A stretch of DNA of 64,000 nt from Granulicella sp. WH15 (GTDB taxonomy: Bacteria > Acidobacteriota > Terriglobia > Terriglobales > Acidobacteriaceae). The notes under the pieces are model-generated. The model made no database searches, was not told the DNA's origin, and saw only the letters and a program-made list of their open reading frames with translations. The stretch covers positions 1,054,001 to 1,118,000 of the forward strand of contig NZ_CP042596.1 of assembly GCF_009914315.1 (NCBI RefSeq), read 5' to 3'. The stretch's first letter is position 1. Every line of letters starts with the position of its first letter. Position numbers and translations under genes: made by a program. Below are positions 1 through 64,000 of the stretch, piece by piece.

Positions 1-1758
1 GGGGGAGGCTGCGTTCTTCTTTTCGACGACCGGGGCGAAGGGATTGAAGCCTGCGGCGTCGATGTCGTGGGCTGCGTCGGTGTCGGTGGAGTTCTCGGGG
101 GCTACGGTGGAGATCTCCTCCGAGGGGCCGAAGTCGAAGCCGAAGTTGAAGCTGGTGTCAAAGCTTGTGTCCGCGTCGTTGGCCGCGATGGTGGAATTTG
201 TATCTTCTTCGGTTGCAAATTCCTCGGGGTTGAAGTCGGTGGCTTCTTCCGTGATTTCTTCGGGGGCGGATGGCTCGGCTACGTCGGCTGAGAGCTTGTC
301 GGCGAAGTTGGGGCCGAGCATGGCGCGAGCGTCCTCGATGAGACGGCGGAAGCCGCTGAGGGCTTGCAGGGCGCGGGCGGGGAGCAGCTTGTCTTCGATG
401 GCGCTGTCGATGGCCTGCCAGGTGCTGCGGCCGGTGGTGAGGGCGATGCGCTCGAGGGTCTCCATCGTGGTTTTGCCGATGCCGCGTGGGGGCGAGTTGA
501 CGCTGCGGGAGAAGGCTACGGAGTCGTGCGGGTTCTGCACGAGCTTCATGTAACTTAAAATGTCCTTGATTTCGGCGCGGTCGTAGAAGGAGAAGCCGCC
601 GACCATGTGGTACTGGATCTGGTAGCGGCGCAGGGCCTCTTCCACCAGGCGCGACTGCGAGTTGGTGCGGTAGAGGACGGCGCAGCGGGGCTGCTCTTCG
701 GTCTCTCCGGCGGTGCGGAGGTACTTGTGGATGCGGTCGGCGATGAAGAGGGCCTCGTTCTCGCCGTCGGGGGCCTCGTAGTAGCCGATGAGGCTGCCGC
801 CGTCGCGGTCGGTCCAGAGGTTCTTGCCCTTGCGCTGCGTGTTCTGCGCGACGACGGCGCTGGCGCCTTCGAGGATGACCTGGGTGGAGCGGTAGTTCTG
901 CTCGAGGCGGATCGTCTTCGAGTTGGGGAAGTCCTTTTCGAAGTCGAGGATGTTCTTGATGTCAGCTCCGCGCCAGCTATAGATGGACTGGTCCTCGTCT
1001 CCGACGACGCAGATGTTGCCGTGGCTTCCGGCGAGCAGCTTCATCAGCTCGTACTGGGGACGGTTGGTGTCCTGGTACTCGTCGATCATGACGTATCTGT
1101 AACGGCGGTTGTATCTTTCTCGGACTTCGCTGGAGGACTTTAACAGGCGCACCGTTTCGAGGAGGAGGTCGTCGAAGTCTAGGGCGTTGGCCTTGTTTAA
1201 CTCTTCGCGGTAGATCTTGAAGATGTGGGCGATCTTCTCTTCGAGTGGGTTGGTCGAAGCCAGGAAGTACTCCTGGGGGTCGATCATGTGGTTCTTGGCC
1301 CAGGAGATGCGGCCGAGGGCGATGCGGGGCTTGAGGCTCTTGTCGTCGATGTGCAGGCGCTTGAGGGCGGCCTTGACGACGGCCTGCTGGTCGGTCTCGT
1401 CGTAGATGGCGAAGCTGCGGGTGAGGCCGACGCCGTTGACGCGGAGGGCTTCGATGTCGCGGCGGAGGACGCGGACGCAGAAGCTGTGGAAGGTGGCCAG
1501 CGTGGGCTGGGCGAGGGTGCTGTGGCCGAGGATCTTGTCGACGCGCTCGGCCATCTCCTTGGCGGCCTTGTTGGTGAAGGTGACGGCCAGGATGGCGTCG
1601 GCGGGGACGCCGCGCTCTTGAATGAGGTAGGCGATGCGGTGCGTGATGACGCGCGTTTTGCCGGAGCCGGCGCCGGCGAGCAGGAGGACGGGGCCGTCGA
1701 CGGACTGGATGCCGTCCTGCTGCTGGGGGTTCATGTTGGCTAAAAGTGGGGACGACAT
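1..1758 (-). CDS. UvrD/PcrA-type ATP-dependent DNA helicase, 3' part cut by window edge
   Basis: Superfamily 1A helicase of the UvrD/PcrA/Rep group, which unwinds DNA 3' to 5' in nucleotide excision repair and replication restart. The minus frame is open from the ATG at 1758 to base 1 (586 residues). Seen: N-terminal NPQQQDGI (Q motif), Walker A LLLAGAGSGKTRVI at about residues 28-41, VTFTNKAAKEMAERV (motif Ia), SIYSWRGADIKNI (motif III region) and LEQNYRSTQ (motif IV). Residues about 480-586 form an acidic, low-complexity stretch inside the 2B region (many E, D, S, T), longer than in E. coli UvrD. The C-terminus and motifs V-VI lie outside the window. The family call is secure; choosing between uvrD and pcrA is not possible here. 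Confidence 0.93.
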   Translation of the reverse strand, partial: MSSPLLANMNPQQQDGIQSVDGPVLLLAGAGSGKTRVITHRIAYLIQERGVPADAILAVTFTNKAAKEMAERVDKILGHSTLAQPTLATFHSFCVRVLRRDIEALRVNGVGLTRSFAIYDETDQQAVVKAALKRLHIDDKSLKPRIALGRISWAKNHMIDPQEYFLASTNPLEEKIAHIFKIYREELNKANALDFDDLLLETVRLLKSSSEVRERYNRRYRYVMIDEYQDTNRPQYELMKLLAGSHGNICVVGDEDQSIYSWRGADIKNILDFEKDFPNSKTIRLEQNYRSTQVILEGASAVVAQNTQRKGKNLWTDRDGGSLIGYYEAPDGENEALFIADRIHKYLRTAGETEEQPRCAVLYRTNSQSRLVEEALRRYQIQYHMVGGFSFYDRAEIKDILSYMKLVQNPHDSVAFSRSVNSPPRGIGKTTMETLERIALTTGRSTWQAIDSAIEDKLLPARALQALSGFRRLIEDARAMLGPNFADKLSADVAEPSAPEEITEEATDFNPEEFATEEDTNSTIAANDADTSFDTSFNFGFDFGPSEEISTVAPENSTDTDAAHDIDAAGFNPFAPVVEKKNAASP

Positions 1759-1955
1759 TCGTGGGGCTCCAACCTCTATGTTAAGCGGTCGGGCTGTGGA
1801 GGTCGAATGAGGGAGATGGTTCCGGAGAAAGTTTGGATTTACAGACGATTCATGGAACGGATTGGAACCGGCTCGCGTAACTCTACACACGACGAGCTTG
1901 ACTGAACCATGGCAGGAGATCCCGTCGAACTTATGAGGTCACAAGGGGAAATCCA

Positions 1956-2297
1956 ATGAAGATTCATGTCGCTACTTTGCTCAAGTCCACCCTCGCTCTT
2001 ACTCTTGCGGCTGCTTCGGTGCCCGCTGTTCATGCGTCGCCGTTGCACAAGGGGATGCACCTGCACCCGGGGATCGACTCCCGCATCTGCCTGCATGTGT
2101 TCAACGCTGGCAACCAGTTTCGCGAGATTGTTGTAGAAGGCAAGACGTATGAGGTGCAGCCGCACCAGGGCGCGATGATCAAGGCTCCGGCGGGGACGAA
2201 GGTCTATGCGGGGTTCAATGTTTCGCAGCATAAGAAGGGAACTGTGCTGCTGGAGTTAACCGATGAGGTGAACGGCAAGCGGATTGTGCTGAGCTAG
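1956..2297 (+). CDS. Small secreted protein of unknown function
   Basis: 113 residues. Residues 1-27 are a clear signal peptide (charged MKIH, hydrophobic LALTLAAASVPAV, cleavage after HAS), so the product is exported. The mature part is small and mildly basic, with ICLHVFNAGNQFREIVVEGKTYEV, suggesting a short beta-rich domain; I recognise no family. A good ribosome binding site (aagggg) lies 6-7 bases before the ATG. It stands alone between uvrD (divergent) and the LOG-family gene, 38 bases downstream. Confidence 0.72.
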   Translation: MKIHVATLLKSTLALTLAAASVPAVHASPLHKGMHLHPGIDSRICLHVFNAGNQFREIVVEGKTYEVQPHQGAMIKAPAGTKVYAGFNVSQHKKGTVLLELTDEVNGKRIVLS

Positions 2298-2334
2298 GCC
2301 GCGTTTATCTCTTGTGGCGGGGCTTTGAGGGATA

Positions 2335-2907
2335 ATGGGAGACGTTATGTCGCTATCACTCGTTGCCCCTGCCAATGTTGCTGTCTTTTGTGCCTCCGCG
2401 GATGGAACTAAACCCACGTATCGAACGGTCGCGGAGGAGTTTGGAAGTAAGCTGGCCGCGCGTGGCGTCGGGCTGATCTATGGCGGTGCCAAGGTTGGGT
2501 TGATGGCTGCTGTGGCGGACGCGGCGCTGGCTGGCGGCGGGCGTGTGGTGGGCGTGATCCCCGAGGTGCTGGTCGATCTCGAGGTGGCTCACCAGGGATT
2601 GAGTGAGCTGCACATCACCAGCACGATGCACACGCGCAAAGAGATGATGGGGCAGTTGGCTGATGCGTTTGTGGTGCTGCCGGGTGGGTTTGGGACGTTT
2701 GAGGAGTTGTTCGAGGTGTTGGCTTGGCAGACGTTGAAGCTGCACGCTAAGCCGATTATTTTGCTCAATACTCTGGGGTTTTATGACGTGATGCTTCGGT
2801 TTTTGGATCATTGTGTGGCTGAGGGGATGTTGAAGCAGAGGAATCGGGAGATTTTGTTGGTGGCCGATAGCGTGGATGAGGCGTTGGGGATGTTGGGGGT
2901 TGGGTAG
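2335..2907 (+). CDS. LOG family protein (Rossmann-fold nucleoside phosphoribohydrolase type)
   Basis: Family: LOG/TIGR00730, long annotated as lysine decarboxylase; characterised members hydrolyse nucleoside 5'-monophosphates such as cytokinin ribotides to base and ribose-5-phosphate. Seen: the signature PGGFGTFEELFEVL at about residues 119-132 and TRKEMM shortly before it, together forming the active site. Length (190) is normal. Two starts are possible: ATG 2335 (gaggg just upstream) or ATG 2347 (gggag upstream); homologues usually begin close to AVFCAS, so 2347 is slightly preferred. Its real substrate in this organism is unknown. Confidence 0.88.
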   Translation: MGDVMSLSLVAPANVAVFCASADGTKPTYRTVAEEFGSKLAARGVGLIYGGAKVGLMAAVADAALAGGGRVVGVIPEVLVDLEVAHQGLSELHITSTMHTRKEMMGQLADAFVVLPGGFGTFEELFEVLAWQTLKLHAKPIILLNTLGFYDVMLRFLDHCVAEGMLKQRNREILLVADSVDEALGMLGVG

Positions 2908-3005
2908 GTTTCTTCCGATCAGCATAGTGGACCCGTGCGGCAAGGCAAGTTTGTGGCAGGGATAGACCGGGCCTTCAGCCCTTGTCCGCCTCGGTGTTCG
3001 ATTAC

Positions 3006-3150
3006 CTAGGGCTTCGCCCTAGGCTGGTATAGGGCGCGCCTTTGGCGCTAAGGGCAACGGCAACAGCAAAGACAGAAGCAGATTCCTCCGCTTCGCTCCT
3101 GAATGACAACCAAGAAAACAGGCAACGGCAACAACAAGAAAACAGGCAAC
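3006..3150. repeat. Intergenic repeat cluster: two perfect hairpins and a CAGGCAACGGCAA direct repeat
   Basis: The 329-base gap between the LOG gene and yggS holds no convincing gene. It contains CCTAGGGC-TTC-GCCCTAGG (3006-3024), GCGCC-TTT-GGCGC (3037-3049), the phrase gattcctccgcttcgctcc and then two copies of aacaggcaacggcaa. The look is that of a dispersed intergenic (REP-like) element; dispersion cannot be tested inside one window. Confidence 0.5.
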
Positions 3151-3236
3151 GGCAAGTGCGCCCTTGCGTCGGGCACTTCGTGCTGTTCTCGAAAAGTCCG
3201 GCACTTCGTGTGGTTTTGGACGCTTCGCGTGACGGG

Positions 3237-3926
3237 TTAGGGCTGGGTGCGTTTGCCGAAGATGGCGGTGCCGATGCGGATGCAGGTGGAACCCTCTTCG
3301 ATCGCTACGGCGAAGTCGTTCGACATGCCGATGGAGAGGCCCGTCAGCGTAGGGCAGCGGGTCAGTGACTCGTCACGGAGCTGGCGCAGGTGACGGAAGT
3401 ACGGGCGGGCCGTCTCGGGGGCGGTGGACCAGGGGGGGACCGTCATCAGGCCTTGCGGAACGAGGTTGGTGAGGGGGGCCAGGGCGTCGATGAGGGCGGG
3501 AAGTTCCTCGGGTGGCAGGCCGTGCTTGGACTCCTCGGGGGAGAGTTTGACCTCGAGGAAGATGGGCAGGGTCTTGTTGAGCGCGGCGGCGGCGGTGTTG
3601 AGGCGCTGGGCCAGCTTGAGCGAATCGACCGTGTCGATGGACTGGCAAAGCTCGACGGCGCGGTTGGCCTTGTTGGATTGCAGCGGGCCGATGAGGTGCA
3701 GCTCGAGGTCGGCTAGGTGGGCCAGCGCGGGCTGCTTGGCCTGGACCTCCTGCACGCGGTTCTCGCCGAAGAGGCGCTGACCTGCGGCGTAGGCCTCGAG
3801 GAGCGACTCGACGGGGTGCATTTTGCTGACGGCCATGAGGGCTACGTCGGATACGGGCCGGTGTGCGCGGGCGCAGGCTTCGGCGAGCTGGGTGCGGACG
3901 ATGGCTAGGTTTTCGGCTACGGACAT
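3237..3926 (-). CDS. yggS: YggS/PLPBP family pyridoxal phosphate homeostasis protein
   Basis: Cytosolic PLP-binding protein that buffers vitamin B6 and affects amino-acid metabolism; it has no known catalytic activity. Seen in 229 residues: MAVSKMHP at about 31 (the PLP Schiff-base lysine), FGENRVQEVQAK, HLIGPLQSNK, then LSIGMSNDFAVAIEEGST and IRIGTAIFG near the C-terminus, all family hallmarks in the usual order. Length is normal. It lies 29 bases downstream of the membrane/secreted protein gene on the same strand, so the two may be co-transcribed. Confidence 0.93.
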   Translation of the reverse strand: MSVAENLAIVRTQLAEACARAHRPVSDVALMAVSKMHPVESLLEAYAAGQRLFGENRVQEVQAKQPALAHLADLELHLIGPLQSNKANRAVELCQSIDTVDSLKLAQRLNTAAAALNKTLPIFLEVKLSPEESKHGLPPEELPALIDALAPLTNLVPQGLMTVPPWSTAPETARPYFRHLRQLRDESLTRCPTLTGLSIGMSNDFAVAIEEGSTCIRIGTAIFGKRTQP

Positions 3927-3955
3927 GTTGGGACTATCTTACGAGCTTATGGGAA

Positions 3956-5029
3956 CTAAGGCTTTACGCCTGCTGCCGCTGCGTCGCGGGCTGCCTGAGC
4001 TGCGATCTTCTCGCGGTGCTTGCGGATGTAGTGGGCGGCGATGTCGGGGTAGAACTCGCGGACGGAGCTGAAGGCTATGTCGCGCATGGCCGAGTAGGCA
4101 AACTTGGTGGCCAGCACGCCGAAGCTCGTGGCGCCGGTGGGGTAGTAGTAGCGGGAGAAGACCTGGGTGAGCACCTTGCCGCCGAGACCGGCGATGTTCG
4201 GGGTTTCGCGGCCGCCGTAGGTACGGGCGATGGCCTGGCGGTCGATGACGTAGATGATGCGGGTGGGCAGGCTGTGACCCTGGCCGAGGGCGTAATAACG
4301 GGTGTCCTCGTGCAGGAGGCTGGGCAGGAGCCAGGCGCTGAGGTAGGTGCCGTCGGTCTTGTCGACGAAGCCGCGCCAGGTGTAGGCGTAGAAGCCGCCG
4401 ACGCCCTTGCCAAGGACGGGGTGGGAGTTGAGGGCTTCGGCTGTCAGCGAGGTGATGCCGAGGAAGAGGAAGGAAGAGTAGTCGAAGGCCTGGTGGGTGG
4501 CGACGAGGAAGTTGTAGCGCCAGCCGGGGGGATGGGGGCGCGAGCCGCCGGAGACAGAGCGGAAGTTGGGCATGAAGCCGAGGATGCGCTTGGGCTGCTG
4601 ACGCTCGAGCGGGATAGGGTTGCCGTTGGCGTCGAGATCGAGGGGCGCGGCGGAGGTGGGGCGGTGGGCGTCGCTCTCACGGGCGGCCTTGGCGGCGTCC
4701 TGAGCGGCTTTGTCTGGAGCCGTTTGGGCCGACTGGGCGGAGGTGCTCTGCGGCTCGTAGCCTTCGGGGTAGAAGCTGACGTCCCAGGGAGAGGCGACGT
4801 TGGCGGAGGAGGACGAGGTGTAGGCGGTCGCCGGGATGTCGTCGGCCGGGGCGACCGAGGCTACCAGGAAGGCGGAGGGATCGTCGGGCAGGGCCGCGTC
4901 CGATGCTGCCGCGGAGGGTTGCTGGGCGAAGGCTCCGGCGGTGGTGAGCAGCAGGGCTGCGGAGGCCAGAAGATACTGGCGGGCGTGCCGATCGGCGTGA
5001 CGATTCAATATGGGCTCACAGTCGATCAT
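3956..5029 (-). CDS. Exported acidobacterial protein of unknown function
   Basis: 357 residues. A hydrophobic stretch at about residues 18-35 (YLLASAALLLTTAGAFAQ) acts as a signal peptide, followed by a long disordered Ser/Ala/Pro region to about 130. The conserved-looking domain starts at RILGFMPNFRSVSGG and contains many aromatic residues (DYSSFLFLG, GGFYAYTWRGFVDK, DTRYYALGQG, SRYYYPTG), as in outer-membrane or periplasm-exposed proteins. The C-terminus is helical and charged. I have seen this RILGFMPNF type in acidobacterial genomes but know no function. It sits between trxB and yggS on the same strand. Confidence 0.75.
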   Translation of the reverse strand: MIDCEPILNRHADRHARQYLLASAALLLTTAGAFAQQPSAAASDAALPDDPSAFLVASVAPADDIPATAYTSSSSANVASPWDVSFYPEGYEPQSTSAQSAQTAPDKAAQDAAKAARESDAHRPTSAAPLDLDANGNPIPLERQQPKRILGFMPNFRSVSGGSRPHPPGWRYNFLVATHQAFDYSSFLFLGITSLTAEALNSHPVLGKGVGGFYAYTWRGFVDKTDGTYLSAWLLPSLLHEDTRYYALGQGHSLPTRIIYVIDRQAIARTYGGRETPNIAGLGGKVLTQVFSRYYYPTGATSFGVLATKFAYSAMRDIAFSSVREFYPDIAAHYIRKHREKIAAQAARDAAAAGVKP

Positions 5030-5138
5030 AGGCAGGATCTGGCTGGCTTGGGTTAGGTTTCAGGCTCCGGATGCAGTGGAACACGGATGGAGGTGCGATC
5101 CGGTAAAACAAGGATGAAGATGTGCGGGACCGCACCGG

Positions 5139-6116
5139 TCAGCGGCCGTGCCCTTCGAGAAACTTCTCGACTTCGAGCGCGGCCATGCAGCCGGAACCGG
5201 CAGCGGTGATGGCCTGGCGGTACTTGCGGTCCTTGATGTCGCCGCAGGCAAAGACGCCGGGGAGAATCTCGCCGTCCTTGGTGGTGTAGACGTCGTCGCG
5301 GGTGAGGATGTAGCCGTCCTGGTCGAGGTCGAGCAAGCCCGTGAAGGCCTTGGCGTTGGGCTCGTGGCCGATGCCGAGGAACATGAAGGAGACGGGGAGG
5401 ATGGACTCGACCCCGGTGCTACGGTTCTTGATGCGCAGGCCGCGGACGTCCTTCTCATCGACGCCGAGGACCTCTTCGACCGTCGTGTTGGGCAGGAACT
5501 CGATCTTCTCGTGAGCCATGGCGCGCTCAAGCATGATCTTCGAGGCACGGAACTTTTCGCTGCGATTGATGAGGGTGACCTTGGTGGCGAAGCGGGTGAG
5601 GAAGAGCGCCTCTTCCATGGCGCTGTCGCCGCCGCCGATGACGGCGATCTCTTTGCCGGAGGAGAAAAAGCCGTCGCAGGTGGCGCAGCTGGAGACGCCG
5701 TGGCCGATGAGGGCCTGCTCGGAGGGCAGGTTGAGCCAGCGGGCGCTGGCTCCCGAGGCGATGATGAGGGTGCGGGTGAGGATGGTCGACCGCTCGGTGA
5801 CGAGCTTGATGGGGCGGCTCGAGAGATCGACCGAGACGAGGTGCTCCATCTTGAACTCCGCGCCGAAGCGCTCGGCCTGCTTCTTCATGTTCTCGATCAG
5901 CTCGGGTCCCTGGATACCGTCGGGCCAGCCGGGGAAGTTCTCGACCAGGGTGGTGATGGAGAGCTGGCCGCCGGGCTCGTGGCCCTCGAGGACGAGGGGA
6001 CGGAGATTGGAGCGGCCGGCGTAGATGGCGGCGGTGAGGCCGGAGCAACCGGAACCGAGGATGACGACGTCGCGGACGGGGGTGGGAGCAGCTGCGGGAG
6101 TGATTTGGGAGTTCAT
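5139..6116 (-). CDS. trxB: Thioredoxin-disulfide reductase
   Basis: FAD-dependent pyridine nucleotide-disulfide oxidoreductase that passes electrons from NADPH to thioredoxin in the cytoplasm. Seen: FAD dinucleotide fold VVILGSGCSGLTAAIYAGR near the N-terminus (GSGCSG where GxGPAG is more usual), redox pair CATC at about residues 144-147, NADPH-binding GGGDSAMEEALFL, and the FAD site GVFACGDIKDRKYRQ with GSGCMAA near the C-terminus. I chose ATG 6116 (MNSQITPA) because homologues start shortly before the first Rossmann motif; an ATG at 6149 would add 11 residues. The 110-base gap to the next gene shows no clear terminator. Confidence 0.95.
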   Translation of the reverse strand: MNSQITPAAAPTPVRDVVILGSGCSGLTAAIYAGRSNLRPLVLEGHEPGGQLSITTLVENFPGWPDGIQGPELIENMKKQAERFGAEFKMEHLVSVDLSSRPIKLVTERSTILTRTLIIASGASARWLNLPSEQALIGHGVSSCATCDGFFSSGKEIAVIGGGDSAMEEALFLTRFATKVTLINRSEKFRASKIMLERAMAHEKIEFLPNTTVEEVLGVDEKDVRGLRIKNRSTGVESILPVSFMFLGIGHEPNAKAFTGLLDLDQDGYILTRDDVYTTKDGEILPGVFACGDIKDRKYRQAITAAGSGCMAALEVEKFLEGHGR

Positions 6117-6194
6117 AGGCCTACTTAGTGTAAATGCGCGGCAGGGCAAAAGGATTCGGAGTGGGCGCTTTGGCGTCCGGAAGGAGGCTGGAGG

Positions 6195-6410
6195 GTGAAA
6201 GAATGGGGTATGGCAAATCTGGTGTTGGTCTATGGGATGCGGCTGCTTCCGGCAGATGAGGTGGTTTCAGTCGGTGAGGCGCCGGTGGCGCTGAAGAACG
6301 GTAACGACGCGCATGTGACGATGCATGTGCTGGAGGGAAGCAGGGAGCAGATCGAGGCGCAGCTTCGGCTTAGCCTGGATGCGTTTTTTGATTTTTATCC
6401 GCAGATCTAA
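6195..6410 (+). CDS. Small hypothetical protein
   Basis: 71 residues from a GTG at 6195 preceded by aaggagg at a 7-base spacing; an ATG at 6210 (MANLVLVYG) is the alternative. The sequence has ALKNGNDAHVTMHVLEGSREQIEAQLRLSLDAFFDFYPQI, an alternating strand-helix pattern like a small ferredoxin-like fold, but no family is recognised. It is isolated and convergent with the anti-sigma gene; the shared terminator follows its stop. Confidence 0.6.
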   Translation: MKEWGMANLVLVYGMRLLPADEVVSVGEAPVALKNGNDAHVTMHVLEGSREQIEAQLRLSLDAFFDFYPQI

Positions 6411-6426
6411 AGGCTTTATGCAAACA

Positions 6427-6458
6427 AAAGGCTTTTGCTCCAGAGGGTAAAAGCCTTT
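6427..6458. terminator. Bidirectional hairpin terminator between convergent genes
   Basis: AAAGGCTTTT (6427-6436) pairs perfectly with AAAAGCCTTT (6449-6458) around a 12-base loop and is followed by gcttgtttttcttt on the + strand. It lies between the small + gene ending at 6410 and the anti-sigma gene ending at 6471, so it can serve both. Confidence 0.8.
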
Positions 6459-6470
6459 GCTTGTTTTTCT

Positions 6471-7151
6471 TTACCCGCGGACCGAGACTCCGGCGAAGGT
6501 CTGGATGACTCGACCGCGCGCCGGTTCGCCGAAGACGCGGGCGGGTTCGAAGACCTCGGTGAGGAGACGGTCCATTACCTGCTTCTGCGTGGCCGAGTCG
6601 ATGGGGCCGGAGACGACCTGGTAGTCGTAGACCTGGCCGCGCTCGTTGATCTGGGCCTGGACGACGATGGTCATGTCCTCGGGGGTCGTGATCTCGGTAG
6701 TGGGGCCGGAGGAGTAGCGGAAGTGCGGAGTGGTGATCGCGCCGAGGGGCTCGTCGTTGGCGAGCACGGGCTGGGGGGCGGCAACGACGCCCAGGAGTAG
6801 TCCGGCGCCGCCTACGAGTACGATAGCCGCGGCGACTCCGGCGGAGACCTGTACCAGCATCGGGCGGACCGTGTTCTCCCAGCGAGTGGTGAGGAGGTCG
6901 ATCCAGCTCTGGCGGCGGGCAGCTTCGTGCGACATGGCCAGGCGGATCTTGAGGCCGAGGTCGGCGGGGGCTTTGGCAGGGCCGAGCGAGCCGAGCAGAG
7001 ACTGCATCTCGCGCCAGGAGGCGAACTCTTCGGCGCAATCCTCGCAACTCTCCATGTGGCTTGCGACCGCCTGCATCTCGTGTCCGCTGATGGCGCCATC
7101 GAGGTACTCGGAGAACGAGCTTTGGATTTTTTTGCAGACGGATTCGTTCAT
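6471..7151 (-). CDS. Zinc-finger anti-sigma factor with transmembrane segment and TonB-like C-terminus
   Basis: Membrane anti-sigma factor for the ECF sigma encoded just upstream. Seen: zf-HC2 motif H32-x3-C36-x2-C39 (SHMESCEDC), one membrane helix at about 102-124 (VSAGVAAAIVLVGGAGLLLGVV), and a periplasmic domain with VVQAQINERGQVYDYQVVSGP and VFEPARVFGEPARGRVI, resembling the TonB C-terminal/energy-transducer fold. The start codon overlaps the sigma stop (ATGA, 7148-7151), the standard coupling for such pairs. The stimulus cannot be inferred. Confidence 0.88.
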   Translation of the reverse strand: MNESVCKKIQSSFSEYLDGAISGHEMQAVASHMESCEDCAEEFASWREMQSLLGSLGPAKAPADLGLKIRLAMSHEAARRQSWIDLLTTRWENTVRPMLVQVSAGVAAAIVLVGGAGLLLGVVAAPQPVLANDEPLGAITTPHFRYSSGPTTEITTPEDMTIVVQAQINERGQVYDYQVVSGPIDSATQKQVMDRLLTEVFEPARVFGEPARGRVIQTFAGVSVRG

Positions 7152-7816
7152 TGGGTTACCTCGGATGCAAAGCTGGGTGCGCGCAGTACGCCGTCGCCCA
7201 TCAGGATCTCCTTGAGGGCCGCACGGCCGCGGGTTAGGCGGCTCTTCACGGTTCCGGCGGGCACGTCGAGGATCTCGGCGATCTCCTCGTAGGCGAAGCC
7301 CTCGATCTCGCGCAGGACGATGACGGTGCGGTAGACCTCGGGCAGCTTGCGCAGGGCGTCTTCGATGCGGATCTTTACCTGGCTCTGGGAGGCCTGCTCA
7401 TAGGGGCTGGGGCGGCTGTCGGGAAGGGTTTCGGCGAGGCTGATGCCGTCGCCGTCTTCGGTCTCGGCCTGCTCGTCGATGGTCAGCTCCTGGCGTTTGT
7501 GGCGGGTCCACCAGCGGCGCTGGTTGGATGCCTCGCGGAGCGCGATGCGGTAGAGCCAGGTGCGGAGGCTGGCCTCGCCGTGGAAGCTGCCGATGCTGCG
7601 GAAGACCTTGATGAAGACTTCCTGGGTGATGTCGGCGGCGTCGGCGGGGTCTTGCAGGCTGCGCGCGATGAGGGAGTAGATGGGCTGCGAGTACTGGGAG
7701 ATGAGGACAGCAAAGGCCGTCTCCGATCCTGCCTTGAGGGCAGCGACCAGATCAGCATCTTCGGCTCGGAATCCAATCGCGCTGGCCAGATTTCCCACTA
7801 CTATGCCCGCCTGCAT
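7148..7816 (-). CDS. ECF-type RNA polymerase sigma factor
   Basis: 222 residues. Region 2 is seen in DAADITQEVFIKVFRSIGSFHGEASLRTWLYRIALREASNQRRW and region 4 in LRKLPEVYRTVIVLREIEGFAYEEIAEILDVPAGTVKSRLTRGRAALKE, the standard two-domain ECF layout without region 3. The first 25 residues are a loose N-terminal extension. Translationally coupled to the anti-sigma gene. The gene starts 164 bases from the tRNA-Ala that is transcribed in the opposite direction. Confidence 0.93.
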   Translation of the reverse strand: MQAGIVVGNLASAIGFRAEDADLVAALKAGSETAFAVLISQYSQPIYSLIARSLQDPADAADITQEVFIKVFRSIGSFHGEASLRTWLYRIALREASNQRRWWTRHKRQELTIDEQAETEDGDGISLAETLPDSRPSPYEQASQSQVKIRIEDALRKLPEVYRTVIVLREIEGFAYEEIAEILDVPAGTVKSRLTRGRAALKEILMGDGVLRAPSFASEVTQ

Positions 7817-7979
7817 ATCGGGTACCCTCTAAGTTACGACCTGTCCAGCGTGTTCTGCAACCTGCTCGGTGCGAGACAGCGGAAGACTCTGGGAGATTAG
7901 ACACCGGGATAAGTGGCAAAGTTCCCACAGGGGCACTCCATTTGACGGAACGCGCCGCTCTTCATAGAATAGAAAAAGT

Positions 7980-8055
7980 GGGCCTGTGGCGCAGCTGGGA
8001 GCGCGCTTCCATGGCATGGAAGAGGTCATCGGTTCGATCCCGATCAGGTCCACCA
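7980..8055 (+). tRNA. tRNA-Ala (anticodon GGC), 3' end is the likely attachment site
   Basis: A 76-base cloverleaf with CCA encoded: acceptor GGGCCTG pairs with CAGGTCC (one G-U), D stem GCGC/GCGC, anticodon stem CTTCC/GGAAG around loop ATGGCAT (anticodon GGC reads alanine GCC), and T arm ATCGG-TTCGATC-CCGAT. A tyrosine recombinase gene ends 7 bases after the tRNA, the usual arrangement for an element integrated into the tRNA 3' end. I searched the window by eye for a second copy of GATCAGGTCCACCA and found none. Confidence 0.95.
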
Positions 8056-8061
8056 ATTATT

Positions 8062-9444
8062 TCAATCATTTAGAAGCACCTCCCTTCCGCGACTTTGTCG
8101 CATCCTTGTCGCAAACTCCAAAACCACACCACGAGCAGCCTTTGCCGGAATCGCTTCCGCTCGCTCTGGCCGCCTGCTCTCGGCTCCTTGCGAAGCCTCC
8201 TGCGCAACCGCGACAGCGCGAGTTTCACTCGGGGGTCTAGACGGTACGGATGTCTTTCTGTCCTCCGGCGGATTCGGCCCGTTCGTTCCGGTGCTCACCA
8301 ACTCGGAGTAAATCGAGTTGATCGTCGAGCGCACCTCCGGTTCCAGAGACTGCATGTAAACGTCTGTGGTCGTCGATGCCTTCGAGTGCCGCATCATGCC
8401 CTGGATATCCTTGACATGACCCTTGTTCTTGCCAAGGGTAGCCATCGTGCGGCGGATCACCTGAAAGTTCAGCTTTGGAAGCTCCAGCTCCTCCGCCAGT
8501 TTGTTCAGCACGCGATGACGATAATTGCTCGTATCCATCGGCTGGCCAAACCGTCCGGGGAACATGAAGGCGTCCGGTGATGTGTCCTTGCCTTCCTTCT
8601 TTAACTGCTCTTTCCATTCCGCAAGCTCTTCCGCCAATACATCTGCGATAGGAACCTGAGTGATGCTCCCCTTGGTCTTGCCATACGGACGAATCTCCCC
8701 CCGATAGATCGTCTCCTGAATGTCCAGGATGCGTTCGGTCTGGAGGAAGCAGCGCCAGCGCAGGGGAAACAGTTCACTCGGTCGAAGCGCATTCGACATG
8801 TCGAGCTTGATGAGAATCCAGTCGCGCAGACTTTGCTGAGCAAGCCTGTCCAGAGCTGCGCGAAGCTGATCCCATGTCAGAGTCGTCTTATCGACCTCCC
8901 GCAGATTGGTTGGCACCTTGACCATACGCGCAGGGTCTTTGGGGAGAAAGTCCTGATCGACTGCCTCCGCGAAGATGGCCCGCATGTAAGAGCGAATCTG
9001 CAAGACTCTGTCCTTGGAACGGGTTTTGGCCAGCTTGTTGAGGTGGTTCTGTAGAGTGAACTTGTCGAAGTTCTCCATGCGGATCTCTTCGAACCCATCC
9101 ACGAGGTCAGCCTGAATCAGATACTTCTTGATCTTGGCCGTCTCCTCTCCTCTCCAGTCCGCCTCCTTCAGTGGCAGATAACGGTTGCGAACAAACCAGC
9201 CGAAGGTGACGGTCCCGTTTTTCACGGTTCCATCTTCGATGGTCTGCCCAGTCAGCTTGACGATCTCGCTTTCCAATTTCTCCCGAGCTTGGGTCTTGGT
9301 CATCTCCGACTTCAGACCGAGAGCAACGGGAGTCGAGGCCGTCCTTGATTCATTGGTTTCAGGATCGAGTACAGTACGGCGAAAGTAGCCATACCATTTC
9401 TTCCCTCTAACTGAAACCCAGCCCTTCTGGTAGGACTTGCCCAT
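8062..9444 (-). CDS. Tyrosine-type site-specific recombinase (integrase)
   Basis: Catalyses integration and excision of the element at the adjacent tRNA-Ala. 460 residues from the ATG at 9444, which has agaggaa 6-7 bases upstream; a start at 9474 lacks this. Seen: N-terminal arm-binding region with GWVSVRGKKWYGYFRR, SAM-like core-binding domain at about 130-200, and the catalytic domain with ALRPSELFPLRW (Arg I), KTKGSITQVPI (beta-hairpin Lys), FQVIRRTMATLG (Arg II, with Gln where His is usual), MMRHSKASTTTDVYMQ (His/Tyr nucleophile). An extra tail of about 90 residues follows the tyrosine. Transcribed away from the excisionase, toward the tRNA. Confidence 0.93.
   Translation of the reverse strand: MGKSYQKGWVSVRGKKWYGYFRRTVLDPETNESRTASTPVALGLKSEMTKTQAREKLESEIVKLTGQTIEDGTVKNGTVTFGWFVRNRYLPLKEADWRGEETAKIKKYLIQADLVDGFEEIRMENFDKFTLQNHLNKLAKTRSKDRVLQIRSYMRAIFAEAVDQDFLPKDPARMVKVPTNLREVDKTTLTWDQLRAALDRLAQQSLRDWILIKLDMSNALRPSELFPLRWRCFLQTERILDIQETIYRGEIRPYGKTKGSITQVPIADVLAEELAEWKEQLKKEGKDTSPDAFMFPGRFGQPMDTSNYRHRVLNKLAEELELPKLNFQVIRRTMATLGKNKGHVKDIQGMMRHSKASTTTDVYMQSLEPEVRSTINSIYSELVSTGTNGPNPPEDRKTSVPSRPPSETRAVAVAQEASQGAESRRPERAEAIPAKAARGVVLEFATRMRQSRGREVLLND
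8094..8115 (+). other. Candidate recombinase arm site: paired TTGTCGCA motif, left copy
   Basis: TTTGTCGCAT-CC-TTGTCGCAAA holds two TTGTCGCA octamers 11 bases apart, 39 bases inside the element from the tRNA end and within the end of the integrase coding region. A second copy with 20 of 22 identical bases is at 58944-58965 in the same orientation. Short paired repeats near both junctions are typical integrase arm sites. Function inferred. Confidence 0.4.
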
Positions 9445-9488
9445 GTATTCCTCTGTTCTGTGGGGGGAAAACAAGCGGGCATCTCTAT

Positions 9489-9525
9489 TTTACCGGCGTT
9501 TCCGATGCATTTACCGGCGTTTCCG
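9489..9525. repeat. Two direct copies of TTTACCGGCGTTTCCG between int and xis
   Basis: Copies at 9489-9504 and 9510-9525, 21 bases apart (two helical turns), lie between the integrase start and the end of the excisionase-like gene, overlapping the latter's last codons. The spacing suits side-by-side protein binding, for example by the excisionase-like protein, controlling int or directionality. Function inferred. Confidence 0.5.
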
Positions 9526-9750
9526 CCTTAAATGAGAGATGCGTTCCCGCTCATTCAAAAACTCATCTATCTGGCTGGAACGATAGCGGAGGGTGCCGTC
9601 GCCCACACGAATCACAGGGAGATATGGGGTCCGGCGCGACGAATGATCCCAAACCCAATCTTTGGTTACGTGCAGCTTCAAGGCGACCTCATCAGCGTTC
9701 AGAAGAGGATCTTCATCGGGCTTGCTTTGGACAATTGCAACTTGAGCCAT
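9511..9750 (-). CDS. Excisionase-like helix-turn-helix protein
   Basis: 79 residues with the helix-turn-helix 17/excisionase layout: LLNADEVALKLHVTKDWVWDHS (helix-turn-helix), a short wing LPVIRVGDGTLRYRSSQIDEFL and a basic tail HLRRKRR. Proteins of this kind bind near attachment sites and bend DNA to favour excision. The gene is directly upstream of the integrase on the same strand, with 66 bases between. Start ATG 9750 has cgatggctcaag context and a gag-rich region upstream; the start is probable. Confidence 0.82.
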   Translation of the reverse strand: MAQVAIVQSKPDEDPLLNADEVALKLHVTKDWVWDHSSRRTPYLPVIRVGDGTLRYRSSQIDEFLNERERISHLRRKRR

Positions 9751-9843
9751 CGGTATCTCCGGGGTTCAGTAACGGCAATCCAAGATAAGGAGCCGGTTTG
9801 TCCTTAGCCTCCGGTGAATCGCAGGAATTGTCCAATACTTTGC

Positions 9844-9871
9844 ATTTATCGGGTGATAGCTGCGACGTATC
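9844..9871 (+). repeat. Terminal inverted repeat, left, of the LysR cassette
   Basis: Begins ATTTATCGGGTGATAGCTG and continues CGACGTATC. The reverse complement of 11166-11193 matches 26 of the 28 bases. The inner part GGTGATAGCTGC resembles the known IS1 end GGTGATGCTGCCAAC. It lies in the 321-base gap between the excisionase gene and LysR, where I see no other feature. Confidence 0.7.
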
Positions 9872-10071
9872 AGGTACGACTTAGTAACAGATAAACCTGT
9901 CTCAATGAGGTTAAAAGCCCATGAAAAGCAACTGAAGCATATTCAATTTCTGTTGATAAATGTTATTGGTCTAGGTCACAATTTCCACAGGGTAAGAGTA
10001 GGTTGCCGAGATCGGCCTGTTTTTGCGCCTGAGAAAACGATTCATACCATCCACTGAGGAGTTCTCTCGGT

Positions 10072-11082
10072 ATGAACGATTGGGCCGAGTTTCGTCATTT
10101 CAGGTATCTGCTTGCCATTGTGGAGCACGAAGGATTCAGAGCAGCCGCCGAATATCTTCATACGGCGCAGCCGAATCTCAGCGCCCAGGCGAAGCAGTTC
10201 CAAGACCTCTCCGATATCCATCTCTTCGAGCGAACCAAAGACGGTGGGATCAGGCTGACTGAGACAGGTGTAGCCTTCGGCCCGATTGCGCAAGGGCTTC
10301 TCGACGCCAGAGACGAAGCGATGGCGGCGCTCGTAGCCATTGAACGCGGCGAGATTCCCTCGCTGAGATTTGGAAGCACTTCTCTCATCGATCAATCGCT
10401 CTTTCACGCCTGCTGCCAAATCCACAAAGAGATTTTGCCTAACTGTCCCATCTTCCCCACGCACGGAGATATGCCCCAACTCGAAGAGGAGCTATTAGCG
10501 GGAGAAATCGATGCGGCGGTAGTCACGCTTCCTGTAGCCGATCCATCTCTTCGCGTTGAAGTGATTCGCCAGGATCGCCTTGTCGTCTGTCTGCGCCGGG
10601 ACCACAAGCTCGCGGCAAAACAAATCTTCGAGCCGTCCGATCTACACGAGAATTTGAAAATTCTTTACAACCCGGATCGTCACTTTCATGCGCATCAACG
10701 TCATCGGAGTTGCTTGAGAGAAATTGGCATTGAGATTGATCGCTATTCGAGAGCGAACCACCCAAGCGAATTGAGAGAACTCGTGAAACAGGGTTATGGG
10801 TTCGCACTCGTTCGTGAGGGATCGAAGATCGATGACGAACTTACTACGCGACCAATCGCCGGAGTCGATTGGAAAGTAAGCATAGCTGTCATCTACAACG
10901 AGAAGTCGCACCCGAAGACGATTCCGGTATTGGTGCGACATCTCAAAAGACAGTTGACGACCCCAGGAAGCAAGACCACGGTGCAGACCGTTCTGAGTCC
11001 CACGACAATAACAACTCGACCACGCAAACGTCCTCTTCGCCCAAAGGGGAAAGAATCAAAACAGATGTCGCTACTGAGCTGA
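10072..11082 (+). CDS. LysR-family transcriptional regulator
   Basis: 336 residues. N-terminal winged helix-turn-helix: FRHFRYLLAIVEHEGFRAAAEYLHTAQPNLSAQAKQFQDLSDIHLFERTKDGGIRLTETG at residues about 6-65. Co-inducer domain from about 95: LRFGSTSL, DMPQLEEELLAGEIDAAVVTLPVADPSL, LVVCLRRDHKLA, LVKQGYGFALVREG, all LysR-substrate-type elements. A basic, Thr/Lys-rich tail follows residue 295. It is the only gene between two 28-bp inverted repeats and has no transposase partner. Its targets are not evident; int/xis and the conjugation genes are its neighbours. Confidence 0.9.
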   Translation: MNDWAEFRHFRYLLAIVEHEGFRAAAEYLHTAQPNLSAQAKQFQDLSDIHLFERTKDGGIRLTETGVAFGPIAQGLLDARDEAMAALVAIERGEIPSLRFGSTSLIDQSLFHACCQIHKEILPNCPIFPTHGDMPQLEEELLAGEIDAAVVTLPVADPSLRVEVIRQDRLVVCLRRDHKLAAKQIFEPSDLHENLKILYNPDRHFHAHQRHRSCLREIGIEIDRYSRANHPSELRELVKQGYGFALVREGSKIDDELTTRPIAGVDWKVSIAVIYNEKSHPKTIPVLVRHLKRQLTTPGSKTTVQTVLSPTTITTRPRKRPLRPKGKESKQMSLLS

Positions 11083-11165
11083 AGTGTCGCCTTGTTGAAC
11101 TGCTTGTGTTTCTCGCTATTTGTAACGTTAATCACTTGGTGTCAGAGGAGTGCGAGAACTAGGCC

Positions 11166-11193
11166 GATATGTCCCAGCTATCACCCGATAAAT
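11166..11193 (-). repeat. Terminal inverted repeat, right, of the LysR cassette
   Basis: CAGCTATCACCCGATAAAT at 11175-11193 is the exact complement of 9844-9862, and the match continues inward with two mismatches to 11166. The pair encloses 1.35 kb with one gene. No 8-9 base direct target duplication is visible outside the repeats. Confidence 0.7.
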
Positions 11194-11271
11194 AAAACGT
11201 ATTAGACGGCGCTGGAAAGACGGCTTACGCTCTCGGCATATCGTGGCTCTTCGGGGCCGCAGGAGGTGTCG

Positions 11272-13434
11272 ATGTTCCGCAAAAGCCATGTCGTTGTTCC
11301 CCGAAATACCACCCACCCTAACCGTCGTTATGCATTAAGACTCTCAAAATACTTCTCCAAACCTAAACTCTCTAACGTTGCACGCATGATGTCACCAACC
11401 TTGGTCGCATTCGCTTTTGCAGGTGTTGCCCATGCTCAGGGAACGATGGACTTCTCTGGGGCGCAAACGCTGATGACTACCTTCAAAACTTTTGCCATTT
11501 ATGCTGGCGCGGTCATCTGCTTCGGCGGCTTGATTTTCGCTGGAATTCGCATGATGAGTGGAAGATTTCAACTGGCTACGCCGTTGCAGCGGTACTACCT
11601 ACCCGTCTACGAACGGGCCTCCGCATTCGGCGCGTTCTCCTCGACGCATTGGAGCAGCTACCGAATGCTGTTTGTAAGGGGACGTGGGATTGCGCCGCGC
11701 CCCGCCTTGAATGGCGATGTAGTGCTTGGCCGGACACAGGAACCGGGTGGCACGTCGATTCCTCTGGCGCTCTCTGAGGAAGCACAACAGCACGGAGGCT
11801 CGCTGCTTTTCCGTGGCCCACAACGCAGCTATGCGGACGCACGATTGAGTACCTATCTGAGAGCCGTTGTATACGGTGTTTCGCTCTCTGCTTTCTTCCG
11901 TCCGCCGGTACTCGGCGGCGCGGTGGCATTCATGCTGTTCCTTCCGTTCGCAGCCATGAAAGACATGCAGCGGCAGAAGCAGTTGAAGTATGGGCGGCGG
12001 CTAAAAGGCCCGGAGATGCTTACGCCGCGCCAGTTCAACAAGACCGTCAAGGGCGACGGTATTGGGTTCAAAACCGACGAGATGAAAGAAATGATTCGTA
12101 TACCGGCACGGGCCGAGGCCCAGCACATGCAGATTCTCGGCGATACCGGCGCGGGTAAGTCGGCGCTCATGTTCCAGGTGCTCCGTCAGGTCCGCAGCAG
12201 GGGCGATTCTGCCATCGTTTATGACCCAGCCCGCGAGTTCGTGAAGCGATTTTACGATCCTTCACGGGGTGATGTCATCTTGAATCCGCTGGACAAACGC
12301 TGCCCCTATTGGGGACCAGCCGAGGACTTGCGGAGCCGCTCCGAGGCCAAAGCACTCGCAGCATCTCTATTCCAACCGCCGCAGGACAAGAAGGGTGAGT
12401 TTTTCATTGAATCCCCGCAGAAAATCTTTGCCTTCCTCATGGCCTATGGTCCGACTCCCGCCGAATTGATCGAGTGGATGTCGAACCCGGAAGAGATCGA
12501 CCGAAGACTCCAGGGCACCGAGCACGCGCACCTGATTGACCCGCGCGCGCATCAGCAGCGGGCGGGTGTTCTCGCTTCTCTCGGCCTTGTTGCCGACAGT
12601 CTCCGACTGCTACCGAAGAGAGACGAAGCCAACGGAACGTGGACAGCGACGGAGTGGGCCGAGAAGCGGGAGGGCTGGATCTTCCTTACGTCTTTGCCCG
12701 CCGAGCGCGAGGCGCTTCGCCCATTGCAAAGTCTATGGATCGACTGGCTCGTGCTGCGACTGCTCAATGAACGGATCGAAGGGCAGAAACGGGTATGGTT
12801 TCTCATCGACGAGTTGGCAAGTTTGCAGAAACTTCCGCAGTTCCACACAGCCCTTACTGAAGGGCGAAAGGGAGGAAACCCTGTCGTGCTTGGGCTCCAG
12901 GGCAAGGCCCAGCTTGAGTATCTGTACGGTCACCTTGCGGAAGTGATGCTGTCGCAGCCCGCTACAAGCATCTGGCTTACGACCAAGGAACCGAAAGCCG
13001 GTCAGTGGGTGAGCGAGTTTATCGGCAAAGTCGAGATCGAGCGACTGCGAGAGACGCACTTCGACGGCTCACGCGCAGGCCGGAATTTCTCTCTCGACCG
13101 GCAGGTAGAGTCGCTGGTGCTGGAGTCCGAAATCTCCGGCCTCGCGGACCTGCACGCTTATATGAAGTACCAAAATTACGTCACGCGGTTTTCGTTCCCG
13201 TACTTCAATATGCCGGTGGTGGCGAACGGGTTTGAGTTGCGAGTGAGGAAGGATGACAAGCTGCCTTACGACCCGAAGCGGACAACGGAGGCGTCCCCTG
13301 CGGAACTGAAGCAGGAGCCGGGGGCCTCCGCTCCTGCACAGTCCGATGGGATTGTGACGGTAGAGCAGATCGAGCCGGAACATGCCATCGCTCCCGATAC
13401 CGACGAGCGCCAGGACCTGATATTGCGAGGGTGA
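11272..13434 (+). CDS. Type IV coupling protein (TraD/TrwB-like) fused to a VirB2-like pilin N-terminus
   Basis: Residues 1-98 look like a VirB2/TrbC pilin: long signal peptide ending AHAQG (about residue 57), then a membrane helix with TFAIYAGAVICFGGLIFAGIRMMSGRF. The sequence then switches at about residue 99 to QLATPLQRYYLPVY and a TrwB-type hexameric ATPase: two membrane segments near 200-230, Walker A GDTGAGKSALMF at about 290, GDVILNPLDKR, Walker B VWFLIDELASLQKLPQ at about 509, and the family C-terminus. Coupling proteins hand the relaxase-DNA complex to the secretion channel. No other channel genes (virB3-11) are present, so I read this as an in-frame deletion joining two genes. AGGAGG precedes ATG 11272; the relaxase gene follows after 7 bases. 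Confidence 0.85.
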   Translation: MFRKSHVVVPRNTTHPNRRYALRLSKYFSKPKLSNVARMMSPTLVAFAFAGVAHAQGTMDFSGAQTLMTTFKTFAIYAGAVICFGGLIFAGIRMMSGRFQLATPLQRYYLPVYERASAFGAFSSTHWSSYRMLFVRGRGIAPRPALNGDVVLGRTQEPGGTSIPLALSEEAQQHGGSLLFRGPQRSYADARLSTYLRAVVYGVSLSAFFRPPVLGGAVAFMLFLPFAAMKDMQRQKQLKYGRRLKGPEMLTPRQFNKTVKGDGIGFKTDEMKEMIRIPARAEAQHMQILGDTGAGKSALMFQVLRQVRSRGDSAIVYDPAREFVKRFYDPSRGDVILNPLDKRCPYWGPAEDLRSRSEAKALAASLFQPPQDKKGEFFIESPQKIFAFLMAYGPTPAELIEWMSNPEEIDRRLQGTEHAHLIDPRAHQQRAGVLASLGLVADSLRLLPKRDEANGTWTATEWAEKREGWIFLTSLPAEREALRPLQSLWIDWLVLRLLNERIEGQKRVWFLIDELASLQKLPQFHTALTEGRKGGNPVVLGLQGKAQLEYLYGHLAEVMLSQPATSIWLTTKEPKAGQWVSEFIGKVEIERLRETHFDGSRAGRNFSLDRQVESLVLESEISGLADLHAYMKYQNYVTRFSFPYFNMPVVANGFELRVRKDDKLPYDPKRTTEASPAELKQEPGASAPAQSDGIVTVEQIEPEHAIAPDTDERQDLILRG

Positions 13435-13441
13435 AATCGTC

Positions 13442-16219
13442 ATGCTAACCATCTCGAAACCGCTCTCCGCTACTCAGGCGCAGACGTACCATGCCAAGGA
13501 GTTCACCGCCGCCGAGCAGAACTATTGGAAGCAGGGCGATACCATTCGGGGGGAATGGCATGGCAAACTGGCCGACACGTTCGGCCTCTCCGGTGCCGTT
13601 GGCGCGGAGGAGTTTTCCCGACTCTCCGAAGGACAACACCCGGCGACCATGGAGCAGCTAGTCAAACATCGCAAGGTGCATGAGTACCAGACAGAAGACG
13701 GTAAGACAGTTGCTCCGGCAGAGCACCGCGCCGGGTGGGATGCTACATTTTCAGCGCCGAAGTCTGTCTCGTTGACCGCGCTTGTCGGCGGCGATGAACG
13801 GGTGCGGGAGGCGCACCAGCAGGCCGTGAATGTCGCTCTAAAAGAGCTGGAGCGATACACGCAGGCCCGCATCGGCGGCAATCGTCCCGCCGAGATAACC
13901 GGGCAACTTGTCGCTGCAAAGTTCCAACATGATACGGCTCGCCCCGTGGATGGCTATGCCGCGCCGCAGCTCCACACCCACGTCGTCATCTTCAATATGA
14001 CAGAGCGGGAGAATGGACAGATTCGGGCGCTGCAGGAGCGCAGCTTTTTCGAGTCGCAGAACTACGCGACCGCGATCTACCAATCTCATCTCACCTACCA
14101 GCTCCGCAATCTCGGTTATGAGATCGAGTCCGGCAAGAGCGGAGCGCCGGAGATCAAAGGCTACTCGCAGGAGTACCTTGACGCTTCCAGCCCACGCCGC
14201 CAGCAGATCGTCGAGGCCGTCGCTCGCAGCGGCTTCAGCGGCCCGGAGGCCGCGCAGATCGCCGCGCGCAACACCCGCGATAAGAAAGTGATTCTTTCTC
14301 CCTCCGAGGTGATGGCAGCACATCGGCAGATTGCCTCTGAGTTCGGTAATCAGGCTCACCGGGTAGTATCCGAGGCGCAGGAGCGCCGTCAGAGTCAGAC
14401 ACAGGAACGGCCAGCGGAGGAACGCAAGCAGCAGGCGCACTCGGCTCTGACCTTTGCCCGCGACCGTAGCTTTGAACGTGAGGCCGTCATCGATGAACGT
14501 GTCCTTTTCGTTGATGCCATGCGCCGGGGGATGGGAGAGACTACTTACCCAGAGGTCCGCGCCAGCTTCGATGCTCGTGTCGCGTCCGGTGAGTTCCGTG
14601 TCGTGCCCGGGGAGAAGCACGACAGCGGGCGTAGGTTTACGACCGCCGAGACCATCCGGACCGAGAACGAGATCGTTGAGAAGGTGCGTGACGGTCAGGG
14701 CCGGGCAACGCAGCTTATGTCCGTGGAGCGGGCAATTCCACTCACTGAAGCGCATCCCCAGCTCAACCGGGCGCAGCGCAGCGCCATAGAGCAGATACTA
14801 ACCTCCCGCGATCAGGTTCAGGGATTGCACGGCAGCGCGGGGGTTGGGAAGACGACTGCTCTTGCCGGTGTCCGTGAGGGCGCGGAACAGAGCGGCTATG
14901 TGGTCGAGGGCTTCGCCCCGACCTCACGAGCCGCTCGCCAGCTCCGCGACGCGGGCATAGCCGCCGACACGTTGCAGGGTTTCCTTGCCCGTAGCAGGAA
15001 TGCCGACCCGACGCAGAAGCATCTTTACATGGTTGATGAGTCTTCACTGGCATCGACACAGCAGATGCGAGACTTCCTCAAAAAGATTGGTCCGCAGGAC
15101 AAGGTGCTGCTCATTGGTGACACACGCCAGCATCAGGGAGTCGATGCCGGAAAGCCCTTCGAACAATTGCAACAGGCCGGGATGCAGACCGCAAAGCTCG
15201 ATCAGATCGTTCGCCAGAAAGACCCCGAACTGTTAAAAGCTGTCGAGCATCTGTCGAAAAACGAAACCACGCTTGGTGTCCAGATGCTCCAGCAGCAGGG
15301 CCGCGTAACTGAGATCGTGGACCCGCAGCAGCGCATCGAGGCCATAGCGAAGAGATACGCCGCCCATCCTGAGAACACCATCATCGTCTCTCCCGACAAC
15401 GCCTCACGCCGAGCCATCAATCAGGCTGTGCGGCTGGAGTTGCAGACGCTTGGCAGTTTGGACAAGGAAGACCATTCCATGCGAGTGTTAGTGCCACGCT
15501 TTGATATGACTGGCGCAGATCGGGCATGGGCCGCTCGCTATCAGGCCGGGGATGTGCTGCGTTACGTTCGGGGAAGCAAGGAGCTTGGCATCGAGGCCGG
15601 GAGCTACGCCCAAGTCGTCTCCACGGACCCGAAAGAAAATCGTGTGACCGTGCAAAAGCCGGATGGAGAACGAGTCTCTTATGACCCTTCCCGGTTGCGC
15701 GGCATTTCTGCATACCGCGAAATCGAACGGGAGTTTGCGAAAAATGATCGCATCCAATGGACAGCTCCTAATCGTTCGCTCCAGGTTGCTAATCGAGAAC
15801 TTGGCACGATCCAGAAGATAGGTGAGGACGGAAAGATGACCGTTCTTATGGACGGTGAGAAAGGAAAAACAGTCATATTCGATCCACGAGAAATGCCCCA
15901 TCTCGATCATGGTTACGCTGTGACCTCACACAGTTCACAGGGTCTTACTGCTGAACGCGTTCTAGTGAATATGGATACGCAGGCCCACCCTGAGCTTATA
16001 AATCGCAGATTTGCCTATGTTTCTATCTCGCGGGCTTCCCACGACGCGCAGATTTTCACGGATGACGCCGCATCACTCGGAGAAAAATTGAGCCATAGTG
16101 TCACCAAATCTTCTGCACTTGAATTCACGAAGGGGCAGAATTTAGCACCCTTGGCAGGTTTGGATCAAAGTGCTGGCCCTACCACTATCTCGGACAGCGG
16201 CCTGGGACTTTCACTTTGA
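13442..16219 (+). CDS. MobF-family conjugative relaxase with SF1 helicase domain (TrwC/TraI type)
   Basis: 925 residues. Relaxase domain 1-300: MLTISKPLSATQAQTYH with catalytic tyrosine candidates near the N-terminus, GWDATFSAPKSVSL, and the metal-binding PQLHTHVVIFNM at about 175-186 (plus an upstream His). Helicase domain from about 445: LNRAQRSAIEQILTSRDQVQGLHGSAGVGKTTAL with Walker A at about 463-471, MVDESSLAS (Walker B), LLIGDTRQH (motif III) and GYAVTSHSSQGLTAERVLV with YVSISRA (motifs V-VI). It nicks oriT, stays covalently bound and unwinds the transferred strand. It is shorter than TraI and close to TrwC in size. An oriT should lie nearby; none was identified with confidence. Confidence 0.93.
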   Translation: MLTISKPLSATQAQTYHAKEFTAAEQNYWKQGDTIRGEWHGKLADTFGLSGAVGAEEFSRLSEGQHPATMEQLVKHRKVHEYQTEDGKTVAPAEHRAGWDATFSAPKSVSLTALVGGDERVREAHQQAVNVALKELERYTQARIGGNRPAEITGQLVAAKFQHDTARPVDGYAAPQLHTHVVIFNMTERENGQIRALQERSFFESQNYATAIYQSHLTYQLRNLGYEIESGKSGAPEIKGYSQEYLDASSPRRQQIVEAVARSGFSGPEAAQIAARNTRDKKVILSPSEVMAAHRQIASEFGNQAHRVVSEAQERRQSQTQERPAEERKQQAHSALTFARDRSFEREAVIDERVLFVDAMRRGMGETTYPEVRASFDARVASGEFRVVPGEKHDSGRRFTTAETIRTENEIVEKVRDGQGRATQLMSVERAIPLTEAHPQLNRAQRSAIEQILTSRDQVQGLHGSAGVGKTTALAGVREGAEQSGYVVEGFAPTSRAARQLRDAGIAADTLQGFLARSRNADPTQKHLYMVDESSLASTQQMRDFLKKIGPQDKVLLIGDTRQHQGVDAGKPFEQLQQAGMQTAKLDQIVRQKDPELLKAVEHLSKNETTLGVQMLQQQGRVTEIVDPQQRIEAIAKRYAAHPENTIIVSPDNASRRAINQAVRLELQTLGSLDKEDHSMRVLVPRFDMTGADRAWAARYQAGDVLRYVRGSKELGIEAGSYAQVVSTDPKENRVTVQKPDGERVSYDPSRLRGISAYREIEREFAKNDRIQWTAPNRSLQVANRELGTIQKIGEDGKMTVLMDGEKGKTVIFDPREMPHLDHGYAVTSHSSQGLTAERVLVNMDTQAHPELINRRFAYVSISRASHDAQIFTDDAASLGEKLSHSVTKSSALEFTKGQNLAPLAGLDQSAGPTTISDSGLGLSL

Positions 16220-16360
16220 CCCTATGGCTGCTCACAAAGGGTTCCGAGGGATCGAATGAGTTCCAAATGTCGCTTGGTGCCGGGCTTTTCTTTCTCTTCT
16301 ATCGCTTTTGCTTTGCGATGTACGAAGCTTCCCGTTCGAGTCGGTTAATGCTATTGACTA

Positions 16361-16395
16361 ATGTTCCGCCGGCGGCGCCGGCGGAACATAGGCTT
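16361..16395 (+). terminator. Strong intrinsic terminator after the conjugation operon
   Basis: ATGTTCCGCCGGC (16361-16373) and GCCGGCGGAACAT (16377-16389) are perfect 13-base complements around a GGC loop, followed by aggcttttt. It is 140 bases after the relaxase stop and would end transcription of the traD-mobF unit. The palindrome could also stop the convergent KH gene. Confidence 0.8.
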
Positions 16396-16464
16396 TTTAT
16401 AGCGAGACTTCGACGGCTAAACTTACGGCACCGACAGTTCCCGTGAAGGACAGACCTGGAAATC

Positions 16465-16917
16465 TTAAGACCGTCGGTGCCCTTGGGCGGCGGTTCGCTG
16501 CCGCTGCCCATCTTGATTCGCTGATCGCGGAACAGGGGACGTCCGCGGAACAGTGAGTTTTTCAGTCTTTTCGATTTCTTTGGGTTCGCCATTGCAAAGT
16601 TGGCAGGTTTGCGCGTTGGACCTCAAATTGTCTTGGACAGGACTCTCCTCCACAATTTCAAGGGAATAGCGATGCTTGAGTTTCATGCTTGCCCCAGCGA
16701 GAATCGTTCGCATGGCTCGGGCGGTTCTGCCCTGCTTGCCAATCACCTTTCCAATGTCGCTGGAAGCAGTCCAGAGCCGGATGAGTGTTTGGTCCGTCTC
16801 TTCAATAACCTCTAGCTTTACCGCCGCAGAGTTATCTACGAGCGACCGTGCTATCAACTCGATCAGCAGAGGAACGGGATTTACGGATTCTGAGAATGCG
16901 TATTTTGCCTGGTACAC
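16465..16917 (-). CDS. KhpA-like KH-domain RNA-binding protein with C-terminal extension
   Basis: 150 residues from a GTG at 16917. The first 85 residues match the KhpA/YlqC family: LLIELIARSLVDN, VKLEVIEETDQTLIRLWTASSDIGKVIGKQGRTARAMRTIL, with the RNA-contacting GxxG loop at residues 60-63 (GKQG). Chromosomal KhpA proteins end near residue 80 and act with KhpB on mRNAs. This one has a further 65 residues with a CxxC pair (TCQLCNG) and a basic tail SANQDGQRQRTAAQGHRRS, likely extra RNA contacts. The coding region begins 52 bases downstream of a strongly folded RNA on the same strand, a plausible ligand or leader. Confidence 0.83.
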   Translation of the reverse strand: MYQAKYAFSESVNPVPLLIELIARSLVDNSAAVKLEVIEETDQTLIRLWTASSDIGKVIGKQGRTARAMRTILAGASMKLKHRYSLEIVEESPVQDNLRSNAQTCQLCNGEPKEIEKTEKLTVPRTSPVPRSANQDGQRQRTAAQGHRRS

Positions 16918-16968
16918 GACTCAACCCCCGGCAGCAAGCATTGTTGGGTAAGGACAGAAGTTGTCTGC

Positions 16969-17158
16969 GGTGCGCCCCCGCAACAGCCCTATAAACCCGA
17001 GGTCGGGGAGTTCGAAAACCGGCAAACCGCACGGCTCCTGTGACCTTTAGCTTTAGGGGCCTGGACATAAATCACAGGCTCCCCGACGCAAAGGTGTAGG
17101 GAATCGTTTCAATGCGCGATGAGGCGCACCTTACGGTTTGCAGGGGTTTCGACACCCC
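16969..17158 (-). ncRNA. Candidate structured, pseudoknotted RNA upstream of the KH-domain gene
   Basis: Read on the minus strand, helices are: A, 17141-17132 with 17031-17022 (10 bp); B, 17130-17121 with 16978-16969 (10 bp); C, 17087-17079 with 17010-17002 (9 bp); D, 17078-17069 with 17046-17037 (10 bp). D nests in C and C in B, while A crosses B and C as a pseudoknot. A 5' hairpin GGGGT/ACCCC is at 17158-17143. Helices A, B and D each include U-G pairs that would be A-C mismatches on the other strand, so the RNA is minus-sense. I do not recognise it as tmRNA, RNase P, a group I/II intron or a common riboswitch. It may be the leader of the KH gene or a separate RNA. Confidence 0.6.
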
Positions 17159-17259
17159 GGAGCGGCGCGTACCGCCCCGCTTCATGATTCAGGAAAATAC
17201 TGGAAAAATCAATGAGGAATTCGTTGCGAGACAGGTTATCGAAGGCTCGCCCTCTGTAA

Positions 17260-17598
17260 TCATTCTTCAATTATTAGGAGAAGTAGGCGATAGAACTTGC
17301 GGAGCCGTTTGGTATCGATTGTTTCGAGCCACCGATGAATCCTGGCTTTGATGACATCAGGAGTTTCCGTTATGCCATCGACGAACAAAAGATCATCAAT
17401 GGTCACGTCTAAAGCGAGGGCGATTTTCGCAAGCACATCAAATGGGACGGTCTTAATTCGTCCCGTCTCTACTCGACTAATGTAGTTGTTGGCTCGACCG
17501 ATCTTCTCGGACAACTCCTCTTGGATCAAACCCTTGGCATTACGCAGCAACACCAACCTAGCGCGAAATTGTTTTCCGTCAAGAGGATGAAGACTCAT
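17260..17598 (-). CDS. XRE-family transcriptional regulator
   Basis: 112 residues. Helix-turn-helix at about 10-65: FRARLVLLRNAKGLIQEELSEKIGRANNYISRVETGRIKTVPFDVLAKIALALDVTIDDLL, matching lambda-repressor-type HTH_3. The C-terminal part, TPDVIKARIHRWLETIDTKRLRKFYRLLLLI, is helical and may dimerise. An 8-bp inverted repeat 48-74 bases upstream of its ATG is the likely operator, suggesting autoregulation. It is one of two XRE genes in tandem on the minus strand between the relaxase and the lasso locus. Confidence 0.87.
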   Translation of the reverse strand: MSLHPLDGKQFRARLVLLRNAKGLIQEELSEKIGRANNYISRVETGRIKTVPFDVLAKIALALDVTIDDLLFVDGITETPDVIKARIHRWLETIDTKRLRKFYRLLLLIIEE

Positions 17599-17645
17599 AC
17601 CCTTTCAGGATCGAAAAGAAATGCATCTCACGGAAGGACGCAACC

Positions 17646-17672
17646 CGTACAATATGGTTGACGTATTGTACG
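17646..17672. promoter_or_regulatory. Candidate operator of the 112-residue XRE regulator
   Basis: CGTACAAT (17646-17653) and ATTGTACG (17665-17672) are perfect complements separated by 11 bases. The site is 48-74 bases upstream of the regulator start, where a promoter is expected. Assignment to this regulator is inference from position. Confidence 0.5.
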
Positions 17673-17713
17673 TTTTTGGCTACTTTATGGACATGATGCG
17701 ACAAGTAACTATC

Positions 17714-18031
17714 TCAGCGAGATTTTCTACGCTGTTTCCTCATCTTGTTTTGAGGTAAGTCGCTGCTCGGAGACACGAAGAAACGGGAGTTCATGGTTTT
17801 TTCAAGCAGAACTTGGGGTTGGATATCAATTCCCTCAGCAACGCGAAAAACCGTTCTGAGACTTGGCCCCTGTATGCCGCGCTCCAAATCACTAATGAAC
17901 GTGCGGTCCAACCCCGTAGCCTTATACAAAGTCATCTGCGAGATCTTCTTCTTTAATCTGGCCTTGCGCATTTCATCCCCAAAGGCCCGCTCGACGCCAT
18001 CCCGAGGTTGAATTTGTTTTCGCTTAGCCAT
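17714..18031 (-). CDS. XRE-family transcriptional regulator
   Basis: 105 residues. The helix-turn-helix covers about 15-75: FGDEMRKARLKKKISQMTLYKATGLDRTFISDLERGIQGPSLRTVFRVAEGIDIQPQVLLEKT. A basic tail (NKMRKQRRKSR) follows. The gene is divergent from the ECF sigma gene of the lasso locus, and a perfect 10-bp inverted repeat sits in the shared upstream region, so it may repress itself and possibly the sigma operon. Start ATG 18031 is in good context (ttagccatccc on the plus strand). Confidence 0.86.
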   Translation of the reverse strand: MAKRKQIQPRDGVERAFGDEMRKARLKKKISQMTLYKATGLDRTFISDLERGIQGPSLRTVFRVAEGIDIQPQVLLEKTMNSRFFVSPSSDLPQNKMRKQRRKSR

Positions 18032-18052
18032 CCCGCTTTCTATGGTCTATTT

Positions 18053-18087
18053 TTGTCGGTAATTGCCCAACGGGTAGTTACCGACAA
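18053..18087. promoter_or_regulatory. Candidate XRE operator between divergent regulator and sigma genes
   Basis: TTGTCGGTAA (18053-18062) and TTACCGACAA (18078-18087) form a perfect 10-bp inverted repeat with a 15-base spacer, 22 bases upstream of the 105-residue XRE start and 76 bases before the sigma factor ATG. A half-site-like TTGTCTGTC follows near 18100. Confidence 0.55.
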
Positions 18088-18162
18088 TCGCTCCGCTTTA
18101 TTGTCTGTCGATCTCTGTTTTTCGGATGGCGTCTACGAACTTAACGACTGGAATGCCGCAAC

Positions 18163-18924
18163 ATGACTTCCGAGGCCGCTGCGTTCTTCCCAAACACGAT
18201 CTCACGCGAGGACGAAGCGCGGTCGCCACAACCTCTCCCAGTATCTAAATCAGGACAGACCGTTCTCGCAGCAGAGCTTGCGACCGATTCCTATTCTTCC
18301 GAAAACGCAACCGTATCTCCGGCACCCGCAGAGCTGCCCGAAAGGATTGCCGAGTACAGCGATGATGTTCTGCTCAAGGAAACGGGGAAAGGAAACAAGG
18401 AAGCACTCTCAATTCTTTTCCGTCGATATGCGCGCCCCGTTCGCAATGTCGCTGCGAAAATTTTGAAGAATAAGCAGGAGGCCGAAGACCTGGTCCAAGA
18501 TGTATTCCTCTACATCTTTCGTAAGGCCGATCAATTCGACCCGGCACTAGGGAACGCCGGATCATGGATCATCCATGTGACCTATCATCGAGCATTCGAT
18601 CAAAGACGTCGGCTCAACTCACGTCACTTCTATAATGGGGAGGATCTGGAGAATGCAACAGTTCACCTCGCAGCACCTTATGTTCCGCCGAGAATCGAGC
18701 ACTCAATTCAAGGCGTCCTCGGTGCTGAGCTTCTGGAGAAATTCAATAAGCACCTCTCGGAAGACCAACGCCGCGTGATTCAACTCTGTGTCTTCGAGGG
18801 ATACTCCCTTAGAGATGTTGCAGAGATCACCAACCAACCAATTGTCAACGTAAGAAGCCAGTATTACCGTGGCCTGCAACGAATGCGGCGATACGTTCTG
18901 CCAGAAGCGTTTCGGTCAAAGTGA
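18163..18924 (+). CDS. ECF sigma factor of the lasso/TonB locus
   Basis: 253 residues. A disordered N-terminal extension of about 65 residues is followed by region 2 (ALSILFRRYARPVRNVAAKILKNKQEAEDLVQDVFLYIFRKADQFD) and region 4 (LSEDQRRVIQLCVFEGYSLRDVAEITNQPIVNVRSQYYRGLQRMRRYV). It should direct transcription of the receptor and isopeptidase genes that follow. Coupled to the anti-sigma gene through a GTGA overlap. In proteobacterial isopeptidase-type lasso loci the equivalent regulator is a FecI/FecR pair; here a zinc/RskA-type anti-sigma replaces FecR. Confidence 0.92.
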   Translation: MTSEAAAFFPNTISREDEARSPQPLPVSKSGQTVLAAELATDSYSSENATVSPAPAELPERIAEYSDDVLLKETGKGNKEALSILFRRYARPVRNVAAKILKNKQEAEDLVQDVFLYIFRKADQFDPALGNAGSWIIHVTYHRAFDQRRRLNSRHFYNGEDLENATVHLAAPYVPPRIEHSIQGVLGAELLEKFNKHLSEDQRRVIQLCVFEGYSLRDVAEITNQPIVNVRSQYYRGLQRMRRYVLPEAFRSK

Positions 18925-20225
18925 GAGATAATCGTCAAACGCTCTCAAGCCAAGGAGTGAAGTTTTTGCCGTCAAACACCCATGACGATTTTCTGCGGCT
19001 ATGCGCCCTCTCCACCACTGGAGAACTGACATCAGAAGAAGAGATAGAGCTGACTGAACATTTGCGCCACTGCGCAACCTGCAAGGCCGCACTCATTGAA
19101 TTTGAACAGGTCGTGGCCAGTCTCTTACCGGCGATTGCAGCGGAATCAGCGCCAGAGATGCAGGACGCCTCTGAGTCGGATGATTGGTCCATCGAAAACG
19201 CTGAAAAGGCGCTCTTGCAAGCTGTCGAACAGCATCATGAAGACAAAGCCGAGACGGACTTTCTCCGTTCGAAGTCACAGCATACGAATCGTATTCGTGC
19301 TTTTGCAGCGATCCTCGCAATCGGAGCCACCATCGGGACGGCAGCGTACTATGCCCACCATCAGGCCATAAACGAAGCAACATTACGGAAATCGCCAGAA
19401 ATTCCGGTCCAACCTCGCTCAGTTCTCCAGAAACCAGGCTCATCGCTTGTAGCCGTGCATCCGCAGGAATCAGCTTCCAACAACACTGCCGTGGAGGTTG
19501 CAGAACTTCGGCGTAGGCTGCTTCATGAGCAATCACGAAATGCGGCCTTGCAAAACGAATTGGCGCAAACACAAGATCAGATGAACCAGAGGGTAGAAGC
19601 TCTGGGAGATGCAGTCAGGGATCGAGATCAACTAAGGCAACAGGCCGCGCTTGATTTGGCCGAAAAGACTGCCCTGAAAAACAAACTGGTCTCTCTCGAA
19701 ACAACGGCACCTGATAATACAGACCGCGTGAAAGCCCTTGAAGCGCAGGTGACTGTCCTCAACGCGTTGGCAGAGGAAAAAGATAAGGCTATCGCTCAGG
19801 AGGCCGAGCTACTCCAGCATGACCGGGAGATTCGCAATCTGATGGGCGCTCGTAATCTCTATATTGCAGAAATCTATGATGTCTCCAAGACCGGGAGCAC
19901 ACAGAAACCATTTGGCCGAGTCTTCTACACCAGAGACAAGTCGTTGGTCTTCTATGGCTTTGATCTCGATCAACAGAGTCATGTGAAGACGACAAGTGTT
20001 TTTCAGGCGTGGGGACGTAAAGATGCTGAGCACGATGTCAGTCTTGGCATCCTGTACCAGGATGATGCAAGTCATAATCGCTGGGTATTGAAGTTCAATG
20101 ATGCTGCAACCCTCGCTCACCTCGACGCGGTGTTTGTGACGATTGAACCAAGCGGGGGCAGTCCCAAGCCAAGCTCAAAACCTCTGCTATTCACATATCT
20201 AAAGCTCCCCGCCAATCATCCATAG
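18921..20225 (+). CDS. Membrane anti-sigma factor, zinc-finger and RskA-like, with coiled coil
   Basis: 434 residues from a GTG overlapping the sigma stop (18921-18924). Seen: zinc-binding H47-x3-C51-x2-C54 (EHLRHCATC) for cytosolic sigma capture; one membrane helix at about 125-145 (AFAAILAIGATIGTAAYY); a long predicted coiled coil at about 185-300 (VAELRRRLLHEQSRNAALQNELAQTQDQ and similar heptads); and a C-terminal periplasmic domain like RskA (SVFQAWGRKD, VFVTIEPSGGSPKPSSKPLLFTYL). The long coiled coil could reach to the receptor. It presumably releases sigma when the receptor engages its ligand; this is inferred from layout. Confidence 0.88.
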   Translation: MRDNRQTLSSQGVKFLPSNTHDDFLRLCALSTTGELTSEEEIELTEHLRHCATCKAALIEFEQVVASLLPAIAAESAPEMQDASESDDWSIENAEKALLQAVEQHHEDKAETDFLRSKSQHTNRIRAFAAILAIGATIGTAAYYAHHQAINEATLRKSPEIPVQPRSVLQKPGSSLVAVHPQESASNNTAVEVAELRRRLLHEQSRNAALQNELAQTQDQMNQRVEALGDAVRDRDQLRQQAALDLAEKTALKNKLVSLETTAPDNTDRVKALEAQVTVLNALAEEKDKAIAQEAELLQHDREIRNLMGARNLYIAEIYDVSKTGSTQKPFGRVFYTRDKSLVFYGFDLDQQSHVKTTSVFQAWGRKDAEHDVSLGILYQDDASHNRWVLKFNDAATLAHLDAVFVTIEPSGGSPKPSSKPLLFTYLKLPANHP

Positions 20226-20334
20226 ACATTGTGTTAATTCGTGGCTTCTTCGAGTAGGAGATGTCACATTTACTCGCAGCCTCAACGTAAGTGAGATGAA
20301 CACCCACATCTCTCTTTGATTGAGGAGAAATACC

Positions 20335-23300
20335 TTGAAGTATTTGTGTGCCATTTTTCTCAGTGTCGCGGCCATATGTTTCACAACTTCAGTAATAGCG
20401 CAGTCAACAACAGCGACAATCAGCGGTCTCGTGCTTGATTCGGCAGGCAAAGTAATCACAGACGCGGATGTCGCAATATTGAACGAGGCTACAGGACTTC
20501 AGTACAACAGCAAGACGAATAACGTTGGCCTTTATGCTGTCTCGATACTTCCACCAGGACAGTATCGCGTTCAGGTCTCGAAAAATGGATATAAAACAAT
20601 CATCAAGTCTGATACAACCCTGAATGTTCAAAGCGCGGTTGCTCTAAACTTCACCCTTCCTGTAGGCGCAGCATCTGAAAGCATCACAGTCGAGGGGGAG
20701 TCTTCACTGATAAACACCACTGACGCCTCGGTCAGCACGGTAGTCGATCATGCCTTCGTTGAAAACATGCCCCTAAATGGCAGAAGCTTCCAAGACCTCA
20801 TTGCAATGACGCCTGGTGTCACAACTCAAAGCTCACAACAAACAGCAGCAATCGGTGAGCAGGGAGACTTCAGTGTCAATGGCCAGCGAACGGAATCAAA
20901 TGCATATTCGGTAGATGGAGTGTCGGGAAACATCAATGCGGGATACCCAAATGGATATCCCCAAGCCGCTACGGGCGGCACAGTTGCAGCCGGGACTGCA
21001 TTAGGTACTACCCAAAGTCTGATCTCAGTTGATGCATTGCAAGAATTCAGAATCAGCAGTTCGTCCTACTCCGCAGAGTTTGGTAGAAGTCCGGGAGGAC
21101 AGATTTCTCTTTCAACAAGGTCTGGAACAAACATCCTGCACGGCACTATTTTCGATTATCTCCGTAATGATATTTTCGATGCGAACGACTGGTTCAATAA
21201 CCACAATGGTGCGCCTAAGACTGCCATTCGGCAGAACGACTTTGGCGGTACAGTCGGTGGTCCGATTAGAATAGGGAAACTCTATGATGGTCGTGATAAA
21301 AGCTTCTTTTTTGTGTCCTATGAAGGGCTGCGACTCGTAGTACCGACAGCAGCGACAACACAGTATGTCCCGTCACTAGCAGTCAGAGCAGGAACGACAG
21401 ATACCCTCAAGCCGATCTTCAGTGCCTTTCCTTTACCGACAGGACCAGAAATACAGATTCCATGCAGTACAGGAACTAATAATTGCCCTAATGGACAACC
21501 TACAGGCACCCTTGTGCCCAGTGGGCTTTCATCGTTTGTCAAGAATTATTCGTTACCGGGAGACATTGATAGCACATCAGTCAGGTTAGATCATCGGATA
21601 TCGTCCAAGCACAGCGCCTTTTTCCGCGTTGGGTATACCCCAACAACAGCAAGTAGCCGCACTCTATCTTCGCTCGCCAAGCAGTCATTTAAGACCACGA
21701 CCTATACGTTCGGAGTCACAAGTCAGCTAACCAACAACATCAGTAATGAATTTCGATATGGATATGCTGAAAGTAAATCGGACAACAATGTAAGTCTCGA
21801 TACTTTTGGCGGCGCTGTGCCGATCGATATGGCGGCTGCGTTTGGAATACCCGCTAGTTACCCAAGCACCCAGCCAGAACCCTATTTAACCGTATCGGGG
21901 GTGGGGACGACATACGTTTACCCCTACCATGTAAATAATCAACTAGCCCAGACAAATGTGACAGACACCTTTGCATTGACAAGGGGACATCACTCTTTTC
22001 GACTAGGAATTGATTATCGACACTTCGATTCCCCCTTGAATCCGCCGTTATTTACGGGGTTCGGCTTTTTCTATACGCGCCAAGAAATGTTGAGCAATAT
22101 TACAGATAGTATCCAGCTCACAAAACGAATAGGCTCTGATCCTATATTCAACCAGTTTTCCGCATTCGTTCAGGATGAGTGGAAGGTACTTCCTGCTTTG
22201 ACGGTATCAATGGGCGTTCGATGGGATATATCGCCACCACCCAAAGGGTCAAACGGAAATGATGCTTATGCTTTGAGGGGGAACCTATCCGATCCATCCT
22301 CAATTACTGTCGCGCCAAAAGGCACCCCTCCATGGAACACGGCATACTTCAATTTTGCGCCCCGGTTAGGCGTAGCATGGGTTGTACATCCAAGTTCAGG
22401 GTGGGAGACAGTCGTTCGTGGTGGTGGTGGCGTCTTTTTTGACACAGGGAGCCAAAATGCAACTCTTGGATACACGGGCATTGGTTTCCAATCAACAAAG
22501 ACGGCGTCCTCAACTCCTCTGCCCTTTACTCCGGCTCAACTTGACTTCTCTGTATCTGCATCTGCGCCCTATACGTCCGATGTAGCATACGGTTTTCCTC
22601 AACATCTTCAGTCGCCATATACCCTCGAATGGAACGCTGCTGTGCAGCAGTCACTAGGGAAGTCTCAAGCACTAACACTTACTTATATTGGGTCAAACGG
22701 ACGGCGACTTCAACAGGCCCAGATCATACGCAATCCAAACTTCGAGCTTCTATATTATTTCCCTAGTGGCGTAACCTCTAACTACAACGCCCTACAGGCC
22801 ACACTTCAGAGATCAATAGTCAGGGGACTGCAAGGGCTGGCCAGTTACACATGGTCGCATTCCTTCGATTATGGTTCCACAAGTGCGTCTTACCCGGCCA
22901 CGTATGGGAATTCTGATTTTGACATCAGGAGTAACTTCCAAGCCGGACTGTCATGGACCCTTTCTGGCTATACCAATAACGAAGTAGTCAAATCTCTGTT
23001 GAACGGTTGGGGCCTAGATGGTCGTGTCAACGCACGAACGGCATTCCCAATCACCCTTACAGGCAACAGTCTTTTTGATGCGAGCGGAAGTCTCTACTAT
23101 AGCGGCGTGAATTACGACAGTTCACGACCTACATATTTATATGGAAGCCGATATCCGGGAGGAAAGGCAATAAATGGCGGTGTAAATAATCCGAATACGC
23201 CCGCCTTCTATTTGCCCACAGGTACATCAGCCGGTAATGCGCCGAGAAACCTGGTCAGGGCATTCGGTGCCCTTCAGATCAATACGGCTGTCAGAAGAGA

Positions 23301-23514
23301 ATTCCGCCTCTATGAAGGGCTTAACCTTCAATTCAGAGCCGAGGCGTTCAACGTTCTGAATCATCCCGTCTTTGGTTATGTCGATCCAACCCTTACTGAC
23401 GCACTCTTCGGCAAGACAACCAAGACCTTGAGCCAAAGCTTGGGGGCATCAAGTGCTCTCTATCAACAGGGAGGACCACGATCAATGCAGTTTGCCTTAA
23501 AGCTATTGTTCTAG
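20335..23514 (+). CDS. Oar-type TonB-dependent outer-membrane receptor
   Basis: About 1059 residues. TTG 20335 is preferred: aggaga lies 7 bases upstream and the product then starts with a good signal peptide (MKYLCAIFLSVAAICFTTSVIAQ). Domains: carboxypeptidase-regulatory-like fold at about 30-110 (ISGLVLDSAGKVITDADVAILNEATG), TonB plug at about 120-260 (MPLNGRSFQDLIAMTPGV, FSVNGQRTESNAYSVDG), then a large beta barrel ending in the outer-membrane signature FALKLLF with C-terminal Phe. Oar-like receptors are abundant in Acidobacteriota. Its place between a sigma/anti-sigma pair and an isopeptidase-like gene suggests uptake of the lasso peptide or of a peptide-bound ligand. Confidence 0.92.
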   Translation: MKYLCAIFLSVAAICFTTSVIAQSTTATISGLVLDSAGKVITDADVAILNEATGLQYNSKTNNVGLYAVSILPPGQYRVQVSKNGYKTIIKSDTTLNVQSAVALNFTLPVGAASESITVEGESSLINTTDASVSTVVDHAFVENMPLNGRSFQDLIAMTPGVTTQSSQQTAAIGEQGDFSVNGQRTESNAYSVDGVSGNINAGYPNGYPQAATGGTVAAGTALGTTQSLISVDALQEFRISSSSYSAEFGRSPGGQISLSTRSGTNILHGTIFDYLRNDIFDANDWFNNHNGAPKTAIRQNDFGGTVGGPIRIGKLYDGRDKSFFFVSYEGLRLVVPTAATTQYVPSLAVRAGTTDTLKPIFSAFPLPTGPEIQIPCSTGTNNCPNGQPTGTLVPSGLSSFVKNYSLPGDIDSTSVRLDHRISSKHSAFFRVGYTPTTASSRTLSSLAKQSFKTTTYTFGVTSQLTNNISNEFRYGYAESKSDNNVSLDTFGGAVPIDMAAAFGIPASYPSTQPEPYLTVSGVGTTYVYPYHVNNQLAQTNVTDTFALTRGHHSFRLGIDYRHFDSPLNPPLFTGFGFFYTRQEMLSNITDSIQLTKRIGSDPIFNQFSAFVQDEWKVLPALTVSMGVRWDISPPPKGSNGNDAYALRGNLSDPSSITVAPKGTPPWNTAYFNFAPRLGVAWVVHPSSGWETVVRGGGGVFFDTGSQNATLGYTGIGFQSTKTASSTPLPFTPAQLDFSVSASAPYTSDVAYGFPQHLQSPYTLEWNAAVQQSLGKSQALTLTYIGSNGRRLQQAQIIRNPNFELLYYFPSGVTSNYNALQATLQRSIVRGLQGLASYTWSHSFDYGSTSASYPATYGNSDFDIRSNFQAGLSWTLSGYTNNEVVKSLLNGWGLDGRVNARTAFPITLTGNSLFDASGSLYYSGVNYDSSRPTYLYGSRYPGGKAINGGVNNPNTPAFYLPTGTSAGNAPRNLVRAFGALQINTAVRREFRLYEGLNLQFRAEAFNVLNHPVFGYVDPTLTDALFGKTTKTLSQSLGASSALYQQGGPRSMQFALKLLF

Positions 23515-23582
23515 CGAGCCAAAGCATAACTGCGCCTTCGAAGTAGAAATTACAACCTCAAGAACACTTGAATGGATATTAG

Positions 23583-25973
23583 ATGATTCGATCTATATTT
23601 GCGTTTATTTCGATTGCCCTATTCGCATACATGAGTGCTCAAGGAGCACCCCAACATCCGTTTGGCGTCAAAGATTCGATTGAGATGAGTCGATTTTCAC
23701 CCCTAGTTCAGACAGACGACCGTTCACTCATCGCATTCTCACCGGACAAGAGATACTTCACATTCGTAACCTCTCGGGGTGACATCTCTACCGATCAGAT
23801 AGTGTCCAGCCTTTGGGTATACGATGTGCAGAATGTTGAGCGCAATTTGAAGCTGGAGGGCGGCGCAATACCGCCTCCACGCCTACTCGCTAGCAGAATG
23901 GCAGTTCCAAAGCGAGGGCCGTCATACTTCTCTTACTCTTCGATCATAATGAACGTAAAATGGGGTCTTGATTCAAACTCCCTCTTCTTTATTGGTCAGT
24001 GTGCAAGCGGCGTGAGAACTCTATTCAAGGTTTCGCTTTCTACAGGCCACCTGCAAGCCATTACACCCAAGTCACATGACGTTGTGAATTATGTGGTCGC
24101 AAAAGACAAGGTAGTATACATAGCTGTCAATCGCAATAGACCCGATCAAGACATCGATGCTTCCGATAATAGACTCAATGCCGACGCTCTAGCCGCCAAT
24201 GGTCTACCAATAACCAAACTGCTGTTTCCCGGCGCAGGATACAAACCGGAGGTCCCGGAGCTGTGGATACAAAGCAATCGTGGAAACAGGAGAATATCTC
24301 GCCCTGCTGAAGACAAGCCACAACAACTGTTAACAGACCCGCTCGATGCTGCTCTGTCTGTTTCCCATGATGGGCATCTGGTTGTTCGATTACAGCCTGT
24401 TACTGAGGTCCCTCCGACATGGGACAAATATCAGCCTTCGCCAAGCACGCCGCACCTCCGAATAAGACCAGATCGGCAAGATGAAGACAATGTGTTAGGT
24501 ACAACGCTTCTAAACCATTACGTTGTCACCGATGCACATACCGGCAAGGATATTATCAAAATAAACGCCCCGGTTGGGCGTCATTTAGGCTATTTCTATC
24601 CACTTGAATCCAAGTGGTCTGAAGACGGCAGGTTTCTATTATTAACAAACACATTCTTGCCTTTTGACAGTGCACACAACGGAGATGAACCGCAGCGAAT
24701 CCATCCGTGTCTCGCCGCTATTGCTCAGATTTCAAGTAAGGCAGTTGACTGCTTGCGATACTTGGCGTCACCAACAGACACAACCGCCACATCACCTCCA
24801 ACTCTAATTGATAGTGAGTTCGATGGTAATACGGTCACCATAACGCTGAAGGATTCTTCCAAGACAGTCATAAGAGAGTCCTACCGCTATCAGTCCGGCA
24901 CTTGGGTGCCAGCGTCTTCGGCAAAGTCCGGGACTCAATCTGAGGGAAGCGGCATAGCGCCTCTACACCGCACACCCGGTATCGTCGCTTATATTCGCCA
25001 GACACTAAATGACCCGCCCATTCTCAAGATTGAGTTCAAAGGCCCAGAATCAAAAGAGGGGAGCTGGGACCCTAATCCTCAATTCAAAGACCTCAGATGG
25101 GGAGATGCAAATGTCATTCACTGGACTGACCGGAACGGCCATGACTGGCACGGAGGGCTCATAAAGCCTGTCGATTATGTCCCGGGAAAGAGATACCCTA
25201 TCGTCATTCAAATGTATTCATTCCACGATGGTCAGTTCATGACGGATGGTATGTCGCCTACGGCAATGCCTGCAAGACCGATCGCCAGCGCGGGAATATT
25301 CTTTCTTCAGGCATCCAGGCTTCCCGGACACACTTGGAATCAATCGGAGGCTCAAGACCATCTTGAAGGTGTTCTAAGCGTTATAGACAAGCTGGATCAC
25401 GAGGGCCTCATTCTGCCTGACAAAGTCGGCATCATTGGATTTAGCTTCACTGCATGGTACGTTGAAAATGAGTTGGTCAAGGCCCCAGAACGATTTGCGG
25501 CAGCAACCATAGCCGATGGCGCGGACAACAGTTATTCGCAATACATATTTCTCGACTTTGATAACCCAGAACTCCGTAAGCAAGCTGAGCTTATCAATGG
25601 AGCGCCGCCGTTCGGAAACGGCATAAATAGGTGGATTCAAAATGCCCCAGCATTTCAATTGGATAAAGTTGCAGCTCCCGTTCGGATTGAGGCGATAACG
25701 CCAGAGGCATTACTTGCAGAGTGGGAGATCTACTCATCCTTACATCAACAGCGGAAGCCAGTAGATCTTATCTACTATCCAACCGGACAACATCAACTGC
25801 AAAAGCCTCTCGAACGTCTAATCACAGGCCAAGGGAATGTAGACTGGTTTAGATATTGGCTTCAGGGTTATATAGACCCCGATCCGTCGAAACGGCAACA
25901 ATACATTCGGTGGGCCAAACTCAGAGACGATAACAGGCCGCGCATGGCAACTGGATCATCAGCGAGTCAATAG
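23583..25973 (+). CDS. S9-family serine hydrolase, probable lasso peptide isopeptidase
   Basis: 796 residues with a signal peptide (MIRSIFAFISIALFAYMSAQG), so probably periplasmic. N-terminal beta-propeller-like region to about 500, then an alpha/beta-hydrolase domain. Nucleophile elbow GFSFT puts the serine at about 621 (IIGFSFTAWYVENEL); GQHQL gives the catalytic His at about 737. The usual acidic residue (DxE in astexin isopeptidases) is not clear: the aligned stretch reads EAITPEALLAEWEIY. AtxE2-type enzymes open the macrolactam ring after uptake. It is 68 bases after the receptor and converges on the precursor gene, as in isopeptidase-type lasso loci. A general S9 peptidase remains possible. 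Confidence 0.8.
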   Translation: MIRSIFAFISIALFAYMSAQGAPQHPFGVKDSIEMSRFSPLVQTDDRSLIAFSPDKRYFTFVTSRGDISTDQIVSSLWVYDVQNVERNLKLEGGAIPPPRLLASRMAVPKRGPSYFSYSSIIMNVKWGLDSNSLFFIGQCASGVRTLFKVSLSTGHLQAITPKSHDVVNYVVAKDKVVYIAVNRNRPDQDIDASDNRLNADALAANGLPITKLLFPGAGYKPEVPELWIQSNRGNRRISRPAEDKPQQLLTDPLDAALSVSHDGHLVVRLQPVTEVPPTWDKYQPSPSTPHLRIRPDRQDEDNVLGTTLLNHYVVTDAHTGKDIIKINAPVGRHLGYFYPLESKWSEDGRFLLLTNTFLPFDSAHNGDEPQRIHPCLAAIAQISSKAVDCLRYLASPTDTTATSPPTLIDSEFDGNTVTITLKDSSKTVIRESYRYQSGTWVPASSAKSGTQSEGSGIAPLHRTPGIVAYIRQTLNDPPILKIEFKGPESKEGSWDPNPQFKDLRWGDANVIHWTDRNGHDWHGGLIKPVDYVPGKRYPIVIQMYSFHDGQFMTDGMSPTAMPARPIASAGIFFLQASRLPGHTWNQSEAQDHLEGVLSVIDKLDHEGLILPDKVGIIGFSFTAWYVENELVKAPERFAAATIADGADNSYSQYIFLDFDNPELRKQAELINGAPPFGNGINRWIQNAPAFQLDKVAAPVRIEAITPEALLAEWEIYSSLHQQRKPVDLIYYPTGQHQLQKPLERLITGQGNVDWFRYWLQGYIDPDPSKRQQYIRWAKLRDDNRPRMATGSSASQ

Positions 25974-25991
25974 CGCCGCTTCAAAGCCAAC

Positions 25992-26032
25992 AGTCCACCG
26001 CGAAGATTTTGGATTATCCAACGCGGTGGACT
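25992..26032. terminator. Hairpin between the convergent isopeptidase and precursor genes
   Basis: AGTCCACCGCG (25992-26002) pairs perfectly with CGCGGTGGACT (26022-26032). The loop holds a second small palindrome, TTGGATTATCCAA (26009-26021). It lies in the 85-base gap between the two stop codons and can act on both strands, although there is no long T run. Confidence 0.65.
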
Positions 26033-26058
26033 ATCAGTGTTATTTGCGATTAGGGTCA

Positions 26059-26202
26059 CTAGTCTCCCAGATCGCTATACGATGGCGGCGTTGTTTGATT
26101 CCCCGTGCCCAGTTCAGCGACGCCAATTTTGGCGATGCCCTGAATGGCCGCAGTTGCATCAAGCACAGTGACCACAGCGGGTGCAATATACTTTTTCTGC
26201 AT
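26059..26202 (-). CDS. Putative lasso peptide precursor (47 residues)
   Basis: ATG 26202 is preceded by an ideal aaaggaga at 7 bases. Leader: MQKKYIAPAVV carries the YxxP motif read by the B1 recognition element. The best core starts at Gly22: GIAKIGVAE gives Gly1 and Glu9, a 9-residue macrolactam ring, then a 17-residue tail rich in Gly, Thr, Pro and Ser that ends in Asp47, as astexins and benenodin also end in Asp. Odd: position -2 of the leader is Ile, not the usual Thr, so the cleavage site is inferred only from ring geometry. The gene is last in the biosynthetic operon rather than first, and no second precursor was found nearby. Confidence 0.78.
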   Translation of the reverse strand: MQKKYIAPAVVTVLDATAAIQGIAKIGVAELGTGNQTTPPSYSDLGD

Positions 26203-26303
26203 AACGAATCTCCTTTCCTTTGAATTTCTAAGAGTCTGGATAGGAATTCCTCTCCAAAACACTCAGAGCTTTGAAACTCGATAAAGTGAAAGTGTGCGAT
26301 GGA

Positions 26304-26309
26304 ATTATA
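26304..26309 (-). promoter_or_regulatory. Possible -10 box for the precursor gene
   Basis: A perfect TATAAT on the minus strand overlaps the cyclase stop codon and lies about 102 bases before the precursor ATG. No good -35 hexamer is seen at 17 bases (CAGAAA). It would allow the precursor to be made in excess over the enzymes. Confidence 0.3.
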
Positions 26310-28149
26310 CACATTTGACCGAGCTGTTTCTGATCCAAGATTCAAAAAGGAGAAGTCTCATCAGGCCAACGACATTTCCTTGGCCGATACCGTTGGCGCA
26401 ATCGCGGAATTGTGAGATATATGTCTCTCTTTTTACAATCTTCTTCTGCACAGCGACTGAATGATCCAATATTTCAGTTAGCTTTTCACTGACATCTTGC
26501 AAGGCAAGTGATATACCACGCACAGCATATGCTTTACGGCTCCTATTGAGGACTTCTGCTGGGAGGAGCGAGGATAGCGAACGGCGCTGCAATGACCGCT
26601 TGTGTCTAGGACGCAACAACTGTTCTCTCGGTATGCGAAATAAGAAATCATCCACATCCCTATCCAAGAAAGGATAACGATACTCCCAGCGTCTTCTATA
26701 AGAGGGATATAAATGGGGCAAGGTTTCTTGGATGATCCACCATGTACGCCCATTCTCGATTCGACTGGGTGGAAGAAATGGTGTTTCATGAGAAAGCATA
26801 GTCCCATCCGTGGTGAGGCTGCCTGCGTTCATCCAAGGAGGAAGCAACTCGGTATTGAGCTTCTGTGGTCGATATAGTTGAGCGAGATACGCGAAAACAT
26901 CCGCGATCATAAGTAAAAGGGGTAGCCGCTTCGGCAAGCACCACAATGTGCTCTTTGCTAATAGAGTTGGAATGCGACCCGTAATCATATAGTCGCCCAA
27001 TTCAGGGAGAGGGTTAGGGACCCCACCCATCACCTCATCACCCCCGGTTCCAGAGAGTATGACCTTGTGTTTATCGGTTCCAATCGCCTCTATCAGGCGA
27101 CGCTCACGCAAAGGCCAGGAACTATCAGCACCCGGCAGAAGATAACACCCATCACTGGGAGGAACGCTGTCAAAGGTTCTCTCGACATACGATGCCTCCA
27201 TGTGCACGCCTGCTTTTCCCCTAAGAGTTTCGACAGCATGGACAAACGGTAATTCATCGATTTCTGGCTCTCGATCATCGTAGTAGGAAATTGTATCGAG
27301 CAAGTCTGTGTCATTTGGATCGTCACTTCTGCGAATGTGATCTGCCATGCAAACAATCGAGCTTGAGTCCATTCCACCGCTCAACTCAGCAAGTATTGGC
27401 GCACCAGATCCAATCCGTCGCTTCACTGATTGGCGAAATAAATCAAAAAAGTGATTTTCGTATTCCTTGTCGTTGTTGTAATGGATCTCTTCTTTTGCCA
27501 TCCATTGCCAATGTGCCATCGAACTGCTTTGTCTGTCCCTGAACTTGAGATAATGGGCTGCTGGCACGAGGAACACACCGGAATATGGAGTTCTGCCACA
27601 GAGGGGCTGACATGCTAGATAGCGTGCCATGTAGCCCTCATCTAGCTGACGGCTGAATCCATCGGCGTGAAATGTCTCAAGAAATGTTGACCATAATAGA
27701 CCTTTATCAGATTGTTCATAATAAAGCGACCTAGTCCCCGCATGATCTCGCGCTAAATATAAGGAGTCTTCATGCCTCGACCAAAGTGATATCGCCCAAT
27801 CGCCTATCAAACGAGAAAAACACTGTTCTCCCCAACGCTCGAATGCCGCTAAGATAAGTGTGGAATCCGAAACATAATTATCAAGGCCAAGTTCGCTCGA
27901 TAGTTCTACGTGATTGTCCAGGCGACCATCAAGAGTCACAATATTGCCCGAGTCATCAACCATCGGACCATGTTCAAGGTGAGATCGTTGATGAGTGTGA
28001 TAAGGCTGGAAGCCCATCCCGATGCGAGAACCTCCGCGAACTGATGTCCCGTCAGCAGCGTAGCGACTGGTAGCCATGCTCAACGCCATGAGCTGAGCTT
28101 CATCTACGTGTTCGTTGTCATTCCGCTTTAGACCGAAAATAATGCTCAT
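26305..28149 (-). CDS. Lasso peptide cyclase, asparagine synthetase B-like (C protein)
   Basis: 615 residues from ATG 28149 (gagggg just upstream). The protein adenylates the core Asp/Glu side chain and closes the macrolactam ring. Seen: N-terminal glutaminase-like fold (MSIIFGLKR, SRIGMGFQPYHTHQ, GNIVTLDGRLDN, SRLIGDWAISLWSRHEDSLYLARDHAGTRSLYY) without the catalytic Cys2 of true asparagine synthetases, as in all lasso cyclases, and the ATP-pyrophosphatase motif LSGGMDSSSIV at about 252-262 with ILSGTGGDEVMGG later. Located between the precursor and B2 genes; 15 bases after the B2 stop. Confidence 0.92.
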   Translation of the reverse strand: MSIIFGLKRNDNEHVDEAQLMALSMATSRYAADGTSVRGGSRIGMGFQPYHTHQRSHLEHGPMVDDSGNIVTLDGRLDNHVELSSELGLDNYVSDSTLILAAFERWGEQCFSRLIGDWAISLWSRHEDSLYLARDHAGTRSLYYEQSDKGLLWSTFLETFHADGFSRQLDEGYMARYLACQPLCGRTPYSGVFLVPAAHYLKFRDRQSSSMAHWQWMAKEEIHYNNDKEYENHFFDLFRQSVKRRIGSGAPILAELSGGMDSSSIVCMADHIRRSDDPNDTDLLDTISYYDDREPEIDELPFVHAVETLRGKAGVHMEASYVERTFDSVPPSDGCYLLPGADSSWPLRERRLIEAIGTDKHKVILSGTGGDEVMGGVPNPLPELGDYMITGRIPTLLAKSTLWCLPKRLPLLLMIADVFAYLAQLYRPQKLNTELLPPWMNAGSLTTDGTMLSHETPFLPPSRIENGRTWWIIQETLPHLYPSYRRRWEYRYPFLDRDVDDFLFRIPREQLLRPRHKRSLQRRSLSSLLPAEVLNRSRKAYAVRGISLALQDVSEKLTEILDHSVAVQKKIVKRETYISQFRDCANGIGQGNVVGLMRLLLFESWIRNSSVKCV

Positions 28150-28164
28150 AAGGCCCCTCATTGC

Positions 28165-30072
28165 TCAGCAACGCTCTAGCACTAAATAGCTACTGACAAC
28201 ATAGTTCCTATCGTTGATAACGGAGGGTCCTATCTGAACCCAAGCGTGGAAGTCAGTTGGAAATAATCTTCCGCCAACTACGAGATCGGCATCCCAGCCG
28301 TATGTTCTCAATAAGAGTGCTAAGGCGGCAGAATGCTGGAGGCAGCGAACTCGTTTGACGTATAAGACGCAGGCCATATCCACCGCAAAACAAAGCTCAG
28401 AGCTAACGGATGCACGTTTCTTGATCGGTGCGACTGATCGAAATGCACCCATTGTCCTATAGACAAGCTTTGCGCCCCCTATATGCATAACTAAGTCAAT
28501 AAAAAGCAGAAAACAATAAGCTTCACAAACCAGCTCTGCTTTATGCATGAGGCGCAACGATGATATGGATTCCCTGGCAGGGCTTGAAGCAGCAATCTCA
28601 ACGACGGCTGTGTCGTGTGGCTCCGCGGCACTGACCAGTGGGAATTCGCTGCTTGGATAAGCATCTGGACGCGAGCCGTCACATTGAGTTGACAGTGGAG
28701 AAACTGAAATTGCTGAATTGGACAGAGCATCTTTTACTTCCTGTAACTCGACGCTTCTGTCTATGTGACGTACGATGCTGCGCGCATATCGCAGATATCC
28801 ATCCTCGTTACGTCGTTCTGAATGCAGCCAGTCACCTTTTCCATAGAGGGCCGTGACGGCTGCGACAAGTGGCATCAGGGCGAAGGCGACATCCATCCTG
28901 GAGGATGGAACTAGGGGCGCCCAGATAATCTTGTAATAGCTTTTTAGATCACTTTCGATACTAGGCCGTGTTTCGGCGGGACTTCTAAGAATCAAATGTT
29001 GAAGAGCAACTAAAGGATTTCCAACATAAGTCTCCTGCCAGTCAGTAATCCTGCAACGGAGGCCGTCAAACAATATATTGCCGCGATTTATATTTCCATG
29101 CACTACACCGTTTGGAATGCGGAGATCGTTCATTCGAAGACATGCTTCCTGAACCATCGTGTCCAAATAGCTAATCCGTTCAACGGAGAGCTGCGGAAGT
29201 CGTGTGGATCTTTGTTTTGACATTGCCTCTGCCACATAGGAAAAAAGTTCAGAGCAACGTCCGTGCATGAATGCAGGGCTCCGATCTAATGCTCCTGCTT
29301 GAAGAAGCTCATTTGTATATTTCGTACTATCAAATTGCAACTTCGCCATTACCGCGACAGCCTGTTTTAGCTCTGTCAAGCCCGGTTCCAGGCTAATGGG
29401 TTCACCAAAATCTTCCATAAGCCATGCGCTCCACTGTTGATGTGCAGCAATCAACGGAGGCAACGCTTCAGGGTTCTTACTAGCCAGCAGTTGAGTGATG
29501 GCTAGTTCAGTCTCGCCCTCCCCTGAAAGCGCCTTGAGCCAGTAGACCTTGCCCTCGTTTGTGGAGAACCGAAGTAAGGTGCTCTTGTTTCCCGCGTTAA
29601 ATTGCCTAATGCCCGCTGGGAGCGAAACCGTCTGTCCTGTTTCATCCTGAATCCATCGAATCGCATCATGCAGCCATCCAATGCGATAAAGAGGCCCTCT
29701 TTCCTTTTGATCGCCATTGAAAAGAGCGATTATGGATTCCCGCTGTTGAGGCGAAAGCTCTGAATCATCCAATTGCTCCAGGCGAATGCGGACCATCCTA
29801 TTGTGCTGTGGCAAAGAGAGTATCTCTGCCACAGCACAATCAGGGAAACTGGAAAGACCTGGCAGAAGGTCAATCAAATAACTTTTGATGTCCCACGTAT
29901 CGAATATGGCCTGCTGGAGCGACGCCGCCACTCTTTCCCACTTCGGGACCAGACAGAGCGGTAGCTTATATTCTCCGGCGTTGCGTGTGACTAGAATTTC
30001 CTTTGACTCCGGTACGACCAAGACAAGTCGGAATGGTTCCATGTCGGTTCCAAGATCGTTCTCTATAGGCAT
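28165..30072 (-). CDS. Lasso B2 leader peptidase fused to a phosphotransferase-like domain
   Basis: 635 residues. Residues about 505-635 are the lasso B2 transglutaminase-like cysteine protease: CLQHSAALALLLRTYGWDADLVVGG with Cys577, FHAWVQIG with His609, and VINDR with Asp621, the expected triad. Residues about 10-100 (FRLVLVVPESKEILVTRNAGEYKLP) resemble a NUDIX-like N-terminus. Residues about 150-450 look like an aminoglycoside-phosphotransferase fold: VVHGNINRGNILF at about 323-335 and CRITDWQETYVGNPL. The catalytic Asp of HGD is Asn here, so activity is doubtful. The fused part may modify or hold the peptide. gga-gga precedes ATG 30072, 4 bases after the B1 stop. Confidence 0.85.
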   Translation of the reverse strand: MPIENDLGTDMEPFRLVLVVPESKEILVTRNAGEYKLPLCLVPKWERVAASLQQAIFDTWDIKSYLIDLLPGLSSFPDCAVAEILSLPQHNRMVRIRLEQLDDSELSPQQRESIIALFNGDQKERGPLYRIGWLHDAIRWIQDETGQTVSLPAGIRQFNAGNKSTLLRFSTNEGKVYWLKALSGEGETELAITQLLASKNPEALPPLIAAHQQWSAWLMEDFGEPISLEPGLTELKQAVAVMAKLQFDSTKYTNELLQAGALDRSPAFMHGRCSELFSYVAEAMSKQRSTRLPQLSVERISYLDTMVQEACLRMNDLRIPNGVVHGNINRGNILFDGLRCRITDWQETYVGNPLVALQHLILRSPAETRPSIESDLKSYYKIIWAPLVPSSRMDVAFALMPLVAAVTALYGKGDWLHSERRNEDGYLRYARSIVRHIDRSVELQEVKDALSNSAISVSPLSTQCDGSRPDAYPSSEFPLVSAAEPHDTAVVEIAASSPARESISSLRLMHKAELVCEAYCFLLFIDLVMHIGGAKLVYRTMGAFRSVAPIKKRASVSSELCFAVDMACVLYVKRVRCLQHSAALALLLRTYGWDADLVVGGRLFPTDFHAWVQIGPSVINDRNYVVSSYLVLERC

Positions 30073-30076
30073 TTAC

Positions 30077-30343
30077 CTATCCTCCAAAACCCTGCGGCAA
30101 GCAATTCTTCGCACGAAGGTCATCGAGGAAGGCCCGCACATCATTCGCAATTACGTTCGTTTCTCCACCAGTAGCCTGAGCGATACTCTCAATAATCTCA
30201 GCCGTCGTTTGGCCTTCATTGAGCCGCTGCCATACAAAGGCCCCAGTGGAATTGATCGGCACAATCGCATTGCTGTCCCGATTGAAGAGAATCCCGCCGT
30301 CCTGCTCCCGTGCCACATGAAGACGTACACCAGAGGTACTCAT
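30077..30343 (-). CDS. Lasso B1/PqqD-like RiPP recognition element
   Basis: 88 residues of the PqqD fold: VRLHVAREQDGGILFNRDSNAIVPINSTGAFVWQRLNEGQTTAEIIESIAQATG, followed by a helix VIANDVRAFLDDLRAK. PqqD/B1 proteins bind the leader YxxP motif and deliver the precursor to the B2 protease and cyclase. Good ribosome binding site (aggagc) before ATG 30343. Directly followed by the B2 fusion gene. The 233 bases upstream, before the 520-residue gene, contain two TTTGGCCAA motifs but no gene. Confidence 0.9.
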   Translation of the reverse strand: MSTSGVRLHVAREQDGGILFNRDSNAIVPINSTGAFVWQRLNEGQTTAEIIESIAQATGGETNVIANDVRAFLDDLRAKNCLPQGFGG

Positions 30344-30576
30344 CGCAATTGCTCCTGATCTTCATTCCAGAGAAAGAAGCTCCGGTGCAGGTCAGAGTAA
30401 GTCGAATATGGAATTATGCAAGAGCTATTTTCCGTTTTGGCCAAAGGTATTTGACGCTAATGGGTATTCAGTAACTTACGCAATATGGCTGCACTGAAAA
30501 TGGTGCAACGTCATTTCGGCATTGGCCAAAGTCATTGCTGGACCACAGACATGCAGATGGTTACATGCATAAGCTG

Positions 30577-32136
30577 TCAGGCAGGAGTTGCGATGCCAAC
30601 GACGCGGCTGACCTCATTCACCTGGTTCTGCGAAAGCGTCATCCTTTGGCTCATCTTCCTTGGGTGCGGGATCAGAACATAATGCTTGTCATTGACTTCA
30701 AGGTAACCGCAGAAAATCTCGTTTCCCGTGCGCAGCGCATAGACCGGACGACTCCAATCGGTCTTGGAGCGGTCCTCTCGCGTGTCCGGGATTCCCTCGA
30801 TGGGTTCCAGAAGAAGCGCGGCACCGGCAGGAATCAAGGGGTCGAGTCCATTGAAACGGTCGCTTTGGTGGAGACGCAGCACCTGGTTGCGCATGGACTG
30901 AAGCCGGGGAAATTTGATCGATAGCAGCGTAGGCCATTCTCCCCAGGTGTGGCGAAGCGAATCCCATCGCTCTTCTGGTTCGGGCGTCCTGGCTCGTACA
31001 GATGCCTCTGGGAGATCGATCAGACGATTTGCCCGCAACAGCGTGTCGAGCGAGTAGAGTGTGCGCTCCGGTCTGATTAGATGAAGGGTGCGCAGGCTAT
31101 CTGTGTACCGGGCGACATAAGAGAGACTGAGGGCAATCAGCGTGCCTGTATGCGGTACGGACTCTGTGGACCGTCGATAGCGCCTTCGCGTTCTGTCACT
31201 GATATTGATATGAAGTGCGTCCTCAAGCACCTTCCGAATGGTCTCCCAATCTTCGCGTGGTCGTTGGAAGCGCAGATACTTTGTGGCGAACAACTCAGGC
31301 AAGGAGCTTTGTTGCCACGGCAAAATCAAGGGTGCTCCGTGGCGCGATGCTGGCAGGGTCTGAAGCGAGGCCGCCCTCACCAATGGCAACTCCATCGCAA
31401 ACATGCGGATTCGGCCCGCAATTCTCACCTCTCCCGGATACCTGAACTCGTGTGGGCCGACATAACAACCGCTGGCGAGAATCAGGGACAACTTGCCTTT
31501 CGATACGCTGCAACTACAACAACGATATCCATTGCCGAACTGGAGAAGATAGGTTTTGTCCGGGTCGGGATGGAGTTGCTCTTCCTCGGAGATAGGCTCC
31601 ACAGACGCAATGGCCCCCGGCGGGATTCGCGCTCCCAAACTGTCTTCAGTCCCGATTTGCAGGTAGAACATCCCCGGTGTCTGCCATCTCTTTCCGTCAA
31701 TTGTCCGGATCGGTAAATCGGTTTGCCAGTCGGGTATAACCTCTGCCATCAATGCATTGCGTTCGAACACTTCGTCCTCCCCGAAGCGTGAAGGGAGATC
31801 GATCAGCATGTCTCGTTGAAAGGGATAGGATTCGATAATCCGCGTCCGCTTCTGGTTCAACTGAAGGTCATAGTCCAGCATTAGGGGCAGGTTGTATCCG
31901 AAGAGTTGATGGGCTCCGTCCAGGGTCAGCCAGAAATGGCGAGACGCCTCTGCGATCACATGCGGCATCGGGTGAAAGGACGGCCCGTGCATGTTCGCGG
32001 CGAGGTGATGGTAAAAAGCCTCCCGCTCCGCCTGCGCGACACGCTCCACTTCAGTAGCGGGGGACATTTCACGGAAGAGACTTCTCAGGCGAGCCAAGAC
32101 GTCAAGAACAGTGTGACGAGAAACAGGCCGGTACAT
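30577..32136 (-). CDS. Unknown 520-residue protein with LexA/S24-like segments, lasso operon
   Basis: ATG 32136 is chosen because ggagga lies 10 bases upstream; a GTG at 32154 is possible. The N-terminus (MYRPVSRHTVLDVLARLRSLF) is helical. Near residue 175, DSLGARIPPGAIASVEPISEEEQLHPDPDKTYLLQFGNGYRCC followed by LSLILASGCYVG and RYPGEVRIAGRIR resembles the S24/LexA beta fold with a Ser in the DSxG position. A second similar stretch is near residue 440 (IPAGAALLLEPIEG, YALRTGNEIFCGYLEV). It could be a regulator or a peptide-processing accessory. It is the first gene on the minus strand before B1, 233 bases away. No function is assigned. Confidence 0.7.
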   Translation of the reverse strand: MYRPVSRHTVLDVLARLRSLFREMSPATEVERVAQAEREAFYHHLAANMHGPSFHPMPHVIAEASRHFWLTLDGAHQLFGYNLPLMLDYDLQLNQKRTRIIESYPFQRDMLIDLPSRFGEDEVFERNALMAEVIPDWQTDLPIRTIDGKRWQTPGMFYLQIGTEDSLGARIPPGAIASVEPISEEEQLHPDPDKTYLLQFGNGYRCCSCSVSKGKLSLILASGCYVGPHEFRYPGEVRIAGRIRMFAMELPLVRAASLQTLPASRHGAPLILPWQQSSLPELFATKYLRFQRPREDWETIRKVLEDALHINISDRTRRRYRRSTESVPHTGTLIALSLSYVARYTDSLRTLHLIRPERTLYSLDTLLRANRLIDLPEASVRARTPEPEERWDSLRHTWGEWPTLLSIKFPRLQSMRNQVLRLHQSDRFNGLDPLIPAGAALLLEPIEGIPDTREDRSKTDWSRPVYALRTGNEIFCGYLEVNDKHYVLIPHPRKMSQRMTLSQNQVNEVSRVVGIATPA

Positions 32137-32662
32137 GATGCTGCAATCCTCCACACGGGGATCTCTGCTAGGGAAGTTGCTTATGACACAGACGGGGAGT
32201 ACGGCAAAACAGCAAGATCAAGCTGCCAACGTCGGATCGAGACTGACATCATACGATGCCAGTCTCGGCGAAATCCGCGTCCATCCTCAGCAGATGCATG
32301 AGACACGAACTTAGACGCAGGAAAATATCGTCTGGAAGCGGCCGCCGCATCCGTGCGCTCCGCAAACGTTTGTCTTGGCGGGTGCTCCTGCTCTATCGGC
32401 ACAATGAACCCGCAAGTTCAATACCTGTCTTTTCTCCGGTCGCTTCGAAAAATTTTGGCGAAAAGCTCTAAGACCAGTTGCTATGAGGCGCTGACGCGCG
32501 GCTTGGCCCCACTTCGGTTCGCAAGGGTGGACGGCCCATAGAGCTGGCCCTTGTGGAGTCCATTCGGGACGAGCGCCGACTGCGCGCCAAACGATGGTGC
32601 GTGTTTGGCACTTGCCGCGCCTGCCACTCCGGCCTCCCCACCCTCGCTCGCCTCGTTCTGCT

Positions 32663-32733
32663 CTGTCTGCCGATGGATCGTTTTTTGTCTCGCTGCGCTG
32701 GTGAGAAACAAAAAACGCCCACCGGGCAGACAG
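32663..32733 (+). promoter_or_regulatory. Long leader hairpin ending at the ardC ribosome binding site
   Basis: Outer arms CTGTCTGCC (32663-32671) and GGCAGACAG (32725-32733) and inner arms CGTTTTTTGT (32679-32688) and ACAAAAAACG (32708-32717) are perfect complements, with CTC/GAG extending the inner helix. The outer arm ends beside the gagg (32733-32736) that serves ATG 32745. Such a structure could limit ardC translation. The rest of the 590-base gap from 32155 shows no gene; an open frame over 32553-32744 looks non-coding. Confidence 0.55.
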
Positions 32734-32744
32734 AGGCAAAAACA

Positions 32745-33785
32745 ATGGAATATCAAAGCAACAACAGCAGCAACAGCGCATCCAGCGGCAGCATTCGCCG
32801 ACAGCCCCAGACGGCGAAAGGAGTAATCGCCGCCAAGCCCAGCATCTACCAGACCGTTACCGACCGCATCCTGTCCAGCCTCAAAGCTGGCGTCATTCCG
32901 TGGGAGAAGCCGTGGCAGACCCCGCACTTCACCGGAGGCCCATTCCCGCGCAACTTCCGCACCGGCAAGCCCTATCGCGGAGTCAACGTCTTTTTGCTTT
33001 GGTCCAGCCCCTATAACTCCCCTTTCTGGCTCACGTTCAAACAGGCGCAAAAGCTAAAAGGCACCGTCCGCAAGGGAGAGAAAGGGACGCAGATTGTCTT
33101 TTACAAACAGCTACGCGACCGCAGGAAGGAGGACGAAACCACCCGCAAAGAGAACGACCGCGCCCCCTTCGTTCTCTGCTATTACACCGTGTTCAACGTG
33201 GAGCAGTGCGACGGCCTCACGCTTTCGCAGATCGAGCAGCCCACGACTGCCCCGGAGATTGACGCGGACGAAACCTGCGAAGCCATCGTTGCCGGATGGG
33301 AGAATCGCCCCGCTCTTCATCTGACCAGTGCGACCGAGTGCCGCGCTTACTACCGGCCAAGCACCGATTCCGTCCACATGCCCGCCCGCTCCCGCTTTGT
33401 GGACGCCCCCCACTACTACAGCACCTTGTTTCACGAACTCATCCACAGCACCGGCCACGAAAGCCGTCTGAATCGCACCTTTGGCGACCGCTTCGGAGAT
33501 GAGCTTTACAGCAAGGAGGAGCTTGTAGCCGAGATGGGCGCGGCCTTTCTTTGCGCCATTGCGGAGATTGCTAACGAGCACACCGACCGCAACACCACCG
33601 CCTACATCCAGAGCTGGATTTCCAAGCTGGAAGAGGATAACCGCCTCATCGTTCACGCCGCCGCCAATGCACAAAAGGCAGTGGATTCCATCCTTGGCAG
33701 CATCTTCGCAGAGGAGGCAGAAGAAGACGCCGCCGTGTTGCATCCGCCCGTCTACGTCGCGGCGGAACTTGCGGAGGTGGCCTAA
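32745..33785 (+). CDS. ArdC-like antirestriction protein (ssDNA-binding, zincin-like)
   Basis: 346 residues. ArdC N-terminal domain: YQTVTDRILSSLKAGVIPWEKPW, PRNFRTGKPYRGVNVFLLW, FKQAQKLKGTVRKGEKGTQIVFYK. Metallopeptidase-like C-terminal domain: LFHELIHSTGHESRLNR with the HExxH zinc motif and SKEELVAEMGAAFLC. ArdC proteins coat entering single-stranded DNA and protect it from restriction. ATG 32745 follows gagg; upstream codons are rejected because they encode an unlikely Cys/Arg-rich peptide. The stop overlaps the next start by one base. The first 20 residues are a Ser/Asn-rich linker. Confidence 0.92.
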   Translation: MEYQSNNSSNSASSGSIRRQPQTAKGVIAAKPSIYQTVTDRILSSLKAGVIPWEKPWQTPHFTGGPFPRNFRTGKPYRGVNVFLLWSSPYNSPFWLTFKQAQKLKGTVRKGEKGTQIVFYKQLRDRRKEDETTRKENDRAPFVLCYYTVFNVEQCDGLTLSQIEQPTTAPEIDADETCEAIVAGWENRPALHLTSATECRAYYRPSTDSVHMPARSRFVDAPHYYSTLFHELIHSTGHESRLNRTFGDRFGDELYSKEELVAEMGAAFLCAIAEIANEHTDRNTTAYIQSWISKLEEDNRLIVHAAANAQKAVDSILGSIFAEEAEEDAAVLHPPVYVAAELAEVA

Positions 33786-34204
33786 TGCAGACCATCCTCG
33801 ACCTTCTCAAGCTGGCCGGAGGATTCCGACCCACTCTCTACCTCAAGATCGAGAACCCGCCGTATCTGGCGCTTGTCATCGAGGCCACACCCGAACCCGG
33901 CCCGATGGGTCTGCCAGCCCTTTCCGTTACCCACTACGGCGAACAGAACGGCGATCTCATGCGCGACCCGGAGATGTGCTTTGAGATATGCCTTCCATTC
34001 GGAGGCATGCCGTATCTCGATCCCTTCTACTACCGCAATGACTATGTAGCGGTAGAGCAATGGTCGCGCCGTATATGGAGCGGTCATTACGTCGCGTTGC
34101 TCGACCTCCACAAACAGCACGAACGCTTCGCCGTGGTGTGGGACAGAAATCTCCGTTTGCAGGGATTCGCGGAAGCCTTTACGGATGCTGCCATTCGTAG
34201 CTAG
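33785..34204 (+). CDS. DUF6908-like accessory protein of mobile elements
   Basis: 139 residues: LLKLAGGFRPTLYLKIENPPYLALVIEATPEPGPMGLPALSVTHYGEQNGDLMRDPEMCFEI, then YLDPFYYRNDYVAVEQWSR. Proteins of this kind are commonly encoded beside ardC on plasmids and integrative elements; the function is unknown. Translationally coupled to ardC by a TAATG overlap. Confidence 0.75.
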   Translation: MQTILDLLKLAGGFRPTLYLKIENPPYLALVIEATPEPGPMGLPALSVTHYGEQNGDLMRDPEMCFEICLPFGGMPYLDPFYYRNDYVAVEQWSRRIWSGHYVALLDLHKQHERFAVVWDRNLRLQGFAEAFTDAAIRS

Positions 34205-34288
34205 TCCGTTCCCTTGAGCGGATACGTCCCAATGCGTCTCCGCTCTCTATCCTCTCACCCTCAACCCGCTCGAAAGGAGCTTGTCATC

Positions 34289-34559
34289 ATGGAAACCACC
34301 GTCACCAATGCCACCGAATACCGCAACGTCTCGCTTTCACTTCTCACCGAATCGAAGACGAACCCGCGCCGCACGTTCGAGGATGCGGCATTGCAGGAGC
34401 TTGCAGCCAGCATTCGCGCTCAGGGAGTTCTCTCGCCCCTGCTTGTGCGTCCGTTGAATGAACGCAGCTTCGAGGCAGGAGTTTGCCGCGAAGGAGAAGA
34501 CCGGGAAGGCCCCAGCCTCCGAACAAAAAACTACTAATAGGGTAAAGAAGATTGCATAA
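34289..34559 (+). pseudogene. parB-like partition gene with internal frameshifting deletion
   Basis: ATG 34289 follows aaaggag. The first 60 codons read as a ParB/Spo0J N-terminus (SLLTESKTNPRRTFEDAALQELAASIRAQGVLSPLLVRPLNERSFEA). Where ParB would continue with the GERRxRA motif, the sequence jumps and soon stops at 34537. In another frame the following bases read FAAKEKTGKAPASEQKTTNR and end VKKIA at 34559, a normal-looking ParB C-terminal tail. So the middle, with the box II motif and helix-turn-helix, has been lost by a deletion. Element partitioning through this gene should be inactive. Confidence 0.8.
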
Positions 34560-34563
34560 CTGC

Positions 34564-34596
34564 AATGGGTCTGCATAAAACCAATGCAGACCCATT
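34564..34596 (+). promoter_or_regulatory. Perfect 13-bp hairpin upstream of the DUF3800 gene
   Basis: AATGGGTCTGCAT (34564-34576) and ATGCAGACCCATT (34584-34596) are exact complements with a 7-base loop, 46 bases before ATG 34643. It may terminate the ardC-parB transcript or control DUF3800. Structured RNA motifs next to DUF3800 genes are known, but I cannot match this hairpin to one of them. Confidence 0.55.
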
Positions 34597-34642
34597 ACTT
34601 CTGTTTCGCCGCTTCGTTTACTCAATTTCTATAATAGGAACT

Positions 34643-35764
34643 ATGAGGTGCTTTGCTTACGCTGACGAATCCGGCAATTCTGGTCTCAGGCTCTTTGCTG
34701 ACCAGCAGGATACTTTCTGGACCGGCACGCTAATCTCGTTTTCCGATCTCGATAGCAAGTACGCCACTTTCCACCGAGAGTTGCTCGCCGTCAGCGGAAA
34801 AGATGAACTTCATGGCAATGAACTCGGCTTCGGGCGAATCGAGAAGATCGCCGGTCGTTTGGCTTGGTTCATCCGCGAGAAGAAGCTGCGATTCTCATTT
34901 GTTCGCATCTTCAAGCCATATCTAGCAACCTCGAAGATGTTCGACCTAGCGTTCGACGCTGGTGTGAATCCTGCTGTGCCGCCGCAGACTTATGGTGTGC
35001 GCTTCCTTCGGCAGATCAACCTGCTCCACTTCGCTCAACTCCTTGGTACAGACGATCTAAATGAGTTTTGGTCGCTCTTTGAGGCTCAGTCGTCCGAACG
35101 ATTTGGGAAGCTCTTGGCTGATGTACGAGATCGGGTTAAAGGCGCGCCCTATGACCAGCGCAGCATCCAGATACTGACTGAATCGCTCGATTGGGCCAGC
35201 AGGCACCCGGCAGAAGTTTTAGACGGTTTTGGAGAACGTGATTCGCCGAATTTTGTGGCCTTCACGGGAATCTTTGAGCATCTCCATGCCTTCCATAAGG
35301 AGACGGGGCACACAATCGGAAGCTTTGTTCACGATGAACAAGATCAATTCATATCGAAGTTCATTGAAACGTTCGATTTGTTATCGAAGTTTCAAGGGGA
35401 CGAGAGCGGCCCTTTATCCATAGCCTCGGACATAACCCCGATTTCGACCTTTGACTGCAATCTGGATATCCGTTCTTCAATAGATAGTTTTGGCCTCCAG
35501 ATAATTGACGTTTGCATGTGGTTGGCAAAGCGGGTGATCGAACAAAACAACATCCCCCGTGGCAACTGCGCGACCCTTTGGAAAGGCTTGATCGAGCGGA
35601 GCTACATTAAGGAGTTTGATTTCGATACGCTTGCCCGGGAGGTCGAGGCTAGTGCAAATCTGTTAGAGAAACGCCCATTGTCCGCCGAACAAGTCGCAGA
35701 TGCAAAACGAACACTCACAGCTATCGAAGATGCTCGTAAGAAGCGCCTGTCTTTGAATCCCTAG
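34643..35764 (+). CDS. DUF3800-domain protein
   Basis: 373 residues. MRCFAYADESGNSG at the N-terminus is the DUF3800 signature (the family has an RNase H-like fold with acidic residues such as D and E of ADESG). Further acidic or His residues follow: LHGNELGFGRIEKIAG, SFVHDEQDQF and a C-terminal DVCMWLAKRVIE. The family is frequent on mobile elements and near defence genes; its biochemistry is not established. ATG 34643 puts the signature at residue 1; the upstream open frame crosses the hairpin and is rejected. Confidence 0.85.
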   Translation: MRCFAYADESGNSGLRLFADQQDTFWTGTLISFSDLDSKYATFHRELLAVSGKDELHGNELGFGRIEKIAGRLAWFIREKKLRFSFVRIFKPYLATSKMFDLAFDAGVNPAVPPQTYGVRFLRQINLLHFAQLLGTDDLNEFWSLFEAQSSERFGKLLADVRDRVKGAPYDQRSIQILTESLDWASRHPAEVLDGFGERDSPNFVAFTGIFEHLHAFHKETGHTIGSFVHDEQDQFISKFIETFDLLSKFQGDESGPLSIASDITPISTFDCNLDIRSSIDSFGLQIIDVCMWLAKRVIEQNNIPRGNCATLWKGLIERSYIKEFDFDTLAREVEASANLLEKRPLSAEQVADAKRTLTAIEDARKKRLSLNP

Positions 35765-35903
35765 TTCATCAGGAAATGGCAACCTGAATCCACTCTCATT
35801 CAATAGATGAGCTGATCGTGATTTTTAGGTAGTTCATCGGATGGAGAATAACGATAAATAGGAACTGTCGCCACTGCGAAATTAGAACATACGACTCTAG
35901 TAA

Positions 35904-36086
35904 TCAAAGCAGCCTTTGACTGCAATGAGATGCCTCGGTCGGAATAGAACAGTCATCCCATGTCTTGCTTACTCTGGACGCAGTTTCCTTTTTCAGGTCG
36001 TCTGCATTGAACTGAACAGGAACAATCTTGCCCTTCGACCCTTCCTTGGGAAGCATGAGCCGACCAACCTTCCTCTGCTTAGGCAT
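35904..36086 (-). CDS. Small basic protein, truncated relative of the 39696 gene
   Basis: 60 residues: MPKQRKVGRLMLPKEGSKGKIVPVQFNADDLKKETASRVSKTWDDCS. The core KIVPVQFNADDLKK matches SIVPVRFNAEDRKR in the protein at 39696-39899, which then continues with a helix (TVSEWIRSTLNSAL) typical of ribbon-helix-helix antitoxin-like proteins. Here the C-terminal helix is replaced by an unrelated tail, so the gene is probably decayed. The surrounding 35765-35903 gap shows nothing else. Confidence 0.5.
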   Translation of the reverse strand: MPKQRKVGRLMLPKEGSKGKIVPVQFNADDLKKETASRVSKTWDDCSIPTEASHCSQRLL

Positions 36087-36125
36087 CTTTAAACTCCTGA
36101 ACGATGTACGACGAATATGATAATG

Positions 36126-36752
36126 TCAATCTTCCTTGTCGATTTGAACCCATGAAATCGAGATTTGCTTCGGCGGATTCGGAGCGACGATAGGTTCAGT
36201 TGCCCAGAATGTAAGTGCAATTTGTTGACCAGCATTCAAGCGATTGGGGGTTCGAACTTTAACTCGGATGATGGTTGGATCGTTCGTAGTGCGAGGGTCT
36301 AACCAAATTCCTGTTTGAGTCCCAATAGCCTGAGATCCCCCTTCGTTCAATGTGCAAGGGAAATTGCACTTCACTCGAAATGATAAGTTCGAGATTGATG
36401 CATTTGCGGTAATAAGAGCTATCCCAGCACCATTAGCTCCGGCTACCGATTCAAACGTCCATTTTGGGCCTTGGGGGGAGTCGGGTTGAATAAACTGAAT
36501 CACTGGCGCAGGGGGAGCTGGAATATTTACGATCAATGGAGACACTCCCTCCCCTTTGAGTTTTTCGCTCCAAATTTTGACCAATACGACAACAGCAAAT
36601 ATAAGCAGGGCGAGGCGAATGGGGCGATTGTTCATGATGCTCCACATACGTGGCCATCGCTTTTCAATTATTTCAAGCCGCCCAATTGTGTCCAGCCATT
36701 CAGTGACACCAACATACAAAATCAGTATGGTAATCACGGCGGTAGTAATCAT
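36126..36752 (-). CDS. Membrane protein of unknown function
   Basis: 208 residues. Two hydrophobic helices (about 1-18, VITILILYVGV; about 45-62, LALLIFAVVVLVKIW) followed by a soluble domain rich in beta strands, Pro and Asn: PPAPVIQFIQPDSPQGPKWTFES, NASISNLSFRVKCNFPC, FWATEPIVAPNPPKQISISWVQI. No family is recognised. It neighbours another membrane-anchored unknown on the same strand (36829-37695), 76 bases upstream. Confidence 0.65.
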   Translation of the reverse strand: MITTAVITILILYVGVTEWLDTIGRLEIIEKRWPRMWSIMNNRPIRLALLIFAVVVLVKIWSEKLKGEGVSPLIVNIPAPPAPVIQFIQPDSPQGPKWTFESVAGANGAGIALITANASISNLSFRVKCNFPCTLNEGGSQAIGTQTGIWLDPRTTNDPTIIRVKVRTPNRLNAGQQIALTFWATEPIVAPNPPKQISISWVQIDKED

Positions 36753-36828
36753 GCCCCTAATCCTCCCATCGCACGCGGGCAGAGTCCAGAAATTTGGTAG
36801 TATCCCAATTCAGATTTTGGGTGGTGTC

Positions 36829-37695
36829 CTAATTGAGATTGGGGGCCTTATCTTGATTGGGTTGGGATGCCTTGCGGTGTCTGTCATGCCTTCCGCTGCC
36901 ATACGGTCCCCACATCTTAGCCATAGTGTCCCAGTAGCGGTCTATCTCAAGAACCCACTCATCTCCGAATATATCCCGATAGTAAATCTGCCCATCGGCA
37001 TACAGCGTGTACCCATCCTCGCCCCTGCGGACGGAATAGAACTTGTTCATGTCGGTCTCGGCCTCCGGAAGAAACTCGGTATCGTGAATGAGAGTTTTCC
37101 CGTCGTAAGGGCTGTCCTCCGGAGTCAGATTGCGAGGAAGACCGAAACTTTTCCAAGCACCGGCAGTTCTCTTCGACTTGCTCAAATAGACGATGATCGA
37201 ATCATTGAGAACGTATGCGCGGGTTGTACCGTAAACCGTGATTCGGAAATCGACGGGATATCCACCCAACTTTGGCTCAAGGTTGAATTCCGGGGGCGCA
37301 AGTTCAACGCTAAGTTGCGCTCTCTGGGTGCTCTTAGCGTGTTCGACCTGAGCGCTGCTGGCCTGAGCGCCCAACAGAGAGGCTTGCGCCGCCTTGCGGG
37401 TTTCCCAAGACTGCCAGCCAACAATTCCAGCAGCCAGTGCCGTAACAATCAAAGTCCACCACTCGGGCTTTTTCCACCAATAGGCGGTGGCTGTGTCCGA
37501 GGCTGGCGGGTTATTGTCGGGTTTGGCATCATTTGTTTCGCTGTTGGTCTGTTTGTCTATGCTGTTCGACGCATGAACGGCTGGTTGGCTCTGTGCTGCC
37601 CCGTTATTTTTCTCATTGGCAGCGCCGTTTGATTGGGCGGACAGCGTACCAATTGCGAGGGCTGCGGCAACTGCCAAGGCCAAACGTTTGAACAT
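36829..37695 (-). CDS. Membrane-anchored protein of unknown function
   Basis: 288 residues: N-terminal signal-like segment (LALAVAAALAIGTLSAQ), an Asn/Gln/Ser-rich linker to about 70, a membrane helix at about 78-95 (WWTLIVTALAAGIVGW), a coiled-coil-like stretch (ETRKAAQASLLGAQASSAQVEHAKSTQRAQ), then a beta-rich cytosolic or periplasmic domain (YPVDFRITVYGTTRAYVLNDSIIVYL). The helix-plus-charged-segment layout is common in small phage- or element-encoded membrane proteins. Function unknown. Divergent from the 37758 gene. Confidence 0.65.
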   Translation of the reverse strand: MFKRLALAVAAALAIGTLSAQSNGAANEKNNGAAQSQPAVHASNSIDKQTNSETNDAKPDNNPPASDTATAYWWKKPEWWTLIVTALAAGIVGWQSWETRKAAQASLLGAQASSAQVEHAKSTQRAQLSVELAPPEFNLEPKLGGYPVDFRITVYGTTRAYVLNDSIIVYLSKSKRTAGAWKSFGLPRNLTPEDSPYDGKTLIHDTEFLPEAETDMNKFYSVRRGEDGYTLYADGQIYYRDIFGDEWVLEIDRYWDTMAKMWGPYGSGRHDRHRKASQPNQDKAPNLN

Positions 37696-37757
37696 AATGG
37701 AGAAAATGTATCACATAAATTACTGGACATTGACACTCTTCGGTGGAACGATTGGGC

Positions 37758-38435
37758 ATGGAGCCAATTGAAGTCCTCAAGAGCCTACTGGACTGGGGCA
37801 AACGAATTCAGTTTGCAGCACAGGTCGTTGTCTTTCTCTGCTCAGCCTCAGTCGTGGCGTGCGTGAGGGGGATGCTTGTGTCTTGGACTCATATCCCCTC
37901 TCTCTGGCAGCTCCCTATTTATCTGGCTTGCGCCGCACTTGCCATAATGCTGTTTTCAGCGGCGGGTCGATGGATAAGTGGTCGTGTAGCAGTTAACGCT
38001 GGATCAACCGAAACAAAGAAGATACTCGAAGCGGTGATGATTGCGGGAGCAGAATTCGCTGTCTATGACCTACTGCAAGGCCGCGCTAAAGCACTCTCCC
38101 TCCAATTAGAAGAACTTTGGCATAGCTGGAATAACGAAGGTGAGCGGCTAATTCACCCGCTTACCTTGAAAGACACTCTAGGTAATTATTCGGCAAAGAA
38201 CGCGGGGAAGCTAATTGACGGGAGACGTGATTTCTTAGTCCTCTATTCTCACCACATCGTCACGATGAAATCCTTAATTCCTGATTTCAAATCAAGAGTC
38301 GTTGAAGTTGGTTATCCTTCCGAGCTGCCTTACGTTGATGTACGCTCCGCGCTCGCTGACCATGCTGACGAATTAGGGAAAAAATCAAACAAGGCTTGGG
38401 AAAAGTACGGCAGGCCGCTTGATACACTGAAATAA
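37758..38435 (+). CDS. Membrane protein of unknown function
   Basis: 225 residues from ATG 37758 (a GTG at 37743 is possible). Two membrane helices: about 15-40 (FAAQVVVFLCSASVVACV) and about 50-70 (LPIYLACAALAIMLFSAAG). A cytosolic helical domain follows: ILEAVMIAGAEFAVYDLLQGRAKALSLQLEELWHSW, then RRDFLVLYSHHIVTMKSLIPDFKSRVVEVGYPSELPYVDVRSALADHADELGKKS. No family is recognised. 29 bases separate it from the decayed IS1-like transposase. Confidence 0.65.
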   Translation: MEPIEVLKSLLDWGKRIQFAAQVVVFLCSASVVACVRGMLVSWTHIPSLWQLPIYLACAALAIMLFSAAGRWISGRVAVNAGSTETKKILEAVMIAGAEFAVYDLLQGRAKALSLQLEELWHSWNNEGERLIHPLTLKDTLGNYSAKNAGKLIDGRRDFLVLYSHHIVTMKSLIPDFKSRVVEVGYPSELPYVDVRSALADHADELGKKSNKAWEKYGRPLDTLK

Positions 38436-38464
38436 ATGTAATACGTTTATTCGGGTCAGGAGCT

Positions 38465-38944
38465 ATGATCAACGTCTTACAAACCGATAAGCAAATCACA
38501 ATTATCGCGGCGCTGGCCGAAGGCTCAAGCATTTGTTCAATTGAGCGTATGACGGGCGTTCATCGCGACACGATCATGCGGCTAGGCGTAAAAGTCGGAC
38601 AGGGCTGCACGGCGTTGATGGATTCCACCATGCGCGACCTCACTTGCAATCGGCTGGAGATGGACGAGATTTGGGGATTCATCGGCAAGAAAGATCGCCA
38701 CGTCCGAGACGGAGATGATCCGCGGTTAGGCAACGTATGGCCGTTCTGCGCGATTGATGCAGAGATAAAGTTGGTTCCTGCGTTCCGAGTAGGCAATCGA
38801 GATGCTGAGACGGCGGTTGGCTTGCACTTCGCTTATTACAATTTTGTGCGCCGCCACAATACGATCCGCTGTACTCCGGCAATGGCCGCTGGAGTTACAC
38901 CTACTTTTTGGACGGCCGGAGACTTGGTGGAGGCGACTGCATGA
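38465..38944 (+). pseudogene. IS1-like transposase with in-frame internal deletion
   Basis: 159 residues read without a break. The N-terminus (KQITIIAALAEGSSICSIERMTGVHRDTIMRLGVKVGQGC, then MDEIWGFIGKK) matches full-length IS1-type transposases common in Acidobacteriota, which run about 280-310 residues. After VGNRDAET the sequence jumps to HFAYYNFVRRHNTIRCTPAMAAGVTPTFWTAGDL, the usual C-terminus, losing the central catalytic region. It is therefore not active. Clear terminal repeats were not found beside it. Confidence 0.8.
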
Positions 38945-39390
38945 GCGAACTCAAACACGAAGTATACAAACAGATTTTCGAGACATGGCGGTACGAGGTT
39001 GATTCATATTGGGTGCGCAACAACTATTTCGCCGCGTTTGAAACGGCGGCATTAGCTGGATGCTGGTACGTCGTAGAACACCATCATATGTGGGTCGGTT
39101 TGGCATTTGCTCTTTTGGGTTTAGCCTCAGCACTTATTTGGCGCATCACCAGCGAGGGGGTCCACAATTACGTCGCCTACTGGTGGAAGTCCGTGCAGGA
39201 TATAGAAAACAAGCTCTCCCTAGAGTGTGAGGGATTCGACTATGCGACCAGACATACGGGGAGCGGACGCCCCCTAGGTCAACATCCCAGCGGAATGATT
39301 CTATTCATTCCGGTTTTGTTTATGTCAGCTTGGATTGTAATTGCAGTCTTCGCGGTTAAGTGTTTGTGCCCGTGTAATGGATGCTACTAA
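38941..39390 (+). CDS. Small membrane protein of unknown function
   Basis: 149 residues; ATG 38941 overlaps the preceding stop (ATGA). Hydrophobic helices at about 30-75 (AFETAALAGCWYVV, VGLAFALLGLASALIW) and about 120-142 (MILFIPVLFMSAWIVIAVFAV), with a Trp/Tyr-rich soluble part between (YWWKSVQDIENKLSLE). It resembles small helical RipA-like element membrane proteins only in layout. No function assigned. Confidence 0.6.
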   Translation: MSELKHEVYKQIFETWRYEVDSYWVRNNYFAAFETAALAGCWYVVEHHHMWVGLAFALLGLASALIWRITSEGVHNYVAYWWKSVQDIENKLSLECEGFDYATRHTGSGRPLGQHPSGMILFIPVLFMSAWIVIAVFAVKCLCPCNGCY

Positions 39391-39712
39391 AAATCCTATG
39401 GCGATCCCCTCGTACATCGAAGACCTAAAACATGCGATTCACAAACTCCACGGTGCGCCCGCCACGCACCGTGAAAGTGTGCCTGTGAAAGAGGTATGGA
39501 ACGGGCAGACGATCTGGGAGGGTATCGTTGAAGTCTTCGACTTGCACGGACACCCGGACGCGAATACATCCTATGCGTGGTCTCACGAAACTGATGCCCC
39601 CGACCGACCTCAGCACCACGTAACCGTCCTGCACGTCCCGCCAGTTGTCTCCCCAATTACCGCCGTCCGCGCCGCCATCGCGCAGGAGTTTCGCAATGCC
39701 CAAACAGCCTAA
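39377..39712 (+). CDS. Hypothetical protein
   Basis: 111 residues from ATG 39377, overlapping the upstream gene by 14 bases; ATG 39398 (MAIPSYIEDL) is an alternative. Contains IEDLKHAIHKLHG, VWNGQTIWEGIVEVFDLHGHPDANTSYAWSHETD and VTVLHVPPVVSPITAVRAAI. Compact alpha/beta composition; similar small proteins occur in acidobacterial accessory regions, to my knowledge without a function. Confidence 0.6.
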   Translation: MDATKNPMAIPSYIEDLKHAIHKLHGAPATHRESVPVKEVWNGQTIWEGIVEVFDLHGHPDANTSYAWSHETDAPDRPQHHVTVLHVPPVVSPITAVRAAIAQEFRNAQTA

Positions 39713-39899
39713 AGCACCATCCAAGCCAAAGCCGAATCCGGTTGGCCGCCCAAAACTTCACGATCAGGCCAAGTCCAGCATCGTGCCAGTTCGGTTCAAT
39801 GCCGAAGATCGCAAGCGCGTTGAGTTAGCGGCGAAGACAAGCAAGCAAACCGTGTCCGAATGGATACGCAGCACCTTGAACTCGGCGCTGGAGGTGTGA
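39696..39899 (+). CDS. Small ribbon-helix-helix-like protein
   Basis: 67 residues. A basic, Pro/Lys-rich N-terminus precedes SSIVPVRFNAEDRKRVELAAKTSKQTVSEWIRSTLNSAL, a beta strand plus two helices as in MetJ/Arc-type or antitoxin-like DNA-binding proteins. Overlaps the upstream gene by 17 bases and shares one base (TGATG) with the next. A truncated relative is at 35904. No toxin partner is evident. Confidence 0.65.
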   Translation: MPKQPKAPSKPKPNPVGRPKLHDQAKSSIVPVRFNAEDRKRVELAAKTSKQTVSEWIRSTLNSALEV

Positions 39900-40072
39900 T
39901 GGCACTCGAAACGCGCAACGGAATTGTTGGAAAAGTGTGTTCTTCCTGTAAGGGCTGGAAGCCGTTAGACGGGTTCTACCGAGATGGGTCACATGGTGCT
40001 ACGCAGGCAGGGAGGCATTGCCGATGCAAAGAGTGTTACAAGAAGGGCCGTCAGGCTCAGAAAGCAAATTAG
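39899..40072 (+). CDS. Small zinc-ribbon protein
   Basis: 57 residues. VCSSCKGWKPLDGFYRDGS and HCRCKECYKKGRQ give CxxC and CxxxC-like pairs, the treble-clef layout common in phage and mobile-element proteins that accompany HNH enzymes. Coupled to the upstream gene by a TGATG overlap. Too short for an enzyme. Confidence 0.6.
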   Translation: MALETRNGIVGKVCSSCKGWKPLDGFYRDGSHGATQAGRHCRCKECYKKGRQAQKAN

Positions 40073-40588
40073 GCACTACCCGAAAATCGAGAAGATCGGT
40101 CGGCCTTAGAGCGGCGCATTCCACCGGATAGGCTTTGGCGAAACTAAAGAGCAAAATCATCCCCACTTCACATGCTGGCAGATCGTCCAAATCCCATCGC
40201 TTGCTAAACGTCTCTTGAGAATCTTCTCCTGCGGTGGTCATCGAATGCCTCCGGCAAGGTGGAATGTCCTAATTTAGATGGGTCTTATGGACATTCCTGC
40301 GGTTTCCGACGGAAAAAAGTCTATGCCTTTTGATAACAATGACTTAGAAGATTCTCTCGACACTGTCGAGAGAATCTTTTGCGACTGAGTCAAATGACCA
40401 GTCGGGTACGGGTTGTCTTTTTCGTATCGCTCTTCAGGTATTTTGCCCTTTTCAATATTTTAGGCCACAGTTGCCAAAAAAACTTCTCCTTTATCAACAA
40501 TCAGTTACTCCATATGTGCACCAAGCCTGGGGCAGCGGCAGTTGACGACAGCAGGTGAGTATAGGCGAAGATAAGGCGAATACGCGTT
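40073..40588. other. 516-base gap upstream of imuA with one strong palindrome
   Basis: No gene is seen. AAGATTCTCTCGACA (40348-40362) is the exact complement of TGTCGAGAGAATCTT (40364-40378) around a single C, followed by tttt, so it can act as a + strand terminator or as an operator. The 200 bases after it should hold the imuA promoter; I could not recognise a LexA box there. Confidence 0.55.
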
Positions 40589-41617
40589 ATGGCTACCACT
40601 TCTACAATTCGGCTCCAGATTGAATCAGCGCTCGCGGATAAGATTCCGTCAGCCCTCACTCCGGCCCCAAGGCTGATCCGGCCAATAACCGAGACAGGGA
40701 TCGGTTCGCTCGATGAATTGTTGCATGGCGGACTGCCAGTTGGCGTCCTGAGCGAAGTAATCGGCCCTGAATGTTCCGGACGGACAGACATCGCACTTTC
40801 GTTTGTAGCGCACCTTACGCAAGCGTCGAAGGTCTGCGCATGGATCGACGCTTCGAATGCTTTCGACCCGGTTTCTGCTGCCGCAGCCGGAATCGATCTT
40901 GCCCGGCTTCTGTGGGTACGGTGTGGCGTCACAGCAGAGACGACAACAACTCGCCGGGCACGCAGTTTCGTGCTGCCGGAAAAGTACCTTGCTCCACGAC
41001 CTGCGAAACAGGGCCTGCATGGTGGAGGCTTTGGTTCCCATCCGCGCAATGAAGTGAAGGGAATCTCCAATGCCGTCGGCGATCTCCTTCAGACGAAGTT
41101 GTTCGCCCCGCGTTGCGCAGAACCACAACGAAGGGTGCGTGAGGAGAGACAGGAATTCACACCGGCATCTCGAATGACTGTGACCAACGCCCTCCTTACC
41201 ACCGCTGCGCGGAAACCGTGGTCGCGGATCGAACAGGCATTGAAAGCGGCGGACCTTCTTTTGCAGGTGGGAGGATTCAGCGCCGTGGTGCTCGACCTGT
41301 CCAGTATGGCTCCGTCGTTTGTATCGCGTATCGAGCTTTCGACCTGGTTCCGTTACCGCGCAGCGGCAGAGAAAACACAATCGAGCGTGCTCCTCCTTGC
41401 CCAACATGCATGTGCCAAGAGCGCTGCGGAGCTGGCAATTCATCTTCGGCCAGCGGAGATCCTGGCGGACGAAACTACGGTCTTTACTGGAATTCAGCCG
41501 CACGCGGAGATCAAACGGCAGCGCTTTGCTGAGACTCCCAGCAATGTCGTCCCCATGCGAAAGCCACCACAGAGTGCACAATGGCAGAGCCGCACGCCGT
41601 GGGCGGGTGCGCGATGA
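40589..41617 (+). CDS. imuA: ImuA-like RecA-fold protein of the mutagenesis cassette
   Basis: 342 residues. RecA-like core: GIGSLDELLHGGLPVGVLSEVIGPECSGRTDIALSFVAHLTQ at about 38-80, where GPECSGRTD replaces the RecA Walker A (Arg for the usual Lys), then KVCAWIDASNAFDPVSAAAAGIDLARLLWVRC and AVVLDLSSMAPSFVSRIELSTWFRYRAAAEKTQSSVLLLAQHACAKSAAELAIHL. ImuA works with ImuB and DnaE2 in translesion synthesis after DNA damage. Its stop overlaps the imuB start (ATGA). SOS control is expected for the family. Confidence 0.87.
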   Translation: MATTSTIRLQIESALADKIPSALTPAPRLIRPITETGIGSLDELLHGGLPVGVLSEVIGPECSGRTDIALSFVAHLTQASKVCAWIDASNAFDPVSAAAAGIDLARLLWVRCGVTAETTTTRRARSFVLPEKYLAPRPAKQGLHGGGFGSHPRNEVKGISNAVGDLLQTKLFAPRCAEPQRRVREERQEFTPASRMTVTNALLTTAARKPWSRIEQALKAADLLLQVGGFSAVVLDLSSMAPSFVSRIELSTWFRYRAAAEKTQSSVLLLAQHACAKSAAELAIHLRPAEILADETTVFTGIQPHAEIKRQRFAETPSNVVPMRKPPQSAQWQSRTPWAGAR

Positions 41618-43128
41618 CGAAGCCTCCGGAACTGTACGCGTGTCTCTACGTGCGGGAGTTTCCCGGTCAGGCATTGCTGCGTCTTCGTGCGGACCTGCAT
41701 GGCAGACCATGCGTTGTCCTCGAAGGCGAGCCGCCGTCAGAGCGTGTCTGTTCGCTCAACAGCAAAGCACGCTTGCAGGGCATACGACACGGCATGACGC
41801 GTGTAGAGGTCGAGACTTTTCCTGACCCTGTCATCCTGTCACGATCCCCCACAGCGGAATCAGGGGCAAAGAGCATATTGCTCGAATGTGCGGGAGCCTT
41901 TTCTCCCCGCATCGAAGAGTGCAGTAATGACCTGGCCTTTCTCTGCGTTATCGATATTGCCGGGACACGGGGACTGTTTGGTCCTCCTGCCATGCTCGCG
42001 CAGAGTCTGTTGCAAAGGGTAAGGTCGCTCGGTATCTCGGCTCGAATTACTGTAAGTCATAACTTCCATGCGGCGGCGTCTCTTGCAAGAGGCCCGCTCT
42101 CAAAATCGGCGATTCAGATCATCTCACTGAATGAGGAAGCAGACGCATTGAGTCCGCTTCCGTTGACGGTTCTCGATCTGACGGAAGCGCAGGCAGAGAC
42201 CTTCGCATTATGGGGGATTCGCTCGCTCGGCGCTTTGGCTGCATTGCCGGAAAAAGAGCTGATTGCACGGACGGGGCAGGAAGGGAGACGGCTCCGCGAA
42301 CTGGCGCTCGGTATCCATCCCCATCTCTTCCAGCCAATCGAACCACCCTACATACTCGAAGAGCGCATAGAGTTCGACGCGCCTGTAGAACCGCTCGATT
42401 CATTACTCCTGGCAGTAGGAGTGATACTCGATCAACTCATTCTGAGAGCGACGGCGCGTGTCTTCTCCCTGTCTGCTCTTACGGTCACACTGACACTAGA
42501 CGACGGAGGATTGCACACGCGAACCATCCGACCGGCACAGCCGAGTACAGATAAGCAGCTCTGGATCAAACTCCTCCATCTCGATATGCAGGCGCATCCG
42601 CCGTCCGCTGCAATTCTCGCCGTGACTGCATCGGCGGAGCCAGGCAGCACGACCAAAATCCAGCTCGGTCTCTTTTCTCCCCAGCTTCCAGAGGCAGACC
42701 GTCTCGATGTCACGCTGGCGAGGATTCGGGCCATCGTCGGCGAGAACAATGTCGGACGCGCCGTGCTTCAGGATTCGCATTCGACTGAACCATTCCGCAT
42801 GGAGGCGTTCACCGTGCCCTCCGGTGAGTCCGATGTAGCAGCGGCAGAGCAGGCGCGTGCGTCAATCCGCAAGCTCCGGCCTTTGGAGTCCGCTTCAGTT
42901 ACATTGCAGAACCTGCGGCCCTCGATGTTCTTTTTCAGGGAGCAGCGCTATGTGGTCGAGCGTGCTTATGGGCCTTGGATCGTCGGAGGCGACTGGTGGG
43001 CGCAGACACTTTGGGGATGCGAGCAATGGGATCTCATCGCCCGGTCGCAGGATGGCTCCATGCTCTACTGCTGCATGATGCGCGACCTTCTGGAACACAA
43101 GTGGCAGATGGCGGCGCTCTATGACTGA
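41614..43128 (+). CDS. imuB: ImuB, Y-family polymerase-like scaffold
   Basis: 504 residues from ATG 41614, which overlaps the imuA stop. Y-family-like fold: LYACLYVREFPGQALLRLRADLHGRPCVVLEG, GMTRVEVETF, CVIDIAGTRGLFG, then helix-hairpin-helix LWGIRSLGALAALPEKELIARTGQEGRRLRELALG, and a C-terminal region with YGPWIVGGDWW and WDLIARSQDGSMLYCCMMRDLLEHKWQMAALYD. ImuB proteins lack polymerase activity and bridge DnaE2 to the beta clamp; the usual catalytic acidic residues are not obvious here. The stop overlaps dnaE2. Confidence 0.9.
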   Translation: MTKPPELYACLYVREFPGQALLRLRADLHGRPCVVLEGEPPSERVCSLNSKARLQGIRHGMTRVEVETFPDPVILSRSPTAESGAKSILLECAGAFSPRIEECSNDLAFLCVIDIAGTRGLFGPPAMLAQSLLQRVRSLGISARITVSHNFHAAASLARGPLSKSAIQIISLNEEADALSPLPLTVLDLTEAQAETFALWGIRSLGALAALPEKELIARTGQEGRRLRELALGIHPHLFQPIEPPYILEERIEFDAPVEPLDSLLLAVGVILDQLILRATARVFSLSALTVTLTLDDGGLHTRTIRPAQPSTDKQLWIKLLHLDMQAHPPSAAILAVTASAEPGSTTKIQLGLFSPQLPEADRLDVTLARIRAIVGENNVGRAVLQDSHSTEPFRMEAFTVPSGESDVAAAEQARASIRKLRPLESASVTLQNLRPSMFFFREQRYVVERAYGPWIVGGDWWAQTLWGCEQWDLIARSQDGSMLYCCMMRDLLEHKWQMAALYD

Positions 43129-46100
43129 CCGCTATGTGGAACTCCATGCTGCGAGTGCGTTCAGCTTTCTCGAAGGCGCATCAGAGCCGGAGAAGCTGAT
43201 CGAGCGAGCTGTCGAACTGAATATGCATGCGATGGCCTTGCTTGATCGCAATGGCGTCTATGGCTCGGCGAGGTTTCATACCTCGGCGAAGCGCAACGAG
43301 ATTCGGGCGCATGTGGGAGCAGAGGTCGCGGTATCTTCCCTCGGGTCCAGACTGAAGCCACCCGCATGGTTGCCGCACCGGCACATCACAGAACCTGTCC
43401 GCCTTCCACTGCTTTGCGAATCGCGCACTGGATATCAGAATCTCTGCCAGCTCATCACGCGGTCCAAACTGCGCGAGGCCAAGAAGTCGGAGGGTGCGGC
43501 GATCTTCAGTGACCTGGAGCAATATGCGGCGGGATTGATCTGTCTTACAGGCGGCAATGAAGGACCGTTAGCGGCGGCACTGATGCGCGGTGGCGAAGAG
43601 GAAGGCCGAGAGACGGTCGAACGGCTCGCTCGGGTCTTCGGTCACGACAATGTTTATGTTGAGCTACAACGCCATTGTGAGAGGGAGGAAGAGTGGCGCA
43701 ATCAGGCGGCAATCCGCATCGCCCAATCGCTCCATCTCCCTGTGCTCGCCACCAATGGGGTTCGCTATGCGACAGCGTATGAGCGCGAAATTCTGGATGT
43801 GTTTACGGCGATACGGTATCACACCGAACTCGACAAAGCGGGCCGCCTGCTTGCTCTCAATGGCTATCGCCATCTGCGGACTGCAAAGGATATGGTCTCG
43901 CTTTTCCGCGATGTTCCCAATGCTGTCGAGAACACCGTCGATCTCTCCTCCCGGTTGAAATTTGAGCTGGACGATCTTGGATATCTCTTCCCCAGTTATC
44001 CAGTGCCGGACGGCGAGAGCATGGAGAGCTTCTTACGCAAGCGCGTCGCCGAAGGTGTACAGGTAAGGTATGGCCCGAAGAAAGATCGCAAGCTATTCGC
44101 GCGGGCACAGAAACAGGTGGAGCATGAGCTTGCTCTCATCGAGAAGCTGGGTTTTGAAGGGTACTTTCTCATCGTTTGGGATATCGTGCAGTTCTGTAAG
44201 CGCAACGGTGTCCTGATTCAGGGCAGAGGAAGCGCCGCGAACTCTGCTGTCTGCTATGCGCTCGAAATCACCATCGTCGATCCAGTTGGAATGGATCTTC
44301 TCTTCGAGAGATTCCTGAGTGAAAGCCGGAACGAGTGGCCCGATATTGACCTCGATCTGCCGTCCGAGGAAAAACGCGAGGAGGCGATCCAATACGTCTA
44401 CCAACGTTATGGAGAGTTGGGTGCGGCTATGACGGCAAACGTTATTACCTATCGACCTAAATCCGCGATGCGCGAGGTCGGAAAGGTGATGGGGATCGCT
44501 AACGATTCGCTGGATAAGATGTCCGGCGCTGTCGGCAACTGGGAGTGGCGCGGGCCAAAGGATACAGTCGCTCACAGCGTAAAAGCTGCCGGGTTCGATC
44601 TGGAAAACGAGCGAATCGCCAAGGCCGTCGAAGTTGTGATGCGGATTCAGGGGATGCCTCGCCATCTCGGACAGCACAGCGGCGGAATGGTGATCTGTCA
44701 GGGGCAACTCGATCAGGTTGTTCCGGTGGAACGAGCATCCATGAAGAACAGGACGGTCATTCAGTGGGACAAAGAGGACTGTGCCGACATGCACATCATC
44801 AAGGTCGATCTGCTTGGCTTGGGCATGATGGCCGTTCTCTCCGACTGCCTCGACCTGGTTCCCGAGTTTTATGGAGACAGATTAGATCTTGCGCAGCTCC
44901 CGGAAGACGACGAAGTTTATCAGACTGTTTCTCGCGCCGATACCATCGGCATGTTTCAGATCGAGAGCCGTGCGCAGATGGCTTCGTTGCCGAAACATCG
45001 GCCCAGGACCCGATATTGCATGACAAAGCAGAATGCCCTGATCCGGCCAGGCCCGATTCAGGGTGACATGACTCATCCATATTTAGAACGACGTATGGGC
45101 AGACAGCCGGTTACCTATCCACATCCCTCTCTCAAGCCAATTCTGGAACGCACGCTTGGCGTGCCGCTATTTCAGGAGCAGTTATTGAAGATGGCCATGA
45201 TTGCAGGCAACTTTAACGGTGCCGATGCGGATGAGTTACGTCGAGCTGTAGGCATGAAGCGTTCCTGGGAACGAATGAAGAATCTCGAAGGCAAATTGCG
45301 GGCTGGGATGACCGAGAATGGCATCGACTCCAAAGCGCAGGATCAGATCGTTAAGAACATCAGCTCTTTCGCCCTCTACGGCTTTCCGGAATCGCACGCA
45401 GCATCCTTCGGCGAGATTTCCTATGCTTCCGCTTATATCAAAGTGAAATATCCGGAGGCTTTCCTCTGTGCCATCCTGAACAATCAGCCGATGGGCTTCT
45501 ACTCCGCGGCCACGTTGGTCAAGGACGCGCAACGTCACGGTGTTCACATGCGAGCCATTGACGTGCAGATCTCGCAGTGGCAATGCACCATCGAAGAAGA
45601 GAACGAAAAGCTCTTTGTGCGTGTCGGCCTCGGGTATGTGAAGAAGCTGAACCGGAGAGCTGTCGATGCACTGACCGAGGCCCGTGAGGCAGATGGGCCT
45701 TTCCGCTCCATCGACGACCTCACCCGGCGCGTGCCCTCTGTCAATCGAAATGACCTGGCTCGATTGGCGAATGCTGGTGCATTGAACACTATCGATGGAG
45801 TGAGGCATCGGCGCGATGCGATCTGGCAAGTCGAGCGTGCAGGCAAGCTGGAGGGTCCGTTGTTACGACAAAATCAGGACGCTTTATCTGAGGAGGATGG
45901 AAATCTGCCGCTGCTGCAAATGAGCACGGAAGAAAGACTCATCGCCGATTATGCCGGAACAAGCCTCACCATCGGCAAACATCCGATGGCATATCGCCGC
46001 GCAGCCCTTCGGAAAAAGAATGTGCTTTGTTCCGCCGATCTGGAGAAGCGGCGTCACGGAGAGTTTGTGCTGGTTGCCGGTTGCGTCTCGGCACGGCAGC

Positions 46101-46336
46101 GTCCTGGCACCGCCAACGGGATCACCTTTATGTCGCTGGAGGATGAAGCCGGGCTAGCCAATCTCATCATTATGGTTGATGTCTATGAAAGACATCAGAC
46201 AACAGTTACCTCCAGCAAGTTCGTTCTCGCGGGTGGTGTCCTACAGATTCAGGATGATGTCATCCATGTCAAAGCAGCGTGGGTGAAGCCTCTTTCCGAC
46301 TACGGTTTGGAGGTGCAGTCGCATGACTTCCACTAA
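43121..46336 (+). CDS. dnaE2: DnaE2 error-prone DNA polymerase III alpha subunit
   Basis: 1071 residues, normal for DnaE2. PHP domain at the N-terminus (YVELHAASAFSFLEGASEPEKLIERAVEL), polymerase core with RGSAANSAVCYALEITIVDP and NEWPDIDLDLPSEEKREEAIQYVYQRYG (catalytic Asp pair), GMFQIESRAQMASLPKHRPRTRYCMTKQNALIRPGPIQG, FNGADADELRRAVGMKR, and a C-terminal OB fold (VLVAGCVSARQRPGTANGITFMSLEDEAG). It extends past lesions with low fidelity. Overlaps imuB by 8 bases and the next gene by 14, so the four are one operon. A damaged partial copy lies at 52190. Confidence 0.95.
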   Translation: MTDRYVELHAASAFSFLEGASEPEKLIERAVELNMHAMALLDRNGVYGSARFHTSAKRNEIRAHVGAEVAVSSLGSRLKPPAWLPHRHITEPVRLPLLCESRTGYQNLCQLITRSKLREAKKSEGAAIFSDLEQYAAGLICLTGGNEGPLAAALMRGGEEEGRETVERLARVFGHDNVYVELQRHCEREEEWRNQAAIRIAQSLHLPVLATNGVRYATAYEREILDVFTAIRYHTELDKAGRLLALNGYRHLRTAKDMVSLFRDVPNAVENTVDLSSRLKFELDDLGYLFPSYPVPDGESMESFLRKRVAEGVQVRYGPKKDRKLFARAQKQVEHELALIEKLGFEGYFLIVWDIVQFCKRNGVLIQGRGSAANSAVCYALEITIVDPVGMDLLFERFLSESRNEWPDIDLDLPSEEKREEAIQYVYQRYGELGAAMTANVITYRPKSAMREVGKVMGIANDSLDKMSGAVGNWEWRGPKDTVAHSVKAAGFDLENERIAKAVEVVMRIQGMPRHLGQHSGGMVICQGQLDQVVPVERASMKNRTVIQWDKEDCADMHIIKVDLLGLGMMAVLSDCLDLVPEFYGDRLDLAQLPEDDEVYQTVSRADTIGMFQIESRAQMASLPKHRPRTRYCMTKQNALIRPGPIQGDMTHPYLERRMGRQPVTYPHPSLKPILERTLGVPLFQEQLLKMAMIAGNFNGADADELRRAVGMKRSWERMKNLEGKLRAGMTENGIDSKAQDQIVKNISSFALYGFPESHAASFGEISYASAYIKVKYPEAFLCAILNNQPMGFYSAATLVKDAQRHGVHMRAIDVQISQWQCTIEEENEKLFVRVGLGYVKKLNRRAVDALTEAREADGPFRSIDDLTRRVPSVNRNDLARLANAGALNTIDGVRHRRDAIWQVERAGKLEGPLLRQNQDALSEEDGNLPLLQMSTEERLIADYAGTSLTIGKHPMAYRRAALRKKNVLCSADLEKRRHGEFVLVAGCVSARQRPGTANGITFMSLEDEAGLANLIIMVDVYERHQTTVTSSKFVLAGGVLQIQDDVIHVKAAWVKPLSDYGLEVQSHDFH

Positions 46337-46619
46337 ACCTAATGACCGCAAGATCGGCGGCTATCGCCGTGAAGTAGATTTTCAGAAGCTCGGTCCCGCG
46401 TTGGTGATTGCTTCCAGTCTGGTGCTGGCCATCCGGACGGCACGCTGGAGTCCGACACACAGCGACGGGCTTGCCAATATGGAATGGGAAAAAGAGGTGG
46501 AGCACAGCGTTCGTATTGCGAAGATTGTTCTTTCGCATCTGACCGCTCGCTCACCAGACCTCTTTCAAATGAAAGATGTTGCGTGGTACGTTGCGACCGA
46601 TGACGAAGTGCCGAAGTGA
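46323..46619 (+). CDS. Small conserved-looking protein, last gene of the mutasome operon
   Basis: 98 residues overlapping the end of dnaE2. Mixed helical sequence: DFQKLGPALVIASSLVLAIRTARWSPTHSDGLANMEWEKEVEHSVRIAKIVLSHLTARSPDLFQMKDVAWY. I have no function for it; its overlap with dnaE2 suggests it is made with the mutasome. Confidence 0.7.
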   Translation: MTSTKPNDRKIGGYRREVDFQKLGPALVIASSLVLAIRTARWSPTHSDGLANMEWEKEVEHSVRIAKIVLSHLTARSPDLFQMKDVAWYVATDDEVPK

Positions 46620-46800
46620 TTCAGCCAGGCAAAAATCAGACAGATGTATCCCGCGAAGCCGAACGAGCATGTTCCCAATGCCGTTTTTGAATTGATTACT
46701 AACCCAAATTGGGCAAGTGAACGTGCATACTGATGCTAATTCTTCACGGGCTCATTTCGTGGGTACGGTACAGTGATAAAACTCATATGGAGACTAAACC

Positions 46801-47574
46801 ATGCACCTTGATCCCAATGCGGTCAAAGATGCGCTCAGCATCCTCAATAATGAGCAGGTCAAGAATGTCCTCTCGCCCGCTACGAAGGCCATAGGGGAAA
46901 GCCTAGCTGATTTGTATCACGCAACAATCGGCGACAACCTAAAGTCGGTTGCAGATAAAGTCAGACAGCGCCGTAAGGGGAAACGCGAAGCTGAATTTGA
47001 AGATTTCAAGCGCATCATGCCCCTGCTACAGGGAGCTTCGGTACAGTCCGAGGACACATTGCAGGACCGCTGGGCAAACCTCATAGACAGCGCCATTGAC
47101 CAGACCGAGGGATATTTGCCGTCATTCGGTCAGACCCTATCGGAGATGACCGCTGACGAAGCCCGCTACCTCGACCGACTTTGGGCATACTTCTCTCAGC
47201 CTCTTCCCTACAATTCCCCATATCCCCAGGCGATGTGGCCGGTCGAAGTGTACAAGCTCTATGACCTCTACGAACCAACTCTACGCAGCGTAAATGACGT
47301 AGAGGCACAAATTTTCAAAGATCAGATGAGTGCGCAAGACCACGCGAATTATGCGCGACTCAACTACATCCGGCTTGTAATTCAGGACCTTGTGAGGCTC
47401 GGTATTCTTGCAATCTCCCAATCGCTGCCTGAAATAGCCTTCGCCCAAGCTCAGAAGGACTTGACGATAAAATATGCGCTGACACATTACGGGGTAAGCT
47501 TTATCCGCGCGGTCAGCGGAACTCCAAAGCCCACGGAAAAGGACGGCCCGCCTGAGGCCGCCCAGTCCGAGTAG
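46801..47574 (+). CDS. Abi_alpha (DUF4393) abortive-infection-type protein
   Basis: 257 residues. VKDALSILNNEQVKNVLSPATKAIGESLADLYHATIGDNLKSVADKVRQRRK at the N-terminus, then LQGASVQSEDTLQDRWANLIDSAI, and QTLSEMTADEARYLDRLW, the pattern of the Abi_alpha/DUF4393 family. Members are linked to phage defence but their mechanism is not settled. Convergent with a two-gene nuclease-like unit. The 181-base gap upstream holds nothing recognised except a likely promoter. Confidence 0.8.
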   Translation: MHLDPNAVKDALSILNNEQVKNVLSPATKAIGESLADLYHATIGDNLKSVADKVRQRRKGKREAEFEDFKRIMPLLQGASVQSEDTLQDRWANLIDSAIDQTEGYLPSFGQTLSEMTADEARYLDRLWAYFSQPLPYNSPYPQAMWPVEVYKLYDLYEPTLRSVNDVEAQIFKDQMSAQDHANYARLNYIRLVIQDLVRLGILAISQSLPEIAFAQAQKDLTIKYALTHYGVSFIRAVSGTPKPTEKDGPPEAAQSE

Positions 47575-47643
47575 TTACAAAACAAAGAAGGAAAACTTCA
47601 CCGAATTGCTCTTCTTTCTAAGCTGGATTTCCGTCCATAATTT

Positions 47644-48036
47644 TTAGTTGGTCTCGTTCCATAGCTGCCACAGCTTGAATGTCATATAGCAGTCGCACTC
47701 TACCGACCCCTCGTGCGTGTCGGGAAATGTTGGGCAGTCGCCGAGGTGCATTTTGTACGTCGAGATCAGGTCCATACCCCATATGCGATCACTCCAGCAG
47801 ATGCTTCTCATGTCCGAGTGAACACCCTTGAGAGGGAGAGCACTGGACAGCCCCGCGAACTTCCCCAATTTTTCAAGATCATAGTGCTTGCCGTTGTAGG
47901 TGATGACCTCGTGGGCGGACTGAAGGCGACGAATGGCTCTCGCGATAGATTGATCGCGATAGAACCTAAAACAACGCGATTGGACAGAGTAGATTCCCAC
48001 GATGTCCTGTCCGGTATCGACTACGAGGGTCGCCAT
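47644..48036 (-). CDS. RNase H-like/YprB-type exonuclease-fold protein
   Basis: 130 residues. VVDTGQDIVGIYSVQSR at the N-terminus and EVITYNGKHYDLEKLGKFAG (the YNGxxYD motif of DnaQ/YprB-type RNase H-like folds), HSDMRSICWSDRIWGMDLISTYKMHLG, HEGSVECDCYMTFKLWQLW. The acidic residues expected for metal binding are present but scattered. Strong ribosome binding site (gaggaggtggg) lies just before ATG 48036, 16 bases after the upstream gene stop, so the pair is an operon. Confidence 0.7.
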   Translation of the reverse strand: MATLVVDTGQDIVGIYSVQSRCFRFYRDQSIARAIRRLQSAHEVITYNGKHYDLEKLGKFAGLSSALPLKGVHSDMRSICWSDRIWGMDLISTYKMHLGDCPTFPDTHEGSVECDCYMTFKLWQLWNETN

Positions 48037-48052
48037 CCCACCTCCTCACACT

Positions 48053-48886
48053 CTAATCGCCGAGCTTGATGCTCAGACCCTTCGCTTCAACTTCTTCCAC
48101 GATCCGTAGGAGCTTTTTCGTTTTGCGTGCTTTCTTGCTGCCCTTGTTCATATCGCCTCGCACTGTCTTCGCAAGCTCGATCATCATCACTGACCCTTTC
48201 GGGCTCAGATTGATCGAGTATGCACCCCTTGCCGACCGCACATTAGCGCCGATGTACAACTGAAACATCACGCCGGGAACATAGAAGAAGAAATTCTTGA
48301 AGTCAGAGTTGTTCCCAGGCCGTGGTCCGATGGTTGCTGGATACCGTATCGCTCCTGATTCGACAGCAACAGCCAGTGCCATACGCATCGGCAGTTTCGC
48401 CTCTCCCACAAGGAAGCGGCGCATTGCCTCCCTATCCTCTTCACTCAGATCAATTCCTGGCTTATCGCCATTCCCGAACGAACACACGGATGCTTTCCAC
48501 AAGATGCCGATGCCAAAGTGAACCAGCTTCGCGACATCAATCTCCGGATTCTCCGCCGCCGCGTACACCGTCATGCTCGGGGTTTCTTCTAGAGCATCCT
48601 GCTTCACCAGTCGGTCGTACAGCAAAAACCGACCGCCTAACCGTGGGAGTAGCGGGATGACATAGCGTTCGCCGTTTGTGTTCAGGCTGTTGTCACAGGG
48701 CGAACAGAGCAGATATTCCTTCGTCTCCATCTGCGTTGGCCGAATCACGTCAGAAGTGACGCTCACATGCTCACGCATTTCGTTCTGGCACAGCGGATAG
48801 ACACCGGACGAGATGAGATGACTCTTGATGAGTTTTGTCTCCTTTCGACACATCGGGCAGATCCCAACGGGTGCGGGCGCTTTCAT
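48053..48886 (-). CDS. HNH-like zinc-finger protein of unknown function
   Basis: 277 residues. GICPMCRKETKLIKSHLISSGVYPLC near the N-terminus followed by YLLCSPCDNSLNTNGERYVIPLL gives CxxC-His-CxxC in the order seen in HNH/treble-clef nucleases and related proteins. A long helical middle (AAENPEIDVAKLVHFGIGILWKAS) and a basic tail (GDMNKGSKKARKTKKLLRIVEEVEAKGLSIKLGD) follow. Coupled to the RNase H-like gene. Next to Abi_alpha it may belong to a defence set. Confidence 0.65.
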   Translation of the reverse strand: MKAPAPVGICPMCRKETKLIKSHLISSGVYPLCQNEMREHVSVTSDVIRPTQMETKEYLLCSPCDNSLNTNGERYVIPLLPRLGGRFLLYDRLVKQDALEETPSMTVYAAAENPEIDVAKLVHFGIGILWKASVCSFGNGDKPGIDLSEEDREAMRRFLVGEAKLPMRMALAVAVESGAIRYPATIGPRPGNNSDFKNFFFYVPGVMFQLYIGANVRSARGAYSINLSPKGSVMMIELAKTVRGDMNKGSKKARKTKKLLRIVEEVEAKGLSIKLGD

Positions 48887-49609
48887 GCTGCGATTGTACG
48901 TTTACAAAGCGCCATACAGTGTCTATTCCGTTCCCGAGGGTCGTAATATGGCGCACTGCGCAGGATTCAATCGTCCTTATGAATTTCCTCATACCCGCTC
49001 AAGTCGAACTTCTTAGGCAGCGTGCTGCAAGTAGCGCAAGAGCTGTGCCCGCAACTCGACGCCTGATGATGTGCATTTGAAAATGGAGCATGGATCATTT
49101 TGGTGTAGCGGAATCCTATGATCCGTGCTCCGATATCTCATGTGGAAGAGTGAAAACATCGTAACGTTGGAGAAGATATTTTTCTGTCCAGCCGGGCACT
49201 GCATCACACGGCAATTCACGCACATTCAGCACCACGGCGGATATCGGCTGATCGAAGATCAGAGATTCGATGGATTGCTTTGTGCTACCTGTGGGTGGAC
49301 CGGTAACAGACGGGGCAAAGAAGGGAAGCTCCGTGTCGTCGTCGTTTAAAGGTTGTCTAAGGCAAGGTCCGGCTGACTGCGCATCAGTAGGCCACCTACG
49401 CAACGAGAAAGAGCAGGACCATATCGGCCCTACCCTTCGATCTACGCGGTATCGAATACAAGCGGAAGTTGCGGACTTCCCTGTGATAAATTGGCAAATC
49501 GAAACCGTACTGCGTTCCACCTCTACTGAGGCGATTGCCACCAGGTTGAGCATAAGCATTGACGTAACTGGCATTCTGGCCCATCATCGGGGCAAAGGAG
49601 CGACAGACG
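48887..49609. other. 723-base gap, no reliable gene; one long hairpin
   Basis: Open frames exist on both strands but none has convincing composition or a good start. GGAGCATGGATCA (49085-49097) pairs with TGATCCGTGCTCC (49119-49131) with one mismatch around a 21-base loop. A minus-strand frame (49116-49574) contains a faint receiver-domain-like stretch (SAVVLNVRELPCD) and could be a decayed response regulator. Confidence 0.4.
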
Positions 49610-49951
49610 ATGCCCTCTGAAACTTTGTTCGAAGCCTACCCGAGTCTTTATAGTCGAATCGAAAAAGTAGCGCCCACCATGAACGGGCAATTCCACTGTG
49701 AACCGTTAATAAACGGATACATCCCCATTCTCACTATAGAGATTCCCGAAGGTCTGCATGTTGAGTTTGCGCAATCACCAGTCAGCACCCGCCATGTCAT
49801 TGCCCGTCGTAAATTCAACGGAAAGCGCAAGACGGATTGGACGCTGGAGCTTCGAGATGGAACGTGGCAAGGCCCGAAGGGTGATCTTTTGAGCGACGAA
49901 GACATAAAGACATGTCTTACTTACGATGGTATTGAGCCTGCTTTTTTCTGA
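49610..49951 (+). CDS. Hypothetical protein
   Basis: 113 residues from ATG 49610 with aaaggag upstream at a long spacing. Contains FEAYPSLYSRIEKVAPTMNG, GYIPILTIEIPEGLHVEF, RRKFNGKRKTDWTLELRDGTW. Plain alpha/beta composition, no recognised family. It stands alone after the featureless gap. Confidence 0.5.
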   Translation: MPSETLFEAYPSLYSRIEKVAPTMNGQFHCEPLINGYIPILTIEIPEGLHVEFAQSPVSTRHVIARRKFNGKRKTDWTLELRDGTWQGPKGDLLSDEDIKTCLTYDGIEPAFF

Positions 49952-50032
49952 TTAGGTGCATTAGAAGAGGAAAACAAGCGTATACGATACGTCAACGGGC
50001 ACACGGTGCTTGAGCGGCCTCTTTCACGTATC

Positions 50033-50347
50033 CTATGCCCGCTTACCGCCACCGGGCTTCAACGGCGACCGCCGAGATTCCTTGTACTTTTCGTGTGGCC
50101 TCGGGTCTGGTTCAAAGTGGTCGCCCTCTATGGCCCGCTTGCCGCCGACCATCTTGCCGCACTCACAGCGGAGCTTTCCATCCAGCAAATCGAGCGTTCC
50201 TTTACCGTGAGCCTCCGCAGCTTCTTTCTGGCTACGTTCGGTAAGCGGCCCGTAGCAAGGGTCTTTCGGGCGAGACGTAAAAGCCCGTAGCACCCCAGAC
50301 GAGATTCTGCGTCCCTTATAAGGCGTCCTACCCATCTTCTTTTTCAT
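50033..50347 (-). CDS. Small basic protein with Cys pair, hypothetical
   Basis: About 104 residues from ATG 50347 (MKKKMGRTPYKG). Lys/Arg-rich, with LLDGKLRCECGKMVGGKRAIEGDH. One CxC and no second metal pair are seen. No clear ribosome binding site, so the gene is uncertain. The neighbouring 50348-50788 stretch shows no convincing gene. Confidence 0.4.
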   Translation of the reverse strand: MKKKMGRTPYKGRRISSGVLRAFTSRPKDPCYGPLTERSQKEAAEAHGKGTLDLLDGKLRCECGKMVGGKRAIEGDHFEPDPRPHEKYKESRRSPLKPGGGKRA

Positions 50348-50788
50348 ACGACATCGTACACCTGCATATCCCCGTGCTGCTCCCACTGCTCCACACTGGA
50401 GCCGTCCACCGTCGTAGACCACGCCTATCCCCGTCTCAAGGGAGAACCGGTCTCACGAACAGAAGAGCAGCACATCAAACTTATGGCGGGCTGATTCTTC
50501 CCCCACCAGAAATCCCATCCAACCCTGACCGATACTCCTGCCATCCTGCCGGAAGAGCATCACGCGCCCGGCAGGCCCTCGTGGAGATCGGCGGCTTCCG
50601 GAGAGTCAGCAGATAACGCGACTTTCCAACTTCATTGTGATCCGGCGGTAACGATCATGCTCAATGAATTAAAGGCAAACGTATCATGTCCGAAGAAGTA
50701 CCCTTTGCAAGTCGGCCAGATTGGGCCGGGGTGCTTCCTATATATAGATCTGCTAATGTCCAGTATCAGATGTAGTGTGGGAGCACGG

Positions 50789-51307
50789 ATGGATATCGAA
50801 ACTGGCGAGGAGACATCGCACTACCGTCACTCGACACTTCGCGAGAGGATCGTCGAGCATGTGTTCGTCGGCGAAGCGTTGCGGTGGCTGTGGTTGCATC
50901 GCGTGACGAATGTTGAGGTGCTGCGCTCCGAGTTCGACGCAGGAGGATACGACCTGGTGTTGAGTCAGGGCAGGATCGTCAGGCACATTCAATTCAAGAC
51001 CTCAATGGCCGGTGCCAAGGTGGCCAGTATTAAGGCAAGCCTCAAGCTCATGGACAAGCCCAGCGGCTGCATTATCTGGATCGTAGTCACTCCAGAGTTG
51101 AAACTCGATTCCTACCGCTGGCTGGGTGGCCCTCCAGGTTACCCGCTGCCCGACATCCGGGACATGAGAGTCGCCAAACATACGAAGGCAAACGCAAAAG
51201 GCAAAAAGGCCGAACGGCCAGATCAGCGGATTATCCCTCGTAGTAGATTCGTTTCACTTGGCTCGCTCGACGAAGTGTTGGAGCGGCTATTCGGACCGTT
51301 GACATAA
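50789..51307 (+). CDS. Probable PD-(D/E)XK-type nuclease-fold protein
   Basis: 172 residues from ATG 50789, with gggag 8 bases upstream; an upstream start at 50657 would add an odd leader. Key stretch at about 45-75: VEVLRSEFDAGGYDLVLSQGRIVRHIQFKTS, the D-G-x-D(L)...xQxK layout of restriction-endonuclease-like folds, after a helix HVFVGEALRWLWLHR. The C-terminus is basic. Its position among restriction and defence genes fits a nuclease but no specific family is claimed. Confidence 0.65.
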   Translation: MDIETGEETSHYRHSTLRERIVEHVFVGEALRWLWLHRVTNVEVLRSEFDAGGYDLVLSQGRIVRHIQFKTSMAGAKVASIKASLKLMDKPSGCIIWIVVTPELKLDSYRWLGGPPGYPLPDIRDMRVAKHTKANAKGKKAERPDQRIIPRSRFVSLGSLDEVLERLFGPLT

Positions 51308-51418
51308 GCCAGCTTGCCGGTAGTTTGAGTATTTGAAGTTCCTACTGAGGAAGAGATGCCGTTCGCGGCCCACGCCGAGAGTACAGGGGAAGAAAATCAT
51401 CCAACAGCCGTCTCCACC

Positions 51419-51673
51419 CTACGAATCGGGGTGCTCGGTGAGTCGCAAGCGGCGTTCTTCAAGTTGCAGTCGGGAGCGTTCCAGTTCCTCTACAATCATC
51501 GCTTCCTTCGGAAGCACCGTCGGATATTCTGTAGCGAGCACTTTGTTGGGCAAGTTGTCGAGGGCATATCGAGCTTCGGCTGTGCCCTTTCCCGCGCAGA
51601 GGATGAGACCCACAGGAGGATTTTCTCCTTCCTTCAGCCGGTGCTTGCGGGCATAATTCAAATAAAGGTGCAT
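51419..51673 (-). pseudogene. Fragment of a second yhcG/DUF1016 nuclease gene
   Basis: 84 residues, with LYLNYARKHRLKEGENPPVGLILCAGKGTAEARYALDNLPNKVLATEYPTVLP and a charged tail LQLEERRLRLTEHPDS. These are the last third of YhcG-type PD-(D/E)XK nucleases; the N-terminal domain and catalytic strands are missing. A 14-bp imperfect hairpin (51681-51714) sits exactly at the truncated edge. The intact relative is at 56056-57198. Confidence 0.75.
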
Positions 51674-51680
51674 CTGTCAG

Positions 51681-51714
51681 GCGTCGGCATAGATGAATTT
51701 ATCTATACCGACGC
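51681..51714. repeat. 14-bp hairpin at the edge of the yhcG fragment
   Basis: GCGTCGGCATAGAT (51681-51694) pairs with ATCTATACCGACGC (51701-51714) at 13 of 14 positions around gaattt. It may mark the recombination or deletion point that removed the 5' part of the yhcG copy. Confidence 0.5.
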
Positions 51715-51764
51715 GAATATAAAAAGGATGAGTTCTGAGAGATCCTGGAATCGGACGCGAACGA

Positions 51765-52010
51765 CTAGCCATCAAGCGCAACAATCCATACCCCATTTAG
51801 CCGTTGTAATCGCGCCGCTCGGTGCTCAAATGTGACGTCGTACTGGCCGTCTGGTAAATCTTTAGGCTCCTCGTGAATAGTAAAGTTAGCGTACTTGGAT
51901 TGATTAGTTCCGGGCAGTGAGACTTTTTCGGCTCGGACGGTACAGTCAGCATCCCTGCCCATACCTCTCAACCGGCCTGACAGCATGACGTTTTCTCGAT
52001 GCGATGGCAT
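51765..52010 (-). CDS. Small hypothetical protein
   Basis: 81 residues; aaggggggttc precedes ATG 52010. MLSGRLRGMGRDADCTVRAEKVSLPGTNQ and LPDGQYDVTFEHRAARLQRLNGVWIVAL suggest a small beta-sheet domain. Similar short proteins occur in acidobacterial mobile elements; no function known. It lies in a gene-graveyard segment but its own frame is intact. Confidence 0.6.
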   Translation of the reverse strand: MPSHRENVMLSGRLRGMGRDADCTVRAEKVSLPGTNQSKYANFTIHEEPKDLPDGQYDVTFEHRAARLQRLNGVWIVALDG

Positions 52011-52189
52011 GAACCCCCCTTACGGATTGGACAACCTGAGCAGTGTAGCTGGAAATCGATCAAGGTATTTGACATGCCAATATCAATAGCATGACACGCC
52101 ATTAGCTAGGTTAGAACTCCACGTCCGCGCCACGGCATCACCGAAATGTTTGGCCGCTCCCACAGGGACAGTCAACGTTTCGGTCAGGC

Positions 52190-52440
52190 CTGGGGGTCTT
52201 CATCCATGAAGAACAGGACGGTCATTCAGTGGGACAAAGAGGACTGTGCCGACATACACATCATCAAGGTCGATCTGCTTGGTGCGGGTATGATAGCTTT
52301 TCTCTCCGATTGCGTAAATTGGGTTTCCCGAGTTTTATGGAGACAGAATCGACCTCGCGCAGTTGCCCGAAGACGATGAGGTATATTCGAGCCGCAATCA
52401 GGGAGGGAACGCCCTCCCTCTACTTAAAGCGCATTCTGGA
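52190..52440 (+). pseudogene. Decayed internal fragment of dnaE2
   Basis: 52203-52290 repeats 44738-44820 of dnaE2 almost base for base (tccatgaagaacaggacgg onward). After gatctgcttgg the copies diverge and the reading frame is lost. The later bases ccctctacttaaagcgcattctgga still recall the dnaE2 segment HPSLKPILER, so the middle has also been deleted. Not functional. It abuts the end of hsdR. Confidence 0.8.
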
Positions 52441-52441
52441 G

Positions 52442-54817
52442 TTAGTAAAGGTACTGTTGGAACCCGACGAACATATCCCGAATCTCGGGAGGCGCACCCA
52501 ATTCAAGAATCGCGTCGGAGATGGCATTGTAGCGAAGGATCAAGAGCGGGGAGAGCTTGTCCTGGTCTAGTTCTTCCACGCCCTCGGTCACATATTGAGA
52601 GAGTACGAAGTCGAGGAATGTCTGCTGCTTTTCCGGGAACGTCGCTTGAATCGAGGGTCGAGCACGGTCGGCTCGCTCCTGTCGCGTCGCACGGGGCAAA
52701 GCGAATGCGATGTAGGCGAGCACGTCATACAAATCTGATTGTTCAGCGGCGAGCGACCGCTGGATCTCCGCAAGCTGTGTTCGATCAAAGCCCTTTCCCT
52801 CAAGGCTTCTCAGCAGAGCGCGGCGCGTGTCGGGTTTGCTCCAGATTTTGCGGAGTTCATCTTCATCCTTGAAGAACTCAGGCAGGGTGCCGAACAGCGA
52901 TTCGAGGAATTGATTGGCAGAGATGGGTCTACCGTCCGCACTCCAGAAGCTCGTTGCGGTCATGTGCTGAATCTCGCGGGCCTTGCCATCTGCCAGCCGA
53001 ATGACTAAGCGCTCACGACGCGGCACAGGGTCATCTTCGCCCTCAGGTTGTTCTCCGTCCGGGGGAGGAACTGGTGGCTGTGGCAGTCGCGGCTCTGGGT
53101 CTGGTTCAGGGTCAAGCGGTTCACCATCCCACTCGGGATCGTTGAACAGATGATGGGCACGAACGAAGTCATAGATGGTGAAGAAGTTCTTACCGTCGAA
53201 AAGCCGAGTGCCACGCCCGATGATCTGTTTGAACTCGATCATGGAGTTCACAGGGCGGAGCAGGACGATGTTGCGCACGTTGCGGGCATCGACGCCGGTG
53301 GAGAGCTTTTGTGATGTCGTCAGGATCGTAGGGATGGTCTTCTCGTTGTCCTGGAACTCGCGGAGATACTGGTCGCCGAGAGCGCCATCGTTGGCTGTCA
53401 CGCGACAGCAGTACATCGGGTCGGTGCTCGTCTTCTTCTGGTTGATGAGGTCGCGGATGGCGGCAGCGTGGAGCTGCGTGGCGCAGAAGACGATGGTCTT
53501 TTCCCGCTGATCGATCCGTTCCATGAGCACAGAGACACGCTTCTCCTCGCGTTCCTTGATCTCGATGATGCGGTTGAAATCGGACTCAGTGTAGCGACGG
53601 CCTTCCTCTACTTCGCCTTCAACGATGGTGTCATCCGGTGTATAGACATAGTCGTCAAGCGTGGTGGATACCTGCACGACTTTGAAGGGTGTTAGAAACC
53701 CGTCGTTGATGCCTTCCTTCAGGGAGTAGATATAAACCGGCTCTCCGAAGTAGGCGTAGGTGTCTACGTTATCCCGGCGCTTGGGAGTGGCTGTGAGGCC
53801 AAGCTGGACTGCCGGGGCAAAGTAATCGAGGATGCTACGCCAGTTCGACTCGTCATTCGCGCCTCCGCGATGGCACTCGTCGATGATAATGAAGTCGAAG
53901 AAGTCGGGTGGGTACTGGCCGAAGTAAGGCGCTGGCTGGCTATCCGGGCCGGTGCCGGACATGAAGGTCTGGAAGATCGTAAAGAAGATGCTTGCATTCG
54001 TGGGGACTTTGCCAGACTTGCGAATCGAGTCCGGTGCGATACGGATGCGGGCATCGTCGGCAAACGAAGAGAACGAGTTGTAGGCTTGGTCGGCAAGGAT
54101 GTTACGGTCGGCGAGGAAGAGAATGCGGGGCCGACGGGTAGGCTGGTGCGAGAGATTCCACTTCGCATGAAAGAGCTTCCATGCAATTTGGAAGGCAATG
54201 GCGGTTTTGCCGGTGCCGGTGGCAAGAGTCAGCAGTATGCGCTGGCGCTCATCTGCAATCGCCTCAAGGACACGCTGGATGGCGGTGTCCTGATAGTAGC
54301 GAACGTCCCATGAGCCGGAGCGGTCCTCGAAGGGAACCTGAGAGAAGCGTTCGCGCCATGCATTCGGCACGGCAAAGGTTGCGGCCCACAACTCATCCGG
54401 CGTGGGGAAGTGGTCTACCAGACCCTCGGAGGTCGTGATGGCAACCGGGCCGTCGGGTTCTTCTATGCTGGCGGGCTCCTGAACGGGCGTAGCGCCCAAG
54501 TCCATGCGGTAGATCTTGTGGCCGTTCGTCGCATACGCAAACCGGACAGCCATCTTCCCGGCGTAGTGCTTAGCCTGGGCGACTCCCTCGGCTTCTGAGA
54601 GGTCTTCGCGCTTGGCCTCGATGACGGCGAGCTTGCGGTTTTGGTAAACGAGGATGTAGTCGGCTGTATCGGGATCGGTGCGTCTTCCGGCCCCGATCAA
54701 GCGTCCCTGGGTGATCTTGAACTCGCGCAGAACCCGTGAGCCAGCCACCACACCCCACCCGGCGGCGCGGAGCGCGGGGTCAATCAGTTCGGCTCGGGTT
54801 TCAGATTCGTTGCGCAT
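52442..54817 (-). CDS. hsdR: Type I restriction endonuclease subunit R
   Basis: 791 residues from ATG 54817 (GTG 54841 also possible). N-terminal nuclease-like region (ETRAELIDPALRAAGWGVV, DYILVYQNRKLAVIEAKRE), Walker A TLATGTGKTAIAFQ at about 198-205, DEAH-box-type IIIDECHRGG at about 312-316, GLTATPKR and a C-terminal helicase lobe (LRPVNSMIEFKQIIGRGTRL). It translocates DNA and cuts at unmethylated sites, working with HsdM and HsdS. Its start overlaps the end of hsdS. The EcoEI-like R subunits have this length. Confidence 0.93.
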   Translation of the reverse strand: MRNESETRAELIDPALRAAGWGVVAGSRVLREFKITQGRLIGAGRRTDPDTADYILVYQNRKLAVIEAKREDLSEAEGVAQAKHYAGKMAVRFAYATNGHKIYRMDLGATPVQEPASIEEPDGPVAITTSEGLVDHFPTPDELWAATFAVPNAWRERFSQVPFEDRSGSWDVRYYQDTAIQRVLEAIADERQRILLTLATGTGKTAIAFQIAWKLFHAKWNLSHQPTRRPRILFLADRNILADQAYNSFSSFADDARIRIAPDSIRKSGKVPTNASIFFTIFQTFMSGTGPDSQPAPYFGQYPPDFFDFIIIDECHRGGANDESNWRSILDYFAPAVQLGLTATPKRRDNVDTYAYFGEPVYIYSLKEGINDGFLTPFKVVQVSTTLDDYVYTPDDTIVEGEVEEGRRYTESDFNRIIEIKEREEKRVSVLMERIDQREKTIVFCATQLHAAAIRDLINQKKTSTDPMYCCRVTANDGALGDQYLREFQDNEKTIPTILTTSQKLSTGVDARNVRNIVLLRPVNSMIEFKQIIGRGTRLFDGKNFFTIYDFVRAHHLFNDPEWDGEPLDPEPDPEPRLPQPPVPPPDGEQPEGEDDPVPRRERLVIRLADGKAREIQHMTATSFWSADGRPISANQFLESLFGTLPEFFKDEDELRKIWSKPDTRRALLRSLEGKGFDRTQLAEIQRSLAAEQSDLYDVLAYIAFALPRATRQERADRARPSIQATFPEKQQTFLDFVLSQYVTEGVEELDQDKLSPLLILRYNAISDAILELGAPPEIRDMFVGFQQYLY

Positions 54818-54830
54818 GGATGGAAGTAGT

Positions 54831-56063
54831 TTACAAGCCACCAGAAAAGGCGCTGCTGAGGACTGCCTGTTTCAGCTCGTCAAGGGCTTCGAGCTTCCTC
54901 TTGTAGACCATCTCTAGGCGCTCTGTTTCGATTTTCAATTCGTCAAGCTTTGTGGCCATGTGTTTCTGTTTGGTAAGGCTCAGCATCGGGACTGAAAAGT
55001 CGCGAAGGACTGATAGGGAAACCGTCTTTTGTGCGGTGCCAGTTGCTCGTTCGCGAGCTTGTCTCGAAAGTTGAGGGGAAAGGACCAGGTAATACAGCCA
55101 AGAGGTACTAACGTCTGGCTTGGGTCTAATGAGGCCAATGTGTCGCTGGAAGCAAAACTCGACATCGTCCTCGACCTTGACGGGTATTCCGAATGAGCCT
55201 GTCACCGTATAGAGAAGATCACCTCTACGTGGTCTCCTGTTTGGCTTCAATCCCTGAAAATAGTCGCGTGAGACAAAATAGGTATCCGAAAAATCTAAAA
55301 CGCGGGATTGCTTATCAATATTTGAGATTGTGACAAAGGGTACCCCCTCTTTGCTTTTCGGAGGTGGCATATGATCGCCATCAGTTATGTCGGTAGCCAA
55401 GTCTGACATTTTTGTCGTTGTTGTCGCATTCCAGATTTCCGCGAACATGGTAGACAGATTTCCCAGAAACAGATCCCTGGTGTTTCTTAGAGATTGTTCT
55501 GAATTAGCTCGGGCTGTAGCAATGGCTTCAAGGGATTCATCGATGATGGCTATGATGCGCTGCTGTTCCGGTTTTGGCGGAAGTGGAATGTGGGCTGCTT
55601 TGAGATCCCTTAGGATGATTCTCTTGATAGCTGTACCGGTCATTTGACCAGTGATTTGTCCGAGACCTTGCGGACTTTGTAAATAGTAAGAAAGAAATTC
55701 GGGCATCAACACGGTAGGATCAGTTTTTATCAGCGCGACACTGGACAGAAGGCTGAAAGGCTCTGCAATTGTGTTGAGCGTCACATTCCCAGTATTCGCA
55801 CCGTCTTTTGTGAGCAGCACATCGCCGACTTCGGGTGTGCACCGTGGGTAAATCTGGTCATGAAAGTCTTGGCTCACATACGAGACATTTGAAAGATCTA
55901 TGAAGTTATTTCGTATGTTCTTCGATGTAACGTACAAGTATCGTCGTGGGCCGCCCACGCTGAATTGTTCCTTCGGAGAGTTGTGGGCGCCGTCTTGAAT
56001 CTTTAGACAGACATCGTTGAGGGGGACTTGTCGCCACTGAAGGCGGTTTAGTTGCTTAGTCAT
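54831..56063 (-). CDS. hsdS: Type I restriction-modification specificity subunit S
   Basis: 410 residues. Two target-recognition domains: first with WRQVPLNDVCLKIQDGAHNSP and RIILRDLKAAHIPLPPKPEQQRIIAIIDESLEAIATARANSEQSLRNTRDLFLGN, second with MSDLATDITDGDHMPPPKSKEGVPFVTISNIDKQ and SVLRDFSVPMLSLTKQKHMATKLDELKIETERLEMVYKRKLEALDELKQAVLSSAFSGGL. The central and C-terminal helices set TRD spacing. Overlaps the yhcG gene by 8 bases. Confidence 0.93.
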   Translation of the reverse strand: MTKQLNRLQWRQVPLNDVCLKIQDGAHNSPKEQFSVGGPRRYLYVTSKNIRNNFIDLSNVSYVSQDFHDQIYPRCTPEVGDVLLTKDGANTGNVTLNTIAEPFSLLSSVALIKTDPTVLMPEFLSYYLQSPQGLGQITGQMTGTAIKRIILRDLKAAHIPLPPKPEQQRIIAIIDESLEAIATARANSEQSLRNTRDLFLGNLSTMFAEIWNATTTTKMSDLATDITDGDHMPPPKSKEGVPFVTISNIDKQSRVLDFSDTYFVSRDYFQGLKPNRRPRRGDLLYTVTGSFGIPVKVEDDVEFCFQRHIGLIRPKPDVSTSWLYYLVLSPQLSRQARERATGTAQKTVSLSVLRDFSVPMLSLTKQKHMATKLDELKIETERLEMVYKRKLEALDELKQAVLSSAFSGGL

Positions 56064-57198
56064 TTTGACTGTCCCGTTCCTCGATCCACTCCTCTAACTT
56101 ATGTTGCAACTCCTCTTTGCTAGGCAGGTAAAGCTGATACTCGCGGGCGTGGATGTTCGCATCCTTCGGAAGAGTGATCTCGACCAAGGCGGTGTTCTTC
56201 TTCTTGCAGAGGACGATGCCGATGGTGTGGTTCTCCGCATCCGCCTTCACGAAGCGGTCGAAGTAGTTAACGTACATCTGCATCTGGCCGAGGTCCTGGT
56301 GGGTCAGCTTACCGATCTTGAGGTCGATTAGCACATAGCAACGCAGGAGCCGGTTATAGAGCACAAGGTCTACGAAGAAGTGCTCTTCATCGTAGGTGAA
56401 CCGCTTCTGCCGCGCCTCGAAGAGGAAGCCTTTACCCAGCTCCAGCAGGAAGTTTTCGATGTGGGTGACGATGGCTGATTCCAGCGCGGACTCAGAGTAG
56501 CTGGCCTTTTCCTGTAGACCAAGGAACTCAAGAACGTAGGGCTCTTTGAGCAGGTCTTGCGGCTTTGCGACGTGTTGACCCTTGCGTGCAAGCTCCCGGA
56601 TCGAATCCTTGTCCCTGCTCAGAGCGAGGCGCTCGTAGAGACCGGCATTGAATTGGCGCTTCAACTCCCGCAGCGTCCATCCCTGCTGGGTAGCCTCAAT
56701 CTCATAGAAGCTGCGCTCGGCCTCTTTCAGACCCATGAGGAAGACGTAATGCGACCAGCTCAGTGTAAAGGCGGGCTGCGGTTGAGTGCCGGGATCGAGC
56801 GATTGTCCAGACAGCGTCTGGACGATTGGGGATACTGGCAATTCCCCAGACAATGTCTGGGGAATTGCTCCCCCTTTGAATTGTCCAGACGGTGTCTGGA
56901 CAATTCGTGACACCCGATCCGGGTAGGCAACGTAAAACTGGCGCATCGACGCAAGGTTAGTTCGTGAAAACCCCGCGCCGAACTCCGCCGTCAGACGGGC
57001 AGCAAGCTCGTTGAGGAGTTCCTTTCCGTATTCGGCACGGTCAGCACCGTGCTGCTCCTGCTCAAAGATGCGGCGGCCAATCTGGTAGTTGGTATGAACC
57101 TGTAGCAGGTCAACGCCACGGGCGATGGTCTGACGGGCCGACAGGACGAGCGCACGGATGTCCTCATACAGTGGAACTGGCTTCTTGAGTTTGCTCAT
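56056..57198 (-). CDS. YhcG/DUF1016-type PD-(D/E)XK nuclease inside the hsd operon
   Basis: 380 residues. N-terminal DUF1016_N (YEDIRALVLSARQTIARGVDLLQVHTNYQIGRRIFEQEQHG, TAEFGAGFSRTNLASMRQFYVAYP), then SWSHYVFLMGLKEAERSFYEIEATQQGWTLRELKRQFNAGLYERLALS, and the nuclease core ESAIVTHIENFLLELGKGFLFEARQKRF, FFVDLVLYNRLLRCYVLIDLK with catalytic Asp and Glu/Lys at about 276-292. Residues 95-134 carry three QTxSG units encoded by palindromes. It overlaps both hsdM (57195-57198) and hsdS, so it is probably expressed with the restriction system. Confidence 0.88.
   Translation of the reverse strand: MSKLKKPVPLYEDIRALVLSARQTIARGVDLLQVHTNYQIGRRIFEQEQHGADRAEYGKELLNELAARLTAEFGAGFSRTNLASMRQFYVAYPDRVSRIVQTPSGQFKGGAIPQTLSGELPVSPIVQTLSGQSLDPGTQPQPAFTLSWSHYVFLMGLKEAERSFYEIEATQQGWTLRELKRQFNAGLYERLALSRDKDSIRELARKGQHVAKPQDLLKEPYVLEFLGLQEKASYSESALESAIVTHIENFLLELGKGFLFEARQKRFTYDEEHFFVDLVLYNRLLRCYVLIDLKIGKLTHQDLGQMQMYVNYFDRFVKADAENHTIGIVLCKKKNTALVEITLPKDANIHAREYQLYLPSKEELQHKLEEWIEERDSQND
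56802..56905. repeat. Three CCAGAC-centred palindromes within yhcG coding sequence
   Basis: 56802-56826 (one mismatch), 56840-56866 (AATTCCCCAGAC with GTCTGGGGAATT, perfect) and 56879-56905 (AATTGTCCAGAC with GTCTGGACAATT, perfect), each with a 3-base centre. All keep the reading frame and encode QTxSG units of the protein. Confidence 0.85.
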
Positions 57199-58646
57199 AG
57201 CAGACCTCGGATACCCTGGAGGATTTCTGCGCTTTCGAGGTCGAGGGCGGCGATCTCGTCCAGTATCTCCTGCGGGGAGCGATGCACGATCTCATCATTG
57301 CCGTTTGGGTTCTTTACGGAGAGGTCGAAGGTCTTTTTGTCGATGCCGCTTACGTCAATCGACCATGACTGCGCTGAGTCAGCGAACGTTGCCTGCTGGG
57401 TGATGAAGTCAGCGAGGTCGGCATCGTTTAGCGGATTCGTCTTACCTAGATTGCGACCGGGGCTCAGTTGGTAGAACCAAACCTTGCGCGTTGCAGAGCC
57501 TTTGGTGAAGAACAGCACAACCGTCTTCACACCTGCGCCCTGGAAGGTACCGCCGGGGCAGTCGAGGATTGTGTGCAGGTCACACGACTCCAGGAGGAGC
57601 TTGCGGAGCGAGACACTCGCATTATCCGTGTTTGAGAGGAACGTGTTCTTAATGACGATGCCAGCGCGTCCACCGGCACGGAGCTTGCGAATGAAATGCT
57701 GAAGGAAGAGAAACGCAGTCTCGGATGTCTTGATGGGGAAGTTCTGCTGAACTTCGGTGCGCTCACGACCGCCAAAAGGCGGGTTTGCGAGGATGACATC
57801 ATGCCGATCCTTCTCCTGGATGTCGTTATTGTTCAGCTCCAGCGTATTCGTATGGATGATGTTGGGAGCTTCGATGCCGTGGAGGATCATGTTCATCAGC
57901 CCGATTACATAGGCGAGAGGCTTCTTCTCCTGGCCGTAAAAGGTGCTGGTCTGAAGCTTTTTGCGGTTGGCGACGTTCTTTGCCTCCTGATTGAGCCGCT
58001 CGAAAGATTCGCAAAGGAAGCCAGCCGAACCGAGAGCTCCGTCGTAGATCGTTTCGCCGATTCGCGGTTTGACGACGGAGAGCATGGCGCGGATGAGCGG
58101 GCGCGGAGTGTAATACTCGCCGCCGTTCCGTCCAGCGTTACCCATGGAGCGAATCTTGGCCTCATAGAGGTCAGAGAGCTCATGCTTCTCGGTCTGCGAA
58201 TTGAAGCGAAGGGTATCGACTAGTTCGATGACTTCGCGGAGATTGTAGCCGGACTGAAACTTGTTCTTGAGTTCCCCGAAGATCTCGCCGACCTTGTACT
58301 CAATAGTGTCGGGACGATCTGCGCGCTGTTTGAAACCCTTCAGGTAGGGGAAGAGCTTCTGGTCAACGAAGTCCCGAAGGTCGTCGCCGATTAGGGCGCT
58401 GTTGTGGTCAAGAGTGCCGCTTGCATTGAGGGGCGTGGCCCATGTATGCCAGCGGTAGGGTTTTTCAAGTAAAAACGTGTGCGGCTGGCCGTGCAATTCG
58501 GCAATCTGTGCGCGATCCTGTTCGAGGGCGTCAAGGTATTTGAGAAAAAGCAGCCATGAGGTCTGCTCAATGTAATCAAGTTCAGACGACACACCGGCAT
58601 CTTTGCGGAGGATGTCGTCGATCTTTTTAAAAGCCTGTTCAAACAT
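57195..58646 (-). CDS. hsdM: Type I restriction-modification methyltransferase subunit M
   Basis: 483 residues. N-terminal HsdM_N bundle (FEQAFKKIDDILRKDAGVSSELDYIEQTSWLLFLKYLDALE), then the methylase domain: GEYYTPRPLIRAMLSVV, YDGALGSAGFLCESF at about 201-215 (in place of the usual DPACGTGGF), and the N6-adenine catalytic motif ILANPPFGG at about 286-293 (NPPF). Partner of HsdS and HsdR, first gene of the minus-strand operon hsdM-yhcG-hsdS-hsdR. No terminator was identified in the 377-base gap beyond its start; that gap holds the second TTGTCGCA motif pair. Confidence 0.94.
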   Translation of the reverse strand: MFEQAFKKIDDILRKDAGVSSELDYIEQTSWLLFLKYLDALEQDRAQIAELHGQPHTFLLEKPYRWHTWATPLNASGTLDHNSALIGDDLRDFVDQKLFPYLKGFKQRADRPDTIEYKVGEIFGELKNKFQSGYNLREVIELVDTLRFNSQTEKHELSDLYEAKIRSMGNAGRNGGEYYTPRPLIRAMLSVVKPRIGETIYDGALGSAGFLCESFERLNQEAKNVANRKKLQTSTFYGQEKKPLAYVIGLMNMILHGIEAPNIIHTNTLELNNNDIQEKDRHDVILANPPFGGRERTEVQQNFPIKTSETAFLFLQHFIRKLRAGGRAGIVIKNTFLSNTDNASVSLRKLLLESCDLHTILDCPGGTFQGAGVKTVVLFFTKGSATRKVWFYQLSPGRNLGKTNPLNDADLADFITQQATFADSAQSWSIDVSGIDKKTFDLSVKNPNGNDEIVHRSPQEILDEIAALDLESAEILQGIRGLL

Positions 58647-58943
58647 TCTGGGGATACCTTTTCTGCGGGTCTCTCTATAGGATAAGCGACCGCTGGCAAA
58701 GGGATGGGGCTCACCCTATCGACGAGCTCTATCTCATGGAAAACTGCCTCCTGCGCCGCCGACAACTGGGCTTATGAGGCGGTATCCACTGGAACGTACT
58801 GACGAGGTCGGAAGCTCGAAATCGTCAGAGCTTTCCAAGCTGGTAGCCTCTGACTTCACCACCTTCGCGCCATCCGCTGGAACGGGAAAAATGAATTTTG
58901 GGCTGTCCCCCCACGGTCCAGCCCATGCTCCGCTTGGTGAAAG

Positions 58944-58965
58944 TTTGTCGCATTTTTGTCGCAAA
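58944..58965 (+). other. Candidate recombinase arm site: paired TTGTCGCA motif, right copy
   Basis: TTTGTCGCAT-TT-TTGTCGCAAA matches the left copy at 8094-8115 in 20 of 22 bases and in the same orientation, 50.85 kb away. If these are arm sites, one end of the integrated element lies close to here. No copy of the tRNA-Ala 3' end is seen within several hundred bases, so this is not proof of the boundary. Confidence 0.4.
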
Positions 58966-59023
58966 TACCGCCGATTGATGCGGTTTTTCCGATTTTCCCG
59001 ACTCGTAACGCCTTTACCGTCTA

Positions 59024-59113
59024 TTACTTAGCGTTTGATCGGCTCCATGTATGGAGTGTGTAATCGATGATCTCTGAGAGATCCGTCTCGGCATCGTTGG
59101 AGCAACGAATCAC
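59024..59113 (-). pseudogene. ParE-like toxin, truncated after 29 residues
   Basis: GTG 59113 overlaps the parD stop (GTGA). It reads VIRCSNDAETDLSEIIDYT then LHTWSRSNAK and stops. This is the start of the ParE/RelE-fold toxin (DLxxIxxYTxxxW), but the rest is missing. Not functional. Confidence 0.7.
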
Positions 59114-59382
59114 GCGCTCTTCTCTTCCTTCTCCCGCGAGAACCGTGAGATGCGTTCGAATATCCTACCGATGACATCTCCCTCAGCAACCCCGCTGTTG
59201 GCCCCGGACAGCACGGCAGACCGGAGCGCCTCGACCTTGGCCTGGTGGATTTCTTCCTTCACCTTCAATGCCTGCAATCCTGCGCGGATCACCTCGCTGG
59301 CATTAGCATACGAGCCCGTTCCAATCTGGGATGCAATATACTCCTAAAGTTCGGGCGTGAGATAAATGTTTCGCGAAGGCAT
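59110..59382 (-). pseudogene. ParD-like antitoxin with premature amber stop
   Basis: From ATG 59382 the sequence reads MPSRNIYLTPEL then TAG at codon 13, then continues in frame as EYIASQIGTGSYANASEVIRAGLQ and LKVKEEIHQAKVEALRSAV to 59110. That is a normal ParD-type antitoxin apart from the stop. With parE truncated the module is dead. Confidence 0.8.
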
Positions 59383-59585
59383 AGAAGCGTCTCCTGGAGA
59401 CTAGGATAATCCTTATGGCAAAAGTGCCATAAGGACGGTAAATCATTGTCCTGCATGGTTAGTACCGGATCGGGTGGCAGTTTCTCGCCGCTGATTGATT
59501 GCGGGGAATGAAATGAGGAATGCCTTGATGAAAAAGATACTAATCGAATTTTTTGAATAGCGGAGTAAAGTACAATTTAGGACCT

Positions 59586-61253
59586 ATGTTTCGGATAAAA
59601 TATCGCTCCGCTGCCCCCAAGCCGGCTCTAGCAGAACGAGACAAGCTCATTTCATTCATGAAAGATCACTGTGTGGTTAGATCGACACAAGAGCTGCTAC
59701 TGTCGCCGTCTGGCAGACGAATCGATTGGCTAGTAGATACGAGAATTGCACTTCTGAATTCTCAGATGGCACTTTGCATCGCCGCACTTTACTGGGAACT
59801 GTTGCGTGATATTAAGCCGTTTCAGTTGGCCTGTATGGAGTTAACTGGTGTGCCTCTAATGGTTGCGATCCAAACCTACGGCGCCATGCATGGGGAAATG
59901 ATAAATTCCTTTATCGTTCGTAAAGAGAGAAAGCGTACAGGACGACAGAACCAAATCGAAGGAATAATAACCGATGCCCCCGTCATCTTTGTCGATGATG
60001 TTATGAATAGCGGAAACAGCCTTCTGAAGGCGGCAGCTATTCTTGATGGGTATGATGTTTCGATCAGATATGCAATTGCGTTAGTAGATTTCGATTCTAG
60101 AGAGGTCAACTCTCGACTTGCCAAAATGGGCATTGGAAGCAAATCGATACTTCACCTCAATGAGCTAGGCTTGGAAAAGATTTCAACTCACCAAGAGGAA
60201 GACGAACTGGAGCCCCTGTTTCGGCGGAAGTGGCGCCATTCGTTAGCTACTGGTTCTTATTTCTACGAGGCTCCAAAGTCGGTTCCGGTAGTAGACGACA
60301 AGAATGTTTATTTCGGATCGGATAATGGAGTTCTGTGGTGCCTTGATCAAGTTTCTGGTGCGACAGTTTGGTCCTTCGGTGTTCCCTGTCTTGGCGATAA
60401 GGGAATTTGGTCTACAGCAGCGGTGACTGATAGTGCAGTATATTTCGGAGGGTATGACGGCAATTTATATGCGTTGGACAAATATTCCGGTCAACCTCTT
60501 TGGGAATATCATTTCGCTGACTGGATTGGGTCATCTCCCTGTATATCATCACAGCAGAATATGCTGTTTATTGGGTTGGAGCATGCTCACTATCTCAAGA
60601 AAGGTAGTCTACTTGGAATCGACCTAACCAGTGGAATTTCACGCTGGGAATTTGTAACGAGAGGTATGATACATGCGACGCCATTATACGATAGAGATCG
60701 TGGTTGTGTCTTCATCGGAACGGACGACGGCATGTTTTATGCAATTGATGCATCTACCGGAAGGGAGATCTGGTCTCTAAGCGGGTGCGGTGCTATACGC
60801 TCTATCCCGACGATTGATCGCGTGCGAGATACTGTTCTGTTTGGAAGCTTCGACCACTGCATATACGCACTTCAGGCGTCTACCGGCAAAATAACCTGGA
60901 AGACAGTTTTGCAGGGAGCGGTGTACTCTCAACCACTATTAGTAGACGATCAAGTTTTCATAGCCTGTACAGACAAAAGACTTTATATTCTAGATGTCGA
61001 GACGGGGTTAGTGATGAAACGGGTTGAAGCACATGCGAAGCTTTTTGCGACGCCGGTGCGCGTGGGGGATAATGTTTATATTGCTTCAACTGCTGGCTGT
61101 GTATATCGCTATTCACTTATTACTAAACGAGTTGACGGATTACAGAATTTCTCCGAACGAATAACAACCAGCTTAGTTCATAGCCTAGCGAACGACATAT
61201 ATTTCATCGCAACTATTGATAATTCACTTCACGCATTAGTTAATGCTCTGTGA
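59586..61253 (+). CDS. Phosphoribosyltransferase domain fused to a PQQ-type beta-propeller
   Basis: 555 residues from ATG 59586 (agga at -8). Residues about 20-215 form an orotate-phosphoribosyltransferase-like fold: LAERDKLISFMKDHCVV, VDTRIALLNSQMALCIAALYWELL, and the PRPP-binding loop APVIFVDDVMNSGNSLLKAA at about 140-160. From about 225 to the end are repeated PQQ/BamB-type propeller units: VYFGSDNGVLWCLDQVSGATVWSF, VYFGGYDGNLYALDKYSGQPLWEY, VFIGTDDGMFYAIDASTGREIWSL, VLFGSFDHCIYALQASTGKITWK. No signal peptide, so it should be cytosolic, unlike BamB. Stop overlaps the next start (GTGA). A conflict or sensor role is conceivable but unproven. Confidence 0.85.
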   Translation: MFRIKYRSAAPKPALAERDKLISFMKDHCVVRSTQELLLSPSGRRIDWLVDTRIALLNSQMALCIAALYWELLRDIKPFQLACMELTGVPLMVAIQTYGAMHGEMINSFIVRKERKRTGRQNQIEGIITDAPVIFVDDVMNSGNSLLKAAAILDGYDVSIRYAIALVDFDSREVNSRLAKMGIGSKSILHLNELGLEKISTHQEEDELEPLFRRKWRHSLATGSYFYEAPKSVPVVDDKNVYFGSDNGVLWCLDQVSGATVWSFGVPCLGDKGIWSTAAVTDSAVYFGGYDGNLYALDKYSGQPLWEYHFADWIGSSPCISSQQNMLFIGLEHAHYLKKGSLLGIDLTSGISRWEFVTRGMIHATPLYDRDRGCVFIGTDDGMFYAIDASTGREIWSLSGCGAIRSIPTIDRVRDTVLFGSFDHCIYALQASTGKITWKTVLQGAVYSQPLLVDDQVFIACTDKRLYILDVETGLVMKRVEAHAKLFATPVRVGDNVYIASTAGCVYRYSLITKRVDGLQNFSERITTSLVHSLANDIYFIATIDNSLHALVNAL

Positions 61254-62278
61254 GAATCGATAGCTTATTTCTGAATGCTGAGCCGGGTAAGAAGACACGA
61301 CCTAGAAGCTTCAAGGAAGAAGACTTGATAGTTAGCGCTTCAGATTTACAGCCATGGTCTATAGATGAGGTGCTGCTCGAACTGTTCAATAAGTATCGGG
61401 ACAGTATGGGGGACGAGGAAGGAACAAAGCAATTTACAGAAGGCGCGATGGTCGCAGAGACCATTAGAACATGGCAGTGTCCACCTTGGCTGCAAACTGC
61501 AGGTCTAACACATAGACTTTACCTGCCTAACATGTCAAAACACTGGAATGGCGTAAGTGTGCGCTCTATGGTAGGTATACGCGCGGAACGCATTGGACTT
61601 ATTGCTGCACGAATCCGATTCCTCCTTTCAATTTGCGCGGTCAAGAATAATATTGCAATGGCGTATGCGCAAATACTCAACACGGAGGAAACTCTTCATA
61701 ACAATCGCAAGGAATGGGAGACCCAAGAAGATATTTCATGTGCGACCATCGTGCTTTTAGCAGACGAATTTATAAACCCATATCTAACAAGTGGCTTTGG
61801 TCCCAAGGTCAATCTAGACTTGGTAGAAATCATAGCCGGACACCTTTGTCAGCACCCACCTTCCATTCCCATTCCTTCCGCCATAAAGAGCGTGATAGAA
61901 ACGCCAACTGGGTCTTATGTCGGTCTCGACCGAGCCTATGAAATGGCAGTAGCGGATCTTGAGTTAGGCCAGACGGAATCGGCTCTCAGACGTCTGTTAG
62001 AATCTTCGAAACGAGCGCCTTGGATTGCAGAGTTGAAAATATATTTGGCATATGTGTGGATTTTATACGGCAAGTTTGTCATTGCTGGGGAATGTGCAGA
62101 AACTGCAGAGGAGTCGCTCCTCCAATTGGGATTAAATTGGGATAAACGGTTATCGTTCATTGAGTGGCTTTGGCTTAGCAGAGAGCTTATAGCTATGGCC
62201 CGAGCTAAAAGGAAGCCAATCAATCCCCTAAAGAGAGCAAAACATGCACCAATAGATCTAATCAAAAGGTTGACCTAG
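61250..62278 (+). CDS. HD-like (DUF6817-type) helical protein, partner of the PRTase-propeller gene
   Basis: 342 residues. After a 40-residue N-terminus comes ELFNKYRDSMGDEEGTKQFTEGAMVAETIRTWQCPPWLQTAGLTHRLYLPNMSKHWNGVSVRSMVGIRAERIGLIAARIRFLLS: the AGLxHxxY signature and spacing resemble HD-superfamily DUF6817 proteins. The histidine set is reduced, so catalytic activity is unclear. The C-terminus (YEMAVADLELGQTESALRRLLESSKRAPWIAELKIYLAYVW) is a TPR-like helical pair. Translation is coupled to the PRTase-propeller gene. Confidence 0.7.
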   Translation: MRIDSLFLNAEPGKKTRPRSFKEEDLIVSASDLQPWSIDEVLLELFNKYRDSMGDEEGTKQFTEGAMVAETIRTWQCPPWLQTAGLTHRLYLPNMSKHWNGVSVRSMVGIRAERIGLIAARIRFLLSICAVKNNIAMAYAQILNTEETLHNNRKEWETQEDISCATIVLLADEFINPYLTSGFGPKVNLDLVEIIAGHLCQHPPSIPIPSAIKSVIETPTGSYVGLDRAYEMAVADLELGQTESALRRLLESSKRAPWIAELKIYLAYVWILYGKFVIAGECAETAEESLLQLGLNWDKRLSFIEWLWLSRELIAMARAKRKPINPLKRAKHAPIDLIKRLT

Positions 62279-62303
62279 GCATCTACTTGACATAGTGAGA
62301 TCA

Positions 62304-62911
62304 CTATTGTGAATGAGTGTCTCGCAATATATCTGCCATAGGAACTAGATCCCCGGGGCATTGCGTTCTTGGTTCTAGCTGAGAGTGGGCAAATACCCGT
62401 TTACCGCTCCAATGATATTTCAGCTTTAGCTGATTGATTAAGATTGTCAACCGCGCTATCTGGGCTGGTGTTGGAGACTGGCCGCCTGTTTTTGATTCGT
62501 GGTTACCCAAAAGACAAATTCCGATTAGATCGTTAGCGACGGCAGTATGTGCGCCGCGCATATGTTCAGGGCGCCCTGAAAGAACGTGACCGTCTTGGTC
62601 GATCATGTAGTGATAGCCGATGCGATAGGTTTTAAACCAAAAAACGCCCCAAAGCCACGAAGTTTATGGATATAGGCTAGTTCAGCAAGCCCTTCATCGG
62701 CTGGAAGTGCGGAGTGATGGATTACAACTCCTGCAGGACGGATTGTGTTGTGAAGCGAGATGACTACGTCTGCGGTAACGACACATAAAATGATCGCTAC
62801 ACAAAACCGCGTAAACAAAAGGGAGAACCAACTGTCATGTATCAAATAGTAATGGTAGTTGAGCCTTCCAGAGAAGACACGGTTCAAAGGCGAAATTTTT
62901 ACTTTACCCAT
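62304..62911 (-). pseudogene. N-acetylmuramoyl-L-alanine amidase (PGRP-type) with frameshift
   Basis: From ATG 62911 a membrane helix (about 28-50, FCVAIILCVVTADVVISL) precedes the amidase start GVVIHHSALPADEGLAELAYIHKLRGFGAFF. Then a T6 run near 62639 shifts the frame. In the next frame the fold continues: YRIGYHYMIDQDGHVLSGRPEHMRGAHT, LIGICLLGNHE, HSQLEPRTQCPGDLVPM, including the zinc ligands His and the HxxxTxCPG-type end. It would cleave the amide bond in peptidoglycan. Either the gene is broken or the sequence has a one-base homopolymer error. Confidence 0.8.
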
Positions 62912-63049
62912 GATATTCCTAAATCGACGTTTAATCCTGTTGCTATCTATTTTTTCACTTTTCGTCAAAAGTAGATAAAAGCATTGAAATTTATCTCGGC
63001 GGGCTGTACTGTTGCACAATCAGTAGATCATTACCAATCGGAGCCTCAA

Positions 63050-63925
63050 ATGATCGAACGATCCCCCCTAGCAGGCCGGGCGCTCATTTCATTGCATAAC
63101 AGTGCGATAGCTATGACGACTGGACTTTTTGATTCCGTTCCATTGATCGAGGTGCCCCGTACAAGAGTCTGGTGCCTTTTCGTGGTGTACGCGAGTTTAC
63201 TTGGGACTATTCCCGCATTTTCGCAGAACCAGAGTCGGCCTCCTATACATGTACAACAATCTACGGGCGCCTATGCGTGGCAATCGAAACCGATTCGGAT
63301 CAAACCCAGCCCGGAAGACGACCAGTCAAGACACGTTTTGGCTTTGCGGGGAGCGTACTTCGATGCTGCTATAGGAAGTCCTGAGCCACTTGACATGTTA
63401 AAACCATCCCTTGTCGGAAGCTTCTCAGAGGGAAATGAAGAGACGGAAGAATTTCCGCAATCTTCAGTAGACATGATTGTAGACGCGACTTTCGTTTCCT
63501 ATATACCTTATCTCTCTCCCTCTAAGCGAAGCATTTATACGGATGTCTCAATGCAATGCCACTCAGCAATTCCGTTACATGGCACCCCTGGCATTAGCAA
63601 TGGGCAACATATCGACCTACTTATTCCAGGCGGCACGATAGTTCTCCCTGGAAAGGATATTGCGATCACGTACGATGTGAGTAAGGCAAAATTTGGTATA
63701 GAACCCGGTTCTCGGTATCTTCTCTTCCTACGTTATGTTCCAGGCGGCAATTTTTATACGCTGCGAAAAAGTTGGCTTATCAGCGAAGGCAGGCTCGTGG
63801 CTAACTCAATCCCCGACTCAAGGAACGTTGAACACAGCAGATCACTCCATAACAACATGACCATCGATGCTGCCATGGAGGAAATCCGTTCTAGAGTAGC
63901 CAGTTCAGCGGCGGATGTGAAGTAG
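63050..63925 (+). CDS. Exported hypothetical protein
   Basis: 291 residues from ATG 63050 (ggagcc at -8); ATG 63113 (MTTGLFDSVPLIEV) would place the signal peptide nearer the start. A hydrophobic segment WCLFVVYASLLGTIPAFSQ is followed by a low-complexity linker, then a domain with FVSYIPYLSPSKRSIYTDVSMQ, HIDLLIPGGTIVLPGKDIAITYDVSKAKFGIEPGSRYLLFLRYVPGGNFYTLRKSWLI, all beta-rich. Family unknown. The short gene after it starts 20 bases downstream on the same strand. Confidence 0.68.
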   Translation: MIERSPLAGRALISLHNSAIAMTTGLFDSVPLIEVPRTRVWCLFVVYASLLGTIPAFSQNQSRPPIHVQQSTGAYAWQSKPIRIKPSPEDDQSRHVLALRGAYFDAAIGSPEPLDMLKPSLVGSFSEGNEETEEFPQSSVDMIVDATFVSYIPYLSPSKRSIYTDVSMQCHSAIPLHGTPGISNGQHIDLLIPGGTIVLPGKDIAITYDVSKAKFGIEPGSRYLLFLRYVPGGNFYTLRKSWLISEGRLVANSIPDSRNVEHSRSLHNNMTIDAAMEEIRSRVASSAADVK

Positions 63926-63945
63926 CTCATCAGGGGGCTTGTCAG

Positions 63946-64000
63946 ATGCTACGTCTCACGCAAGGCATTTTTGCTTTGATACTAGCTTTAGGTTTCGTCA
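63946..64000 (+). CDS. Start of an exported protein, cut by the window edge
   Basis: ATG 63946 preceded by caggggg; the visible 18 residues (MLRLTQGIFALILALGFV) look like the beginning of a signal peptide. Nothing more can be said. Confidence 0.5.
   Translation, partial: MLRLTQGIFALILALGFV

Follow-up and report, generated by a model that had tools for sequence, protein, structure and literature searches.

The closest described relatives of the locus analysed here are the bsf cluster of Bradymonas and the Ile/Val(-2) precursors of Acidobacteriaceae (Duan et al. 2023, PMC10368454), which resemble it in the leader, in Ile(-2), in the split B1 and B2 and in the presence of a cluster kinase. The lasso leader geometry described there is -17/-14/-2, with Y-x-x-P-x-L at -17/-14/-12; cleavage by BsfB2 falls behind Ile(-2)-x, and BsfA must have this Ile to be cleaved (PMC10368454). 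Ile/Val(-2) lasso leaders have been reported for Acidobacteriaceae in the same work as a known variant, not an exclusive one, and so are not new here. BsfA is a Gly1-Asp8 peptide whose core, read from the gene sequence, has no Lys, whereas the clade described below carries a core Lys; BsfK is HPr-kinase-like, whereas our kinase is APH-like; and no mention of a Lys-acid spacing was found in the running text of PMC10368454.

Two sets of soil clusters are also close. The soil-metagenome lasso cluster BGC 482.1 (Negri 2022, PMC9064862) likewise contains B1, an aminoglycoside-phosphotransferase-like kinase, B2 and C, with the precursors after C, and its ring was predicted from a Gly lying at a fitting distance to an Asp. 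Three group II clusters (Negri 2025, PMC12670498) have a prolyl oligopeptidase between the core genes; the 2025 clusters gave no product in E. coli, where the peptidase genes were omitted. The accessible text of these two papers does not mention a fusion of kinase and B2. Acidobacterial lasso clusters, Ile/Val(-2), APH-like kinases and prolyl oligopeptidase genes are thus known already (PMC10368454, PMC9064862, PMC12670498).

A lasso-type cluster in Granulicella sp. WH15

We analysed a stretch of 64,000 nucleotides (the window) from the genome of Granulicella sp. WH15 (contig NZ_CP042596.1, positions 1,054,001 to 1,118,000). On the minus strand the genes lie in the order U525, B1, kinase-B2 fusion, cyclase C and precursor A, and convergent with this operon are an isopeptidase, a TonB receptor and an ECF sigma/anti-sigma pair. 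The features are as follows.

8032..8055, plus strand: 24-bp end of tRNA-Ala, left attachment site of the cluster-carrying element
8062..9474, minus strand: tyrosine integrase of the cluster-carrying element (PF00589)
18163..18924, plus strand: ECF sigma factor, probable regulator (PF04542, PF08281)
18921..20225, plus strand: probable anti-sigma factor (PF10099)
20320..23514, plus strand: TonB-dependent receptor with carboxypeptidase-regulatory domain (PF25183, PF13620)
23583..25973, plus strand: AtxE2-like S9 lasso peptide isopeptidase (NF033523, alignment to AtxE2 5TXC)
26059..26202, minus strand: precursor A, 47 aa from ATG (leader geometry common to the other cores found by HMM)
26305..28161, minus strand: cyclase C, Asn-synthetase-like, with SGGMDSS loop (profile match; nested in the 78-row lasso cyclase clade)
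28165..30072, minus strand: kinase-B2 fusion ORF, 635 aa
28165..28560, minus strand: B2 leader-peptidase domain, residues about 505-635 of the 635-aa fusion (NF033537, PF13471)
28708..30072, minus strand: APH-fold kinase domain, residues 1-455 of the 635-aa fusion (PF01636, fold search)
30077..30343, minus strand: B1, PqqD-like RiPP recognition element (PF05402)
30577..32154, minus strand: U525, 525 aa, upstream gene of the cluster, with a possible ATG at 32136

B1 and B2 score above their family cut-offs (57.9 bits against 23.4 for PF05402 in B1; 48 bits against 33 for NF033537 in B2, which also matches PF13471 at 55 bits), and the Cys, His and Asp that we take to be the catalytic triad of B2 are all found. 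The top NCBIfam match of the cyclase is the lasso cyclase family NF033535 (E 2.4e-77), although its 261 bits lie below the cut-off of 525, and the isopeptidase matches NF033523 at 168 bits, below the cut-off of 400. The isopeptidase aligns with AtxE2 5TXC (E 5.5e-26, 94 bits), and in this sequence alignment the columns of Ser, Glu and His, presumably the catalytic triad of AtxE2, match. The AtxE2/astexin-3 system, whose context is proteobacterial, likewise has an isopeptidase and a TonB receptor next to the lasso cluster; our locus differs in being acidobacterial, in its split B and in the distance of its isopeptidase from AtxE2 (those 94 bits). Since B1 and B2 exceed their cut-offs, lasso families are the top matches for C and the isopeptidase, and the AtxE2 alignment agrees, the cluster is of lasso type. 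Judged by these matches, it is a real and apparently complete lasso-type RiPP cluster.

The initial annotation had described a complete lasso locus with a YxxP precursor, a PqqD-like B1, a cysteine-protease B2 and an Asn-synthetase-like cyclase. All four parts lie where it placed them on the minus strand, and its completeness is borne out, with the isopeptidase and TonB receptor present as well. The B2 domain stands too, although it makes up just the last fifth of a 635-aa kinase fusion, which had been overlooked. Also passed over were U525, which has no Pfam or NCBIfam match in profile searches, the TonB receptor, the ECF sigma/anti-sigma pair and an integrated element. The 24-bp tRNA-Ala end has an exact second copy 69.2 kb rightward, beyond the window, and the element carries the integrase beside tRNA-Ala, a TrwC-type relaxase and a coupling protein. 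The lasso cluster sits on this integrated element.

Precursor A consists of MQKKYIAPAVVTVLDATAAIQ, followed after the predicted cut by GIAKIGVAELGTGNQTTPPSYSDLGD. An AAAGGAG-like ribosome-binding site lies upstream of its start. Within the leader, Tyr5-x-x-Pro8 corresponds to Tyr(-17) and Pro(-14), the cut is predicted after Gln21, and Ile20 occupies the -2 position, from which Thr is absent. The residues of interest for ring formation are Gly22 (codon 26137-26139), Lys25 (26128-26130) and Glu30 (26113-26115). The precursor was first called novel. A search of 5.8 billion proteins, confined to sequences sharing an exact word, matched only the precursor itself, so that it has no close homologue within that scope, but family-level relatives occur in 75 other loci.

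Related loci were sought in two ways. A search with the kinase-B2 protein gave matches in 26 of 150 genomes, and 70 of 398 genomes of the family matched a cyclase alignment (E <= 1e-60), our own genome being included in both counts. Ninety-four loci and 22 kb of the window were annotated jointly by tblastn, and a tree of 121 cyclases was built with FastTree only, with long branches flagged. The window falls in a clade of 78 rows with support of 100. The five cores of L198 and L200, two loci that fall outside the clade, were counted with the controls instead. One locus (L182), with a single core (Lys12-Asp18, Phe at -2), is counted among the 95 clade cores, although its cyclase is absent from the tree, and three more (L042, L043 and L183) enter the tally of 79 loci by gene content but have no separate core. 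In these 79 loci, window included, there are at least 75 RREs, 69 isopeptidases, 67 TonB receptors, 64 kinases, 48 prolyl oligopeptidases (POP) and 23 U525 proteins (some of the last being weak matches); all are lower bounds because loci end at fetch or contig ends. Relatives often have the kinase, then a POP of about 675 aa of the S9A type, and then B2.

The occurrence of the same gene set and order in many related loci shows that the locus is not a chance assembly. The precursor lies downstream of C on the same strand for 95/95 clade cores, and the isopeptidase is convergent for all 83 of those that have one. An order with the precursor last and an isopeptidase converging on it had been regarded as unusual; by these counts it is ordinary for the clade. 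The clade is marked by Ile/Val(-2) leaders, split B1 and B2, in most cases an APH-type kinase, an AtxE2-type isopeptidase and a TonB receptor.

The kinase fused to B2

The kinase domain matches PF01636 at 22.9 bits, slightly below the cut-off of 23.2. The modelled fusion, with a mean pLDDT of 74 and values mostly below 60 in the B2 part, matches APH-fold kinases in a PDB fold search, including macrolide phosphotransferases. LxmKY of the lexapeptide pathway and TvaE have the same kinase fold, at ranks 48 and 46 among the best 50 PDB matches; they belong to lanthipeptide-like and thioviridamide-like pathways, not to lasso pathways. Our kinase differs from these in lying in a lasso-type cluster and in the loss of its catalytic Asp. 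The HPr-kinase-like fold and motif of the PadeK/BsfK type are not found here; the fold is APH, with the catalytic Asp replaced.

The replacement is by Asn327 (codon 29092-29094). In an alignment of 65 rows this position is Asp in 63, gapped in one broken copy (L063), and Asn in the window only. Lys180 and Asp344 are retained. Among the 64 clade loci with matches to both kinase and B2, the window is the only one in which they occupy one frame, and direct reading of two relatives shows a stop in between. At E <= 0.001 our own genome contains nothing else that matches the kinase-B2 protein. The kinase domain of the window is probably catalytically dead and kept as a fused scaffold. Other neighbouring genes share frames elsewhere in the clade: POP and B2 in L035 and L169 (which have Lys at core 8 and 9), B2 and C in L061, kinase and POP in L177, and B1 and B2 in L192. 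Such shared frames suggest that the kinase and POP work in one pathway.

The core of the window ends SYSDLGD, and those of most relatives end A-Y-x-x-D-E. The C-terminal Y-x-x-D-E was considered as a kinase site and was dropped because it is also present in loci that have no kinase.

Lysine-acid spacing in the clade

Precursors of the relatives were collected by searching every short frame of the 94 loci (E <= 1) with an HMM seeded with 27 precursors picked by eye (26 lying downstream of C, and that of the window). One L197 precursor that has no Y-x-x-P was dropped, and identical cores were counted once, so that the HMM set after merging, with the window core, comprises 100 distinct cores. The leaders follow the pattern Tyr(1)-x-x-Pro(4), then Ile or Val at 16 and any residue at 17, followed directly by the core. 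Among the 95 clade leaders Tyr is present in 93 and Pro in 94, the length is 17 in 91 and 16 in four, and the -2 position is Ile or Val in 94 and Phe in one.

The cores hold a Lys at a nearly constant distance from an acid. A Lys lies 6-7 residues before an Asp or Glu in 93/100 cores, the window's core being in the set; when the core bodies were shuffled 2000 times, 17.0 +/- 3.7 of 100 fitted, with a maximum of 29. After removal of similar cores at three thresholds the rule is kept by 78/83, 57/61 and 51/54, and the last compares with 9.2 +/- 2.7 in shuffles. The residue type next best at keeping a fixed distance to an acid reaches 57/100. In the clade 91/95 cores have the acid at +6 or +7 and 95/95 at +5 to +8 (90/94 and 94/94 for cores whose cyclase is on the tree, L182 being left aside). 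The four exceptions are +5 in the window, L188 and L191, and +8 in L032; L188 and L191, both within the clade, have plain Gly1-Asp8 cores. Glu is the acid in 15/63 pairs at +6 and 4/30 at +7, a bias that looks too weak to use.

Seven further cores outside the first set, all at E <= 1, obey the rule in 7/7 cases, two of them from a locus titled Candidatus Acidiferrales. They come from nine unseen rows, of which L118 and L077 were excluded (E > 1); neither fits. Outside the clade the rule holds in 3/34 control cores (two of them in L198), and 23/34 control precursors carry Thr(-2). An acid stands at 7-9 in 32/34 controls, a count somewhat favoured by the leader score used to pick the 29 new ones, which gave one point for a ring acid. 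These 29 are from 31 candidate rows in the 21 of 60 loci that gave any; two low-scoring rows (L216 7328 and L252 1859) were dropped by eye. Strains that obey the rule include Edaphobacter aggregans DSM 19364 (L068), Silvibacterium bohemicum S15 (L069), Granulicella sp. L60 (L070) and Terriglobus albidus DSM 26559 (L071). The 32-residue core of Silvibacterium bohemicum (L069/L169) starts STGNHPHGKRLMILD, with eight residues preceding the Lys, and its leader has no Pro(-14); the calculated mass of this core, cyclised at full length, is 3322.5636 Da.

The acid of the pair lies anywhere from core position 8 to 18, counted from the predicted cut (17 in L032), and on the 76 rows of the cyclase tree the distance from leader to acid requires at least 42 changes against 18 for that from Lys to acid. 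An Asp or Glu at core 7-9 is found in 31/95 clade cores and is missing from 64/95, so a canonical ring residue is usable in about a third of the homologous cores and absent from most. For canonical rings this goes largely against the initial annotation, which had named the lack of such a residue in homologous loci as grounds for refuting it. Of the 74 extended cores, those with the acid at 10 or later, 73 retain Ile/Val(-2). The rule was not found in the running text of the open-access papers searched, and the same papers yielded no chemistry for any member of the clade.

Ring closure and its alternatives

We suggest that B1 would bind the Y-x-x-P leader, that B2 would cleave after Gln21, and that the cyclase would activate Glu30 and link an amine to it. 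For most clade members this amine would be supplied by the side chain of the conserved core Lys that precedes the acid by 6-7 residues, so that 1-8 residues (11 in one outlier) would overhang freely at the N-terminus. The product is probably re-imported through the TonB receptor and opened by the isopeptidase. Taken whole, a lasso-type cluster with Lys side-chain closure in most of the clade, uptake, opening and a dead kinase scaffold is the best explanation, to which we assign a probability of roughly 0.47. The more specific proposal, that the clade cyclases switched their acceptor to the core Lys epsilon-amine and make threaded or lariat peptides of variable overhang that the isopeptidase opens, the window kinase being dead and fused to B2, is put forward tentatively, as rather less than an even chance.

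Ring sizes are broadly consistent with closure by Lys. Such rings have 26 atoms with Asp(+6), 27 with Glu(+6) and 29 with Asp(+7). When each core is represented by the pair closest to the rule, 91/95 clade rings have 26-30 atoms (four of them 30), three have 23-24 and one 32. By our own count a canonical lasso ring has 22-29 atoms, and the 9-residue ring of lihuanodin has 28 (PMC13352647). Against the Lys ring, five would exceed 29 atoms, and in 21/95 cores the alpha-amine left by the same leader cut could itself close a ring of at most 29 atoms. Overall that alpha-amine would give rings of 25 to 55 atoms. Rings of 10-18 residues closed in this way, with the Lys conserved for another reason, would require no new cut and no new acceptor and would keep the leader rule intact, but the range of sizes is judged too wide to hold a thread and the fixed Lys-acid spacing is left unexplained, so that we consider this very improbable.

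The main rival is canonical alpha-amine closure throughout, Gly22 to Glu30 here, with the relatives owing their N-terminus to B2 cutting at a shifted site or to trimming, for example by POP, which would give rings of 8-9 residues with the Lys at ring position 2-3. The spacing rule by itself does not tell whether the Lys is the acceptor, is required for something else or owes its place to trimming; under this rival, known chemistry would explain the constant spacing. Out-of-clade loci are mostly canonical D8/D9, and the window has its acid at 9. POP is also commoner where the extension is long (58/62 cores with POP are extended, against 16/33 of those without), and it is fused to B2 in L035 and L169, which have long extensions. 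The raw counts thus fit POP as the cause of the longer N-terminal extensions; in independent pairs corrected for the tree, however, 3.9 run in the same direction and 0.1 in the opposite one (median p 0.125), which is not significant, and for 16 extended cores the locus yielded no POP, though some of these loci are truncated and the gene may be elsewhere. Ile/Val(-2) would be needless for a shifted cut, yet it keeps its place in 73/74 extended cores, which makes such a cut less likely, and the residues that would become position 1 show no conservation, Pro being among them. We regard alpha-amine closure throughout as a serious possibility but a doubtful one.

The Lys might also lie outside the ring bond, as a target of modification or a contact for the receptor or isopeptidase, and acetylation of Lys confers self-resistance in other lasso peptides (PMC13352647). 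A Pfam scan of seven window proteins found no acetyltransferase, though, and no other residue type holds such a distance to the acid, so this seems quite unlikely.

The window core is itself an exception to the rule, with Lys at 4 and Glu at 9. It does have an acid at core 7-9, and the 9-residue ring from Gly22 to Glu30 first proposed for it is possible and follows the published leader rule, but most clade relatives have no acid at those positions. Lys side-chain closure in the window would form a 24-atom ring from Lys25, and we consider Gly22 (a canonical 9-residue ring) and Lys25 about equally likely as partners of Glu30. The calculated mass of the core less one water is 2542.2551 Da ([M+2H]2+ 1272.1348). 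There is no POP gene in the cluster, and the best POP homologue of the genome is 34% identical over a partial length. The +5 Lys, the different C-terminus, the missing POP, the fusion and Asn327 together indicate a copy that is either diverging, with a canonical or a small Lys ring, or decaying. If the cluster were degenerating on its mobile element and now yielded no product, this would account for the loss of the kinase Asp, the running together of kinase and B2, the missing POP and the diverged core and C-terminus. The ORFs, however, have no premature stops, the motifs of RRE, B2, cyclase and isopeptidase are preserved, Lys180 and Asp344 of the kinase are retained, the precursor has a good ribosome-binding site, and fusions of neighbouring enzymes occur also in L035, L061, L169, L177 and L192. 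Decay of the window copy is consequently unlikely in our estimation.

Lasso peptides as a class are defined by a ring between the alpha-amine and an acid at residue 7-9 (PMC9266682). In this clade 64/95 cores lack an acid at these positions, counted from the normal leader cut, and yet in 95/95 a Lys precedes an acid by 5-8 residues; it follows that the clade departs from the definition, from the usual cyclase mechanism or from the usual maturation path. Target masses for lasso clusters derive from predicted cores, and the clade rule may help to explain the group II soil clusters for which no product was obtained (PMC12670498).

The mobile element and its cargo

The end of a tRNA-Ala gene is repeated exactly as a 24-bp direct repeat, with one copy in the window at 8032-8055 and the other beyond it, at contig C1 positions 1131246-1131269. 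The two copies bound an element of ~69.2 kb that encodes an integrase, a TrwC-type relaxase and a TrwB-type coupling protein, and the lasso peptide cluster is cargo of this element. Window features discussed here are:

30577-32154, minus strand: U525, a 525-residue protein, upstream gene of the lasso cluster
40589-46336: consecutive RecA-like/ImuA, ImuB (IMS) and DnaE2-like polymerase genes, on the same element as the lasso cluster

The latter row forms an SOS mutagenesis cassette. Judged by eye only, ORFs at 52442-58646 resemble the R, S and M genes of a type I restriction-modification system, with a possible nuclease gene alongside.

U525 has no match in Pfam or NCBIfam. It is kept upstream of the PqqD-like RRE gene (B1) in part of the cyclase clade, with 38-47% identity over its eight long matches.

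Fused and broken genes in related loci

Neighboring biosynthetic genes are read in a single frame in several related loci, joining prolyl oligopeptidase (POP) to the leader peptidase B2 (L035 and L169), B2 to the cyclase (L061), the APH-fold kinase to POP (L177), and B1 to B2 (L192). The kinase gene of L063 is split into two frames (7525-8891); this locus and L045 are two closely similar clusters of one genome, the broken kinase lying in the L063 copy.

Other relatives

Kinase relatives occur in L051, L054, L060, L064 and L065, where they may be part of other RiPP systems. The fetched stretches contain no recognized lasso cyclase, and three of these five share a contig with a lasso locus. Outside the clade, three clusters with valine two residues before the predicted B2 cut (L215, L216 and L234) have weak kinase matches (43-77 bits). 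Their cores have the canonical aspartate at position 8 or 9 and a C-terminal LG[LV]D[DE], and these clusters are possible intermediates.
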